A stretch of 46,488 nt of DNA from a virus. The notes beneath the pieces are model-generated. The model worked only from the letters and a program-made list of their open reading frames with translations, ran no database searches and was not told the origin of the DNA. The DNA is taken from IMG/VR virus record IMGVR_UViG_3300028027_000084, positions 1-46,488 of that record; one strand, written 5' to 3'. This document shows positions 1 to 46,488 of the stretch, in pieces. The position numbers were made by a program, and so were the translations under genes. The first letter of the stretch is position 1. The number at the start of each line of letters is the position of its first letter.

Positions 1-1
1 G

Positions 2-409
2 GTCGGCGGGGCAATAGCTATAATTTCGGCATTATCTTCGGGCAATCCAAGTGCGATATTAAAATCTCTAGCCGAAGATTTGGTGAGTGAGGCAGTTGGA
101 GATTTAAAAAATCAAGCGGGCGATGCTGTAAAAGGTGCATTGGATCAAACCGGCGTGTCCGGTATGCAGGACCAGCTTAAAGGAATACAAGATTCTGTTT
201 CTGGTGCAACCGGTGCTGTTACAGACGCTGCAAATACATCCGTAGGCGGTTTGACCGGTGATCTGTCATTATCAAACATGACGCCAACCGTAAATTTATC
301 CGCCGGTACATCAAATTTAAGTTTGTCAGCAATATCAAACCCAGTATCAAGTGCAACATCGGCGATTGGAAGCAAAATAACCGCATTCAACACGCCACCA
401 ACAGGATAA
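2..409 (+). CDS. Tail/baseplate protein, C-terminal part (5' end outside window)
   Basis: The reading frame is open to the left edge; a TTG at 80 is an internal codon candidate, and nothing favours it as the real start. The visible 135 residues begin with a Gly/Ala/Ile-rich hydrophobic run and continue as a Gly/Ser/Ala/Thr-rich low-complexity tail ending in TPPTG. No catalytic motif is visible. The position just before gp25-like and gp6-like genes suggests a baseplate or hub protein, but I do not recognise the family. The low-complexity end resembles flexible C-termini of structural proteins. That it is a tail protein is inference from neighbours only. Confidence 0.6.
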   Translation, partial: VGGAIAIISALSSGNPSAILKSLAEDLVSEAVGDLKNQAGDAVKGALDQTGVSGMQDQLKGIQDSVSGATGAVTDAANTSVGGLTGDLSLSNMTPTVNLSAGTSNLSLSAISNPVSSATSAIGSKITAFNTPPTG

Positions 410-424
410 TTATCAAAAATAGGT

Positions 425-434
425 TATATTTATA
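425..434 (+). promoter_or_regulatory. Candidate late promoter, TATATTTATA
   Basis: This is the full ten-base form of the motif repeated through the window. It lies 15 bases before the ATG at 450 with an AAGGA ribosome site between them. Promoter function is inferred from recurrence and placement. Confidence 0.5.
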
Positions 435-449
435 TAAGGAATCATATAT

Positions 450-902
450 ATGAAAAAGACAGAACTAGTAGAAATCATCAGAACAGTCGTTCGGGAAGAA
501 ATTAATAATTCTCTCCCGCAATTTCTCATGGAAGTTTTGGCAGAAAAAATTTCCAATCAAACGGTATTAAGTGAACAAGGTGCAACCGCGCCAGTTCAAC
601 CAGCGGCTGCTCCTAGAAGAAGCCCAAGTGTTGCACTAGACGCCCCATTAAAACAGGCACCTGTACAAGCGCCGCGCATGTTCTCTAGCAATCCAGCATT
701 GAATGCTGTGCTAAATGAAACCGTCGGAGGCGTTCCGTTAGAAGCGGACACGGGACCATCGGCTATGGACACCATCGCAAATCTACCAAAGCAAGTATTA
801 GCAGAAAACAAAGAAGTTGCCGCAGTAGCATCGGCTTTGACTCGCGATTATTCTCAAATGATGAAGGCAATCGACGCCAAGGCAAAAGCAAAACGTATAT
901 AA
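450..902 (+). CDS. Small phage protein with N-terminal head-type peptide
   Basis: Unrecognised 150-residue protein. Its start is supported by AAGGA about 10 bases upstream. Residues 1-25 form an amphipathic helix with the pattern ELVEIIRTVVREEI, very like the N-termini of several small proteins in the head cluster (43050, 43546, 44723) and the 125-residue protein at 15489. Residues about 45-80 are Pro/Ala-rich and probably disordered, and the C-terminus is a basic helix (DAKAKAKRI). It begins the unit that continues into gp25-like and gp6-like genes, with one base before the next ATG. A structural or internal role is likely; the function is unknown. Confidence 0.75.
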   Translation: MKKTELVEIIRTVVREEINNSLPQFLMEVLAEKISNQTVLSEQGATAPVQPAAAPRRSPSVALDAPLKQAPVQAPRMFSSNPALNAVLNETVGGVPLEADTGPSAMDTIANLPKQVLAENKEVAAVASALTRDYSQMMKAIDAKAKAKRI

Positions 903-903
903 A

Positions 904-1308
904 ATGGCAATCGGCACACAACCATATGGCATAACTTTACCCATAACACATGGGCCGCAAGGTTATTTTAACCAAAGTTATAGTGTGCTTGAGCAAGTAA
1001 AGTCCAACCTCAATTTGTTGTTAAAAACAAAAAAAGGAGAGCGTCGTATGAGTCCAGAATTTGGATCTGGTCTATGGTCTGTTTTGTTTGAGAACAATAC
1101 AGAAGATTTGACTCCAATCATCGACAGCACTATCAGAAAAGATATTGCTCGTTGGATGGGTTATGTTAATGTTCAATCTATAAACGTCGAAAACAATCAA
1201 GACGGCAACTATAACAGATTAAATGTTTCTGTTTCATTTACGGTTCCGTCAGCTGGAATCACCCAAACTCAAAATTTAGACGTAGCAATGACCACCAATA
1301 ACATATGA
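904..1308 (+). CDS. gp25: Baseplate wedge protein, gp25-like
   Basis: 134 residues, close to T4 gp25 (132). The family is the GPW/gp25 lysozyme-like wedge fold, which in contractile machines starts sheath assembly at the baseplate. Visible hallmarks are the N-terminal S-V-L-E-Q-V-K-S-N segment, the central KKGERRMSPEFGSGLW block that is the most conserved part of the family, and the following helix with I-x-x-T-I-R-K-D-I-A-R-W. It overlaps the next gene by ATGA, so the two wedge proteins are probably translationally coupled, matching the usual gp25-gp6 adjacency. Despite historical naming there is no reason to assign lytic activity. Confidence 0.92.
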   Translation: MAIGTQPYGITLPITHGPQGYFNQSYSVLEQVKSNLNLLLKTKKGERRMSPEFGSGLWSVLFENNTEDLTPIIDSTIRKDIARWMGYVNVQSINVENNQDGNYNRLNVSVSFTVPSAGITQTQNLDVAMTTNNI

Positions 1309-3260
1309 TTTTAGACACACCAAAATCTTTTCAGCCAGGCAAACGAGACATTAAATATCTCAACAAGGATTTTTCACAGTTAAAATCTTCGTTGACGGAG
1401 TTTGCTAAAACATATTACCCAAACTCATATAAAGACTTTAGTGAAGCATCTACGGGTATGATGTTTATTGAAATGGCGGCATATGTTGGCGACGTATTGT
1501 CATATTATATAGACTATCAATTTAAAGAGTCTATGCTTGCGAACGCAGAAGAACGCCAAAATATTATTGATTCGGCACGCTCTTTAAGTTATAAAACAAA
1601 ACCATCGGGTCCAAGTGTAACAAAGTTGGATGTGTATCAATTGATACCTGCAAAATTAGACGGTGATGGAAATCCATCGCCGGATATGAGCTATGCTCAA
1701 ATAATAAAGCCCGGTATGGCTACTGTAAGTGATACAGGAGTTCCGTTCTTAACTAGCGTACCGGTTGACTTCACGGTTGATACCAAAAATGACCCATTAG
1801 AAATTTCCGTGTATCAAAGAAATCCAGCAGGACAACCTGAATTTTATGTATTAAAGAAAACGGTTGATGCGTTCTCCGGTCAAATCGTTTCTAAAGATGT
1901 TTCCGTTTCGGCTGCTACACCATTTTACAAGATATATTTGTCTGACACAAACATCATTGAAGTATTTGATGTATATGACGCTGACGGCAATAGATGGTAT
2001 GAAACAGATTATCTTGCACAAGACTTGGTTCCTATAGAGTCTGAAAACATATTCAAGAACGACATGTCACTTTCTACATACAGAGACACCGTTCCATTCT
2101 TGCTAAAATATTTAAGAACTTCAAAGAGATTTGTCACCGGAGTTCAAGCAGACAATACAACATTCTTGGAATTTGGTTCTGGTACAAATATATCAGATGA
2201 CGAAATTATTATCCCGAATGTTTATACCGTTGGAAAACCTTCTACATTTAGAAACGAAAGTGTTTCGTATGATCCAGCAAATTTCTTGTCATCAAGAGCA
2301 TTTGGACAAGCACCAAGCAATACAACATTAACAATCAGATATATCACCGGCGGTGGATTGCAGAGTAATGTAAATGCCAACGCTATCAAAAATACAACCA
2401 ACATAGAATTCTTTGGTGATATTACCGAGTTGCCCGTATTTGAACAAAATTTAACCAGTCTTGTAAGACGCTCTATCAAAGTAAACAACCCAGTGCCAGC
2501 TTCTGGTGGTCGTGGTCCAGAAACAGACGACGAAATTAGAAACAATGCACTTGCCAATTGCGCATCTCAAGGTAGAGCAGTTACACAAAAAGATTATGTT
2601 GTAAGAACATACGGAATGCCGTCAAAGTTTGGTTCTATTGCCAAGGCATACGCCGTAACAGACTCTCAATTAGATCCGGCAAACATACAGGCTCAACCAA
2701 ATGACACTGTTACAAGTTCATTGTCACCGGCTAGTACAAACACAAAGTATATAGCACCAAACAACCCATTTGCTGTAAACTTGTATATTCTAGGATATGA
2801 CACTAACCAACGTTTGATTAACACCAACGAGGCTATTCGTCAAAACTTAACAAACTACTTAAATCAATACAGAATGTTGACAGATAGCGTTAATTTGATT
2901 GATGGATATATCATCAATATTGGCGTGGATTTCACTATTGTTGCTTATAAAAACTATAATAAACGTGAAGTTTTGGCTAATTGCTTAACTTTGGTTCAAA
3001 ATTTCTTTGATATAAACAATATTCAATTCTGCGAACCTATCAACTTGAGCAGATTGGAGCTAGAAATAGCCAAAGTGGACGGCGTACAGTCGGTTTCTTC
3101 ATTAAAAGTAAAGAATTTGACTGCCCGCGACGGCGACTATTCACCGTATGAATATGATATACTCAAAGCAACCAAAGACAAGGTTGTATATCCATCCGTT
3201 GACCCATCCGTATTTGAAGTTCGCTTTCCGTCCAAAGACATTATTGGCAGAGTGGCATAA
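1305..3260 (+). CDS. gp6: Baseplate wedge protein, gp6/J-like
   Basis: 651 residues, close to T4 gp6 (660). In T4-type baseplates gp6 dimers form the iris ring joining the wedges. Supporting features are the N-terminal SEASTGMMFIEMAAYVGDVL stretch with the following SYYIDYQFKE, typical of gp6/baseplate J proteins, the central E-T-D-D-E-I-R-N-N-A segment before an R-A-V-T-Q-K-D-Y-V motif, and a C-terminal alpha/beta region. It is coupled to gp25-like by a 4-base overlap. A 54-base gap with a TATATTTATA element follows, so the next gene probably starts a new unit. Confidence 0.9.
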   Translation: MILDTPKSFQPGKRDIKYLNKDFSQLKSSLTEFAKTYYPNSYKDFSEASTGMMFIEMAAYVGDVLSYYIDYQFKESMLANAEERQNIIDSARSLSYKTKPSGPSVTKLDVYQLIPAKLDGDGNPSPDMSYAQIIKPGMATVSDTGVPFLTSVPVDFTVDTKNDPLEISVYQRNPAGQPEFYVLKKTVDAFSGQIVSKDVSVSAATPFYKIYLSDTNIIEVFDVYDADGNRWYETDYLAQDLVPIESENIFKNDMSLSTYRDTVPFLLKYLRTSKRFVTGVQADNTTFLEFGSGTNISDDEIIIPNVYTVGKPSTFRNESVSYDPANFLSSRAFGQAPSNTTLTIRYITGGGLQSNVNANAIKNTTNIEFFGDITELPVFEQNLTSLVRRSIKVNNPVPASGGRGPETDDEIRNNALANCASQGRAVTQKDYVVRTYGMPSKFGSIAKAYAVTDSQLDPANIQAQPNDTVTSSLSPASTNTKYIAPNNPFAVNLYILGYDTNQRLINTNEAIRQNLTNYLNQYRMLTDSVNLIDGYIINIGVDFTIVAYKNYNKREVLANCLTLVQNFFDINNIQFCEPINLSRLELEIAKVDGVQSVSSLKVKNLTARDGDYSPYEYDILKATKDKVVYPSVDPSVFEVRFPSKDIIGRVA

Positions 3261-3286
3261 ATATAGCCCCAAATATATGTCGGGTG

Positions 3287-3296
3287 TATATTTATA
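3287..3296 (+). promoter_or_regulatory. Candidate late promoter, TATATTTATA
   Basis: The motif lies 18 bases before the ATG at 3315 with AAGGA between them, giving a normal short leader if transcription starts just after it. Confidence 0.5.
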
Positions 3297-3314
3297 AAGT
3301 AAGGAATATAGCAC

Positions 3315-4649
3315 ATGCATTACTTTTTATATCCAACCAAAGATACTACCATCAGCAATGAGCCAGCGTTCATGTTTAAAAACATGGGGTTGGACGAAAT
3401 TCTTGAAGTTGAAAAACGGGTATCTTATGGCAGTTGCTCAAGTGAAGGAACATATTCCACATTAATTTCTTTCACCAGTTCAAGCATTGAACTTTTAAGC
3501 GGTTCAATGTCTGCGTCTTTTAATTCAGGTTCAACCGACCCAAGAGTTGTATCAAGTTCATATATCCAAACCAGTCAAGTTACTCAAGGTTCTGTATTAT
3601 CAAGAGCCTTGTTACAATTTGATTTGAGTGATATATCAGCTTCTATAGTTTGTAACAAGATAGTCAATCCGCGCTTTTATCTTGTTCTAAAAACATGTGA
3701 ATCTAAAGAGGTTCCTGTAAAATATACACTTGCCGCATATCCAATTTCTCAATCTTGGGGAATGGGTTCTGGATATAAGTATGATGGTCAAGCTGCGTCG
3801 GATGGAGCAAATTGGAAGTTTGCTGATGGATTCTCCGAAAAATGGATGAGTGGATCTTTGACAGATTGTAGCGGCGGCGGCGTTTGGTGGGTTTCTGCAA
3901 GCTTACTAGGTTCTGGTTCTGGATATGCTCAACCTCCATACAACAATCCATATAACCCTTTTCCAAATTGCGGCGACCATTATGTTCCGCCAGCAACTTC
4001 ATCTTATATAGCGCCAGTTACTGGTGGATATGCTTGCACTCAATCGTTTGATTATCAAACCAGTGATGTTCGTATGGATGTAACTCCAATTGTAGAAGCA
4101 TGGCTAACAAGTGGAATTGAAAATAACGGATTGATTGTATTACATAGCGACGAATCAAGTTCTATTGATTATGGAAAATTAAGATTCTTCTCTAAAGAAA
4201 CCAATACAATATATTCTCCATACCTAGATGTTTCGTGGGCAGATGCAATTATTGAAACCGGCAGTGCCGACCCAATTCAATTAAGAGATGCCGTTGTTAA
4301 TATGAAGAATCTTGCTAAAGAATATAAGCACGGCTCTATTTTAAGAATGGATGTAACTTCAAGAAAGCGTTATCCACAAAAAACATTTACAAACAAACTT
4401 TCGGACTATTTGACTCCGTATTATCTACCAAGTTCAAGTTTCTATTCTATTAAAGATGCCGAAACCGAAGAGTCTGTATTGCCATACGACGAATATACCA
4501 GATTAAGTTTTGATTCATATGGAAATTATTTTATGTTGGATACCACGGGTCTTCCTCAAGAAAGATATTACAAGGTAGAAATTCGTTCAGAGCAAAGTGG
4601 CTCTATAATGACATACTCAATTCCAACCGCATTCAAAATTTCTAGATGA
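3315..4649 (+). CDS. DNRLRE-domain-like tail/baseplate protein
   Basis: 444 residues. About residues 90-310 match the pattern of DNRLRE beta-sandwich domains found on surface and adhesive proteins: a strand with S-R-A-L-L-Q-F-D-L-S, a later V-R-M-D-V-T-P-I-V-E-A-W-L segment, then G-L-I-V-L with an F-x-S-K-E-T-N turn and a final Y-S-P-Y-L-D-V-S-W strand. The C-terminal ~130 residues form a separate beta-rich region. The N-terminal Y-P-T-K-D-T-T-I is also typical of proteins opening directly into such a fold. It shares ATGA overlaps with the small gene downstream. A baseplate-peripheral decoration or fibre-attachment role is inferred. Start is supported by AAGGA upstream. Confidence 0.65.
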   Translation: MHYFLYPTKDTTISNEPAFMFKNMGLDEILEVEKRVSYGSCSSEGTYSTLISFTSSSIELLSGSMSASFNSGSTDPRVVSSSYIQTSQVTQGSVLSRALLQFDLSDISASIVCNKIVNPRFYLVLKTCESKEVPVKYTLAAYPISQSWGMGSGYKYDGQAASDGANWKFADGFSEKWMSGSLTDCSGGGVWWVSASLLGSGSGYAQPPYNNPYNPFPNCGDHYVPPATSSYIAPVTGGYACTQSFDYQTSDVRMDVTPIVEAWLTSGIENNGLIVLHSDESSSIDYGKLRFFSKETNTIYSPYLDVSWADAIIETGSADPIQLRDAVVNMKNLAKEYKHGSILRMDVTSRKRYPQKTFTNKLSDYLTPYYLPSSSFYSIKDAETEESVLPYDEYTRLSFDSYGNYFMLDTTGLPQERYYKVEIRSEQSGSIMTYSIPTAFKISR

Positions 4650-4867
4650 ACGCAAATCCATACTTGACTGGGTATAAACAAGCAGACGTTGAAAAACTAT
4701 ATATCAGTGGATCAATAATCCCGAATATAGATTCGTATGCTAACTTGGTTATCCAGAATGTTCAAGGGGAAATGTATTCATCCTCAATTACTATACCTTT
4801 ACAAAACGTGGTATATAATCCAATCAAGGTTCAAACAAGATACGACGTTACATTTAATCAGTTATGA
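4646..4867 (+). CDS. Small coupled baseplate-region protein
   Basis: 73 residues, unrecognised. Both ends are ATGA overlaps, with the DNRLRE-like gene before it and the 1541-residue gene after it, which strongly supports it as real and co-translated. The sequence has a Y-I-S-G-S-I-I-P strand and alternating hydrophobic residues, so a small beta protein is likely. Being sandwiched between two structural genes suggests an assembly or connector role, which cannot be tested from sequence alone. Confidence 0.75.
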   Translation: MNANPYLTGYKQADVEKLYISGSIIPNIDSYANLVIQNVQGEMYSSSITIPLQNVVYNPIKVQTRYDVTFNQL

Positions 4868-7800
4868 ATTTCAATGATATAACATACAGAAATATTTCAA
4901 CGTCGTCTTTGAGCGTAGGTTCATTTCTTTCCAAAGATGATTTGACCTTCTTTACAGATGATAATACTTCTGTAAACTTTCCGTTTGGTAAATCGGATAA
5001 AGACGTAGCAAAATTGACTGTATATAATTTTGATGAAAGTATTGTAACATCATCAATGATATATGCCGGTGGAACATATAAAGCACATACACAATCGTTT
5101 TATGATGTAACCAACAAATATGTTTCATATTCATATACAAAGTTCAACAGCGATTGGCCAATATTAACAAGCGAAACAAGTTCATTGTTCCTAGACTTGT
5201 CTAAAGAACTTAACAAGTTGAGTATCCTTGATGGAAATTACAAAGTTGTAATAGAACTATTAAGAAACTCGGTTGGTTCTGAAATGTCGTCGGACGATAA
5301 ACTAATCATTGACACTATTTCAACCAATCGCGATGAAATATATTTGATACCAAAGTCTCTCAAGGGTACAACATCAGAACTAGTCACAGAGTATGATATT
5401 TTCTCCAACAACCAACTTCAAATAAAGAACGTTGTTGATGATATAATAGACTCACTGTCTTCTCCGCAGATATACACAACATATTATGTTGCTAAGAAAG
5501 AAGATTTGGCTGGACTAGAAGCTCTTAAAAAGAATTATGGTTTTAGTCAAAGAGGTGTAGATACAAGTAGTGATACAGACGTTATATCATTTGTTACCGA
5601 TATTTACTATGGAGTTAAAAAAGGAAATTTAAGAAACAACGGACAGATTGCATCAAATGATATTATTGGCATATACGACCAATTCAAAAATTGGTTGTAT
5701 CAAAACTATGAAGCCGGTGCCACATTCCAAGATATTCGTGACTATTATTACAGCCTATTCAATTATGTTGTAAATCAAGAACTCAACAGAATAACAAACA
5801 AAAAACCAGATGATTATGATTTGGTTGTTGGATTCTTACAAAAGATATACTACAACATCATATTCTATCCAAAGATATATCTACTAGAAATCAAATATAA
5901 TGTAGATTTGTCCGGATACTTCAAGAGCTATATCAATTTAAACTCCGGTCTTTCGGTTTCGTTGCTAAACAAAAAAGTTATAGCATCAAATGACCCAAGC
6001 TACTATAACAAACTTGCTCTAAAGCTAGAATCGCCGCTTCCACTAAATGTAAGCGTCGGTGATGATGTATGGATTACAAACGACTTTGGATTTTTGCCAA
6101 TCGTACAAAACTTATACTACTTCACAAAGCCGTATATCAAGACCATTCCATTGAGAGGTCCAAACTTCTTGGTGCAAATAGAAAGCCAAGGAAATTCTAC
6201 AGAAGCAGTGTCAATGGACCAGTTGATAAATCAAACTGGAAGTGCATATGATGAAATGTTGAGCAAGTTGAGTGTTCCTGCTAATAGCATCATCGACAAC
6301 ACAAACTACAGAAAGTTTGAAAACTTTGTAAATTTTTCTTCTGCCGATTTAAGAATATCTGCGTTTGACTCAAAGAAGGCTCAAATAACAGAACAATATT
6401 CATTGATTGCCGAATTAAACGCGAAGCTAAACGAAAATCCGGATGACCAATTTTACATAAAAGAAAAGTCCGACGCTAACGAAGAAATTGATAGACTTGA
6501 AGCGTCCATGGATGGATATGAAAAATTCTTGTATAACAACGAGCCGTGGTATACAGAACATGCTGCGTCAGCGTCGATGTATGACAAAAACAACGGCAAC
6601 TCTCTTATCAATAATATTCCACAGTTTATCGTAGAAGATTATACAAGTAACCGCGACTATATTGTGTTCGTTGGAATGATTGGTCATTTCTTCGACAATA
6701 TGTCTTTGCTCATAAAGCAAATCACAGAAAAAAATAACTATTCAAACAGTCCAAGTTATGGTATATCTGTTGACATCGTTGAAGATATGCTTGCTTCACT
6801 TGGATGGGATGCTGAAATATCCAAGGAAAACTTGCCGTTGCTATTAGCATCATTCTCTCAAAATAGTTTTGATGTTGGCAGCGACATGTATAACAAGACT
6901 CGCCAACTTTCCGAAGAACAAAGAAATCAAGTTATATGGAAGAGAATACTAAACAGTCTTCCGCATATCTATAAGACCAAGGGTACAGAAGCTTCGTTGT
7001 CTGCATTACTTTCTTGCTTTGGTATTCCAAAGAACATCATCAAGATTAAAGAATATGGCGGCATTCATAAAATTCACAACCTACAAGACACGTCCTTGTA
7101 TATCATAGATGAAGTAAAGTATGAGCCATATTTTAGTGGAAGTGGAGAATACTTCAAGTTAAACTGGACGGGTAGTGCTCAATCTTTAGAATTCAACTTT
7201 GCTTTTGATACAACCAAGACAAGCGAAGAAGGTAAAGTGTTTAGATTAGCAAACTGTTCAGACAAGTGGGTAGTTGGTGCTTATAGAGAAAAAGGAGAAG
7301 TGTGGGGAAGATTGTTCTTTAGTTTAGATGACGGTCTTGGCAATGCCAAAACAATAATGACCGGTAAGGCTCCTATATTCGACGGTAACACATATCATGC
7401 AATGGTTCGTAGAAACAACTCTGTAGATGCATTTGGCGTTTATAGTTTTACTCTAGCAGAAGCGGACCAATACCCAATCAAGTATGATGTATATGTTCAA
7501 CGCGCCGACGATGCTAGAATAACATTCACAGCAACGGGCAGTCAATATATGAGTGGAAGTTATAACGAGAACTTTAGACTAGGTTCATATGTTTATATCG
7601 GAAACTATAATCAAAACACAGCATCACTCAATCTAGATCCAGAAGCTTTCTATGGAAATGTTGATGAAATAAAGATTTGGGAGTGTGCTCTGACCGACGC
7701 AAGATTTGAAAGTCATACACTTCATCAAAATGCATACGATTTAACTTCTCCAAATGCCATGATTTCTGAAAATCTATTCAGAGTATCATTTGAGCGTCCA

Positions 7801-9489
7801 TTGGATTTGAACGAAACCGCATCTGTTGTATTAAACAATTTAGCATTTAGAACAGACTTTCCAACATTTGAAGCAGTCAACTTCCCGTTGGATATACAAC
7901 CATTGCCGCAAAAGACAGATTGTGATCCTGTAAGTGGTTCAGCATTTCCTTGGCAGTTTACAAGAAAAGACACAAGACAAACTGTAAGACTTCCGGATTA
8001 TGGTTCTAACAAATTTAGAAGCAACAAGATTAACTATGTTGAACAAGAATTGGTTTCTGCATTGTCAGCAACCGAGCGTTCTTCTGTAAAGTCAAGTGAG
8101 CTATTATCCGTCGGAGCAAACAAACTTGGAATATTTTTCTCTCCAGCCGAAATACAAAATACCGAAATCATAAAGTTCTTTGGTGAATATCCATTGGGCG
8201 ACTTGATCGGCGATCCTGCGTGCGTATACAAGAATTCATACGAGAAGTTTGAAAAGTTCAAGCAAGTATTTTATGACCAAGGCTTTGGAGCTATAGATTA
8301 TCAATTGTTTATGAATGTTGTCAGATTTTATTTTGACAAAGCAATGTTCAAATATATCAAGTCGATCATTCCAGCAAGAGCAAAACTTGTTGATGGTATA
8401 TTGATCGAACCATCTATTTTAGAAAGACCAAAGATACAACTAAAGCCGCTTACACAAGAAGTAATACAGCAAAAAGTTGGAGATGTACCGGCGCAGACAA
8501 AGATTGCCGCAACCAATCTATTGGCTCACGTTGGAACAACCGCGATAAACAATACAGGCAGAACGATACAGAACGACGTAAATAGCGTATTCTACCCAAC
8601 AGATGCCGACGAATTTGGTTTCTCAATATATTCCGACAATGGTATAACTTATTATAAAGGAGACTATTATCGCGCAGATATTGTTAGAAACAAGAAACAA
8701 TATCAAATATACAATCAATACGCATTACCAAAATCATCATTGGATGATTATGAAAAGAATGTTAACCTTGATGGTACGGTAGATACTATCAGCCGTTCAT
8801 ACTACAAAACAAATTTGGCAAGATTGCCGATGATATATGAATATCCGTTGAATTTTTCTCCACAAAACACTGTAAACTTTAGTGGTAGCATTGGTCTGTA
8901 TTTGGGATTGGCAAATGGAATTGCTGCGTATAGTTCTAGTGTATCTCATACAATAGACGGTATAATGTATGGACCTGTTACTATATTTGGAGGATATGGA
9001 AATGGTGGAATCATATCACCCGGTATATATGTTACGGCTAGTTATTCAGGAACCAATCCGTTTGTTTTTGCCGGAAACTTTAGTGTGAGTAGCAGCTTGC
9101 AGATGTTTGAGGGTACAATACAAGTATTGGGAACACCAACAACTGCATACAGTGGATTGTTCAAGTCCAAGAATCCAGAATTTTCCATATTTGATGAATT
9201 TAGAAATAAAACATATGGACCTGGATTTGGACCTGTTAGATACGGAATTGACTATAGAAAGAACATATCTGTTCAAAACTATCCATATAATGCCGAGATA
9301 TTAAATGGTTATTATCATACCCATTATAAATACACAAAGCAGCAATTCTCTCAAAAAGACATAAACTTATACGACCAATCAAATACCACATTTAACTGGA
9401 AAAAGGGTAGTCAAAATAAAAAAACTACCATAGACCCTAGAACTGGTCTTTTGGATAATAGCGACCCCGTTGAAACAAAAACGGTATAA
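4864..9489 (+). CDS. Large baseplate protein with tail-protein-I-like segment and LamG-like domain
   Basis: 1541 residues. Residues about 500-560 are a charged coiled-coil-like stretch. Residues about 690-735 contain L-P-H-I-Y-K-T-K-G-T-E followed by S-L-S-A-L-L-S-C-F-G-I-P and E-Y-G-G, a pattern seen in tail protein I-type baseplate proteins. Residues about 760-960 look like a concanavalin/LamG-like sandwich: F-N-F-A-F-D, a D-G-N-T-Y-H-A-M-V-R-R strand, then Y-I-G-N-Y and G-N-V-D-E-I-K-I-W. The C-terminal ~550 residues are Tyr/Asn-rich beta structure. Position after gp25-gp6 suggests the place taken by gp7 or other large wedge proteins in T4, but similarity to gp7 itself is not evident. A carbohydrate-binding role for LamG is possible. 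Confidence 0.7.
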   Translation: MNFNDITYRNISTSSLSVGSFLSKDDLTFFTDDNTSVNFPFGKSDKDVAKLTVYNFDESIVTSSMIYAGGTYKAHTQSFYDVTNKYVSYSYTKFNSDWPILTSETSSLFLDLSKELNKLSILDGNYKVVIELLRNSVGSEMSSDDKLIIDTISTNRDEIYLIPKSLKGTTSELVTEYDIFSNNQLQIKNVVDDIIDSLSSPQIYTTYYVAKKEDLAGLEALKKNYGFSQRGVDTSSDTDVISFVTDIYYGVKKGNLRNNGQIASNDIIGIYDQFKNWLYQNYEAGATFQDIRDYYYSLFNYVVNQELNRITNKKPDDYDLVVGFLQKIYYNIIFYPKIYLLEIKYNVDLSGYFKSYINLNSGLSVSLLNKKVIASNDPSYYNKLALKLESPLPLNVSVGDDVWITNDFGFLPIVQNLYYFTKPYIKTIPLRGPNFLVQIESQGNSTEAVSMDQLINQTGSAYDEMLSKLSVPANSIIDNTNYRKFENFVNFSSADLRISAFDSKKAQITEQYSLIAELNAKLNENPDDQFYIKEKSDANEEIDRLEASMDGYEKFLYNNEPWYTEHAASASMYDKNNGNSLINNIPQFIVEDYTSNRDYIVFVGMIGHFFDNMSLLIKQITEKNNYSNSPSYGISVDIVEDMLASLGWDAEISKENLPLLLASFSQNSFDVGSDMYNKTRQLSEEQRNQVIWKRILNSLPHIYKTKGTEASLSALLSCFGIPKNIIKIKEYGGIHKIHNLQDTSLYIIDEVKYEPYFSGSGEYFKLNWTGSAQSLEFNFAFDTTKTSEEGKVFRLANCSDKWVVGAYREKGEVWGRLFFSLDDGLGNAKTIMTGKAPIFDGNTYHAMVRRNNSVDAFGVYSFTLAEADQYPIKYDVYVQRADDARITFTATGSQYMSGSYNENFRLGSYVYIGNYNQNTASLNLDPEAFYGNVDEIKIWECALTDARFESHTLHQNAYDLTSPNAMISENLFRVSFERPLDLNETASVVLNNLAFRTDFPTFEAVNFPLDIQPLPQKTDCDPVSGSAFPWQFTRKDTRQTVRLPDYGSNKFRSNKINYVEQELVSALSATERSSVKSSELLSVGANKLGIFFSPAEIQNTEIIKFFGEYPLGDLIGDPACVYKNSYEKFEKFKQVFYDQGFGAIDYQLFMNVVRFYFDKAMFKYIKSIIPARAKLVDGILIEPSILERPKIQLKPLTQEVIQQKVGDVPAQTKIAATNLLAHVGTTAINNTGRTIQNDVNSVFYPTDADEFGFSIYSDNGITYYKGDYYRADIVRNKKQYQIYNQYALPKSSLDDYEKNVNLDGTVDTISRSYYKTNLARLPMIYEYPLNFSPQNTVNFSGSIGLYLGLANGIAAYSSSVSHTIDGIMYGPVTIFGGYGNGGIISPGIYVTASYSGTNPFVFAGNFSVSSSLQMFEGTIQVLGTPTTAYSGLFKSKNPEFSIFDEFRNKTYGPGFGPVRYGIDYRKNISVQNYPYNAEILNGYYHTHYKYTKQQFSQKDINLYDQSNTTFNWKKGSQNKKTTIDPRTGLLDNSDPVETKTV

Positions 9490-9514
9490 AATGTGAATAA
9501 AAGTAAAACATATA

Positions 9515-9524
9515 TATATTTATT
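9515..9524 (+). promoter_or_regulatory. Candidate late promoter, TATATTTATT
   Basis: It sits in the 51-base gap before the 208-residue gene, 16 bases from its ATG, embedded in an alternating TA run. Confidence 0.45.
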
Positions 9525-9540
9525 TAGAAAGTAACACTAT

Positions 9541-10167
9541 ATGGCTTATATCAACAACGAAACAATCACGGTCGATGCAGTTCTTACAAAAAAAGGCCGC
9601 GAATTATTGGCCGCAAACGGCGGTTTGAACATCTCAACATACGCACTTGCCGACGATGAAATTGATTATCGTCTATATCAACCAAATCACCCACAAGGTT
9701 CCGCCTATTATGATTTGGCTATTCGCAATACTCCAGTATTCGAAGCCTTCACGGACGAAAACCAATTGATGAAATATAAGCTTGTTACTCTACCAGCCGG
9801 TGTTACTTCCATCCCTGTTATTTCTCTTGGTCAAAGTTCTATCAACGTTGACAAAGACTATAAGGGAGAAGTCGTTATTGTTCCGGCAACAAATCCAGTA
9901 TACAACACTGTTCTTGGATATACAGCCATCTTGTCCAACAAGTCTGTTGGTACAATCATTGGCGAACAACTACAAGGCGTAGCAAGTGCAACAATTCCGT
10001 CATTCATCGGAGATGTATCTGCTACAACAGCTCAAGTTTCTATCGGACTAAGATTCAGATTCGTTCCAAATGCTTCTTTGACTCAAACAACCACAACAAC
10101 GCTAACAATTGTTGGTAACGAAAGTGGCGGATCTACAACAATTCCAGTTACTGTTAATGTTAACTGA
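9541..10167 (+). CDS. Virion structural protein (tail/baseplate)
   Basis: 208 residues. The N-terminus (T-V-D-A-V-L-T-K-K-G-R-E-L-L-A, then I-S-T-Y-A-L-A-D-D-E-I-D-Y) has a pattern I associate with tail or baseplate structural proteins of large T4-like phages. The rest is Thr/Val/Ile-rich beta structure ending in a repetitive T-Q-T-T-T-T-T-L-T strand region. No enzyme motif is visible. It lies 18 bases upstream of the 368-residue gene without a promoter-like motif between them, so the two are probably co-transcribed. The exact role is unknown. Confidence 0.6.
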   Translation: MAYINNETITVDAVLTKKGRELLAANGGLNISTYALADDEIDYRLYQPNHPQGSAYYDLAIRNTPVFEAFTDENQLMKYKLVTLPAGVTSIPVISLGQSSINVDKDYKGEVVIVPATNPVYNTVLGYTAILSNKSVGTIIGEQLQGVASATIPSFIGDVSATTAQVSIGLRFRFVPNASLTQTTTTTLTIVGNESGGSTTIPVTVNVN

Positions 10168-10185
10168 ACATAATATTTTATCACC

Positions 10186-11292
10186 ATGATTTTTAAACAA
10201 TTTGATACAACAGACATCGTGGCAGGAAGAACACAACCAGTTTCTACTGGTATGTGGAGCGCCGGTACTTCAAGTTGGTCTGCATTCTTTACAAGTAGTC
10301 GCCAAACAACTCCGTCATCTTCTCAGTTTGAACCATTGAACGGATTATACTACACAAATGTATATGACAAGCCAACTGGTTCTGTTGACTCTGAAATTTA
10401 TTTCTCGGTTGCTTACGGAAACGTAAACGGTTCCGGTTCTTCAACGTTCGACACAAGTTCATCTCAAGGCAGTTTGCTATACCCAACAAAAGCAATCTAT
10501 AACCAATACAGAAACTTGCTATTGACACCGGGTGATAGCAAATTTACATTTGCAACTTCATCCAATGCATCCACCGTAACTACGGTTGATTCGGACGAAA
10601 TTTATGTAATATCATTTAGAGGATCAAAGATGAAAGATCGTCTTGATCCTGGCCAATTCCAAATTACACTAAAAGGTGACGTTGGATCTGGAATTACTGT
10701 CATCGACGATTCCAAAGACAATCTTGATATCACCGCACAAACAGGTGGTCGTAGATACAATTTAATTCGCGGAACACTTGCCGGTGGTTCTATAAGTACC
10801 GGAAACTATGAAGCCATCGGATTGATGTATCCAGACTTGGGTTTGGTCGTTCTAAATGCATCCGCAGTCAGTAGATTGATTGGCGTGGTTGACGGAAAAT
10901 CTCTATCGTTTACAGCCTCCGATTGGAGTGGTCAATTTGCTAGAATGCAAAACTTGTTGTTTACAGCAGTTAAAAATGGTGCTGCCACAACCGGAATGAC
11001 TGCTCGTGTAACAGAATATGTTCCAGCTCGTCACTTCTTCGTGAGAGTAAAGAATCAAGAATATAACTATTCCAACAATCCAACGTTTGTTATCTCGAAA
11101 GATGATGCGACAAACTCGCAAGATATTGGAAAGCTACGTTTCTCGGACTTTTATACAAATCCAAAGGTATATATCACCAGTGTTGGCTTGTACAACGAAA
11201 ACAATGATTTGGTGGCTGTTGCCAAGTTGAGTCAGCCTCTTCTCAAGGACTTTACCAACGAGTGCTTGATCAAAATCAAGATAGACGTTTAA
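10186..11292 (+). CDS. Tail protein sharing a C-terminal module with the 1059-residue protein
   Basis: 368 residues, Ser/Thr/Gly-rich. It opens with I-F-K-Q-F-D-T-T-D-I, like the I-K-Q-F-S-A-G-D-I opening of the next protein. Its C-terminus contains E-Y-N-Y-S-N-N-P and then Y-I-T-S-V-G-L-Y-N-E-N-N with L-V-A-V-A-K-L; the next protein has E-F-N-Y-S-T-N-P and Y-I-T-T-I-G-L-Y-Q-D-N with L-V-A-V-G-K-L. The two are therefore probably paralogues at their ends. The shared ends may dock on the same tail site. No catalytic motifs are visible. Confidence 0.6.
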   Translation: MIFKQFDTTDIVAGRTQPVSTGMWSAGTSSWSAFFTSSRQTTPSSSQFEPLNGLYYTNVYDKPTGSVDSEIYFSVAYGNVNGSGSSTFDTSSSQGSLLYPTKAIYNQYRNLLLTPGDSKFTFATSSNASTVTTVDSDEIYVISFRGSKMKDRLDPGQFQITLKGDVGSGITVIDDSKDNLDITAQTGGRRYNLIRGTLAGGSISTGNYEAIGLMYPDLGLVVLNASAVSRLIGVVDGKSLSFTASDWSGQFARMQNLLFTAVKNGAATTGMTARVTEYVPARHFFVRVKNQEYNYSNNPTFVISKDDATNSQDIGKLRFSDFYTNPKVYITSVGLYNENNDLVAVAKLSQPLLKDFTNECLIKIKIDV

Positions 11293-11299
11293 TAAATAG

Positions 11300-11325
11300 C
11301 CGCGAGATATGGTCAAATCTCGTGG
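11300..11325 (+). terminator. Intergenic hairpin, possible terminator or processing site
   Basis: A nine-pair stem (11300-11308 with 11317-11325, one G-U pair) has an eight-base loop. It lies just after the 368-residue gene and just before the next ATATTTAT motif. No T-run follows, so intrinsic termination is uncertain. Confidence 0.35.
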
Positions 11326-11332
11326 TGGGTAA

Positions 11333-11340
11333 ATATTTAT
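11333..11340 (+). promoter_or_regulatory. Candidate late promoter core ATATTTAT
   Basis: The core ends only six bases before the ATG at 11347. If it acts as a -10 element, the transcript would be nearly leaderless. Confidence 0.4.
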
Positions 11341-11346
11341 CTCTAT

Positions 11347-14300
11347 ATGATTAAGCAGTTTTCTGCGGGAGATATTACAGTAAGGCCATTCAAAACGTTC
11401 AAGAACTGGACACTACAGAGTATTGACTCGTCAAGTTTGGATGCTTATGGATATAGTACTTATTATAATGGCAAGTTAGAAATCAACGAGGGGTTGAAAC
11501 TAAATACCATTTTTTATCCAACCCAAAGTATATACTTTGTATCTGGCAGCGAGCCAATCAATTCATCTGGTAAATATGCCAGAAACATATACAGCGTTAC
11601 AGACGCTATGTTTTATAGAAATGCCAACGACCCACTCAATTTGTTTGGCGTTGAAAAGTATATGGAAGATCCGGTTACGGGTAAAAAAGAAGTTCGTGAA
11701 ATTCACAACAGAATCATAACGGCAAATCTAAAACACAATGTTTGGGGAGAAAAGGTAATACCAGAAACTGTAAAGATTGTTGACGACTCTAACATTCATC
11801 AAACGTTTGACATTCGCGATGATGGTTATACCAACTTATATTTGACGGGTTCTCATTTTCCTGGTAATCAAAGAATAGGCGGATACAGAAACCTTGTTTC
11901 TCGTCCATATTGGGTAAGCTCAAGTGGAGAATTTTATGTTACTTTTAGTAACGGTGAAATACAATATGTAAATTTAGCCAACGCCAAACAATATATGGCA
12001 ATGGGCATTCCTGTTACATATGTTGAGCCAGAAACAGGATCGTGGGCGTGGGATGATTCTACAAGCAGAGACTACTTCGAGTCAGCCAATGAACATTTTG
12101 GCGAATCTGTTAGTTCGTGGGGTCCGTATGTGGCAGTTGGTTCATCCATGGATGCACTCAGTCTGTCAACACGTCGTACAGGATATGTTTCTGTATTCAA
12201 GCATGATTCTAAGAAAGACGCACATCGTTTAGTAGCAAAAATAAACTTTCCATTTACTCAAAGTGTAGCAGGTACATCTTCTTACTTTGAAGATTCATTT
12301 GGATATTCAGTTTCACTTCGCGACAATTTCTTGGCAGTAGGTTCTCCAACCGGTTCAGCATGTTCAGTCAATTTATACAACGGATATGTTTGTGTATATG
12401 ACAAAAACAAAGGCGGTCCAGATAATTGGGGAATTATAAACATGTTAAAGGGAGAAAGCAACGGAGACAAATTTGGAAATTCTGTTGCTATTGACAATGA
12501 CATTCTAGCAGTAGGTGCTCCGGCATATAGTGGTAGTAAAGGTGCTGTTTATATTTTCAGAAAGCACAGATATATGGACTCTGGCTCGTGTTTAGATATA
12601 CCAACCGGTTCAAGTTGGCAACAAGTTGTATTTGCTTCTGATTTTTGTGCTGAACTAGCAACAAGTTCGTTGGTTGTAACTCAAAGTTATACTCCAACAT
12701 TTGTTTCTGGAAATTATACTTGGACATATGAAACCGTATTGACTTCGAGTATCCAAGCAGTTGGAGATAATTTTGGATGGTCTGTTTCAGTAGATGCTAA
12801 TAGACTAATTGTTGGCACAAACAAATACGGAACTGGTTATGCTACCATGTTTACTTGCTCATACTATTCAGCATCTATGAATAGTTGCCCAACGGCATCT
12901 TGGAAACAAATTCAAATATTTAGAAAAGATAATACCACCGGAGACTTGAACATCAATGGTCCAGAATATTCTGTTGATGTATCAAGTGAAATCATCACAG
13001 ACAAGTTTGGATACTCTGTATCTACTAGCGGTAAGAATGTTGTTGTTGGTTGCCAATATGACAAAGCATACAAGCCATATTATGCTTATACAGGCAGTGC
13101 TCTTGTTCTTGGAGCCGCATACTTTTATCAATATGGATATGTCGCCGATTGTCTTGATTTTCAATATGACTTGAAAACAAAAACCTTTGGTGACAGAAAA
13201 TACCAAACAAACAATAAATTTGGCTGGTCTGTATCTATAGAAGGATCTACCGCAGCCGTTACATCTTTACCAGATAAACTAACCAATGATATAGATTACT
13301 CAACTGGAAGTTATATACTTGAAAACTTTAGTTATGAATCAAGTGGTTCCGCCGACTCTGTATTAGGTCGTGCTACAATATACAACTACGACGACAATTC
13401 TGATGCTTGGCATATTACCGGTGAGCTAAGAAGAAACAAAGAAGAAAATTCTCCATACAACATATATGGATATTCTGTTTCTCTTGGTTCTGATTATATG
13501 TGTGTTGGTGCCCCAATCGTAAATATAGCCGCACCTTCTTCATATAGCCAAATCATTGACGAAAACAATCAAGTTTCATCTTCGTTTCCATCTTCATACT
13601 CTGGCTCGGCGTATATCTATAACATGAGAAAATATGAAACCAATCCGTTGATTGGAAATATATTCTACAACAATGGATATTTTGTTATTACCAACACCGG
13701 CTCAAATTATCAAAACATATTTATGGGCACAGGCTCAAGAGGTTTTGAAATGAACTATCAAGGTGCCCACACAATTTACGAACATGAATATCTAGTATCA
13801 GTTCGTCCAGGCGAATTCAATTATAGTACAAACCCATCATCACTTGTACAAAATCCTCTTTACTTTGACGTAAATCAAGACGGCGTTGTAGATTATAAAG
13901 ATGTTAGTTTGGTTATGCGTTATCTACAAATGAAAAAGTTTTATGCTGAATTTGTATTTGATGAAAACGGCATTGTATTAGAGCCAGACACTCTTGAAGA
14001 TTATAGTTGGTGGGCAAATGATATTATCCAAACAGAAGCTACCGACGTTCTTCAACAAGAAAGTGATTATGCCGCATATCTTGCCAGTGCTTCATTTGAT
14101 CCATTTACAAAAAAGGCATTTGATTATATTGAAACCAATCTAGTCAATACTGGAATACTTGATATTGACGGCGACGGCATTATCAATCTAAACGACGGAT
14201 TTATTTTCTCGTTATATTACTTCGGCAAGCTAAATCCAACAAAACTATCCAACTATATTACAGCAGCATCAACTCGCATATATGTCAAAGATATTGAAAC

Positions 14301-14526
14301 TTATCTAAATCAATATTGCGGAGTTGATCATTCTAAAGTAACGCCGGAGTTTCTAAACTATCAATATAGTTCATCGTATGATCCAACCGGCTCATTCCTT
14401 GCTCCATATATTACAACAATCGGACTATATCAAGACAATCAACTTGTTGCCGTAGGCAAACTTGGTCGTCCTATAAAAAACCTAATTGATTGGCCGGTCA
14501 ATATTGTTGTCCGTTTTGATACATAA
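11347..14526 (+). CDS. Tail adhesin with seven-repeat FG-GAP propeller and dockerin-like motifs
   Basis: 1059 residues. Seven repeats of the form x-F/Y-G-x-S-V-S/A followed by V-G-x-P/T and an aromatic Y-I/V-Y/F strand start near residues 247, 315, 373, 473, 552, 623 and 705; seven is the number needed for a closed integrin-alpha-type beta propeller. Two calcium-loop segments follow, D-V-N-Q-D-G-V-V-D near 840 and D-I-D-G-D-G-I-I-N near 938, spaced somewhat wider than in a classic dockerin. These lie between E-F-N-Y-S-T-N-P and Y-I-T-T-I-G-L-Y, the two halves of a module that is contiguous in the 368-residue neighbour. Ligand or host-surface binding is inferred. Confidence 0.75.
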   Translation: MIKQFSAGDITVRPFKTFKNWTLQSIDSSSLDAYGYSTYYNGKLEINEGLKLNTIFYPTQSIYFVSGSEPINSSGKYARNIYSVTDAMFYRNANDPLNLFGVEKYMEDPVTGKKEVREIHNRIITANLKHNVWGEKVIPETVKIVDDSNIHQTFDIRDDGYTNLYLTGSHFPGNQRIGGYRNLVSRPYWVSSSGEFYVTFSNGEIQYVNLANAKQYMAMGIPVTYVEPETGSWAWDDSTSRDYFESANEHFGESVSSWGPYVAVGSSMDALSLSTRRTGYVSVFKHDSKKDAHRLVAKINFPFTQSVAGTSSYFEDSFGYSVSLRDNFLAVGSPTGSACSVNLYNGYVCVYDKNKGGPDNWGIINMLKGESNGDKFGNSVAIDNDILAVGAPAYSGSKGAVYIFRKHRYMDSGSCLDIPTGSSWQQVVFASDFCAELATSSLVVTQSYTPTFVSGNYTWTYETVLTSSIQAVGDNFGWSVSVDANRLIVGTNKYGTGYATMFTCSYYSASMNSCPTASWKQIQIFRKDNTTGDLNINGPEYSVDVSSEIITDKFGYSVSTSGKNVVVGCQYDKAYKPYYAYTGSALVLGAAYFYQYGYVADCLDFQYDLKTKTFGDRKYQTNNKFGWSVSIEGSTAAVTSLPDKLTNDIDYSTGSYILENFSYESSGSADSVLGRATIYNYDDNSDAWHITGELRRNKEENSPYNIYGYSVSLGSDYMCVGAPIVNIAAPSSYSQIIDENNQVSSSFPSSYSGSAYIYNMRKYETNPLIGNIFYNNGYFVITNTGSNYQNIFMGTGSRGFEMNYQGAHTIYEHEYLVSVRPGEFNYSTNPSSLVQNPLYFDVNQDGVVDYKDVSLVMRYLQMKKFYAEFVFDENGIVLEPDTLEDYSWWANDIIQTEATDVLQQESDYAAYLASASFDPFTKKAFDYIETNLVNTGILDIDGDGIINLNDGFIFSLYYFGKLNPTKLSNYITAASTRIYVKDIETYLNQYCGVDHSKVTPEFLNYQYSSSYDPTGSFLAPYITTIGLYQDNQLVAVGKLGRPIKNLIDWPVNIVVRFDT

Positions 14527-14529
14527 CAT

Positions 14530-14539
14530 TATATTTATA
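14530..14539 (+). promoter_or_regulatory. Candidate late promoter, TATATTTATA
   Basis: It lies 23 bases before the ATG at 14563, followed by a strong AGGAG ribosome site at 14550-14554. This is the best-formed motif plus leader in the window. Confidence 0.55.
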
Positions 14540-14562
14540 ATAAACAATAGGAGAACATATAT

Positions 14563-14904
14563 ATGCACCCAGGTTCAACAACCGATCCAACTAAAGTAGA
14601 AAGACATTCATTAACCGACGGCGGTTTAAAAGGTATTTATGAAAGATACCAAAGCCTTGCCAATGTGGGTGGCGGAAGTGCCAAAGATGTTGGTACAGAC
14701 CGCGCCGCAACCGACGCGATCAATGGCGGGCCAGCATCGCAAGCAGCTACACGCGACTGGGCACAAAAAGATTTCAAGATCAAGCAAGGTTTACAACAAA
14801 CTCAGTTTACCGGCGACTTAACTGGGAATTCCGGTGGTTTGGGTTATGCAAAGGTGGGTCTTAGTCACAGCAATACAAAGTACGCCCCAGGCGGACGTTT
14901 GTAA
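14563..14904 (+). CDS. Small Gly-rich phage protein, unknown function
   Basis: 113 residues, unrecognised. It starts after the clearest Shine-Dalgarno site of the region (AGGAG, eight bases upstream). The sequence is polar and Gly/Asn/Thr-rich (G-D-L-T-G-N-S-G-G-L-G) with a short central helix, no Cys and no membrane segment. The strong own promoter-like motif and ribosome site suggest high late expression, as for a minor virion protein. That is inference only. Confidence 0.65.
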   Translation: MHPGSTTDPTKVERHSLTDGGLKGIYERYQSLANVGGGSAKDVGTDRAATDAINGGPASQAATRDWAQKDFKIKQGLQQTQFTGDLTGNSGGLGYAKVGLSHSNTKYAPGGRL

Positions 14905-14929
14905 TATATAGTTTTTATAAAAAGGTTAT

Positions 14930-15421
14930 ATGAAAATATTGGGCTTGGATTTAAGCACAACTACGTGCGGATGGGTTGTAACAGAAGATAAAAAGATTCT
15001 TGGTGCTGGCTTTGTTGATATAGCGGGTATAGAGTCATACAAAGAAAAAGCCGACCTTATTATAACTGCGTTGGCTAATCATACTTTTGAAAAAATCATC
15101 ATAGAAGAAAGTCTTTTTGGCTTTGCTGGCGGCGGTACTTCTCAACAGATTATAATCAAACTAGTAAAAAACAAGGCGGTTGTTGGTTATATCCTAGAAA
15201 ATCATTATAACATAAAAGTAGAGAGTATACATGCCCAAACCGCACGCAAGAAAGCATTTGGCATGGCGAGAGTTAAGGGAATCAAGCCAAAAGTGTTTGT
15301 AAAAGAGCAAGTTGAGAAGTTATATGACATGACACCTTGGACTATTTATAATAAGATAAAGAATCCAGACAAGCGTATGGAAGATGTATATGATGCTCTT
15401 GTTTTAAGTCTTGCGGGGTAA
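14930..15421 (+). CDS. RuvC-like Holliday-junction resolvase / RNase H-fold nuclease
   Basis: 163 residues, the size of RuvC (about 170). The N-terminus has G-L-D-L-S-T-T-T-C-G-W with the first acidic catalytic residue at D7. A second acidic site is at E59/E60 in I-I-I-E-E-S-L, followed by the RuvC-like G-G-G-T-S-Q segment. The C-terminus has R-M-E-D-V-Y-D-A-L, giving D152 and D155. This is the complete D-E-D-D set expected for junction resolution. T4 resolves branched DNA with the unrelated endonuclease VII (gp49), and this enzyme may replace it before packaging. It starts the DNA-metabolism group within the tail region. AAAGG lies upstream of the ATG. Confidence 0.85.
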   Translation: MKILGLDLSTTTCGWVVTEDKKILGAGFVDIAGIESYKEKADLIITALANHTFEKIIIEESLFGFAGGGTSQQIIIKLVKNKAVVGYILENHYNIKVESIHAQTARKKAFGMARVKGIKPKVFVKEQVEKLYDMTPWTIYNKIKNPDKRMEDVYDALVLSLAG

Positions 15422-15449
15422 TATATATTGGTGTTTTTTTATTAGGACT

Positions 15450-15459
15450 TATATTTATT
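15450..15459 (+). promoter_or_regulatory. Candidate late promoter, TATATTTATT
   Basis: It sits in the 67-base gap before the 125-residue gene, 29 bases from the ATG, the second-longest spacing for a motif lying directly before a gene. Confidence 0.45.
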
Positions 15460-15488
15460 GATATAATACTTAACAAACACTCATTATT

Positions 15489-15866
15489 ATGAAAAGAGGC
15501 GAACTAAAAGCACTAATCAAAGAAGTTGTACAAGAAATGGCATATCAACCTTCGCGGTGGGTAACAACTAAACAAGGTACCCCGTGGAGCAAGGAGCAAT
15601 TTAAATATGTTCCAGGAGTTCCATTAAATCAACAAGAACAGTCCGAATTTAAACAGGCTGTTGAACAAGCGGCGGAAGCAATCGCGGACAAATATCCAGA
15701 CGCCAAAAAGTATGTTGAAAATTTGAATGATGTGGTTAAACGTTTAAATATTCCAAAGAGTTGGGCAATCAAAGCGGTAAGACAACACAAGAAAGATTAT
15801 GCAGCAGGAAAAGTAGCGGGGTCTGCAAAACCAACTTTTGGAGCCGATAAATCCGACTTTAACTGA
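15489..15866 (+). CDS. Small basic protein with head-type N-terminal peptide
   Basis: 125 residues, unrecognised. Residues 1-18 (M-K-R-G-E-L-K-A-L-I-K-E-V-V-Q-E-M) match the recurring amphipathic N-terminal peptide of head-cluster proteins. The rest is mainly helical, with E-A-I-A-D-K-Y-P-D-A-K-K and a basic C-terminal segment (K-A-V-R-Q-H-K-K-D-Y). A motif-type promoter lies before it and a hairpin terminator after it, so it may be a one-gene unit. If the N-terminal peptide is a capsid-targeting signal, this would be a packaged DNA-binding protein; both points are inference. Confidence 0.7.
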   Translation: MKRGELKALIKEVVQEMAYQPSRWVTTKQGTPWSKEQFKYVPGVPLNQQEQSEFKQAVEQAAEAIADKYPDAKKYVENLNDVVKRLNIPKSWAIKAVRQHKKDYAAGKVAGSAKPTFGADKSDFN

Positions 15867-15891
15867 AAATCTATTAATTAAAGTTATAAAC

Positions 15892-15918
15892 AAAACCTCA
15901 CAAATCGTGGGGTTTTTT
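15892..15918 (+). terminator. Rho-independent terminator
   Basis: A ten-pair stem (15892-15901 with 15907-15916, one G-U pair) has a five-base loop, and the 3' arm runs into six T residues at 15913-15918. It ends the 125-residue gene's unit and separates it from the primase unit. Confidence 0.8.
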
Positions 15919-15940
15919 ATTTAATATATTTAGTATATTA

Positions 15941-15964
15941 AAACCCGTCAAATTCGACGGGTTT
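15941..15964 (+). terminator. Second hairpin, possibly terminating on the minus strand
   Basis: A perfect nine-pair GC-containing stem (15941-15949 with 15956-15964) has a six-base loop. No T-run follows on the + strand. Read on the - strand it is followed by TTTTAAT, so it may act in the other direction or as a processing hairpin. Confidence 0.45.
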
Positions 15965-16002
15965 GGAAGTTGCGTGTATAATATACAACGACTTTTTATA
16001 GA

Positions 16003-16030
16003 TTGACTATTATAGCATCTTGCGTATAGT
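16003..16030 (+). promoter_or_regulatory. Weak sigma70-like promoter candidate before primase
   Basis: TTGACT at 16003-16008 and TATAGT at 16025-16030 are separated by 16 bases, but the ATG follows only ten bases later. A TATAAT at 15977-15982 is an alternative -10 without a convincing -35. No ATATTTAT core lies between the hairpins and the gene. Confidence 0.3.
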
Positions 16031-16040
16031 AGCAGTCTAA

Positions 16041-17012
16041 ATGTCGTCACTAAAAACTTCAGAAATCACCAGTTTAATAAATAAGGTCTTGAAGGAGTCT
16101 GGAAGACTTCGTAAGGGCGGAAACTTGACGTATCATTGTCCTTTTTGTAATCATAGAAAACGAAAGTTGGAAGTATGTGTTGATGAACCATATGTGTGGC
16201 ACTGCTGGACATGTGACGCTAAAGGTAGAGGATTGTTTTATCTATTCAAGAAAGCAAATGCTTCACAGGATATATTCGCAAAACTAGAAAGCATTGTAGG
16301 AACATACACACCCAAAAAAGAAAACTTGGATATATTCTCTAATAAAATAGAGGCACTGTTTAGTCCAAAGAAAGAGTCTAAAACAGAAGACTTATTACTG
16401 CCCGCAGAGTTTAAGAGTTTACTTGAAAATGATGGCAGCATAGAATATAAAATCGCCAAGAACTATGCCAAGAAGCGCAATCTAACCAAATGTGATATTG
16501 TAAAATACAACATAGGTTATTGTAGCAAAGGACCGTTTGCTAATCGTCTTGTGTTTCCATCATATGATGCCGACAACAACTTAAACTTTTATAGTTGCCG
16601 CAGTTATTATGACGATGGATACAAGTATAAAAACAGCGAGTTTTCAAAGAACATTGTTGGTTTTGAGAACATGATTGATTTTGATTTTCCAATATATTTG
16701 TGCGAAGGTGCTCTAGATGCTATTGCTCTAAAAAGAAATGCTATTCCCTTATTTGGAAAAACTTTGAGTGCAAAACTAAAGTCGGCAATTATACAAAGTA
16801 AATGTCCAGAAGTAAATATTGTATTAGACGATGATGCTCTAAACAGTGCGATTAAGATTGCTCAATATATAAACTCTATAGGAAAAGTGGCAAAACTTGT
16901 AAGATTGGATGGTAAAGATCCAAACGTGCTTGGTTTTTGTAAAACAATGCAGCAAATAAAAAATACGAGTGTGCTTGACTTTTCGGCATTAACCAGATTA
17001 AGATTAGAATAA
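16041..17012 (+). CDS. DNA primase (zinc finger plus TOPRIM)
   Basis: 323 residues, near the size of T4 primase gp61 (342). An N-terminal zinc ribbon has C-P-F-C (C33, C36) and C-W-T-C (C55, C58). The TOPRIM core shows Y-L-C-E-G-A-L-D-A with its glutamate near 222 and a second acidic cluster V-L-D-D-D-A near 263-265. This matches DnaG-type primases that make RNA primers for lagging-strand synthesis. No helicase-binding domain is obvious. It is followed eight bases later by the Mre11-Rad50 fusion and probably shares its transcript. There is no good ribosome site, so the start is the first ATG after the terminators. Confidence 0.88.
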   Translation: MSSLKTSEITSLINKVLKESGRLRKGGNLTYHCPFCNHRKRKLEVCVDEPYVWHCWTCDAKGRGLFYLFKKANASQDIFAKLESIVGTYTPKKENLDIFSNKIEALFSPKKESKTEDLLLPAEFKSLLENDGSIEYKIAKNYAKKRNLTKCDIVKYNIGYCSKGPFANRLVFPSYDADNNLNFYSCRSYYDDGYKYKNSEFSKNIVGFENMIDFDFPIYLCEGALDAIALKRNAIPLFGKTLSAKLKSAIIQSKCPEVNIVLDDDALNSAIKIAQYINSIGKVAKLVRLDGKDPNVLGFCKTMQQIKNTSVLDFSALTRLRLE

Positions 17013-17019
17013 TAATATT

Positions 17020-20000
17020 ATGATAGACACATACGAAAAACTGAATACAACACTTACGCAGGTAGATTATATTGTACATTTGAGCGACGTGCATATTCGT
17101 TTGACACAGCGTCATCAAGAATACCGTGAAGTGTTTAGTAAAGTATATGAGCAAATCAAAAACACTCCACCGAACACTGTTGTAGTAAATACTGGCGATA
17201 CTTTTCATTCAAAGTGCGATCTTTCACCCGAAGCCGTTCAGTTAGCAAGCGAGTTTCTAAAGAACTGCGCCGATATTCGTCCTACTATCATTATACCAGG
17301 CAATCATGATTGCTTGCTTACCAATGTTAGTCGTTTGGATAGTATATCTCCGGTTGTAGATAATCTAGCACACAAAAATTTGTATTATCTAAAAGAAAGC
17401 AAGTTATATTCATTTGCCAACTTGCTGTTCAACAATATGTCTATCTTCGAGGATCATACTTCGTTTATCAAGATGAAGAATGTTTCCAAGAAAATCAAAA
17501 CCGAGTTTGATATAAAGATTGCTTTATATCACGGCGGCGTATTTGATGCCAAGACAGACATTGGTTATACCGTAACCAACAAGAGTATCATGAATGATAT
17601 GTTTGATGGTCATGACATGGCACTACTCGGTGACATTCATTTAGCACAAACTTTACAAGAGTATGATCGCGTAAATGAAAAACCAATAATAAGATATGCC
17701 TCTAGTTTGCTACAACAAAATCACGGCGAAGCATTACTTGGTCACGGCTTTTCGTTGTGGGATGTAAAGAACAGAGCATATAAACATATCGAAATACCAA
17801 ATGATTATGGTTATTTCACTATTGATATTGATGATGGCAAGTTGATTACAGACATAAGCACAATGCCAAAGAAGCCAAAACTTCGTGTGCGTTGTAAGGA
17901 AACAATTGCGTCCGAAGTAAAGAAGGTAATCAATGAAGTCAAAAAGACTCACGAAATCTCGGATATTATTTATATGAGAGTTGACGGCGATGACTCTGCT
18001 AGGGTCGCAAGTGTGCAAGCCGCAGCAAACTTGAGCCAAATTTCTAATGTTGAATATCAAAACAAACTTATTTCAGAATCTCTAAAAGCAAAATATCCAG
18101 ACATTATGGATGATGATACGCTTGAGTCTGTTCATAACATCAATAAAGAGTTGAACACTGATTTGAGTAAAGATGATACTTCGCGCAACATTCGTTGGAA
18201 GCCAATCAAGTTTGAGTTTAGCAATATGTTTAGTTATGGCGAAAACAATGTTATAGACTTTACAAAACTATCAGACGTATATGGATTGTTTGCGTCAAAT
18301 GCTAGTGGCAAATCGTCTCTAATGGACGCATTATGCTTTATCGCATTTGACAAGTCTGCTAAAGCATTCAAGGCAACTCATGTGATGAATTCACAAAAGA
18401 TGTCGTTTCATGGCAAGTTCACATTTGAGATAAACGATGTTCAGTATGTTATTGAACGTAAAGGTATTCGCGACAAGAAAAACAATGTAAAAGTTGATGT
18501 AAACTTCTATAAAATGGAGAAAGAAGAAAAGATTTCTCTAAATAGCGAGGCACGTCGCAGTACCAATGAAATCATTCGTGACTATATCGGCGAATATGAT
18601 GACTTTGTTTTGACCTCACTTGCTCTGCAAGGCAATCAAGGTTCATTTATTGAAATGGGTCAAACTGAACGCAAGGAGTTGTTGTCACAGTTTATTGGAC
18701 TAAATGTGTTTGATAAACTTGCTGCCAAAGGTTCCGATAGACTAAAAGAAATCACGGGCGCTATCAAAACATTCAACAAAGAAAACAATCAACAAAAGAT
18801 TGAAACCATCAAGAATGATTTGAATTTGCTTGAGTCAAAGTTGATTGACTCCAACATGCAAAAAGAACAACTTGCTATCAACAAGCAAAAGTTGGACGAT
18901 GATATTCAAGCCAATCAAATTAAGATTGTTACTCTTGAAAATGTTCCAACCAATGTTGCGGCTTTACAAAAAGAAAAGAGCGGGTTTGCAGCAAAGAATG
19001 ACCAAGCAAAGCAATCTATTGAAAAAATAGACGCGGATACATCCGAAAAGAAAAAAGAATATGCGGACGCATCGGCTAAATTAACCACATTTGCTACAGA
19101 CCTAAAAGAAAAATACGAAAAGTATAACAGTCTTTCTCGTAACAAGCAGCGTATGGAGCAAGAAATGGACAAGCTTAAGACGCTTGTTAATGAAAAGCTA
19201 AAGAAACTTGCTCACCTTGACAAGCATGAGTATGATCCAACTTGTAAGTTCTGCTGTGATAATATCTTCGTAAAAGATGCTGTGGCTACTCGTGGTAGTT
19301 TGAGCAAAGATAAAGCAGAGGCTAAAGAATTATCAGACGCATTAACAGCTATCAAAGTTGAAATAACCAATCTTGAGTCGTTTGTTCCACAATATGAAGA
19401 AAGCGTAACATTAAAAGAGCGAGTCAATACTCTCGCGGCTTTCTTGTCTAAAAAAGAACTTGAGCGGTCTAATCTAGCCAACGCCGTTGAAAAGAACAAT
19501 GCTCGTTCGGTTGAAATAGATTCTCAAATAGAACTTTACGAAAAGTCCAAAGAAGTTATTGAAAGCAACAAGATTATAGAAGCGGCTATATCCGGTTTGA
19601 GAAACGAGGCTACTACAATTACTGCAAGATTGAAGAATATCAACGCAGAATATGTTGATGCTTATAGTCGCAAAGTTTCATTGACCGACCAACTCAAGAA
19701 TATAGAAACTCAATTGATAGAGATTGAAAAATACGAAAATGATCAAGCAGCATATCAATACTATTTGACTTCTATTGGCAAAGACGGCGTTCCATATAAA
19801 ATCATATCAGACGCTATTCCAAGAATTGAGCAAGAAGTTAATAACATATTGTCACAAATCGTTGAGTTTACTATAAACATAGAAACCGACGGAAAAAATG
19901 TTAATGTATATATCAAATACGAAGATAGAAAGTGGCCGCTTGAACTATGCTCGGGTATGGAAAAGTTTGTAAGTGCGCTTGCTTTAAGAGTTGCCTTGGT

Positions 20001-20226
20001 TAATATCAGCAATCTACCACGTCCAAACTTCCTTGTTATAGACGAGGGTATGTCGGCTCTTGATGCTTCTAATATGGCAATGGTTCATTCATTATTTGAC
20101 TATATGAAGACTCATTTTGACTTTATCATTGTAATAAGTCACCTTGACGCTATGAGAGACATGGTAGACAAGCAGCTGGAAATCAAGAAAGAAAACGGGT
20201 TTAGTAAGATAGATAATACGGTTTGA
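17020..20226 (+). CDS. Mre11-Rad50 (gp47-gp46, SbcD-SbcC) single-chain fusion
   Basis: 1068 residues uniting two proteins that are separate in T4. The N-terminal nuclease (about 1-350) has D23-x-H25, G-D60-T, G-N95-H96-D97, Y-H171-G and G-D-I-H207. The ATPase begins near 395 with a Walker A-like A425-S-N-A-S-G-K431-S, where the usual first Gly is Ala. Two long coiled coils flank a zinc hook C742-K-F-C745. The ABC signature is S978-G-M-E, Walker B is L-V-I-D1008-E1009, and V-I-S-H-L-D follows. The complex resects DNA ends in recombination-dependent replication. Fusion would enforce 1:1 stoichiometry. The end of the gene is duplicated downstream. Confidence 0.93.
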   Translation: MIDTYEKLNTTLTQVDYIVHLSDVHIRLTQRHQEYREVFSKVYEQIKNTPPNTVVVNTGDTFHSKCDLSPEAVQLASEFLKNCADIRPTIIIPGNHDCLLTNVSRLDSISPVVDNLAHKNLYYLKESKLYSFANLLFNNMSIFEDHTSFIKMKNVSKKIKTEFDIKIALYHGGVFDAKTDIGYTVTNKSIMNDMFDGHDMALLGDIHLAQTLQEYDRVNEKPIIRYASSLLQQNHGEALLGHGFSLWDVKNRAYKHIEIPNDYGYFTIDIDDGKLITDISTMPKKPKLRVRCKETIASEVKKVINEVKKTHEISDIIYMRVDGDDSARVASVQAAANLSQISNVEYQNKLISESLKAKYPDIMDDDTLESVHNINKELNTDLSKDDTSRNIRWKPIKFEFSNMFSYGENNVIDFTKLSDVYGLFASNASGKSSLMDALCFIAFDKSAKAFKATHVMNSQKMSFHGKFTFEINDVQYVIERKGIRDKKNNVKVDVNFYKMEKEEKISLNSEARRSTNEIIRDYIGEYDDFVLTSLALQGNQGSFIEMGQTERKELLSQFIGLNVFDKLAAKGSDRLKEITGAIKTFNKENNQQKIETIKNDLNLLESKLIDSNMQKEQLAINKQKLDDDIQANQIKIVTLENVPTNVAALQKEKSGFAAKNDQAKQSIEKIDADTSEKKKEYADASAKLTTFATDLKEKYEKYNSLSRNKQRMEQEMDKLKTLVNEKLKKLAHLDKHEYDPTCKFCCDNIFVKDAVATRGSLSKDKAEAKELSDALTAIKVEITNLESFVPQYEESVTLKERVNTLAAFLSKKELERSNLANAVEKNNARSVEIDSQIELYEKSKEVIESNKIIEAAISGLRNEATTITARLKNINAEYVDAYSRKVSLTDQLKNIETQLIEIEKYENDQAAYQYYLTSIGKDGVPYKIISDAIPRIEQEVNNILSQIVEFTINIETDGKNVNVYIKYEDRKWPLELCSGMEKFVSALALRVALVNISNLPRPNFLVIDEGMSALDASNMAMVHSLFDYMKTHFDFIIVISHLDAMRDMVDKQLEIKKENGFSKIDNTV

Positions 20227-20237
20227 CCGATATTTAT
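20165..20237 (+). repeat. 73-bp direct repeat, copy 1
   Basis: It covers the last 19 codons and stop of the fusion gene plus the following bases including the ATATTTAT core. It is identical to copy 2 at 20537-20609 except for C20176 versus T20548, which is silent in the reading frame of the fusion gene (both Leu). Confidence 0.97.
20230..20237 (+). promoter_or_regulatory. Candidate late promoter core ATATTTAT (in repeat copy 1)
   Basis: The core ends five bases before the ATG of the 98-residue gene, leaving no room for a ribosome site, so any transcript from it would be nearly leaderless. Confidence 0.35.
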
Positions 20238-20242
20238 TATAA

Positions 20243-20539
20243 ATGAAACTAAAACAAATACTTGTTGGTTATGAAGAGGTGACTTTTACGGATGGTGAAG
20301 ATGAATTAATGGTCCATTATGATATTTCATCGGGCAAGCCTATACGAGCATATGTTTATAATGACTCCCCATTGCTAAACTTTGATTATGACGCATATGA
20401 TTTGCCCAAGAAGGGAAAAGGTTATAGATGGAAGTTTGCGCAGTCAGATAAAAATCCACTGTTTTATCATTTGGATCTACCAGAAGATAGAGTAAAAGAT
20501 TTTGTCTGGTGGATTAAACAAATGGGATATAGAAAATAG
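20243..20539 (+). CDS. 98-residue protein bounded by a direct repeat, unknown function
   Basis: Unrecognised. The protein is acidic in its first half with aromatic-rich segments (Y-D-A-Y-D-L-P, F-V-W-W-I-K-Q-M-G-Y) and no Cys. Its TAG stop is formed by the first three bases of repeat copy 2, so the gene fills almost exactly the space between the two 73-bp copies. This arrangement implies acquisition or rearrangement joined to duplication of the end of the upstream gene. There is no visible Shine-Dalgarno site. Coding reality is supported by its full-length frame and plausible composition, not by homology. Confidence 0.65.
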   Translation: MKLKQILVGYEEVTFTDGEDELMVHYDISSGKPIRAYVYNDSPLLNFDYDAYDLPKKGKGYRWKFAQSDKNPLFYHLDLPEDRVKDFVWWIKQMGYRK

Positions 20540-20609
20540 ACAAGCAGTTGGAAATCAAGAAAGAAAACGGGTTTAGTAAGATAGATAATACGGTTTGACC
20601 GATATTTAT
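20537..20609 (+). repeat. 73-bp direct repeat, copy 2
   Basis: This is a vestigial copy of the fusion gene's last codons, stop and downstream ATATTTAT core, offset 372 bp from copy 1 with one mismatch. It has no start codon of its own and forms most of the leader of the 718-residue gene. Confidence 0.97.
20602..20609 (+). promoter_or_regulatory. Candidate late promoter core ATATTTAT (in repeat copy 2)
   Basis: It ends 14 bases before the ATG at 20624. It is the duplicate of the core at 20230, so both genes kept the same upstream element. Confidence 0.45.
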
Positions 20610-20610
20610 A

Positions 20611-20628
20611 GCCATACAGGTGTATGGC
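20611..20628 (+). promoter_or_regulatory. Hairpin masking the start codon of the 718-residue gene
   Basis: GCCATAC (20611-20617) pairs perfectly with GTATGGC (20622-20628) around an AGGT loop. The ATG at 20624-20626 lies in the 3' arm and the only Shine-Dalgarno-like AGG (20618-20620) in the loop. Translational control or a site for an RNA-binding repressor is inferred. Confidence 0.5.
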
Positions 20629-22780
20629 ACAAATAATAGATACAGACCCAAATTCAAACGATTACTTCTTTGTAACCGGCCTTGTTGATAATACCTTCAA
20701 AGCCGGTAAAAATTCGTTTATAATAAATGCCACAGACCTTATTTTGGTTGGAAAACCTGTTACGGTCAATTTTTATGATGCCGACAGAAACAATATCGTT
20801 GTAAGAGAGATTGATCCAGCTAAAGTTGGTGGTATAGAGTTGGCCAAATTTGGAGATGTATATGTAGTAAATATACCAACAACATCTACTGCTGGTATAG
20901 GCAAGTTAGAAGTAAAAGGAACGGGTATAGAAGTTGGAACATATACAGGAAGTATAGCATTTTTTAACAACAAAGCATACCCTGTCAGTAATACGCAACG
21001 CTTGCCACTTATTAAAGCGCCGTCTGTTCCATCCTTTCCAGAAATAAACATTTTGTGGACAAGAAATATACTCATTAACCCCGAATCAAAAACAGAATCG
21101 GAAGTAAGATTTTTTGATTATCCATATATAAATGTTGCTCCAAAAATTTATAATGCTCCAGACTATCCAATAGCATCATATAGAATGGCATCAGGATCAT
21201 GTTCTACTATCGCAGTTGTTCCAAAAAACAATGCAGCACGTCCAACATATACCGCCGATAATCCAATATATCAATTGTATCAATCGTCCGGAGACAAGTT
21301 TACATCATCTATGGAAGGTGAAAAGATTCGTATCAAGAATCCTTATGTCAAAAATTTTACATACGCAAACTTTAGCAATAATCAAATAAAATACGAAGGC
21401 GTATTAAATACAGATTTTATTGCAACAATAGACAGAGTTGTAAATGAAACCACTTTACTTCTTAATATTCCATTTGCAACAGTTTCGGATCTTGTTGATA
21501 GAACCAACGAGGATTCTGTATATAACAGAAACAATCTTGTAGACATAAGTGGTTATACCGTAAACGACGACCCGCAAAAACAAACAACATTCTTCAAGAA
21601 AAACTTTTATGTTTTAAGTATAGCCAAAGCAGATTATGAAATTATTCACAAGTCTATACCAACATTATTATCAGAATCTGTAATAACGGGTAGTGTTATT
21701 GCAAAAAAATCGGTGGTAGATATTGAGTTGAACAACCTACGAGCATACTGCGGAAACATAGCATCATACAAAGTTTATAAGAAAAGTTTAAATAGTCCAG
21801 AATCAAAGACGTTGGTGGTGTCTGGCAAAGTAGAAGCCGACGAACATGTTGTGTCAAATAATTTCAATAATGGGTTATATAACAAAGCTGGATATTTCTT
21901 TGACCAACCACATGTAGATAGATTTTGGTTAAAGAGTGGAAGCCCAACATTTGTTCAAGATGATACTGTGTTAATAGACGGCGTAAGTGTGGGACATTCC
22001 GGAAACTCTGCTCAAACAGATTATGTAATATTTAAAGACGACACCACCGGCGCAGCTCGTTCTACAAGTTATTTAGATTATAATCTAGTAGATAAATCTT
22101 ATTGGTATGCAAAGTCAGATGCATTTTTAAATTCGGCAACTTTACCAACAGCATCATATGACAATATAGCAAATGCACCGGGGCTTTCAGCATATAGCAA
22201 TTCACAAGAAAATTTATTGAGTGGAGCAATTCATGACAGTAATCCAATCAAATTGAGAAAATCTACATTATACAATTTCTCAATGCGAGTTAGACCATCC
22301 TCTGGTAACTCGACCGAATCTAAACTGTATGTGTATTTTATCAGCGGAACATATAAGAAGATGATTGGATTGATTGACTCGACGTTCAAATATCAAACCG
22401 ACGAGTTGTATGAATTCTCTTTCTTCTGCGATGCGGAAAGATATGGAACAATCATATTTGTACCGGTTGTCGGCAATTGGTATATTTCAGCCGTTTCATT
22501 AAAGCCATACGAAAACTTGGATTATTCTATCGACTCGTTTGCTGCAAAAATTCCATTGCCAAACTCTGTGAGAAATGAGTTATTTGAAATAGAAGTCGAG
22601 CTATACGACGAATACGACCGACTGGCATATGGCGAAGGCTCGTATACATTCATACATAACAAAATATTTTCCCCACTTAAAAAACAAATATTCATCGACC
22701 CATTTGGTATTATAACCGTGGCGGGATCTAGTGGCGGTGGTAGCAGTGTTGGTGGAGACATTGACGGCGGAGGAGCATAA
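20624..22780 (+). CDS. Large tail/fibre structural protein
   Basis: 718 residues, beta-rich, with no enzyme motif. The N-terminal ~120 residues look like an immunoglobulin-like sandwich. The centre has a tract with W-T-R-N-I-L-I-N-P-E and the segment F-T-S-S-M-E-G-E-K-I-R-I-K-N-P, of a kind I associate with fibre-region proteins of large phages. Residues about 540-635 (L-R-K-S-T-L-Y-N-F-S-M-R-V-R-P, ending W-Y-I-S-A-V-S-L-K-P) look like a carbohydrate-binding jelly-roll. The C-terminus is Gly/Ser-rich. The stop is followed one base later by the fibre gene's ATG, whose ribosome site lies within this gene's end, so the two are coupled. A host-attachment role is inferred. Confidence 0.65.
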   Translation: MAQIIDTDPNSNDYFFVTGLVDNTFKAGKNSFIINATDLILVGKPVTVNFYDADRNNIVVREIDPAKVGGIELAKFGDVYVVNIPTTSTAGIGKLEVKGTGIEVGTYTGSIAFFNNKAYPVSNTQRLPLIKAPSVPSFPEINILWTRNILINPESKTESEVRFFDYPYINVAPKIYNAPDYPIASYRMASGSCSTIAVVPKNNAARPTYTADNPIYQLYQSSGDKFTSSMEGEKIRIKNPYVKNFTYANFSNNQIKYEGVLNTDFIATIDRVVNETTLLLNIPFATVSDLVDRTNEDSVYNRNNLVDISGYTVNDDPQKQTTFFKKNFYVLSIAKADYEIIHKSIPTLLSESVITGSVIAKKSVVDIELNNLRAYCGNIASYKVYKKSLNSPESKTLVVSGKVEADEHVVSNNFNNGLYNKAGYFFDQPHVDRFWLKSGSPTFVQDDTVLIDGVSVGHSGNSAQTDYVIFKDDTTGAARSTSYLDYNLVDKSYWYAKSDAFLNSATLPTASYDNIANAPGLSAYSNSQENLLSGAIHDSNPIKLRKSTLYNFSMRVRPSSGNSTESKLYVYFISGTYKKMIGLIDSTFKYQTDELYEFSFFCDAERYGTIIFVPVVGNWYISAVSLKPYENLDYSIDSFAAKIPLPNSVRNELFEIEVELYDEYDRLAYGEGSYTFIHNKIFSPLKKQIFIDPFGIITVAGSSGGGSSVGGDIDGGGA

Positions 22781-22781
22781 T

Positions 22782-25688
22782 ATGGCAAAAATACAAATAA
22801 GACGCGATACATCAACGAGATGGTCAAATGTAAATCCGATATTGTCATCTGGCGAATTCGGTTACGAGACAGACACAGGTAAATTAAAAATTGGTAATGG
22901 GTTGACTAGTTGGAATTCAGCGAGTTATTTTTCAACAGCCATAATTTCAGGCTCTGGTGATTTTACAGCCGCTTCGTCATCTTTAGCAAGTAGAATTGAA
23001 ACGGTGAGTGCGGCTAATATTGCTGCATCGGCGTCGATTGCTTCAAATTTAAATACAATACAAGGAGCGTCAACCGCAGTGTCGGCAGCATTGGCACACA
23101 ATGTTGTAGAAGTACAAAACTACGCAATTGCTGCGTCGTCTTCTATTTCTCAAAATCTTACAACTCTTGTATCGGGTCTTAATTCAACATCTTCATCATT
23201 GGCATCGGCTTTGGCTGAAAATTCTCGTTCGTTTTCTTCAAGTCTTTCAAGTTTTAGCCAAACTGTTTCTCAAAACTCGGCGTCATCTGCTGCATATATA
23301 AGTTCAATCTACGGTACGGTTACAAGTACATCATCTTCACTTGCCGCAACGGTCACTACACTTGGAACATCTATAACAAACGCCAGTTCGTCATTAGCCA
23401 GTAGTATAAGTTCAACAAATATATCTTTCACCAATAATAGTTCTTCTATGGCTGGTAGGTTTGAAACAATAACTTCTGGATTTAATTCTGCAAGTTCTTC
23501 ACTCGCTGCCTCTATTACAACAAATTATGAAACTTTTGTAAACGCAAGCTCATCTATTGCTGGAAAAGTTGAAACAATATCAACTTCGGTTACAACTAAC
23601 TCAGCTTCGTTGGCGTCTTCTATCACACATGTAGAAGGATCGGTTACAACATATAGTTCTTCGGCAGCAACAACGATGACTGGACTTTCTTCAAGAATAG
23701 ATAATAGTAGTGCATCATTGGCTGCGTCAATTACAACGACGCAAACTACATCAGTGAACTTTTCATCTTCGTTTGCTGGTAGAATTGATGTGTTACAATC
23801 GAGTTTCACCACATCAGGCTCGGCGGAAGTAATTGCTGCGGCTGCGTCAATCATCGAATCACAAGCGGCATTTGCAAATCAAAGTGCCTCGATTGCATTG
23901 GACATAAAAACAATTAGTTCGTCGCTATCTAATGCGTCAGCCTCGTTGAGTTCTGCTATAATTGAATTAAATGGTACAGTTACTACCAACAGTTCATCTG
24001 CCGCAACTAAGATGGACGGACTACAATCTTCTTTTAATACCAACAGTTCGTCGTTAGCTGCAAGTATAACGACTGTTAATGGTACTTTAACCACCGCATC
24101 ATCTTCTTTGGCCGGAAGAGTCGATGTAATGAATTCAAATATAGTAAACAACAGTGCTTCTTTAGGATCTTCTATTGCAGACACACGAAGTACATTAACC
24201 ACAACAAGCTCATCTATAGCCTCCGATGTGCGTACTTTAAATGCGGCATATCAAGGTGCATCGGCATCTCTTGCTGCCAATATTATTTCATTGAGTGGAA
24301 CAATTGTAACAAACAGCTCATCCGCCGCTATTATAATGGACAGGCTTGACAGTTCAATAACAAATAACAGTTCATCATTGGCTTCAAGTATAACCGACGT
24401 TAGTAATACAGCAACGAATGCGTCATCTTCTCTCGCTACAAGAGTATCAACACTTTCTTCTTCGGTAGGTTCTGCAAGCTCATCTCTCGCAGCAAGCATA
24501 ACAACAACCGCAACAACACTTGCCACAGTTTCTGGAAGTGTTGCTAATATTTCTGGTGAATATGGCGTAGTTGTAAATGCTGGCAAAATTACAGGATTCA
24601 AGGCACTATCCAGTCCAACAACATCTGAATTTATTGTACAGGCTGACAAGTTTCAAATTGTAAATAGTTCCGGTGGCAGCAGCAAAGCACCATTCATCGT
24701 TGAAGGTGGAGTAACATATATTGATGGTGCCGTTATTAAAAATCTTGATGCGGGTAAAATAACCGCTGGTACAATTACGGCATCTATAACAATCACGTCT
24801 CCAAAAATAACAGGTGGCGGCATAACAATAGACTCATCTATTGGCATGAGATATAAAGACGACAGTGGAGTATTTACTATAACTGGTGGAAGTGACAATG
24901 CTACCGGTGGCCAAATTGACTTGGTAGGAAACAGTTTTCCAGATGCTCGTGCCGGTATTGTTCAAATTATTGCCGGTAATGTAGGAACTGGTCATGTATT
25001 ATTAAAAACGGGCGGCGATAACATTCGATTAAAGGTTGATCATGATGGATGGATTGGAGTAAGCGAAGATATAAGAAGAATATCAAATAATGGATATACG
25101 CCAAATTTATACGATGGTGACAATTATATCAGTTTCGGATGGATAGACGGAGAGCTGAAAGCGAATATAGATAATGGTGCAGCCGTATTTGCGGTTGGTG
25201 GTGGTGGCGGTAGCGACACAAGCGGAACCAGTGGAACCAGCGGTTCGTCGGGAACATCGGGTTCTAGCGGCACGAGTGGCTATAACGGTAGTGATGGTGG
25301 ACCTGGTGCTGATGGTACAAGTGGCACTAGCGGCTATAACGGCAACGATGGCACATCCGGCACGAGTGGTTACAACGGCAGTGATGGTGGACCTGGCGCG
25401 GATGGCACAAGTGGCACTAGCGGCTATAACGGCAACGATGGCACATCCGGCACGAGTGGCTATAACGGTAGTGACGGTGGACCTGGTGCCGATGGTACAA
25501 GTGGCACGAGTGGTGAAAGCGGTTCGCCGGGCGGAGATGGTACCAGTGGCACAAGTGGCACCGACGGAGCTAAAGGCGATCCCGGCAGTATTTCGTCACC
25601 GACCGATATAACAAGTAATGGATATGACAGTGGAGCAAATCAAAGATTAGTTCATTATAATGGAACTTTATATTGGGAAACCTTCTAA
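22782..25688 (+). CDS. Tail fibre: N-terminal anchor, 18-residue-repeat stalk, J-like domain, collagen-like tract
   Basis: 968 residues. The start is the ATG after GGAGGA in the end of the previous gene; an upstream in-frame ATG at 22731 would need a long overlap. Residues 1-50 (I-Q-I-R-R-D-T, G-E-F-G-Y-E-T-D-T-G-K-L-K-I-G-N-G) match the anchor domain opening many phage fibres and major tropism determinants. Residues 66-584 are a stalk of 18-residue repeats. Then follows a region like the straight-fibre domain of lambda J-type proteins (S-E-F-I-V-Q-A-D-K-F with P-F-I-V-E-G-G). Residues 815-934 are 40 uninterrupted G-x-y triplets, and a short aromatic tip ends the protein. It is the likely receptor-contact fibre. 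Confidence 0.85.
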   Translation: MAKIQIRRDTSTRWSNVNPILSSGEFGYETDTGKLKIGNGLTSWNSASYFSTAIISGSGDFTAASSSLASRIETVSAANIAASASIASNLNTIQGASTAVSAALAHNVVEVQNYAIAASSSISQNLTTLVSGLNSTSSSLASALAENSRSFSSSLSSFSQTVSQNSASSAAYISSIYGTVTSTSSSLAATVTTLGTSITNASSSLASSISSTNISFTNNSSSMAGRFETITSGFNSASSSLAASITTNYETFVNASSSIAGKVETISTSVTTNSASLASSITHVEGSVTTYSSSAATTMTGLSSRIDNSSASLAASITTTQTTSVNFSSSFAGRIDVLQSSFTTSGSAEVIAAAASIIESQAAFANQSASIALDIKTISSSLSNASASLSSAIIELNGTVTTNSSSAATKMDGLQSSFNTNSSSLAASITTVNGTLTTASSSLAGRVDVMNSNIVNNSASLGSSIADTRSTLTTTSSSIASDVRTLNAAYQGASASLAANIISLSGTIVTNSSSAAIIMDRLDSSITNNSSSLASSITDVSNTATNASSSLATRVSTLSSSVGSASSSLAASITTTATTLATVSGSVANISGEYGVVVNAGKITGFKALSSPTTSEFIVQADKFQIVNSSGGSSKAPFIVEGGVTYIDGAVIKNLDAGKITAGTITASITITSPKITGGGITIDSSIGMRYKDDSGVFTITGGSDNATGGQIDLVGNSFPDARAGIVQIIAGNVGTGHVLLKTGGDNIRLKVDHDGWIGVSEDIRRISNNGYTPNLYDGDNYISFGWIDGELKANIDNGAAVFAVGGGGGSDTSGTSGTSGSSGTSGSSGTSGYNGSDGGPGADGTSGTSGYNGNDGTSGTSGYNGSDGGPGADGTSGTSGYNGNDGTSGTSGYNGSDGGPGADGTSGTSGESGSPGGDGTSGTSGTDGAKGDPGSISSPTDITSNGYDSGANQRLVHYNGTLYWETF
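22977..24533 (+). repeat. 54-bp-period protein repeat (fibre stalk)
   Basis: The encoded stalk has 24 units of exactly 18 residues with the pattern (S/A)-S-L-A-x-x-h near the start and a small-residue end, interrupted twice by irregular segments of 47 and 40 residues. DNA identity between units is modest, so this is an old protein-level repeat, not a recent tandem array. Confidence 0.85.
25224..25583 (+). repeat. Collagen-like triplet repeat with 90-bp tandem units
   Basis: 40 consecutive Gly-x-y codon triplets, rich in GTS, GYN and GSD. Two adjacent 90-bp units (25314-25403 and 25404-25493) encode the same 30 residues with few base changes, and a half unit precedes them. Copy-number change by recombination is likely. 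Confidence 0.88.
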
Positions 25689-25721
25689 TAAAATTTTTAT
25701 ATCTATATTTAAAAATATAGC

Positions 25722-25749
25722 TTGACAAATACATTAATGGTTATATCTT
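25722..25749 (+). promoter_or_regulatory. Sigma70-like promoter before the glycosylation genes
   Basis: TTGACA at 25722-25727 is followed after 16 bases by TATCTT (25744-25749), just upstream of the ATG at 25761. The -35 is perfect and the -10 moderate. No ATATTTAT core is present in this gap. Confidence 0.5.
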
Positions 25750-25760
25750 AACAAAAGTTT

Positions 25761-28322
25761 ATGAAAATTTTATATATTGCTCCGCATTTATCTACGGGTG
25801 GCTGTCCTCAATTTCTCTTAAAGAAAATACAAGTTTTATATAGTGAGCATGAAATACACTGTGTAGAATACTCAAACCACGGAGGTTTTACGGTTCAAAG
25901 AAATCAAGTTAAAAACTTGCTAGGAGATAGATTTTATGAACTAACAGGAGATCGGTCTGATTTATTTGATATTATTGAAAAAATAAATCCGGAAGTTATA
26001 CATCTTGAAGAAATGCCAGAGTATTTCATGGATGCCAAGATTACTCGTAGATTATATAAAAAAGATAGAAAATATAAAATCATTGAAACTTCTCACGACA
26101 GCAGTTTTGACCCAGCAAACAAAGTAGTATTTCCAGATAAAGTTATTCTTGTTAGTGAATATCAAAGACAAAATCTAAAGTCACTTCCCGTTCCATTAGA
26201 AGTATGTGAGTATCCAGTATTGATTAAGCCACGCAAGCCGCGTGAAGAAGCACTTAAAGTACTTGGATTAAATCCAAACAAGAAACACGTTGTTCACGTT
26301 GGATTATTTACTCCACGCAAGAACCAAAAAGAAATCATAGAGTATGCTCGTATGATGCAAGATTATCCTATTCAGTTTCACTTTATCGGAAATCAAGCCG
26401 ACAATTTTAAGTTTTATTGGGAACCTTTGATGAAAGATTTTCCAGCAAACTGCAAATGGTGGAATGAACGCAAAGACGTTGATAATTTTTATCAAGCCGC
26501 CGACTTATTTTTGTTCGTGTCAAAAGACGAAGATGGTAATAAAGAAACCAGCCCACTTGTTATTCGTGAAGCCGTTTCATTTAATGTACCTACTCTCATA
26601 TATAACTCACCTGTTTATATGAACATGTATAACAAATACAACAACATCAAATATCTTGATTTTAACGACAAACAAGCAAACTGCAACAAAATTTTAAAAA
26701 CTGTAAATTTACTATCTGAAACGCCTATGACAAACTTCAATGTACAATATGATAAAACGAGCAACAAGGTTACTTTTAGCTCTTCAAGAAAAATAGACAA
26801 TGCTCTAATATCTGTAAAAGAATTGGATTCGCGTACTGTTATGTGGGCGGTAAAATATCCAGAGTTCCCAGCCAATTGCAACTATTGGATTATTCCTTGC
26901 AGAAAAGAAGTTATTGATTTTGAAACCGACCCATTTATTGGAGGACTTCTTGTTGAACTTTATGAAAACGATGTGTTGGTAGGATCAAAGTCTATCCGCA
27001 TCAAACCGGAAGTATATAACAAGATGCAATCGAAGTTGAAGAATAACTTTGAGCCAACGTATATCAATTATACAGAATTCTTCGTAGATAGAATTTATGA
27101 CAAGTATCTAAAAGGTAAGACATTTGATACGGTTGTTGACGTTGGTGCCAATATCGGTCTATGGACGGAATATATCATGCATTCTACAAACTGCAAAAAG
27201 GTATTCTCGGTAGAACCAAACACAGAAGCATTAAAGGTACTAAAGAATTCTTTTGATAGTAAAGTCACGGTTGTTGAAAAAGCGATGGCAAATAAAGACG
27301 GTGAACTTGAATTCTTTGTTGACGCAAACAATTCTACCATATCATCAGTTGCTGAGTTTGATGGTCGTAGTAATATAACATACAAAGTCGGAGCTATATC
27401 GTTCAAGTCCTTTTTATCTCAATATTTGTATAGCACAGAAAAGATTGATTTGTTCAAGGTTGATATTGAAACGGGTGAATATGATCTGTTTGAATCATTC
27501 GACGAATCCGATTTTGCCAGAATCAACAACATGCTCGTTGAGTTTCATGTAATGGGCGGCAGAACATATGAAAAAGATGCTACAAATCTTATCAATATGA
27601 TAAAGAAAGCCGGTTTCTTTGTTTACGCGAATAGCATTCACAAACACGGCGGATTCTTGTTTGCAACCAGAGAAGAAATGAAAGAAGACAAACGCAATGC
27701 TGAAATGACAGCGTTGCTTAATACTCGCACATGTCCAGACAAGCGCGATTTAGCTTCTCTTGTAAATGAACTATTTCCAAGCGGCAAGGGTGTTGAAATC
27801 GGCGTATTAAACGGCGAATATTCCAAGATTATTTTGGAACGTTGGGAAAATGGTCAACTATTCATGGTCGATGCATGGAGACATCTCGATGGTTATATTG
27901 ACATGAACGGTCAAGATGACAAATATCACCACGAATGCTTAGTAAAAGCGTGTCAAAATACAAAGCAATGGGAAAACAGAGCACATATCATCAGAATGGA
28001 TAGTGTTGCTTCTGCAAATATGTTCCCAGATGAATATTTTGACTTTGTGTATATTGACGCCGACCATTCATACGAAGGAGTCGTTCGTGATATGAAAGCC
28101 TGGTGGCCAAAGGTAAAGAAGGGTGGATTGTTCTGTGGCGATGATTATATCCCACAAGATGGTGATATCTGGATGACGGTTGCTGGCAAAGAACCTGTAT
28201 ATGCTGGTAAGTTCGGCGTTCGTAAAGCTGTGAATGAGTTTATGGAAAAGAACGGACTTAAAGTATATGAAACTACCAGCGAGTCATACTGGAAACAATG
28301 GTACTCCTTTAAACCTTTTTAA
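25761..28322 (+). CDS. Glycosyltransferase GT4 / FkbM methyltransferase / class I methyltransferase fusion
   Basis: 853 residues in three parts. Residues 1-320 are a GT-B glycosyltransferase like family 4, with H-V-G-L-F-T-P-R-K-N-Q and an E-T-S-P-L-V-I-R-E-A motif (E-x7-E, nucleotide-sugar binding). A beta module (about 325-425) follows. Residues about 440-640 are an FkbM-type SAM methyltransferase (V-V-D-V-G-A-N-I-G-L-W; L-F-K-V-D-I-E-T-G-E). Residues about 650-853 are a second SAM methyltransferase (V-E-I-G-V-L-N-G-E-Y; V-Y-I-D-A-D-H-S-Y-E-G). It probably adds and O-methylates sugars. It lies directly after the fibre gene; substrate unknown. Confidence 0.82.
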   Translation: MKILYIAPHLSTGGCPQFLLKKIQVLYSEHEIHCVEYSNHGGFTVQRNQVKNLLGDRFYELTGDRSDLFDIIEKINPEVIHLEEMPEYFMDAKITRRLYKKDRKYKIIETSHDSSFDPANKVVFPDKVILVSEYQRQNLKSLPVPLEVCEYPVLIKPRKPREEALKVLGLNPNKKHVVHVGLFTPRKNQKEIIEYARMMQDYPIQFHFIGNQADNFKFYWEPLMKDFPANCKWWNERKDVDNFYQAADLFLFVSKDEDGNKETSPLVIREAVSFNVPTLIYNSPVYMNMYNKYNNIKYLDFNDKQANCNKILKTVNLLSETPMTNFNVQYDKTSNKVTFSSSRKIDNALISVKELDSRTVMWAVKYPEFPANCNYWIIPCRKEVIDFETDPFIGGLLVELYENDVLVGSKSIRIKPEVYNKMQSKLKNNFEPTYINYTEFFVDRIYDKYLKGKTFDTVVDVGANIGLWTEYIMHSTNCKKVFSVEPNTEALKVLKNSFDSKVTVVEKAMANKDGELEFFVDANNSTISSVAEFDGRSNITYKVGAISFKSFLSQYLYSTEKIDLFKVDIETGEYDLFESFDESDFARINNMLVEFHVMGGRTYEKDATNLINMIKKAGFFVYANSIHKHGGFLFATREEMKEDKRNAEMTALLNTRTCPDKRDLASLVNELFPSGKGVEIGVLNGEYSKIILERWENGQLFMVDAWRHLDGYIDMNGQDDKYHHECLVKACQNTKQWENRAHIIRMDSVASANMFPDEYFDFVYIDADHSYEGVVRDMKAWWPKVKKGGLFCGDDYIPQDGDIWMTVAGKEPVYAGKFGVRKAVNEFMEKNGLKVYETTSESYWKQWYSFKPF

Positions 28323-28331
28323 TATATTTTT

Positions 28332-29150
28332 ATGATACTATTTTTATATAGCGACAAGAATTGTGAACATCAAGCGATGGCTTGCATCAAATCATTGACC
28401 CACAAAATAACAGACGATGTAAAGATTGTATATTATACAATTGGCTTCGACAGTAGTTTTGAGTTCAAGAACTTATACAAAGTAAAATTGGATTATAAGC
28501 CACAATATCCAACTTTCCATTTCTATAAAGCGGAGTTGTCTTTGCTTACAATGCAGATGTTTCCGAATGAGTATTATATGTTCACGGACACTGACGTATT
28601 GTTCTCTCGCAATTTTAATTTCAATGACCACAAATATAACGAGTCATATCCTATGGCAAGTTATGGACCACATGAATATCCATTCATTTGGCAAGAAGTC
28701 AACGGCGTTAAGATTATATTCAACGAAAAGAAGCTAATGACATATCATGGATTGGAAAATAGAAGTATGAGATACTGCTGGTCTTGCTTTTATGCTTTCA
28801 ATCCAAACTGCAAAGAGTTCTTTGAAGAGTATACTTCAATCTGTCAAAATAGATATTTACTTGATCGTCGCAAAGATTATTTTCCATATGCCGACGAAAC
28901 TGCATTTAATGTATGCTTGTGGAAACGCGGTGCAAACAAGAATCTAAAACAAGCATTTGTAAATACACATCTATTAGAAACTGTTAAAGTGGTTGAAGAA
29001 CGCAAAGCCAAAAATACAGTATTCATGAACAACGTGGACGCATTTGGTTCAAGTTGGGAAGCGGTGGAAGATCCAGACCAAGTATTGTTATATCACGGAT
29101 TCAAAGAAAAAGTAGAAATGAATAAAACCGTTGATTATCTGCTGGCATGA
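28332..29150 (+). CDS. GT-A-type glycosyltransferase
   Basis: 272 residues. F-T-D-T-D-V-L-F near residue 85 is a D-x-D metal/nucleotide-sugar site in the usual place after a hydrophobic strand, and Y-A-D-E-T-A-F-N near 195 is an acidic acceptor-site motif typical of GT8/GT77-like enzymes. The N-terminal L-F-L-Y-S-D-K-N and the A-C-I-K-S-L helix fit a GT-A fold. The family is not certain. It overlaps the following FkbM gene by ATGA, so it is part of the same operon. Confidence 0.65.
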   Translation: MILFLYSDKNCEHQAMACIKSLTHKITDDVKIVYYTIGFDSSFEFKNLYKVKLDYKPQYPTFHFYKAELSLLTMQMFPNEYYMFTDTDVLFSRNFNFNDHKYNESYPMASYGPHEYPFIWQEVNGVKIIFNEKKLMTYHGLENRSMRYCWSCFYAFNPNCKEFFEEYTSICQNRYLLDRRKDYFPYADETAFNVCLWKRGANKNLKQAFVNTHLLETVKVVEERKAKNTVFMNNVDAFGSSWEAVEDPDQVLLYHGFKEKVEMNKTVDYLLA

Positions 29151-30061
29151 AACCGTTTGATGTATTTTTAGATAAAGCCAATTTAGTGGTATATCTAAAC
29201 CACAAACTGGATACTGCGGAGAAATACACAATTTCTGTCAATGACTTATTTGTTGACTGTGTATATTTTATATGGCCGCAGAACACTGCCCCAAAGGACA
29301 GACTTTGGGTTCAGCCTCTTTCACATAAAATAAATGCATTTACAAAAAACAATCCAAATTTTTCCGGTTTTATTGTAAAAATATACAACAAAGATATGCG
29401 TCTCGTTCAGGTTGAGAAGCTAATAGTAAATAAAACCGCTAAACGATTTACTACCACATTTGATTCTGGTCAATTTGATGCAACCGGTCCATCATATGCG
29501 GACTTCTTCTTTGGTGATTTGTGCAAAAATATAGACGTTTCCGGAACGGTTGTTGACGCAGGTGCCAATGTTGGGTTCTTTACATTATATGCTAAATACT
29601 ATGGAGCTAAACGGATATACAGTATAGATCCAGATCCACTACCATTCTTTTATTTAGAAAAGAATTTTGGTCAAGACCCTAGCATAACTTTATTAAATAA
29701 AGGAATGAATGTTTCGGACGATGGTATGGATATAAATTTATCCACCATTGCCTCTGTGGGTACGGGAGAATTTTTAACAGAGGCAAACTCCGTCAAACTA
29801 CATATACCCACTATATCTATAGATTCTATATTGAAAATAGAAGATACTATAAATTTGTTAAAGCTTGATATTGAAGGAACGGAGTTTAAAGTAATAGAAA
29901 ATCTAAATGAAAAGCATTTTGGCAAGATAAACCAATTTTTTATAGAATTTCACTTTAATCCAAAACCAATTGCTAAAAAACTAATAGAAAATGGATACAA
30001 AGTAGAATACAGAGATTCCGATGAAAATAGTAACGTTGGGTTTATATACGCTGTGAAATGA
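29147..30061 (+). CDS. FkbM-family SAM methyltransferase
   Basis: 304 residues. The N-terminal ~100 residues are a beta module resembling the linker of the 853-residue protein (opening F-D-V-F-L-D-K-A-N-L-V-V, then a W-x-Q-P-L strand). The methyltransferase core has V-V-D-A-G-A-N-V-G-F-F (motif I), Y-S-I-D-P-D-P (motif II acid) and L-L-K-L-D-I-E-G-T-E, all characteristic of FkbM O-methyltransferases that modify sugars or glycolipids. It is ATGA-coupled at both ends. The base composition is more AT-rich than the flanking structural genes by eye, which could mean later acquisition. Confidence 0.83.
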   Translation: MKPFDVFLDKANLVVYLNHKLDTAEKYTISVNDLFVDCVYFIWPQNTAPKDRLWVQPLSHKINAFTKNNPNFSGFIVKIYNKDMRLVQVEKLIVNKTAKRFTTTFDSGQFDATGPSYADFFFGDLCKNIDVSGTVVDAGANVGFFTLYAKYYGAKRIYSIDPDPLPFFYLEKNFGQDPSITLLNKGMNVSDDGMDINLSTIASVGTGEFLTEANSVKLHIPTISIDSILKIEDTINLLKLDIEGTEFKVIENLNEKHFGKINQFFIEFHFNPKPIAKKLIENGYKVEYRDSDENSNVGFIYAVK

Positions 30062-31038
30062 AAAAGCAATTATTGATAGTTGGTTCATATCCATCCGAGC
30101 AAGAAACAGAAAAAGTTTTACAATCCGTTTTGGAACGAGTAAATAATGACTTTGATATTTTGTTGGTGACACATTGTCCAGTCAGCAAAGAAATACAAAA
30201 TATGGTTAAATATTTTATATACGATTGTCGCAACGAGTTTATACCATCAAATCCAAATGTCAATTTTTACGCGGATTATCCCAAGTTCTTTTTTAGAATA
30301 TATCAAACCTCAAATCATAAAAATCACAGTCATGCAGTGTTTCGTTCTATAATGAACGCGATTAATTTTGCAAAAGATTCGTATGATTCATTTGTTTATA
30401 TAGAAGGTGACTGTTTATTTTCAAAAGAGGATGTTGAAAAGTTAAAAAATCTAAAAAATATATCTGAGACTAACAATAAAAAAGCTCTGTTTTTTAAATT
30501 TGATTATGTGTTTGTTTCGACAATATTTTATTCGTCAATTGAATTTTTTAAAAATGCATTTAAATTTTCAACTTCTCCCGATGAATATATAAATAACTGT
30601 AAAGAAGTTGGGGCATATGGAACGCTAGAAAGTTTCTTATATAAAAGCGTTGAGCACAAAAAATTATTTGGGGACGTTCATATGCTTGAAAATATTGGAA
30701 TTGAAACATATTTTAAAACGAGTAAGCATGGTATGAATATTTTTGTAGACGGAGAAACTGTGGTTGATTCTGCTGCGGTTTCCACGGTTGTAAAAATAGA
30801 AAATACTCAAGAGATTGCATTTGTTTATCTAAACAAAAATGTAGGAGTAGAGGAGTCCAACATATACGTCGATGATGTTTTTTACGAAACCATACCTGCA
30901 AATTATGCTGTAAGAGCATTTAAAATAAACCCAGCAAAAAATGAATTTGTTGTTCGAGTCGGCAATAGGAAATTATTAAAATTCAAAAAAGATAGTATAC
31001 TTGACCCAAAAAATAAAAATTTTGTAAGATTTAAATAA
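30058..31038 (+). CDS. Putative glycosyltransferase with C-terminal beta module
   Basis: 326 residues. The opening Q-L-L-I-V-G-S-Y-P-S-E and the strand F-V-Y-I-E-G-D-C-L-F near 115 resemble a GT-A core with an E-x-D in place of D-x-D. Residues about 225-326 form a beta-rich tail with Y-L-N-K-N-V and N-I-Y-V-D-D. No clear family is recognised, and the assignment leans on its place in an ATGA-coupled series of sugar genes. The gene is strikingly AT-rich. A nucleotidyl or glycan-binding role is possible instead. Confidence 0.5.
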   Translation: MKKQLLIVGSYPSEQETEKVLQSVLERVNNDFDILLVTHCPVSKEIQNMVKYFIYDCRNEFIPSNPNVNFYADYPKFFFRIYQTSNHKNHSHAVFRSIMNAINFAKDSYDSFVYIEGDCLFSKEDVEKLKNLKNISETNNKKALFFKFDYVFVSTIFYSSIEFFKNAFKFSTSPDEYINNCKEVGAYGTLESFLYKSVEHKKLFGDVHMLENIGIETYFKTSKHGMNIFVDGETVVDSAAVSTVVKIENTQEIAFVYLNKNVGVEESNIYVDDVFYETIPANYAVRAFKINPAKNEFVVRVGNRKLLKFKKDSILDPKNKNFVRFK

Positions 31039-31043
31039 AATAC

Positions 31044-31072
31044 TTGACATCAATCAAAAATTTAAATATATA
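31044..31072 (+). promoter_or_regulatory. Sigma70-like promoter, TTGACA-17-TATATA
   Basis: A perfect -35 (31044-31049) is followed by 17 bases and TATATA (31067-31072), 39 bases before the ATG at 31112. A second overlapping pair, CTGACA near 31075 and GATAAT near 31090, has short spacing and is weaker. This is the best host-type promoter in the window. Confidence 0.62.
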
Positions 31073-31111
31073 CACTGACACTAATGCGGGATAATACAAT
31101 TTAAAATAATC

Positions 31112-33502
31112 ATGAAAATAATCAATATCAATCCAGGTCTTATATCAATTCCACCAAATGGGTGGGGTGCAGTAGAGAAAATTATTTGGGATTATCATCT
31201 TGAATTGACCAAGCAAAAAGTCCAAAGTGAGATTTTATATCTTAATGATGTAAAATACGACGACAGTATGGTTGTTCATGTACATGTCGCCAACTTGGCA
31301 ATCATGTGCCATGAGCGCGGCATTCCTTATATATTCAGTATTCATGACCATCATGCATATCTATTTGGTAAAGACTCACATTGTTTTAAACAAAATCTAA
31401 AGGCAATTGAACACAGCGTATTTTCATTGTCACCATGCAAGTTCCTTGTTGATTATTTCGGCAGCAAGAAGCTTCGTTATTTTTCCCACGCCGTTAATAC
31501 CAACACCTTTGTAAATAAAAATTATAATGTAGAAGGTACCAAGTTATTGTGCGTAGCAAATAATGGTTATGCCGACAATCAATCCAAGGACAGAAAAGGA
31601 TTTAAGATTGCTATACAAGCAGCTATGGCTCTTGATTTGCCATTAACGATTGCGGGTCCAAGCAACAACAAGAAATTTTTTGATACACTTGAGCCAGAGT
31701 TTAACAACTATAGTAAGCTCACCAAGCTATTTGATTTGAACGAAGCCGAATTGATTGAGTTGTATAATAACCACAGCATCTTTTTACATTTTTCGGAATT
31801 AGAGGCTGGTCATCCAAACTTGACACTACTCGAAGCTATGAGTTGTGGATTGCCTGTTGTTGGCACGTTTGAACAAAAGACATACAACGGCATGATTGTG
31901 ACCGAGCGGGATGTAAGTCAAGCCACTTCTGCTATTAGTAAAATAATGATAGATTACAAGAAATATAAACAAGCTGCTTTAGATGCGGCTAGTGCAAACT
32001 CATATTCTGCCAGAGTGTTAGAATTAGCTGGACTATACAGTGAATATAGAGAAAAGATATTTGGTAATCAATTGATTGATAGCTATAATGAATGTAAGCA
32101 AGTTTATATTGAACCAAAGAACACTATAAGAATATCGCACGAGAAAAATGGTACAAAAGTAACCATCGGCGGCTTGAATGAAATCAAATATAAAGTAAAG
32201 TTTGTTGATTATAGCAACAATCATGTAACATACGAATGCCCTATCACCATTGGCATGTGGACAATGTGCCCATCTAAATACAAGAACGATTGGGGTGTTG
32301 AAGTTTATGATATTACAAATGGTACAGAAGTATTAGTTGAAAAGAATAAATTTCCAGCAAATGAAACTGTGTCTAAATCTATCACGCCAGAAAAGAATAA
32401 AATCAAAATTACTTTTGATGACGGTGCCAAGGTTGATATAAAAGGTGATGAAGCAAAAAAGTATAAAGTAAAGTTCATTGATGCATATACCAATCAAGTA
32501 ACTTACGAAACCACGCTTAACAATAATATGTGGGCAACAACTGCTACAAAATACTATAATAAATGGTTGGTTGAAGTATATGATATTACAGACGGTGGCG
32601 AAACACTTGTAGAAAAACACTCTTTTGATGCCAAAGACAAAACTGTAAAAATAGTATTAGATAGTGAAAGCTTTGGCGACTTGATTGCTTGGATTGGTGC
32701 AATTGATGAATTCCAAAAGAAACATCAATGCAAACTTGATTGCGTAGTATTCAATAAGGTATTAAGACCAATATTTGAAAAGAACTATCCAAACATCAAG
32801 TTCCTAGCAACGGATGTATATGCCGACCCATATTATGCCAAGTATAAGATTGGATATTTTGCAGCTCCAAACTATGTTAATCATATAACCAAAGATCCAA
32901 GACTACTAGGACTATGTGCTATTGCCACAACCATTCTTGGTTTGACCGACGTTGAGTTTAAGCCAAATTTTGCCGTTGAACCACACAAGTCAAAAAAGAA
33001 ATATGTTTGTATAGCTACACAAAGCACGTCCCAAGCAAAGTATTGGAACAACAAAAAGGGTTGGGATGAAGTCGTTGGTTACTTAAACAAGAGTGGCTAT
33101 GAAGTATGGTGTATCGACAAGTTCAGCAGCTTTGGTGTCAAAGAAAGTATGAACTATATGCCAAAAGGATGTATCGACAAAACGGGCAATCTTTCGTTTG
33201 AAGAAAGAATGTCTCAACTCAAGGGTGCCGAATTCTTTATTGGATTAAGTTCCGGCTTATCATGGCTTGCTTGGGGCGTTGGCGTTCCTGTTGTATTGAT
33301 TAGCGGGTTTACAGCCAAATGGAATGAATTCTATACTCCATACAGAGTCATGAATGAAACTGTGTGTAATAGTTGCTGGAATGATGTATCTTGCCCATTT
33401 AACAAGGGAGATTGGTTCTGGTGTCCACGTAATAAGGACTTTGAATGCTCCAAACAGATTACATCCTCTATGGTTATTGAGCATATCAAAAAGCTTATAT
33501 AA
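31112..33502 (+). CDS. GT4 glycosyltransferase fused to an autotransporter-heptosyltransferase-like domain
   Basis: 796 residues. Residues 1-320 are a GT4 enzyme (E-L-E-A-G-H-P-N-L-T-L-L-E: E-x7-E). Residues about 335-525 hold two copies of a beta module (K-V-K-F-V-D-Y and K-V-K-F-I-D-A, each ending V-E-V-Y-D-I-T). Residues about 525-796 resemble the Aah/TibC autotransporter heptosyltransferases: S-F-G-D-L-I-A-W, G-L-S-S-G-L-S-W-L-A, and a Cys-rich end with C-N-S-C-W-N-D, C-P-F, W-C-P and E-C-S-K, as in the TibC iron-binding finger. Family members O-glycosylate repetitive adhesins with heptose. The acceptor here is unknown; the Ser-rich fibre upstream is a candidate. Confidence 0.82.
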   Translation: MKIININPGLISIPPNGWGAVEKIIWDYHLELTKQKVQSEILYLNDVKYDDSMVVHVHVANLAIMCHERGIPYIFSIHDHHAYLFGKDSHCFKQNLKAIEHSVFSLSPCKFLVDYFGSKKLRYFSHAVNTNTFVNKNYNVEGTKLLCVANNGYADNQSKDRKGFKIAIQAAMALDLPLTIAGPSNNKKFFDTLEPEFNNYSKLTKLFDLNEAELIELYNNHSIFLHFSELEAGHPNLTLLEAMSCGLPVVGTFEQKTYNGMIVTERDVSQATSAISKIMIDYKKYKQAALDAASANSYSARVLELAGLYSEYREKIFGNQLIDSYNECKQVYIEPKNTIRISHEKNGTKVTIGGLNEIKYKVKFVDYSNNHVTYECPITIGMWTMCPSKYKNDWGVEVYDITNGTEVLVEKNKFPANETVSKSITPEKNKIKITFDDGAKVDIKGDEAKKYKVKFIDAYTNQVTYETTLNNNMWATTATKYYNKWLVEVYDITDGGETLVEKHSFDAKDKTVKIVLDSESFGDLIAWIGAIDEFQKKHQCKLDCVVFNKVLRPIFEKNYPNIKFLATDVYADPYYAKYKIGYFAAPNYVNHITKDPRLLGLCAIATTILGLTDVEFKPNFAVEPHKSKKKYVCIATQSTSQAKYWNNKKGWDEVVGYLNKSGYEVWCIDKFSSFGVKESMNYMPKGCIDKTGNLSFEERMSQLKGAEFFIGLSSGLSWLAWGVGVPVVLISGFTAKWNEFYTPYRVMNETVCNSCWNDVSCPFNKGDWFWCPRNKDFECSKQITSSMVIEHIKKLI

Positions 33503-33537
33503 TCGCTATAATAAGCGACTGATATATACTTATATTC

Positions 33538-36500
33538 ATGGATATCTCGATCAAGAACCTCAAAAAGTATATTTTTGAACCAAAAACCGAGGCTCTGCGC
33601 TTAAACAGAGCCAAGGATATATTGTCTCAAGACTTGGTTATTACCGAGAAAGTTGACGGCACCAAGCTAACATTAGTTAGAACAGAACAAACAGACGCCG
33701 CCGATTATACCAAGAATTGGGTAGTAGCATATAAAGGAACGGTATTATATGCCAAAGAGTTTGCTCATTTGGGCGATAAAGAAAAGGGCGATATATCTCA
33801 ATCTTCTGTTGGTATAGGTCAATATTCTATGATATTTGATCATCTAAAGAAAATCAATGGTAAGATTGGCAGCATTCCAAAAAGCACAGAGTTTAGCGTA
33901 GAGTTTGCTCAAAACAAAGATACACTTACTCGCACATATGTAAACAAAGGTGGACTGTTTTTAAGAAGCTATGGCAAGGTTGTATATAGAATTATCGACG
34001 GCAACCTTCATACAAGTGTACAAGGTGAAGAAGTAACCGAATATACTCAAGTCAAGAAAATGGCAGATCTACTTGAAATATCAGCATTTCCTATATTCTT
34101 TCAAGGTAAGCTATCCAAAGAAAATCTATTAAAGAACTCATTGATTAATTCCAAACTAACAAATGTTGATTGGAATAATCCACTTGATGTTATTAGTAAG
34201 TTCTCCGACGCTATTTTAGCAGTTCCATCTACACTAGGTGGTACAACCGAGGGTGTTGTATTAAAATTGGCTAATGGTGAGTTCTTTAAACTTGTACAAG
34301 CGGACCAATATGACGCAGAAGTTCGTGGTGCAAAGAAAGAAATGTATAAACTCGATCCAGAAGCTGCCGCAGCATACTTCCAACAAATCAGAGCACTTAT
34401 CCAAAATATTTTTGATGCAGTTGGTACTGAAGGAAAATCTGAAGAAGATGTTATTTCAGATTCTAATTTTTATATTGCCAAGAATGAAAAGAAGCTAAAG
34501 AAGTTTTTTGACTCATTACAAGCGATTGCGGGCAATAAAAAGAACCTTGTTCAAATCAAAGACGACATCCACGATACGGTTAGATTGCTTGTATCTAAAC
34601 GTAGATTGCTTGGTTCAACTGCCAAAACACTTGCTCTTATTCCAATTGCCGGTAAGCCATTGCATATAGGTCACTGGAAGCTAATAGAAAAAGCAGCATC
34701 TGAAAATGATGCCGTAGTTGTTTATACATCATCGTCTGATAGAATAAAGAAGGGCGAGTTTCCAATCAAGGGTGATGACTTTGTTCGTTTATGGAGTGAT
34801 GTATTCATTCCAGCGTTGCCAAAGAATGTTAGAGTAAAGTTTGTAGATTCACCAGTGCGTGCTGTTATGCATGAAATCGCGTGGCTTGAACAAACAACGG
34901 TACAAGACAATGCTAAAGTACCAGTCATAAATTTATACTCAGACAAAGACGACGTTGAAACCAATTTCAAAGACGAAGACTTGAAAAAGTATCCATCGCT
35001 TTTGGCAGCGGGTAAGATAAAAAAAGTTGGCGTTGAAAGAACCGCTACAGTAAATGTAAGTGGTACAAAGATGCGCGAGTTCTTGTTGAATAATGATAAA
35101 ACATCATTCTTAAAATATTTGCCACCCGTATCTGCGCGTGACAAAGAAGAAATTTGGAATACTCTAATCAAAAACAAGCCAGAGGTAAATGAAACTAATC
35201 CATATTCAAAGTTTGCCGAAGAAGTTGTAAATGAAATAGACAAAGAAATGTTTAGCGAAGGTGGTTGGAGATCTACTTCCACACAATCAACGATTATAAC
35301 TCCAAAGAAAGTTGAAACAATATTAAGTGCGATGGACAAGTTTGTATTAGAATTTAATTCATATTCAAATCTTCCTCCTATAGAATCTAATGGTCCAGTT
35401 GGTTCGGCGATGTATTATAAACAAGATTTGGAAAAAGATGATGTGAAGTATGGCGATATAGATATTCAAATCGTATTACCAGAAGAAAGTAATGATAGAA
35501 CATCTCAACTAGCATCTAACAAAAAGTATTCAGACAAGATTCGTCAGTTCATTCAAGAAAAGAAACCAAGTTATATCTATCCAAACTTTCAAGATAAAGA
35601 CTTTGGTACAGGATATTTGATATTCAACGTTGGTGGTGAAAACATCCAAGTTGATTTAGTTTTGTCATATAAAGTGTCTGCCGAATGGACAAAAATTAGA
35701 ACAACTCCAGAAAAAGGACTAAAAGGATTTGTTACAGGAACTTTATTAAGCGCACTATCAGATGCTCTTAATGTTGTATTAGGATCAAACACTAATCCGT
35801 ATGTAAATACAGTAGATGGTAAAGTTGTATCATCTTTAATCAAAACAAACGCAAAGCCCGTGTTCTTTAGCCCAAATCAAGTATTCTTGGATATATTAAA
35901 GTTCTATAGCAATCTTGCGGGCGTTCAAAAAGCAAACCCGTCAGCATTACAAGGCTATTATGGATTGGACGCAAACGATCCATCGTTGAAGAAGAAATGC
36001 GAAGCCGTGGTTGCTTTAAGTAAAGCACTAGATAATAACAGAGCATTTGATAAAGGAGTTATTGTATCAAAGGGCGGAATAACATTTAAATCTCGCGAAG
36101 AATTTGTAAAATATGTACTAGATACATTCATAAAGAATATGGAATCTGCTAGTACAGCAAAAAAATTAGAAAAAGCAGAAACACCAGAAGCTATGAAAAA
36201 CATTGAAAAAATAAAACACGACGCTAATCTTGGTATAGAATTGGCAAAGCAACTAATCAGAGAAGAAATTGCACTGTTGAACGAGTCTGGTCAATCGGTT
36301 GCTGCTGTAGATGACAAAACTCCAAAGACAGTAAATGGTCAACCGGCTCAAGCAACAACCAAGTTAAAAATCATAGACCAATCTGGTAAAGATATTCGCA
36401 GTTCTGTTTCAGCCGATGTAAAAGAGTTGGTATATGCACTAAACAGCAAGGTTGGTTTTTGGAAGAAAAACAATCCATATATTGAAAATGGATTTGTATT

Positions 36501-37458
36501 CAACGGCAGCTCTCAATATCTAATGAGCGGAGATGCCAAGTATAAAGATTTGGCTAAATATAAATCAGGCTTCGGCGACGTTGATGTTATTGTTCCAAAA
36601 CAAAAACTAGATGCAATGGAAGCATATTTGGATGGTATTGATGACAGACAAGTAGAATGGAAGCCAACTCCAAAGAATAAAGTATCAAAGAATTTTTATT
36701 ATGTTGGTCGCACCAAGAGTCAACGTGCCTTGGCTGGTCAAACCGTAACACTGTGGTACTATGCACCAGTTAAACAAGTTGTTCAAATTGACTTTGAAGG
36801 TGATGAAATGATACTAGACCCACAAGGATTTGAAAAGCCTTCTGAATGGAACAAATTTATCAAAGATTCTCCTTGGCAAGATTTGACCATGGGCATCAAA
36901 GGATTGGCTGGCGCTATATTACTTCGTGGCTTGACCAGAGCAGCAACCGCACTTCCAAATGCAGTATATGTTACAAACGCAAATGCTGCCAAAATTGAAT
37001 CGGGTCAGCTAAAAGGACTTGTTGATGCTAAAGGCAAGAGCGTTGTTTCTACAAATGCTACACACGCACTTCCTGCCGAATATACACTTAATACAAGTGG
37101 TTCTGGCCACGCCGGTATTCGCAAGGCTTATAGACTGGTTGCAAAAAACATGGACTATCAAGGAAAGAAAGTAAATGTTTATACCGACGTTTCGGCCAGT
37201 GATACAAAGCCAGAAGATCGCATAGATAATGTATCAAAGGTATTTGAAATTATATTCAAACGCAAACCATCCGGCACAGACCTAGAAAACTTTAGAAGTT
37301 ATGTTGGATTGCTTACTTTGATGAAATCTTTACCAAAAGATGTTCAAGTCAAAGCACTGGAGCGTGCTAAAGAAGGTCTTGCTCAAGCAGGATTAGAACC
37401 GGCTGAATATGCTCCTATTCAAAAAGCAGCCAAAACGATTTTAGGAATATCAATATAA
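33538..37458 (+). CDS. Four-module nucleotidyltransferase protein (ligase-like, HIGH-type, two Pol-beta-like)
   Basis: 1306 residues. Module 1 (about 1-260) has ligase/capping motifs: K38-V-D-G, S-V-E-F-A-Q, E238-G-V-V-L-K and F-F-K-L-V. Module 2 (about 360-540) has a HIGH nucleotidylyltransferase signature (H376-I-G-H379) and S-G-T-K-M-R-E-F, as in NMN or cytidylyl transferases. Modules 3 (about 600-750) and 4 (about 980-1110) each have a Pol-beta-like G-S, then G-D-I-D-I or G-D-V-D-V, then a third acid in Q-V-D-L-V or Q-I-D-F-E. Helical peptides near 556-580 and 900-920 separate modules. Substrates are unknown. Start chosen as the first ATG after a short gap with TATACTTATA. Confidence 0.75.
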   Translation: MDISIKNLKKYIFEPKTEALRLNRAKDILSQDLVITEKVDGTKLTLVRTEQTDAADYTKNWVVAYKGTVLYAKEFAHLGDKEKGDISQSSVGIGQYSMIFDHLKKINGKIGSIPKSTEFSVEFAQNKDTLTRTYVNKGGLFLRSYGKVVYRIIDGNLHTSVQGEEVTEYTQVKKMADLLEISAFPIFFQGKLSKENLLKNSLINSKLTNVDWNNPLDVISKFSDAILAVPSTLGGTTEGVVLKLANGEFFKLVQADQYDAEVRGAKKEMYKLDPEAAAAYFQQIRALIQNIFDAVGTEGKSEEDVISDSNFYIAKNEKKLKKFFDSLQAIAGNKKNLVQIKDDIHDTVRLLVSKRRLLGSTAKTLALIPIAGKPLHIGHWKLIEKAASENDAVVVYTSSSDRIKKGEFPIKGDDFVRLWSDVFIPALPKNVRVKFVDSPVRAVMHEIAWLEQTTVQDNAKVPVINLYSDKDDVETNFKDEDLKKYPSLLAAGKIKKVGVERTATVNVSGTKMREFLLNNDKTSFLKYLPPVSARDKEEIWNTLIKNKPEVNETNPYSKFAEEVVNEIDKEMFSEGGWRSTSTQSTIITPKKVETILSAMDKFVLEFNSYSNLPPIESNGPVGSAMYYKQDLEKDDVKYGDIDIQIVLPEESNDRTSQLASNKKYSDKIRQFIQEKKPSYIYPNFQDKDFGTGYLIFNVGGENIQVDLVLSYKVSAEWTKIRTTPEKGLKGFVTGTLLSALSDALNVVLGSNTNPYVNTVDGKVVSSLIKTNAKPVFFSPNQVFLDILKFYSNLAGVQKANPSALQGYYGLDANDPSLKKKCEAVVALSKALDNNRAFDKGVIVSKGGITFKSREEFVKYVLDTFIKNMESASTAKKLEKAETPEAMKNIEKIKHDANLGIELAKQLIREEIALLNESGQSVAAVDDKTPKTVNGQPAQATTKLKIIDQSGKDIRSSVSADVKELVYALNSKVGFWKKNNPYIENGFVFNGSSQYLMSGDAKYKDLAKYKSGFGDVDVIVPKQKLDAMEAYLDGIDDRQVEWKPTPKNKVSKNFYYVGRTKSQRALAGQTVTLWYYAPVKQVVQIDFEGDEMILDPQGFEKPSEWNKFIKDSPWQDLTMGIKGLAGAILLRGLTRAATALPNAVYVTNANAAKIESGQLKGLVDAKGKSVVSTNATHALPAEYTLNTSGSGHAGIRKAYRLVAKNMDYQGKKVNVYTDVSASDTKPEDRIDNVSKVFEIIFKRKPSGTDLENFRSYVGLLTLMKSLPKDVQVKALERAKEGLAQAGLEPAEYAPIQKAAKTILGISI

Positions 37459-37516
37459 TAAATGTTCGCGGCAAATAAATGAAGCGAGCATCCATATATA
37501 TACAAAAGGTTATAAC

Positions 37517-38137
37517 ATGAAAAATACAGACATTATCAAATCATATCTCGCGGGCGAACGTCCTTATGTAAAAGTAGGATATACCGGTGACAAAGACAAG
37601 TATATCATCCGCAAGGTTGGCGAAACTTGGACAGACTCTGCTGGTAAGCAATGGATAGAAAAAGAATCTGGTCCACAGACCGTTACTCGCGTCATGGACA
37701 TTATTCGTGAAGAAGTAAACGATAAATGCACCTGCTGCGGTATGGAAATTCGTTGGGGTAAGAAGCGCGATTATAAGATGTTTTATAAAACCAAGAAATG
37801 CTTCGACTGCTTGATTGAAGAAGAAACCCAACTTCGCGTTAAAGGTCAATTCAAGTTATACGAAACCAAGAAGCTACTTGAAAACGAAATATCTTACTTG
37901 AATGACATTCGCCAAAAGCTAAAAGAAAGTAAAGAATATCTTGCCAGCGATGCTTCCAAGACTCTTACATATGTAAACTCAAACGGACTTGTAGAAGAAT
38001 GGGATAATGTTTCTAGACAAGAACTTACCGAGAGTATTGAAAAAGATTTTAAGACCTGCTTGAAGAAAATCAAATTGGCAGAAAAAGAGTTGAAGAAGAC
38101 TAATGACACAATTAACAAAGTTCTTGCCACAAAATAA
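37517..38137 (+). CDS. Zinc-ribbon protein with coiled coil, beside terminase
   Basis: 206 residues. A C-x2-C pair (C-T-C-C-G) and a second C-F-D-C about 28 residues later form a probable zinc ribbon near residues 72-100. The C-terminal half (N-E-I-S-Y-L-N-D-I-R-Q-K-L, E-K-D-F-K-T-C-L-K-K-I) is a long charged coiled coil. Two genes before the large terminase, it sits where a small terminase subunit could be, and coiled coils occur in those, but gp16 similarity is not visible and a zinc ribbon is not typical. An AAAGG precedes the ATG. Confidence 0.7.
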   Translation: MKNTDIIKSYLAGERPYVKVGYTGDKDKYIIRKVGETWTDSAGKQWIEKESGPQTVTRVMDIIREEVNDKCTCCGMEIRWGKKRDYKMFYKTKKCFDCLIEEETQLRVKGQFKLYETKKLLENEISYLNDIRQKLKESKEYLASDASKTLTYVNSNGLVEEWDNVSRQELTESIEKDFKTCLKKIKLAEKELKKTNDTINKVLATK

Positions 38138-38492
38138 TATTGTGTTGGCGATTGCAGAGCGGGTCAATCGCAAATATCCAGATTCTACTGGCAGATGTGC
38201 TATCATGGCCGCAGATTTGGTAAAAGAACTAGGTAAATACAAAATCAATGCTATTCATGTGGTGGGTGAATTCACACTGGACGAACCCAACGCAGAAAGC
38301 TATATGGAATGTGATGAGTTTTCTGGTGATGAATATAAAGTTAATCACGACTGGGTAAATGTAGAAGGAAAAATCTTGGATATATCCGCTCGTCAATTCC
38401 GCAAAGATGTACATGAAGATATACAGGACATTGTGTTTATAGATTATAAATCTCCTTTGTATTTAAGATACGACGAAATGGGGCACGCATAA
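38103..38492 (+). CDS. Small papain-/transglutaminase-like-fold protein
   Basis: 129 residues overlapping the previous gene by 35 bases. G-R-C-A-I-M near residue 31 and N-H-D-W-V-N-V followed by I-L-D-I-S-A-R-Q-F near 82-100 form the Cys / His-x-W / D-x-x-x-x-Q-F arrangement of small papain- or transglutaminase-like proteins, which bring a Cys, a His and an Asp together. Peptidase, amidase or structural use are all possible. A GTG at 38142 could be an alternative start just after the upstream stop, but it has no better ribosome site, and both keep the catalytic residues. The stop is followed one base later by terminase. Confidence 0.6.
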   Translation: MTQLTKFLPQNNIVLAIAERVNRKYPDSTGRCAIMAADLVKELGKYKINAIHVVGEFTLDEPNAESYMECDEFSGDEYKVNHDWVNVEGKILDISARQFRKDVHEDIQDIVFIDYKSPLYLRYDEMGHA

Positions 38493-38493
38493 A

Positions 38494-40140
38494 ATGTCTA
38501 CTACAAAAAATTTAAAAGATGTAATTCGAGAAGAATATATCAAGTGTGCTAAAGATCCTATATACTTTATGAAGAAGTATGTAAAGATTCAGCATCCTAC
38601 TCGTGGTACTCTTCCATTTTTGACATATCCATTTCAAGATGTTGCGCTCGAAGACTTCGTAAAGCATAATCAAAATATTATTCTTAAGAGTCGTCAGATG
38701 GGTATTACAACTCTCGTGGCTGGTTACTCAATGTGGCTAATGACATTTCACAGCGACAAGCAGATATTGTGTTTGAGTATTACGCAAGAAACATCCAAAG
38801 CGATTGTAACCAAAGTTCGTTTTGCTAATGACAATCTTCCAAGTTGGCTAAAAGTTCCAGCGGTTGAAGATAATAGATTGTCTCTAAAGTTGAAGAATGG
38901 TTCTGAAATCAAAGCAGCATCTAGTGCTGGCACATCCGGTCGTTCTTCTGCTCTATCTCTACTAATCATCGACGAAGCTGCATTTATTGACGGCATTGAA
39001 GAAATCTGGTTGTCTGCTCAGTACACATTGTCTACCGGTGGTAAGGCTATTATTCTATCTACTCCAAACGGTGTAGGTAATTTCTTTCATAAGTTATGGA
39101 CCGAATCTGAACAAGGACTAAACGACATGAATCGTATTAGTCTTCCTTGGCACATGCATCCAGAACGCGATCAAAAATGGCGCGATGAACAAACAAAGTT
39201 ATCTGGAGAAAAGGGTGCAGCACAAGAATGTGATTGTGAATTTAGTACATCCGGTAATACAGTTATTGATATTCCAGTTCTTGATTGGTATACAAAAACT
39301 CATGTAATAGAACCTATAGAAAAAAGAGGGTTTGATAAACAATATTATATATTCAAATATCCAGAACCTGGCCGCTCTTATATGGTTGTAGCCGACGTTG
39401 CTAGAGGTGATGCCAGCGATTTTAGTGCATGTCATATAATAGACATAGAAACATTAGAGCAAGTTGCGGAATATAAAGGGAAGCTATCTACCAAAGATTA
39501 TGCTAGATTGCTTATGACTCTTGCCACAGAATATAACATGGCATTGCTTGTTATAGAAAATGCCAATGTGGGTTGGGCAGTTATTCAGGATGTTATTGAT
39601 GCTAACTATGATAATCTATTTTATAGTTCTGCCGACTTACAATATGTAGATGTTGAAACTCAAATGACCAACAAGATACATGCTCAAGAAAGCAAGATGA
39701 CACCAGGCTTTACTACATCTAACAAATCTAGACCGCTTCTAATATCAAAGCTTGAAAGTTATATTCGTAATAAAGAAGCTATCATACATAGCAAGCGATT
39801 GATTGAAGAACTCAGTGTATTTATCTGGAAAAGCACAGGAAGCACATCTGCTAAAGCCGAGGCTATGGAAGGTTATAATGATGACCTTGTAATGGCATTT
39901 GCTATAGCTATGTGGATAAGAGATGTAGCATTGCGTTTAAGAAAAGACGCCGATAGCGTTACTCGTTCTATAATATCAAAAATTGGTTCTACTTCAAACG
40001 AACAGATTAAAAGTAACATGGTGGCATTACACAAATCGGCTGCAAATCCATATGGTATTTATACTAACCCTTGGAAAATGAATATTGGTGGTCCGGGCGG
40101 CGGTCCGGGCAAATCAGAAGACCTAACTTGGCTATTATAA
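38494..40140 (+). CDS. gp17: Terminase large subunit, gp17-like
   Basis: 548 residues (T4 gp17 610). The ATPase has a terminase Walker A variant L-K-S-R-Q-M-G-I-T-T near 62-72, Walker B L-L-I-I-D-E-A-A-F near 155-163, and the coupling motif L-S-T-P-N-G-V-G. The C-terminal RNase H-like nuclease has M-V-V-A-D-V-A-R-G-D near 296, V-I-E-N-A-N-V-G-W near 350, and N-D-D-L-V-M-A near 460. It packages DNA into the prohead by docking on the portal encoded next. It is separated from the upstream gene by one base, so they are coupled. Confidence 0.96.
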   Translation: MSTTKNLKDVIREEYIKCAKDPIYFMKKYVKIQHPTRGTLPFLTYPFQDVALEDFVKHNQNIILKSRQMGITTLVAGYSMWLMTFHSDKQILCLSITQETSKAIVTKVRFANDNLPSWLKVPAVEDNRLSLKLKNGSEIKAASSAGTSGRSSALSLLIIDEAAFIDGIEEIWLSAQYTLSTGGKAIILSTPNGVGNFFHKLWTESEQGLNDMNRISLPWHMHPERDQKWRDEQTKLSGEKGAAQECDCEFSTSGNTVIDIPVLDWYTKTHVIEPIEKRGFDKQYYIFKYPEPGRSYMVVADVARGDASDFSACHIIDIETLEQVAEYKGKLSTKDYARLLMTLATEYNMALLVIENANVGWAVIQDVIDANYDNLFYSSADLQYVDVETQMTNKIHAQESKMTPGFTTSNKSRPLLISKLESYIRNKEAIIHSKRLIEELSVFIWKSTGSTSAKAEAMEGYNDDLVMAFAIAMWIRDVALRLRKDADSVTRSIISKIGSTSNEQIKSNMVALHKSAANPYGIYTNPWKMNIGGPGGGPGKSEDLTWLL

Positions 40141-40170
40141 TCATAATAACAATAAAAATAGTATAATACA

Positions 40171-40178
40171 ATATTTAT
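40171..40178 (+). promoter_or_regulatory. Candidate late promoter core ATATTTAT before portal
   Basis: The core lies 30 bases before the ATG at 40209, the longest spacing among motif sites that lie directly before a gene. Confidence 0.45.
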
Positions 40179-40208
40179 ATATTACGCCCTCATATATATA
40201 CATTACTT

Positions 40209-42125
40209 ATGGCTGAACAAAAAGACTTATTCACACGGTTAAAAAAGATGTTTTCCACGGACGTTATTGTTCGTGCAGTGGGCGGAAAAAATCTAAAAAT
40301 TATTGATACTGATGAAATTCAGTATGCTACAGATAGAAACAGTTTACGCGACCGTTTTAATCGCTTAAGAAGTTCAACATATAATCTACACAACCGCGAT
40401 ATGTCTATGGCATATCAAGCATCGCGTTTAGAGTTGTTTAGAGATTATGACGTTATGGACATGGACCCTATCATTGCGTCCGCTCTAGACATTTACAGCG
40501 ATGAATGTCTTGTGCCAAGTGAGTTTGGTCAAGTATTAACCATTCGCAGTAAGAATGAAAACATCAAAAAGATTCTAAACAATTTGTTTTATGACATCTT
40601 GAATGTTGAGTTTAATATGTGGAGTTGGACTCGCAACATGTGTAAATATGGCGACTTCTTTCTACGTTTGGAAATATCACCAGAGTATGGTGTATATATG
40701 GTTCATCCAATCAGTCCATATGAACTTACTCGTGTTGAAGGCAGTGACCCAAAGAATTTAAACTATGTAAAGTATCAACATGACGGCGCGGGCGGCGGCA
40801 TGGAATATGAAAACTTTGAAATAGCCCATTTTCGTTTGCTAAGTGATAGTAATTTCTTGCCATATGGTAAGAGTATGATTGAACCAGCACGTCGTGTATG
40901 GAAACAATTAAGTCTTATGGAAGATGCAATGTTAATTCATCGTATCATGAGAGCGCCAGAAAAGCGTATCTTCTCTATCGACGTTGGCAACATTGCTCCA
41001 TCGGAAATTGATCCAGCGATGCAAAAGATTATTTCTCAAGTAAAGAAGGTTCCATATATTGACGAAAAGACAGGTGATTATAACCTACGCTTTAATTTGA
41101 ACAACATGGTAGAAGACTTTTATCTACCCGTTCGTGGCAGTGATAGCGGCACCAAGATTGATACATTACCAGGCATGGAATTTACCGGCATTGATGACTT
41201 GGAATATGTTCGCAACAAGATGATGGCTGCTTTAAAAATTCCAAAGGCATTCTTGGGCTATGATGAAAGTATTTCTGGTAAGGCAACTCTTGCTGCCGAA
41301 GACGTTCGTTTTGCTCGCACCATCGGTCGTATTCAACGTATCATCGTTTCTGAATTGACCAAGATTGCTATTGTTCACTTGTATGTACAAGGTTATCAAG
41401 ACGCATCTCTTGTAGACTTTGAATTGGAATTAAGCAATCCATCCACAATCTTCGAACAAGAAAAATTAGAAATCTGGCAAAACAAAGTCAACTTGGCCAG
41501 TGATATGATGGAAGCTAGTATGTTCAGTAAAAAATGGATATACAATAAAATATTTAATATGTCCGGCGATGACATCGAAAGCATACAAGGCGACGTTATC
41601 AAGGACAAGAAAGAAGCGTGGAGAATGGAGCAGATTACCACCGAAGGTAATGATCCTGCCACAAGTAAACAAAAAGCCGGTGAAGGTGGCTTGACTGATA
41701 TCGGCGGAGAAGCAGGTGGTGATGCGGGTGGTGAGGCGGGTGGGGACGCAGGTGGCGAAGTACCAGGTCTTCCTCCATTGGAAGAAATAAAAGAACCGGA
41801 AGGTCAAGAACTTGACGAAGAAACTCGCCGCGAAAGAGAACAAGGTATTCGGGACCAAACCGGCAACAAAGAAAAATATACTCACGGGTTTGATAAGACC
41901 AGAGGCGAAGATCCTCTTGGCAATGGTCAAAATAAAGAAAAATCAAGAACAGAGCGTTCTACCCGTCATATATACAGAGGTTCTGCTTTAAGTATGGATG
42001 AAGATCTAAAGCATATAAAGCAGTCACTAATGACCAAATATAATAATAAAGAAAAGAAGGTAATAACCGAAGAAAAGTCTATATTAGACGAATCCAATCT
42101 CATTAACGAAGATAAACCGCTCTAA
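40209..42125 (+). CDS. gp20: Portal protein, gp20-like
   Basis: 638 residues; T4 gp20 is 524. The core shows the family's pattern: S-T-Y-N-L-H, Y-D-V-M-D-M-D-P-I-I, W-S-W-T-R-N-M-C-K-Y-G-D-F-F, then R-A-P-E-K-R-I-F and I-P-K-A-F-L-G-Y-D-E. These form the twelve-fold channel at the head vertex. The C-terminal ~140 residues are extra: a Gly/Ala/Glu/Asp repeat (G-G-E-A-G-G-D-A) near 499-517, a charged stretch, then a helix and an end with E-E-K-S-I-L-D-E-S resembling protease-target peptides. That extension may be trimmed on maturation (inference). Confidence 0.94.
   Translation: MAEQKDLFTRLKKMFSTDVIVRAVGGKNLKIIDTDEIQYATDRNSLRDRFNRLRSSTYNLHNRDMSMAYQASRLELFRDYDVMDMDPIIASALDIYSDECLVPSEFGQVLTIRSKNENIKKILNNLFYDILNVEFNMWSWTRNMCKYGDFFLRLEISPEYGVYMVHPISPYELTRVEGSDPKNLNYVKYQHDGAGGGMEYENFEIAHFRLLSDSNFLPYGKSMIEPARRVWKQLSLMEDAMLIHRIMRAPEKRIFSIDVGNIAPSEIDPAMQKIISQVKKVPYIDEKTGDYNLRFNLNNMVEDFYLPVRGSDSGTKIDTLPGMEFTGIDDLEYVRNKMMAALKIPKAFLGYDESISGKATLAAEDVRFARTIGRIQRIIVSELTKIAIVHLYVQGYQDASLVDFELELSNPSTIFEQEKLEIWQNKVNLASDMMEASMFSKKWIYNKIFNMSGDDIESIQGDVIKDKKEAWRMEQITTEGNDPATSKQKAGEGGLTDIGGEAGGDAGGEAGGDAGGEVPGLPPLEEIKEPEGQELDEETRREREQGIRDQTGNKEKYTHGFDKTRGEDPLGNGQNKEKSRTERSTRHIYRGSALSMDEDLKHIKQSLMTKYNNKEKKVITEEKSILDESNLINEDKPL
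41703..41760 (+). repeat. Short Gly-Gly-(Glu/Asp)-Ala repeat in the portal tail
   Basis: Four units of about 12 bases encode alternating GGEA and GGDA. It is a low-complexity linker between the portal core and its C-terminal extension. Confidence 0.7.
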
Positions 42126-42151
42126 ATATTGAGTTTTTATCACCCACGCAC

Positions 42152-42159
42152 ATATTTAT
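42152..42159 (+). promoter_or_regulatory. Candidate late promoter core ATATTTAT before the head operon
   Basis: It lies 15 bases before the ATG at 42175 and starts a run of five closely packed genes through the prohead protease and beyond. Confidence 0.5.
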
Positions 42160-42174
42160 AAATAATAAAACTGT

Positions 42175-43050
42175 ATGAAGAAGCTTAAACACTCGAAATA
42201 TAAGAATGCTGGCATTTTATTTGAACTGCTTGTCAGACAAGTAACCGCCGACATTCTTAACGGTCAAGAAGACTCAAAAGCAAATAATATTTTGCGTAAT
42301 TATTTTTCAGAATCAACGGAACTCGGCAAAGAAAACAGACTATATCGTATTATAATGGAAGAAAAAACCAAGGATCAATCATCTGCTGATAGATTGCTTG
42401 AAACCATTGTTAAGAGTCGCCGCAAGCTTGATGAAAGAGCTTTAAATTTACAAAAGTATAATCTTATCAGAGAAATTCGTAGCAACTATCCGTTGGATGA
42501 TTTCTTAAAAGGTAGCATCAGCAATTATAAACTTTTAGCTTCTATCTACAAAATTTTTGAAGAGTCTGTAAATGCCGTTGATTGCGATCCTCGTGAAATT
42601 TTCAAAGCTCGTAATTGCATTGTTGAAAGCATTGCCGCCGCTAAAACACCAACTCGTTTGGTTAGCGAAGATGAAAAGAAAGATTTGGTCAAAGTATATC
42701 AACAACAAAACGAAGATGTTCGTTTACTTGCTTACAAGTTGCTTGTTGATTCATTCAATGAAAAATACAAAGGCTTGGACGACAAGCAAAAGATTCTTAT
42801 TCGCGAATATATCAACAATATCAGCAATACTAACTCACTTCGTCAATATATCAATGAAGAAGTTCCACTCGTTCGTCAAGAAATCAGCGAGTTGAAGAGC
42901 AAAGTTAATAATGAAGTTGTTCGCATCAAACTTGATGAAACACTCAATCAGTTGGATAAAGTAACCAAAGGAACTCTTGTTAAGGAAAATCAAATCATGG
43001 CACTTATGTTGAGCTATGAACTTATTAAAGAGTTGAGACAAATAAAATAA
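42175..43050 (+). CDS. Helical head-cluster protein, unknown function
   Basis: 291 residues, almost wholly alpha-helical by composition (many E-K-R-L heptads, e.g. L-V-D-S-F-N-E-K-Y and L-K-S-K-V-N-N-E-V). No Cys-based or catalytic motif. It lies between portal and protease, where T4 has the small core proteins gp67 and gp68, but it is far larger and not recognisably related. A scaffold or portal-assembly role is plausible. It shares one base with the next gene (TAATG), so translation is coupled. Confidence 0.75.
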   Translation: MKKLKHSKYKNAGILFELLVRQVTADILNGQEDSKANNILRNYFSESTELGKENRLYRIIMEEKTKDQSSADRLLETIVKSRRKLDERALNLQKYNLIREIRSNYPLDDFLKGSISNYKLLASIYKIFEESVNAVDCDPREIFKARNCIVESIAAAKTPTRLVSEDEKKDLVKVYQQQNEDVRLLAYKLLVDSFNEKYKGLDDKQKILIREYINNISNTNSLRQYINEEVPLVRQEISELKSKVNNEVVRIKLDETLNQLDKVTKGTLVKENQIMALMLSYELIKELRQIK

Positions 43051-43538
43051 TGAACAACGCCAAAAAAATCATCCGTGAATTAGTTGAAGAAGTCATTGAA
43101 GAAATGACAGCAACGGGTGCCGTTGGTGGTTATATGACTCCTGCCGCATTTCGTGGTCATAAAAGCAAAAAGAAAACAGCCGAACGTTCTATGCCAGGCG
43201 GCAAAGTTGTAGGCAAAGAAGACACAGATGATACCACAGTTGGCGAAGGTGAAAGACTAACCGTTCGCCGCGATGTTGGCATCATGGAAGGTCGCAGCCG
43301 TTATCGTAATTTTAAAGAAAGTGACATGATGAAGAATCATGCCAAGATTTCATATGGAATCAATCAAGCCAAGAAAATGCTTGGTGAAGTTGAATATCTA
43401 TTAAACATCTGCGAACGCTTAAAGACAGAAGCAGATGTGCCAACCAAAAGTTTGTGGGCACGTACTCAACCAGACATGAAAGAAATTCATAGTCGTTTGA
43501 AGGAAATTGCTAATCGTATCAACAGAATGGGAAAATAA
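43050..43538 (+). CDS. Small head-cluster protein with N-terminal targeting-like peptide
   Basis: 162 residues. The N-terminus A-K-K-I-I-R-E-L-V-E-E-V-I-E-E-M is the clearest example of the recurring amphipathic peptide, and ends in I-E-E, compatible with T4-type prohead cleavage after (I/L)-x-E. Next is a basic Lys/Arg-rich middle (G-H-K-S-K-K-K-T-A), then a helical C-terminal half with Y-G-I-N-Q-A-K-K-M-L. It may be an internal DNA-binding head protein. Function unknown. Confidence 0.75.
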   Translation: MNNAKKIIRELVEEVIEEMTATGAVGGYMTPAAFRGHKSKKKTAERSMPGGKVVGKEDTDDTTVGEGERLTVRRDVGIMEGRSRYRNFKESDMMKNHAKISYGINQAKKMLGEVEYLLNICERLKTEADVPTKSLWARTQPDMKEIHSRLKEIANRINRMGK

Positions 43539-43545
43539 TAAATCT

Positions 43546-44088
43546 ATGAATCTAACAGACATTGCCAAGAAAATACTAAGTGAAGATACATGGGGCAACA
43601 ACCCATCTGCGGCTGCTCCACAAGCACCGGGCCGTTCACCAACAGCAACACAACCGCCAGCATCGCCGAATGCTAAGATGATTGATATTTCTGATACTTT
43701 CAAAAATTTTAAACTATCACTTGAAAAGCAAGAAGACGCCGCTGTAAAAAAACTTGTTGATGAACTAAGTAAACAATTCTTAAAAAAGAGTGTTGTTGTT
43801 AAAGCATCAAAAGGCTCTGTTGGTCAAATTGAAAAAGAATACTCTTTCCCAGTAAGCAGAATTGATGTTCGTTATATGAAAGACAAATACTATATTGTAT
43901 TCTCCGGTAAAGAAGGTAACGAAGCAGAATCTGAATATTACTTAGACGACTCTCAAATTGAAGTTGATGGCTATGGTCAAGAAGCCCCAACAATGCAATC
44001 TTCACTTGGCAAAGGTCAAGTTGGCGGAATCAAATACCCACAAACAATGGGCATTGCATCAAAACGAAACATTGTACCACAAAACTAA
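43546..44088 (+). CDS. Small head-cluster protein with Pro-rich linker
   Basis: 180 residues from the ATG at 43546; the upstream in-frame ATG at 43507 would overlap the previous gene and lose the family-like N-terminus. It starts L-T-D-I-A-K-K-I-L-S-E-D, giving L-S-E as a possible cleavage site, then a Pro/Ala-rich linker (about 20-45), a helix, and a C-terminal beta region (Y-Y-I-V-F-S-G-K-E-G) . No recognised family. It is one base from the protease start (TAACATG), so likely co-translated. Confidence 0.72.
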   Translation: MNLTDIAKKILSEDTWGNNPSAAAPQAPGRSPTATQPPASPNAKMIDISDTFKNFKLSLEKQEDAAVKKLVDELSKQFLKKSVVVKASKGSVGQIEKEYSFPVSRIDVRYMKDKYYIVFSGKEGNEAESEYYLDDSQIEVDGYGQEAPTMQSSLGKGQVGGIKYPQTMGIASKRNIVPQN

Positions 44089-44089
44089 C

Positions 44090-44716
44090 ATGAGCAAACA
44101 ACTATTAGTAGATTTTATTCCTTTTGATATCACTCCACAAATGTTGAGTGAAGCAAAAGCAAACACAAATGGTCCGTTGGTTCTAAAAGGCCCGCTACAA
44201 AAAGCCGGTGAAAAGAATCATAACGGTCGTGTATATCCACGCGAAGTATTAGAGCGTGAAGTTGAAAAGTATCAACAAATTATCAAAGAGCGTCGTGCTC
44301 TTGGCGAACTTGACCATCCAGAATCAAGCATCATCAATCTAAAGAATGTGTGCCATAACGTTACAGAATGTCACTGGGAAGGTGATACTGTAGTAGGTAC
44401 AATTGAAATTTTAACAACTCCAAGTGGTAATATTGCCCGCGATTTGATTCGTAACAATATCCGTATCGGTATCAGTAGCCGTGGATTGGGTAGTGTTCGT
44501 AATGTAAATGAAAATACTGTTGAAGTACAAGACGACTTTGAGTTGCTTTGCTTTGACCTTGTATCATCACCATCTACTCGCGGTGCTTATATGAATCTTG
44601 CCGAAGGTATCAACCACAACAAACAGTTGATCGGTGGTACTCAAGACAAAAAAGACATTAACAAATATCTAAAAATCGAAGGCATCATTCGTGATATTCT
44701 ATCAGAAATTCGTTAA
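44090..44716 (+). CDS. gp21: Prohead core protease, gp21-like
   Basis: 208 residues (T4 gp21 212). The start is the ATG at 44090, since the longer frame from 43958 lies inside the previous gene. Family marks are N-G-R-V-Y-P-R near 45, G-E-L-D-H76-P-E with the catalytic His, and R-I-G-I-S129-S-R-G with the catalytic Ser, then D-L-V-S-S-P-S. In T4 this enzyme trims core and shell proteins after (I/L)-x-E during head maturation. The C-terminus ends I-I-R-D-I-L-S-E-I-R, resembling its own target peptides, which fits self-cleavage. Confidence 0.95.
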   Translation: MSKQLLVDFIPFDITPQMLSEAKANTNGPLVLKGPLQKAGEKNHNGRVYPREVLEREVEKYQQIIKERRALGELDHPESSIINLKNVCHNVTECHWEGDTVVGTIEILTTPSGNIARDLIRNNIRIGISSRGLGSVRNVNENTVEVQDDFELLCFDLVSSPSTRGAYMNLAEGINHNKQLIGGTQDKKDINKYLKIEGIIRDILSEIR

Positions 44717-44722
44717 GAGATT

Positions 44723-45085
44723 ATGAAAATAAAATTAAGCGAAATTGCTAAGAGATTAATGAAAGAAGGCGAAGAAGAAAAACTACGCCACACAGGCGAT
44801 GTCTATGATAGAGAAGACGCAGCAGAAAGATCGCGTTATAACAGACCTAGTTATGGACATTCTAATAGATCAAATATGGTAGGTATTACATTCTTTGAAG
44901 TTCCGTCTGGAAAAGAAGAAGAAGCTAAGAGACTAGGATTAACTCAATTCAAAAGCGGAAAATTTGGAGTCAAGCATCAATTTGACAAAAATATTATATC
45001 CGTTGCTAGTGATAGAGAAAAAAGCATGGTAAGTTCCGCTGAAAGAACATTTGGCAAAGGTCGTTACTGGGAACCAAAGAAGTAA
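44723..45085 (+). CDS. Small charged head-cluster protein
   Basis: 120 residues, unrecognised. N-terminal L-S-E-I-A-K-R-L-M-K-E-G fits the recurring peptide. The middle is Arg/Ser/Tyr/Asn-rich and probably disordered (R-S-R-Y-N-R-P-S-Y-G), and the C-terminal half looks like a small beta/alpha fold with K-S-G-K-F-G-V-K-H-Q-F. It follows the protease by six bases. It could be an internal head protein analogous in position to small core proteins of T4. Confidence 0.72.
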   Translation: MKIKLSEIAKRLMKEGEEEKLRHTGDVYDREDAAERSRYNRPSYGHSNRSNMVGITFFEVPSGKEEEAKRLGLTQFKSGKFGVKHQFDKNIISVASDREKSMVSSAERTFGKGRYWEPKK

Positions 45086-45111
45086 TTTTACGCAATTTAC
45101 ATAAATTGATA

Positions 45112-45121
45112 TATATTTATA
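45112..45121 (+). promoter_or_regulatory. Candidate late promoter, TATATTTATA
   Basis: It ends five bases before the chosen ATG at 45127, without room for a ribosome site, like the sites at 11333 and 20230. Confidence 0.4.
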
Positions 45122-45126
45122 CACAT

Positions 45127-45822
45127 ATGAACAACAAGATCACCAATCCTTTTCTAAAACAACTTATTTCTGGTATATCTCAAAAGGCTACACAAGGCCG
45201 CATTACAGACATTGGTTGGAATGTGCTTGAAGAAGCTAAGAAAAATAAAAAAGTTGTAAAGAAAACATTAAAGAAAGAAGCTATTGGCGACAAGAAAAAA
45301 GAAGAGCCAGCTGCTGACACCGGTGATGAAAAAGCAGATGGATTGCCAGCACCAGATGCTGCTCCAGAAGCAGAAAAATCAACTCTAGACGCAGGTGCAG
45401 ACGCACCAGAAGCATCCGCACCAGACGCTGGTGCAGAATCGCCAGATGCTGGCGGAGAAGATGCCGACCAAGCACAAGCCGATGCTGCCGAAGCAAAAGC
45501 TGAATTAGAAAAAGCCAAAGCCGAAAAAGATCAAGCTGAAAAAGAAATCAAAAAACATTCTTATATCAAACTTGGTTCTGGCGCTGGTACACAATTTTTG
45601 CTAGGTAAAATCCTAGACCACGCCTTCAAGACCAACACAATTGATGCTCTTGCTGGCGAAATGGTACAAAAACTAAAGATTACAACTCCAGAAGATATGA
45701 ACGCATTTTCAGAAGAAACTGCTACATACAGAGTAATACCTGGTATGCCTGAACTATTATCTTCAATGAAGACAATGGCAACAAAACAAGCAGAACAACC
45801 AGAAGAAACACCAGAAGCCTAA
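45127..45822 (+). CDS. Acidic Ala/Pro-rich head core/scaffold-type protein
   Basis: 231 residues from the ATG at 45127 (the ATG at 45106 would place the promoter-like motif inside the gene). Residues 1-45 are basic helical (F-L-K-Q-L-I-S-G-I-S), 55-115 are a repetitive Asp/Ala/Glu/Pro tract (A-P-D-A-A-P-E-A), 115-145 a coiled coil (A-K-A-E-L-E-K-A-K-A-E-K), and the C-terminal part is globular helical. Position after the protease and the acidic, coiled-coil nature suggest a core or scaffold role like gp22 or gp67, but the next genes compete for that assignment. Confidence 0.65.
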   Translation: MNNKITNPFLKQLISGISQKATQGRITDIGWNVLEEAKKNKKVVKKTLKKEAIGDKKKEEPAADTGDEKADGLPAPDAAPEAEKSTLDAGADAPEASAPDAGAESPDAGGEDADQAQADAAEAKAELEKAKAEKDQAEKEIKKHSYIKLGSGAGTQFLLGKILDHAFKTNTIDALAGEMVQKLKITTPEDMNAFSEETATYRVIPGMPELLSSMKTMATKQAEQPEETPEA

Positions 45823-45827
45823 AATTT

Positions 45828-46262
45828 ATGAACGTACTAAAACTAAGAAATTTAATCGAAGGTGTAGAACAAATGGTTCCGGCTGAACAAAAGGAATGGA
45901 CCATGGAAGAAAAGAAAGCTGCTTTGTCAGCTATCGGAAGCTATAATGAATATGGCAATCATCTTCGCCGCGAGCATAATTTAATGGAAATTGCTCATAC
46001 ACTAAGCAAGATTACAGAAGCTGCTGAAAAATTTACTCTAAGTGAAGTTGACGACTGGTTTGATAAAAAGACGATCAATGAAAACATGAAGCAATTGCGT
46101 CGTGTTAGTGAAGAATTCAACAAGCTTGCTAAAGAAGCCCACACTATCCAACAACGTATGGAAGCATTATACGAAGATGGTGGACACGTTTTGAGTCGTT
46201 ATTTTGAAATCAAAGACCTTAAAGAAGGTGCAATGGCGATTTCTAAGATAAACAAGAAATAA
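45828..46262 (+). CDS. Helical head-cluster protein, unknown function
   Basis: 144 residues, all-helical and charged. It begins V-L-K-L-R-N-L-I-E-G-V-E-Q-M-V, a variant of the recurring N-terminal peptide. The rest has regular heptads (I-A-H-T-L-S-K-I-T-E, E-E-F-N-K-L-A-K-E-A) consistent with a coiled-coil bundle. It is five bases after the previous stop, so in the same transcript. A core-assembly component is a reasonable guess from position only. Confidence 0.7.
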   Translation: MNVLKLRNLIEGVEQMVPAEQKEWTMEEKKAALSAIGSYNEYGNHLRREHNLMEIAHTLSKITEAAEKFTLSEVDDWFDKKTINENMKQLRRVSEEFNKLAKEAHTIQQRMEALYEDGGHVLSRYFEIKDLKEGAMAISKINKK

Positions 46263-46302
46263 TTAAAAAAGTAAAATATTTTGTATTTTTTGTAAATACA
46301 TA

Positions 46303-46312
46303 TATATTTATT
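46303..46312 (+). promoter_or_regulatory. Candidate late promoter, TATATTTATT
   Basis: It lies 91 bases before the last ATG, so the leader would be much longer than elsewhere in the window. The 141-base gap has no other gene. Confidence 0.45.
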
Positions 46313-46360
46313 ATTATAAAATGCGTTGTTCTTCAATGCGAGGCAGTATCAATTTATCTT

Positions 46361-46377
46361 GAAACTCTAATAGTTTC
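46361..46377 (+). other. Leader hairpin before the last gene
   Basis: GAAACT pairs with AGTTTC across a five-base loop in the long leader of the last gene. Only six AT-rich pairs, no T-run; it could be a small regulatory or stabilising structure. Confidence 0.3.
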
Positions 46378-46403
46378 ATAACCCAAAAAGGATTAAAACT
46401 ATT

Positions 46404-46488
46404 ATGTCAGATCTATTAAAACAAGCAATTGCCGACGCTAAAGCCGTTCGCGCTACTGCTCTATCAAATGCTAAAGCTGCTCTAGAAG
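46404..46488 (+). CDS. Probable head scaffold protein, N-terminal part (runs off window)
   Basis: Only 28 residues are visible, opening S-D-L-L-K-Q-A-I-A-D-A-K-A-V-R-A-T-A-L, an Ala-rich helix of the kind that begins prohead core scaffold proteins in some T4-like phages. In T4 the order protease-scaffold (gp22)-major capsid (gp23) supports gp22 here. AAAGGA lies 13 bases upstream. A major-capsid start cannot be excluded from so short a stretch. Confidence 0.55.
   Translation, partial: MSDLLKQAIADAKAVRATALSNAKAALE

What the first reader, a model, noticed from the sequence alone, without database searches (positions are those of the whole stretch)
22782..33502. Ser/Thr-rich fibre directly upstream of a protein-glycosylation cassette
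The fibre has a Ser-rich 18-residue-repeat stalk and Thr/Ser-rich collagen-like tract. The five following genes encode GT4, GT-A, FkbM and class I methyltransferases and a domain like the Aah/TibC enzymes that O-heptosylate repetitive bacterial adhesins. The proposal is that the phage glycosylates its own fibre (or other virion surface), perhaps to hide it or tune receptor binding. An alternative is modification of host surface polysaccharide to exclude other phages.
Basis: partly seen in the sequence, partly recalled or inferred. Interest (0 to 1): 0.78.

Follow-up and report, generated by a model that had tools for sequence, protein, structure and literature searches.

The report
Phage sugar-coating genes beside collagen-like fibre
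This phage carries a set of enzymes, centred on a relative of the bacterial adhesin-glycosylating enzymes Aah/TibC, that probably attaches sugars to the phage's own threonine/serine/glycine-rich collagen-like fibres; the two features occur together in many unrelated phages, but no glycan has been demonstrated.

Summary
ORF 22782-25688 is a tail fibre with a serine-rich helical stalk and 40 perfect G-X-Y triplets, 16 of them GTS. The five genes after it encode GT4, FkbM, class I methyltransferase and GT-A-like enzymes, plus a GT4 enzyme fused to an Aah/TibC-type (BAHT) domain (377 bits, cut-off 200). The catalytic and iron-finger residues are conserved. Fibre-cassette adjacency is not conserved among close relatives: the gene just upstream is the fibre in 2 of 14 lineages. 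The cassette appears to have its own sigma70-like promoter, separate from the late-type element serving the fibre. A serine-rich stalk also occurs in a relative without BAHT. What tracks BAHT is the GTS collagen-like tract. Contigs picked only for GTS repeats carry BAHT in 15/31 cases, against 0/31 collagen-pattern controls (p=6e-6). BAHT lies within 10 kb of a GTS gene in 11/14 (expected 3.5). A 735-kb phage and the cultured phage Mel-JY01 repeat the linkage. The acceptor repeats of known BAHTs were found in 0/29 phage records. Best reading: O-glycosylation of the phage's own collagen-like fibres by a new BAHT branch. Host-surface modification is not excluded; glycan, donor and timing are untested.

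The parts
20603..20610 (+). TATTTATA element upstream of tspA (putative late promoter element)
   Evidence: TATTTAT is upstream of tspA in 7/7, portal 20/27 and o42175 15/15 non-redundant upstreams; chance 0.2-2.4
20624..22780 (+). tspA: 718-aa putative virion protein, in one unit with the fibre (1-bp gap); in relative G058 it is fused to a GTS-repeat tract
22782..25688 (+). tail fibre, 968 aa
   Evidence: Mtd_N, Phage_Tail_Tip, Collagen; tail PHROGs
22974..24548 (+). Ser/Thr-rich stalk, 18-residue helical repeats (aa 65-589)
   Evidence: periodicity z 9.7 (18) and 14.4 (36), hydropathy period 3.61
25224..25586 (+). collagen-like tract, 40 G-X-Y triplets, 16 GTS: proposed acceptor
25722..25749 (+). 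putative sigma70-type promoter of the cassette (TTGACA ... TATATC/TATCTT)
   Evidence: TTGACA/G 34-39 bp before GT4-FkbM start in 10/18 non-redundant upstreams, expected 0.6
25761..28322 (+). GT4 + beta-domain + FkbM + Methyltransf_24, 853 aa
28332..29150 (+). 272-aa protein with invariant DTD; putative GT-A (unproven)
29147..30061 (+). beta-domain + FkbM methyltransferase, 304 aa
   Evidence: beta-domain related to that of 25761-28322
30058..31038 (+). GT-A-fold glycosyltransferase + C-terminal beta-domain, 326 aa
   Evidence: AF2 pLDDT 77; Foldseek hits are GT-A enzymes, E about 1e-5
31041..31094 (+). C-terminal remnant of a 318-aa gene present in relatives (LTSIKNLNIYTDTNAG*): gene-swap scar
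   Evidence: sequence, compared by eye with the end of L005 ORF 9043-9999
31112..33502 (+). GT4 + tandem-duplicated beta-domain + BAHT (Aah/TibC-type O-heptosyltransferase) domain, 796 aa
   Evidence: TIGR04414 377 bits, TibC, residues

Best explanation
The five genes form a soluble, cytoplasmic protein O-glycosylation cassette. The BAHT half of the last enzyme puts a first sugar, probably heptose from host ADP-heptose, on Thr/Ser of the phage's collagen-like GTS tracts. In this phage that is the tract at the end of the adjacent fibre. The fused GT4, the other GT4 and the GT-A enzyme(s) extend the glycan and the FkbM/class I methyltransferases cap it with O-methyl groups before virion assembly. 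The result would be a glycan-coated, proline-poor collagen-like fibre whose sugar structure changes fast by gene swapping. Shown here: gene content, BAHT homology and active-site conservation, co-occurrence and linkage with GTS tracts, absence of the acceptor repeats of known BAHTs. Inferred: acceptor, donor sugar, order of reactions, biological role (stability, shielding or receptor tuning).
For: BAHT far above curated cut-off. Residues equivalent to D110, T226, K230, W305 and the four iron-finger Cys are invariant in 63/63 phage BAHTs (roles from PMC4358343). No clear TM segments. Contigs >=40 kb chosen only for GTS repeats: BAHT in 15/31, against 0/31 chosen for GPA or GST repeats, p=6e-6. 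In INPHARED 4/50,697 records match. BAHT within 10 kb of a GTS gene in 11/14, expected 3.5, P=2e-5. Same fibre-cassette neighbourhood in G111, huge phage LR756501 and Mel-JY01, L094-L096. Within the T4-like clade GTS motifs occur in 24/37 BAHT+ and 0/7 BAHT- records, with about five separate BAHT-minus lineages.
Against: The fibre is the immediate upstream neighbour in only 2 of 14 lineages of the window's clade, and GTS genes there are often 14-30 kb away. Cassette and fibre seem to have different promoters. About half of GTS contigs have no BAHT, and 13/37 BAHT+ T4-like records show no GTS motif (many are fragments). 8 of the 14 linkage contigs share one BAHT clade. No acceptor motif is demonstrated; collagen-like helices differ from the beta-helix bound by TibC.
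Confidence: 0.6

Rival explanations
1. The cassette glycosylates other virion proteins (tspA, baseplate, capsid, tail tube) and its link with GTS fibres only reflects a shared virion-surface module.
For: tspA is the conserved neighbour of the cassette in five lineages; mycobacteriophage glycans sit on capsid and tail-tube subunits (Freeman 2023, as cited in PMC12619734).
Against: tspA is also present, in the same place, in relatives without the cassette (L085, L086, L088); no structural gene other than GTS tracts was found to track BAHT, though other genes were not tested systematically.
Confidence: 0.2
2. The cassette remodels host surface glycans (LPS core, capsule or a surface protein) to exclude competing phages.
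For: GT9/GT4/FkbM enzymes act in LPS pathways too; the cassette has a host-type promoter separate from the late-type elements, compatible with early expression; gene content is hypervariable like O-antigen loci.
Against: The enzyme belongs with BAHT (377 bits), not with LPS heptosyltransferases (TIGR02193 19.5 bits); the Cys finger that binds the protein acceptor in TibC is kept; no membrane protein, acyl carrier, flippase or polymerase in the cassette; linkage with GTS fibres is unexplained.
Confidence: 0.15
3. The enzymes modify phage DNA, as T4 glucosyltransferases do.
For: T4-like phage with several GTs; phage GTs hypermodify DNA in other cases (reference in PMC12619734).
Against: BAHT-type enzymes use protein Ser; FkbM partners act on sugars; no DNA-hypermodification gene was seen among the window ORFs that gave family hits. 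No dedicated search was made.
Confidence: 0.03

Closest known systems
Bacterial autotransporter heptosyltransferases Aah/TibC (BAHT, TIGR04414)
   Same: Sequence far above cut-off, GT-B fold, N-terminal beta-barrel, catalytic Asp, ADP-heptose residues and four-Cys iron finger conserved
   Different: Fused to GT4 (705-796 aa in most of this clade); bacterial relatives are 400-565 aa. Phage branches separate from the TibC/bacterial clade, support 1.0. Thumb tip F265/V266 needed for the TibC dodecamer not kept (window E/S). Acceptor SLS repeats found in 0/29 phage records but in 13/14 bacterial BAHT genomes
Mycobacteriophage virion glycosylation (Freeman et al. 2023, via PMC12619734)
   Same: Phage-encoded glycosyltransferases proposed to modify the virion
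   Different: Known glycans are on C-termini of capsid and tail-tube subunits; no BAHT or collagen-like acceptor is mentioned in the passages read
Glycosylated collagen-like proteins: BclA of Bacillus exosporium; mimivirus L230 with collagen-like L71
   Same: Sugars carried on a collagen-like region
   Different: Other enzymes and chemistry (anthrose-containing oligosaccharides on the BclA collagen-like region; glucosyl-hydroxylysine by L230; PMC9614988)

Membership tests
BAHT / TIGR04414 | Score above curated cut-off | tested here: met
   377 vs 200 bits
BAHT / TIGR04414 | Catalytic Asp and ADP-heptose-binding residues | tested here: met
   D110, T226, K230, W305 63/63; R286 59/63
BAHT / TIGR04414 | Four-cysteine iron finger | tested here: met
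   63/63
BAHT / TIGR04414 | Hydrophobic beta-hairpin thumb tip for the dodecamer | tested here: not met
   window E/S, mostly polar in phages; bacterial position 266 is V in 15/24. Alignment there is gappy
BAHT / TIGR04414 | Partner protein with strand-loop-strand acceptor repeats (TIGR04415) | tested here: not met
   0/29 phage records against 13/14 bacterial genomes. So it is filed as a BAHT-like enzyme, not as an autotransporter heptosyltransferase
BAHT / TIGR04414 | Transfers heptose from ADP-heptose to Ser/Thr | not testable with these tools
   needs enzyme assay
Phage virion glycosylation systems | Glycan on a virion protein | not testable with these tools
   no virion material; the window is a metagenomic fragment
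Collagen-like fibre | Uninterrupted Gly-X-Y repeats | tested here: met
   40/40 triplets; Pfam Collagen 45 bits vs 27
T4-type DNA glucosyltransferase system | GT homologous to T4 alpha/beta-glucosyltransferase | tested here: not met
   no such hit in Pfam, PHROGs or NCBIfam

The most novel reading that the evidence does not exclude
A separate viral branch of BAHT enzymes, fused to GT4 and mobile among unrelated and very large phages, has changed acceptor from bacterial beta-helix adhesins to collagen-like GTS triple helices. Its methylated O-glycans would coat, and perhaps stabilise, proline-poor phage collagens.
Probability: 0.45. Interest if true: 0.85.

Novelty: new variant of a known kind. 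Interest (0 to 1): 0.72.

Why it matters
If true, phages glycosylate their own collagen-like fibres with an enzyme class known from bacterial adhesins. This would give a function to GTS-rich fibres and to the GT/FkbM genes that accumulate in large aquatic phages. It also gives a sequence rule (GTS tract plus BAHT) to predict glycosylated phage virions, and an enzyme-substrate pair that can be tested in E. coli or in the cultured Microcystis phage Mel-JY01.

Tried and rejected
Adjacency as evidence: rejected for the window's clade. Ser-rich stalk as the acceptor: disfavoured, since relative L142/G049 has a 2199-aa Ser-rich coil fibre and no BAHT. SLS acceptor repeats in the phages: none. Shared ancestry of all beta-domains of the cassette with the TibC barrel: only the two FkbM-associated ones match each other, and the two copies in the BAHT protein match each other. 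PDB sequence search for the two putative GT-A proteins: nothing. Megablast to phage records: nothing. A TTGACA before the BAHT gene looked like a promoter, but it lies in the coding remnant of a displaced gene. Literature searches found no phage BAHT in the open-access library; subscription papers were not covered.

Full report
WHAT IS THERE. The window is a 46,488-bp fragment of a T4-like myovirus (gp25, gp6, primase, a fused SbcD/SbcC, terL, portal). Its terminase is nearest to Microcystis phage Mel-JY01 (54%) and Flavobacterium phage immuto (50%). The fibre and the five following genes are real and as described. The fibre has an Mtd_N-type N-terminus, a Ser-rich stalk with 18/36-residue periods and helical hydropathy period 3.61, a Phage_Tail_Tip domain, 40 perfect G-X-Y triplets and a short C-terminal tip.

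THE KEY ENZYME. ORF 31112-33502 is GT4 + two copies of a beta-domain (50% identical, profile probability 98.6) + a full Aah/TibC domain: TIGR04414 377 bits against a cut-off of 200, TibC E 4e-74. In the AF2 model (pLDDT 80) TibC is the top fold match and GT4 enzymes follow. Taking the functional residues from the TibC structure paper (PMC4358343), the catalytic base D110, T226, K230, W305 and the four iron-finger Cys are invariant in 63 phage relatives, and R286 is kept in 59. The position that sets heptose stereoselectivity (P300 in TibC, Ser in AAH) is Ser in the window, so it may accept both ADP-heptoses (inference). The hydrophobic thumb tip needed for the TibC dodecamer is not kept. Phage BAHTs branch apart from the bacterial ones (support 1.0); the bacterial ones are stand-alone and their genomes carry SLS acceptor repeats in 13/14 cases, against 0/29 phage records. 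So this is a BAHT-like enzyme with a different acceptor.

ADJACENCY. 66 viral loci with relatives were found, and 112 BAHT ORFs in 32 clusters in all. In the T4-like clade the conserved core is GT4-FkbM plus GT4-BAHT. The genes between them are swapped freely: GT2, FkbM, Methyltransf_24, DegT-type aminotransferase, hexapeptide acetyltransferase, transketolase-like and zinc-dehydrogenase genes. The gene just upstream is tspA in 5 lineages, o37517 in 5, SbcCD in 2 and the fibre in 2. Relatives L085, L086 and L088 have tspA joined directly to o37517 with no cassette. Relative L142/G049 keeps the order tspA - Ser-rich fibre (2199 aa) - one 950-aa gene - o37517 with no BAHT in its 97-kb contig. The window's adjacency is therefore what tspA-fibre synteny plus a cassette in a variable slot would give, and by itself proves little.

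EXPRESSION. Virion genes carry TATTTAT 20-60 bp upstream (tspA 7/7, portal 20/27, o42175 15/15, o45106 15/17 non-redundant upstreams; expected about 0.2-2.4). The first cassette gene instead has TTGACA/G with a TATAAT-like element 34-39 bp before its start (10/18, expected 0.6; the L026 match among them is likely chance). The fibre follows tspA with a 1-bp gap, so fibre and cassette look like separate units: fibre late-type, cassette host-type promoter.

WHAT TRACKS BAHT. In T4-like records >=30 kb, GTSGTSG-coding DNA occurs in 24/37 with BAHT and 0/7 assessable ones without (Fisher 0.002; >=50 kb: 18/22 against 0/6, 0.0006). On the terL tree the BAHT-minus records fall in about five separate places. 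I then reversed the test. IMG/VR contigs were taken only because they code three GTS triplets; those >=40 kb carry BAHT in 15/31 (14 above cut-off). Contigs taken in the same way for GPAGPAGPAG or GSTGSTGSTG gave 0/31; p=6e-6. Restricting to GTS hits that are coding (14/26) and controls with a real G-X-Y tract (0/16) gives p=2e-4. In isolate-type phage records the base rate is 4/50,697. In 14 of the BAHT contigs read essentially throughout, the gap from BAHT to the nearest GTS frame is <=10 kb in 11, expected 3.5, P=2e-5. The 735-kb phage LR756501 has BAHT, GT4-FkbM and a GTS/collagen fibre side by side. The cultured phage Mel-JY01 has a GTS fibre, a 508-aa structural protein and the BAHT gene in a row. 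G111 has the window's order, fibre - GT4-FkbM - one gene - BAHT, on one strand.

LIMITS. Records are not independent: 8 of the 14 linkage contigs share one BAHT clade with 60-75% identities among many members, and G114/G122 are close. By lineage I count about 4 of 7 linked, which is suggestive rather than decisive. Contigs are fragments. About half of GTS contigs lack BAHT. In many phages of the second clade R286, which contacts adenine, is Thr, so the donor may differ there.

MECHANISM. Most likely, the BAHT domain primes Thr/Ser in GTS triplets, the GT4 and GT-A enzymes extend, and the methyltransferases cap. The enzymes look soluble and no lipid-carrier step is encoded, which fits direct cytoplasmic transfer onto protein. 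Few prolines in the tract make a stabilising role of Thr glycosylation attractive; this is inference from general knowledge of collagens. Shielding or receptor tuning, with fast sugar variation by gene swapping, is equally open. Host-surface modification remains possible at about 0.15.

VERDICT. Observation confirmed; interpretation partly supported and redirected from the Ser-rich stalk and mere adjacency to the GTS collagen-like tract and its co-occurrence with BAHT.

Noticed in passing
window 427-434, 3289-3296, 14532-14539, 20603-20610, 40172-40179, 42153-42160: TATTTAT(A) element 20-60 bp upstream of virion genes, conserved across the clade: probable late promoter, in reversed orientation compared with the T4 TATAAATA.
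   Followed up: partly
window 17020-20226: SbcD-like (gp47) and SbcC-like (gp46) nuclease subunits are fused in one 1068-aa ORF (PHROGs 100 and 77).
   Followed up: no
window 11347-14526: 1059-aa protein in the baseplate-side region with six FG-GAP_2 repeats and a dockerin/EF-hand-like motif.
   Followed up: no
window 33538-37458: 1306-aa fusion with weak RNA-ligase and nucleotidyltransferase (NadR-like) matches; it moves with or without the glycan cassette among relatives.
   Followed up: partly
window 31041-31094: Coding remnant of a displaced 318-aa gene between two cassette genes, a trace of gene swapping in the island.
   Followed up: partly
L071 (PP395634.1 1-3052) and L866: In Mel-JY01 a long GTS fibre frame (1016+ aa, open at the record start) is annotated in part as minus-strand hypothetical genes; the record start seems to cut the fibre gene.
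   Followed up: partly
L415/L416 (G058): tspA is fused to a huge GTS-repeat tract (3096 aa, 67 motifs), linking tspA and GTS fibre as one adhesive unit.
   Followed up: partly
L121 5769-8708, L094 6733-7458: Sister islands carry transketolase-like and zinc alcohol dehydrogenase genes, possibly for unusual sugar synthesis.
   Followed up: no
L121 8663-9589, L128: Second, shorter BAHT copies (about 300 aa) without the N-terminal barrel in some relatives.
   Followed up: no

What the first reader, a model, noticed from the sequence alone, without database searches (positions are those of the whole stretch)
33538..37458. One 1306-residue protein with four predicted nucleotidyltransferase modules of three fold types
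The sequence shows ligase motifs (K38-V-D-G, E238-G-V-V-L-K), a HIGH-type nucleotidylyltransferase site (H376-I-G-H379, S-G-T-K-M-R), and two Pol-beta-like sites (G-D-I-D-I with a later V-D; G-D-V-D-V with a later I-D). I know of no described enzyme with this combination. It could be an RNA or tRNA repair machine, a NAD- or nucleotide-based counter-defence system, or a set of effectors delivered in one chain. The two Pol-beta-like modules may be a diverged pair. Chemistry and substrates are inference.
Basis: partly seen in the sequence, partly recalled or inferred. Interest (0 to 1): 0.85.

Follow-up and report, generated by a model that had tools for sequence, protein, structure and literature searches.

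The report
Phage RNA-repair enzymes fused into one
A large virus of bacteria carries, in one giant protein, an RNA-joining enzyme and three nucleotide-adding enzymes that related viruses keep as separate neighbouring genes, most likely a kit for mending RNA that the host cuts in self-defence, possibly packed in the virus head and cut into pieces there.

Summary
Window 33538-37458 is one 1306-aa T4-like phage ORF with four modules: A, an Rnl2-fold RNA ligase; B, a HIGH (NMNAT/PPAT-like) nucleotidyltransferase; C and D, two distantly related Pol-beta-type nucleotidyltransferases. Catalytic motifs are conserved across relatives and all modules are under purifying selection. AlphaFold2 plus Foldseek support the folds.

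The combination is a functional unit. Relatives show A-B-C-D fused, A-B-D fused, D and A-B as adjacent genes (the common state), or D, a ligase-like gene and a HIGH enzyme as three neighbouring genes. C is a later insertion that elsewhere stands alone. In unfused loci a calcineurin-like phosphoesterase and a P-loop kinase often sit beside the pair, the anatomy of an RNA healing, rebuilding and sealing operon. Best explanation: an RNA (probably tRNA) repair machine, a new variant of the known ligase plus Pol-beta theme. D is not RlaP.

New clue: stand-alone D starts M-GGN or (L/I)xE-GGN, and stand-alone C starts (L/I)xE-GGW. The fused protein keeps xE|GGW and LxE|SG at its only two disordered internal junctions, which fit T4 gp21 prohead-protease sites. 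A capsid-delivered polyprotein is possible but unproven.

The parts
33538..37458 (+). Whole fused ORF, 1306 aa (A-B-C-D)
   Evidence: one open frame, no stops, in about 20 further full-length contigs
33538..34611 (+). Module A, residues 1-358: Rnl2-fold RNA ligase; motif I K38xDG, motif III E122, motif IV E238-G, motif V K251; helical C-terminal part about 260-358
   Evidence: Foldseek T4 Rnl2 2hvr E 2.2e-8; PF09414 sub-threshold E 6e-5; invariants
34612..35172 (+). Module B, residues 359-545: HIGH-superfamily nucleotidyltransferase (NMNAT/PPAT-like), H376xGH379, S508GTKMR513
   Evidence: profile hits NMNAT 9x6f 5.7e-8 and MJ0541 5e-7; Foldseek NMNAT/PPAT; H379 and S508 invariant in 35 sequences
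35173..35253 (+). Linker B/C, residues 546-572, fast evolving, ends in E572; candidate cleavage site MFSE|GGW
   Evidence: dN/dS 0.25-0.66 against the window; xE|GGW in all 15 distinct fused variants; low-confidence segment 570-576 in the model
35254..36216 (+). Module C, residues 573-893: Pol-beta-type nucleotidyltransferase, G622-S623, G639DID642, QVD706; elsewhere a stand-alone phage gene
36217..36282 (+). Linker C/D, residues 894-915, ends LNE915; candidate cleavage site LLNE|SGQ
   Evidence: E|SG at C/D or B/D in nearly all fused variants (L094/L143 have SEAEGKS); low-confidence segment 913-918
36283..37455 (+). Module D, residues 916-1306: Pol-beta-type nucleotidyltransferase, G990-S991, G1013DVD1016, QID1085FE; phrog_19290
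37517..38137 (+). 206-aa protein with two CxxC pairs (putative zinc ribbon), the next gene downstream of the fused gene in nearly every fused locus reaching that far
43958..44716 (+). Prohead (head maturation) protease of the same phage, the candidate enzyme for cutting at xE|G
   Evidence: phrog_207, E 1.2e-53

Best explanation
A phage RNA-repair multienzyme. Inferred order of work: ends of a cleaved RNA, most likely tRNA cut by a host anticodon nuclease, are healed by a phosphoesterase and kinase (neighbour genes in unfused relatives; other genes in this lineage). The Pol-beta modules (D, and in this lineage also C) restore lost nucleotides. The Rnl2-type module A charges K38 with AMP from ATP, adenylylates the 5'-phosphate end and seals it to the 3'-OH. 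Module B, an apparently active HIGH nucleotidyltransferase, supplies or activates a nucleotide for the same reaction path; its substrate is unknown. Shown by computation: folds, conserved active sites, purifying selection, recurrent linkage of D, ligase and HIGH enzyme. Inferred: the substrate, the order of steps and B's role.
For: Folds: A = T4 Rnl2 and B = NMNAT/PPAT; C-D = Pol-beta superfamily, best PDB hits Pol mu, beta and lambda; C related to D. Linkage: A-B-C-D and A-B-D fusions, plus adjacent D then A-B in about 28 of 32 unfused loci. Among 50,697 phage records, the same isolates carry both A-B and D, with one extra D-only record that has a ligase-like (KLDG, EGVV) gene and a HIGH enzyme next to D. 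Healing enzymes: calcineurin-like phosphoesterase in 13 loci, AAA_33 P-loop kinase between D and A-B in four and fused to A-B in another, kinase plus phosphoesterase after A-B in L160, none in the C-only loci. A 297-kb relative encodes 36 tRNAs and a tmRNA. Ligase with Pol-beta RlaP and calcineurin-like phosphatases is an accepted phage RNA-repair theme (PMC7824862).
Against: No biochemistry. Pfam RNA_ligase score is below the gathering cut-off, and motif V lacks the second lysine I recall for T4 Rnl2. B has no known place in RNA repair. The same 297-kb phage already has Rnl1, RlaP and AAA_33 kinases near its tRNA genes, so this would be a second repair set, placed in the late structural gene block. 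No kinase or phosphoesterase was identified directly beside the fused gene. The Foldseek output does not say which of C or D matched.
Confidence: 0.62

Rival explanations
1. Capsid-packaged polyprotein: the fused chain enters the prohead, the prohead protease cuts after E572 and E915, and A-B, C and D are injected with the DNA to act at once on host-damaged RNA. This is a delivery mode for the best explanation rather than a different chemistry.
For: Residue before GGN in stand-alone D is M (20) or E (16) and before GGW in stand-alone C is E (16/16), against 3 of 41 internal xGG: this points to a mature N-terminus at Gly-Gly. Fused junctions keep xE|GGW and E|SG, and the internal model segments under pLDDT 50 are exactly 570-576 and 913-918. 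T4 gp21 cuts after L/I-x-E and short N-terminal propeptides target proteins to the head (PMC9026906). The gene lies in the late head/tail block, D follows the capsid gene in L096, L153 and L162, and the capsid protein of relatives has a matching LIDE|A.
Against: The loose motif is not enriched at N-termini in the 297-kb relative (33 of 302 against 9.8% of internal windows). A has no leader. No virion proteomics of this lineage. About half of stand-alone D have no propeptide. The window's B/C site is F-S-E, not L/I-x-E.
Confidence: 0.3
2. NAD or nucleotide salvage counter-defence: B makes NAD or a related dinucleotide and the ligase-fold and Pol-beta modules modify small molecules or tRNA-linked signals.
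For: B's best profile match is an NMN adenylyltransferase; phages do carry NadR/NadM salvage (PMC9503650).
Against: No NAMPT, Nudix or NadR-type kinase was found beside A-B. The partners that recur are a Pol-beta enzyme, a phosphoesterase and P-loop kinases. A has an Rnl2 fold.
Confidence: 0.12
3. DNA-end or nucleotide-modification machine: ligase plus Pol X-like gap filler acting on phage DNA, for example nick and gap repair of packaged or hypermodified DNA.
For: C-D resembles family X DNA polymerases; the gene lies next to terminase and head genes; the healing enzymes could also serve DNA ends.
Against: A is Rnl2-like, not DNA-ligase-like, in the fold search; no recognisable DNA-binding module in A-B.
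Confidence: 0.15
4. Structural or chaperone role: conserved folds kept as head components without catalysis.
For: Late gene block; weak sub-threshold matches to capsid-type families.
Against: Catalytic residues are among the most invariant positions in every module.
Confidence: 0.04

Closest known systems
T4 RNA ligase 2 (Rnl2, gp24.1) family, PF09414
   Same: fold (2hvr top hit), KxDG, EG motif IV, a C-terminal domain after the nucleotidyltransferase domain
   Different: sub-threshold Pfam score, motif V is K-x-x-Q, fused to a HIGH enzyme and to Pol-beta modules
RNA ligase plus RlaP (PF10127) phage repair pairs (PMC7824862)
   Same: RNA ligase genetically linked to a Pol-beta-type nucleotidyltransferase, with phosphoesterases and kinases nearby
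   Different: C and D do not match RlaP by profile; HIGH enzyme added; all in one chain here
Bacterial Pnkp1-Rnl-Hen1 complex (PMC4411300) and T4 Pnkp-Rnl1
   Same: healing and sealing enzymes assembled together
   Different: no methyltransferase; Pol-beta and HIGH enzymes instead; kinase and phosphatase not in this chain
phrog_27149 (A-B) and phrog_19290 (D)
   Same: these are the family names of the modules in isolates (Firehammervirus CP220 group, Vibrio Va1 group)
   Different: both listed as unknown function and as separate proteins; here fused, with C inserted
NadM/NadR-type NMN adenylyltransferases
   Same: HIGH fold and motifs of module B
   Different: no Nudix or riboside-kinase partner; partner is an RNA ligase

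Membership tests
Rnl2-type RNA ligase | Rnl2 fold | tested here: met
   Foldseek 2hvr E 2.2e-8, 1s68 8.9e-6 on a pLDDT 92.5 model
Rnl2-type RNA ligase | motif I KxDG, motif III Glu, motif IV EG | tested here: met
   K38, D40, G41, E122, E238, G239 invariant in 35 sequences
Rnl2-type RNA ligase | motif V with two lysines (KxK, from own knowledge) | tested here: not met
   K251-L-V-Q254; only K251 is invariant
Rnl2-type RNA ligase | Pfam PF09414 gathering score | tested here: not met
   23.6 bits against 27 for the window protein
Rnl2-type RNA ligase | ATP-dependent RNA sealing | not testable with these tools
   needs assay
HIGH nucleotidyltransferase superfamily | HxGH and S/T-x-x-R signatures | tested here: met
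   H376IGH379, S508GTKMR513; H379 and S508 invariant
HIGH nucleotidyltransferase superfamily | fold | tested here: met
   NMNAT, PPAT and ATP sulfurylase hits
NMN adenylyltransferase | NMN specificity | tested here: inconclusive
   NMNAT and PPAT score alike
Pol-beta nucleotidyltransferase superfamily | GS, GDxD and third Asp in C and in D | tested here: met
   hhalign C against D E 1.4e-7
Pol-beta nucleotidyltransferase superfamily | fold | tested here: met
   Pol mu E 4.1e-4, Pol beta about 2e-3 for the C-D chain; which module matched is not reported
RlaP | PF10127 profile match of C or D | tested here: not met
   family found elsewhere in 4 of 13 genomes, not at C or D; hhalign prob at most 0.5%
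CCA-adding enzyme | curated family match | tested here: not met
   no such match in Pfam scans
Phage RNA-repair system | sealing plus end-rebuilding enzymes genetically linked | tested here: met
Phage RNA-repair system | end-healing kinase and phosphoesterase linked to the ligase | tested here: inconclusive
   present in many unfused relatives; not identified beside the fused gene in this window
T4 gp21-type prohead protease substrate | L/I-x-E cut site at a flexible place | tested here: inconclusive
   C/D site L-N-E|S fits; the window's B/C site is F-S-E|G but L-N-E or L-D-E in some relatives; low-pLDDT junctions
T4 gp21-type prohead protease substrate | present and cut in virions | not testable with these tools
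   no proteomics held for this lineage

The most novel reading that the evidence does not exclude
The ORF is a capsid-delivered RNA-repair polyprotein: ligase-HIGH and two Pol-beta enzymes, packed as one chain, cut by the prohead protease after E572 and E915 to expose Gly-Gly (or Ser-Gly) N-termini, and injected with the genome so that RNA repair is ready before any phage gene is expressed.
Probability: 0.27. Interest if true: 0.85.

Novelty: new variant of a known kind. Interest (0 to 1): 0.63.

Why it matters
It gives a testable function to two phage families of unknown function (phrog_27149, phrog_19290) and to a third (C) without a Pfam or confident PHROG match. It defines a recurring ligase, HIGH enzyme and Pol-beta unit distinct from Rnl-RlaP. 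If the junctions are cut, it would show that phages can pre-load RNA repair in the virion as a polyprotein.

Tried and rejected
D or C as RlaP: rejected. Sequence search of C or D against PDB: nothing useful. A-B in 84,980 cellular genomes with the pattern-based scan: none confirmed. General enrichment of the (L/I/F/M/V)xE[GSAD] motif at N-termini in a 297-kb relative: not found, so the cleavage idea rests on the C and D families alone. Alignments that mixed C-only and D-only rows misplaced C onto D and were replaced by A11. Virion proteomics of CP220 and IBB_35: the passages read in the main texts do not name these proteins and supplements were not available.

Full report
What is there. The window is part of a T4-like phage: Terminase_6N and a T4-type portal lie downstream, then a head maturation protease. 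The gene sits between tail/glycosyltransferase genes and the terminase, in the late structural block. About 20 further contigs encode the same full-length four-module protein at 65-97% identity.

Modules. A-B was modelled at pLDDT 92.5 from 35 diverse sequences. Foldseek puts T4 RNA ligase 2 first (E 2.2e-8), followed by NMNAT, PPAT and other RNA ligases. Profile search supports B as a HIGH nucleotidyltransferase (NMNAT 9x6f, E 5.7e-8). The C-D chain (pLDDT 85.7, pTM 0.53) finds Pol mu, beta and lambda (best E 4.1e-4); the tool does not report which module matched. C and D are distant relatives of each other (hhalign probability 94%). Neither has a Pfam family; D is phrog_19290 and A-B is phrog_27149, both of unknown function.

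Selection. Active-site residues are among the most invariant positions. dN/dS is 0.03-0.17 in all four modules and higher in the linkers, most clearly the B/C linker.

A functional unit. Searching each module apart and mapping all ORFs shows A-B-C-D fused; A-B-D fused without C (L089, L094, L145-L149); D and A-B as separate adjacent genes, usually D then A-B on one strand (about 28 of 32 unfused loci by my count); and in Xanthomonas phage X1 and L167 D with a different, very divergent ligase-like gene (KxDG, later EGxx) and a HIGH enzyme as neighbours or partly fused. In isolates the A-B and D record sets coincide (Campylobacter CP220 group, Vibrio Va1 group), apart from X1. In CP220 the two genes are far apart in the genome but both kept. 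C is not linked to A, B or D in its stand-alone loci, so it was probably inserted into an A-B-D fusion.

Partners. A calcineurin-like phosphoesterase lies near D in 13 loci. An AAA_33 P-loop kinase lies between D and A-B in L104, L109, L116 and L117, and is fused to the N-terminus of A-B in L097. In L160 a Zeta-toxin-type kinase and the phosphoesterase follow A-B. None of the C-only loci has either. With a ligase and Pol-beta enzymes this is the parts list of RNA healing, rebuilding and sealing, as reviewed for jumbo phages (PMC7824862). In the fused clade the next gene downstream, a 206-aa protein with two CxxC pairs (37517-38137), is kept in nearly every locus that reaches that far.

Genome context. 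A 297-kb relative has 36 tRNAs and a tmRNA, and, near them, RlaP, Rnl1 and an AAA_33 kinase. The fused protein is thus a second, different repair set in the late block.

The junction clue. In stand-alone D the residue before GGN is M in 20 and E in 16 distinct cases (one further case, V, is an internal match in a broken gene); in stand-alone C the residue before GGW is E in 16 of 16; internal xGG has E in 3 of 41. The simplest reading is that the mature N-terminus is Gly-Gly, reached by Met removal or by cutting after Glu. The fused proteins keep xE|GGW in all 15 distinct variants and E|SG at the C/D or B/D junction, except L094/L143. The only internal segments of the C-D model under pLDDT 50 are residues 570-576 and 913-918, the two junctions. 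T4 gp21 cuts after L/I-x-E, and 10-19-residue N-terminal propeptides send proteins into the head (PMC9026906). The capsid protein of relatives has LIDE|A in its N-terminal part (that this is its cut site is inference). Against: a loose form of the motif is not enriched at N-termini across the relative's proteome, and there are no virion data. I therefore keep the polyprotein as a hypothesis.

Mechanism. Shown by computation: folds, conserved sites, selection, linkage. Inferred: RNA substrate, tRNA as target, order of steps, role of B. Most likely the Pol-beta modules rebuild a damaged 3' end and A seals it after K38-AMP formation; B's conserved H379 and S508 suggest it is catalytic, but its substrate is open. 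RlaP membership of C or D was tested and rejected. The pattern-based scan of 84,980 cellular genomes found no A-B relative. Papers found do not, in the passages read, describe this combination; this is a limited library.

Noticed in passing
L183-L184, L188 (297-kb relative, G001): 36 tRNA genes and a tmRNA, with RlaP, Rnl1 and an AAA_33 kinase gene within or near the main tRNA cluster.
   Followed up: partly
window 37517-38137: 206-aa protein with two CxxC pairs, the next gene after the fused ORF in nearly all fused loci; no Pfam match.
   Followed up: partly
window 17020-20226: 1068-aa ORF starting with a metallophosphoesterase-like HLSDVH motif, possibly a fused Mre11/Rad50-type (gp47-gp46) protein.
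   Followed up: no
window 25761-33502: Cluster with a methyltransferase-like protein, an FkbM methyltransferase and a double glycosyltransferase (GT1 plus GT9 type) beside the fused gene; the order differs in a relative.
   Followed up: no
L121 5725-7934; L168 4752-6461: Two tandem D paralogues next to each other.
   Followed up: no
L161 6854-9502: D fused to a 536-aa C-terminal extension of unknown type.
   Followed up: partly
BFVD A0A6J5TD12: A 1096-aa phage protein named ParB/Sulfiredoxin has a 345-column structural match at 27% identity to the C-D model, probably a C module in another fusion.
   Followed up: no
L159 3346-5088: D protein begins MGGNLVLISEGGN, i.e. both start types in tandem.
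   Followed up: no
L031 6801-8969 (CP220): The D gene lies directly after a radical SAM gene.
   Followed up: no
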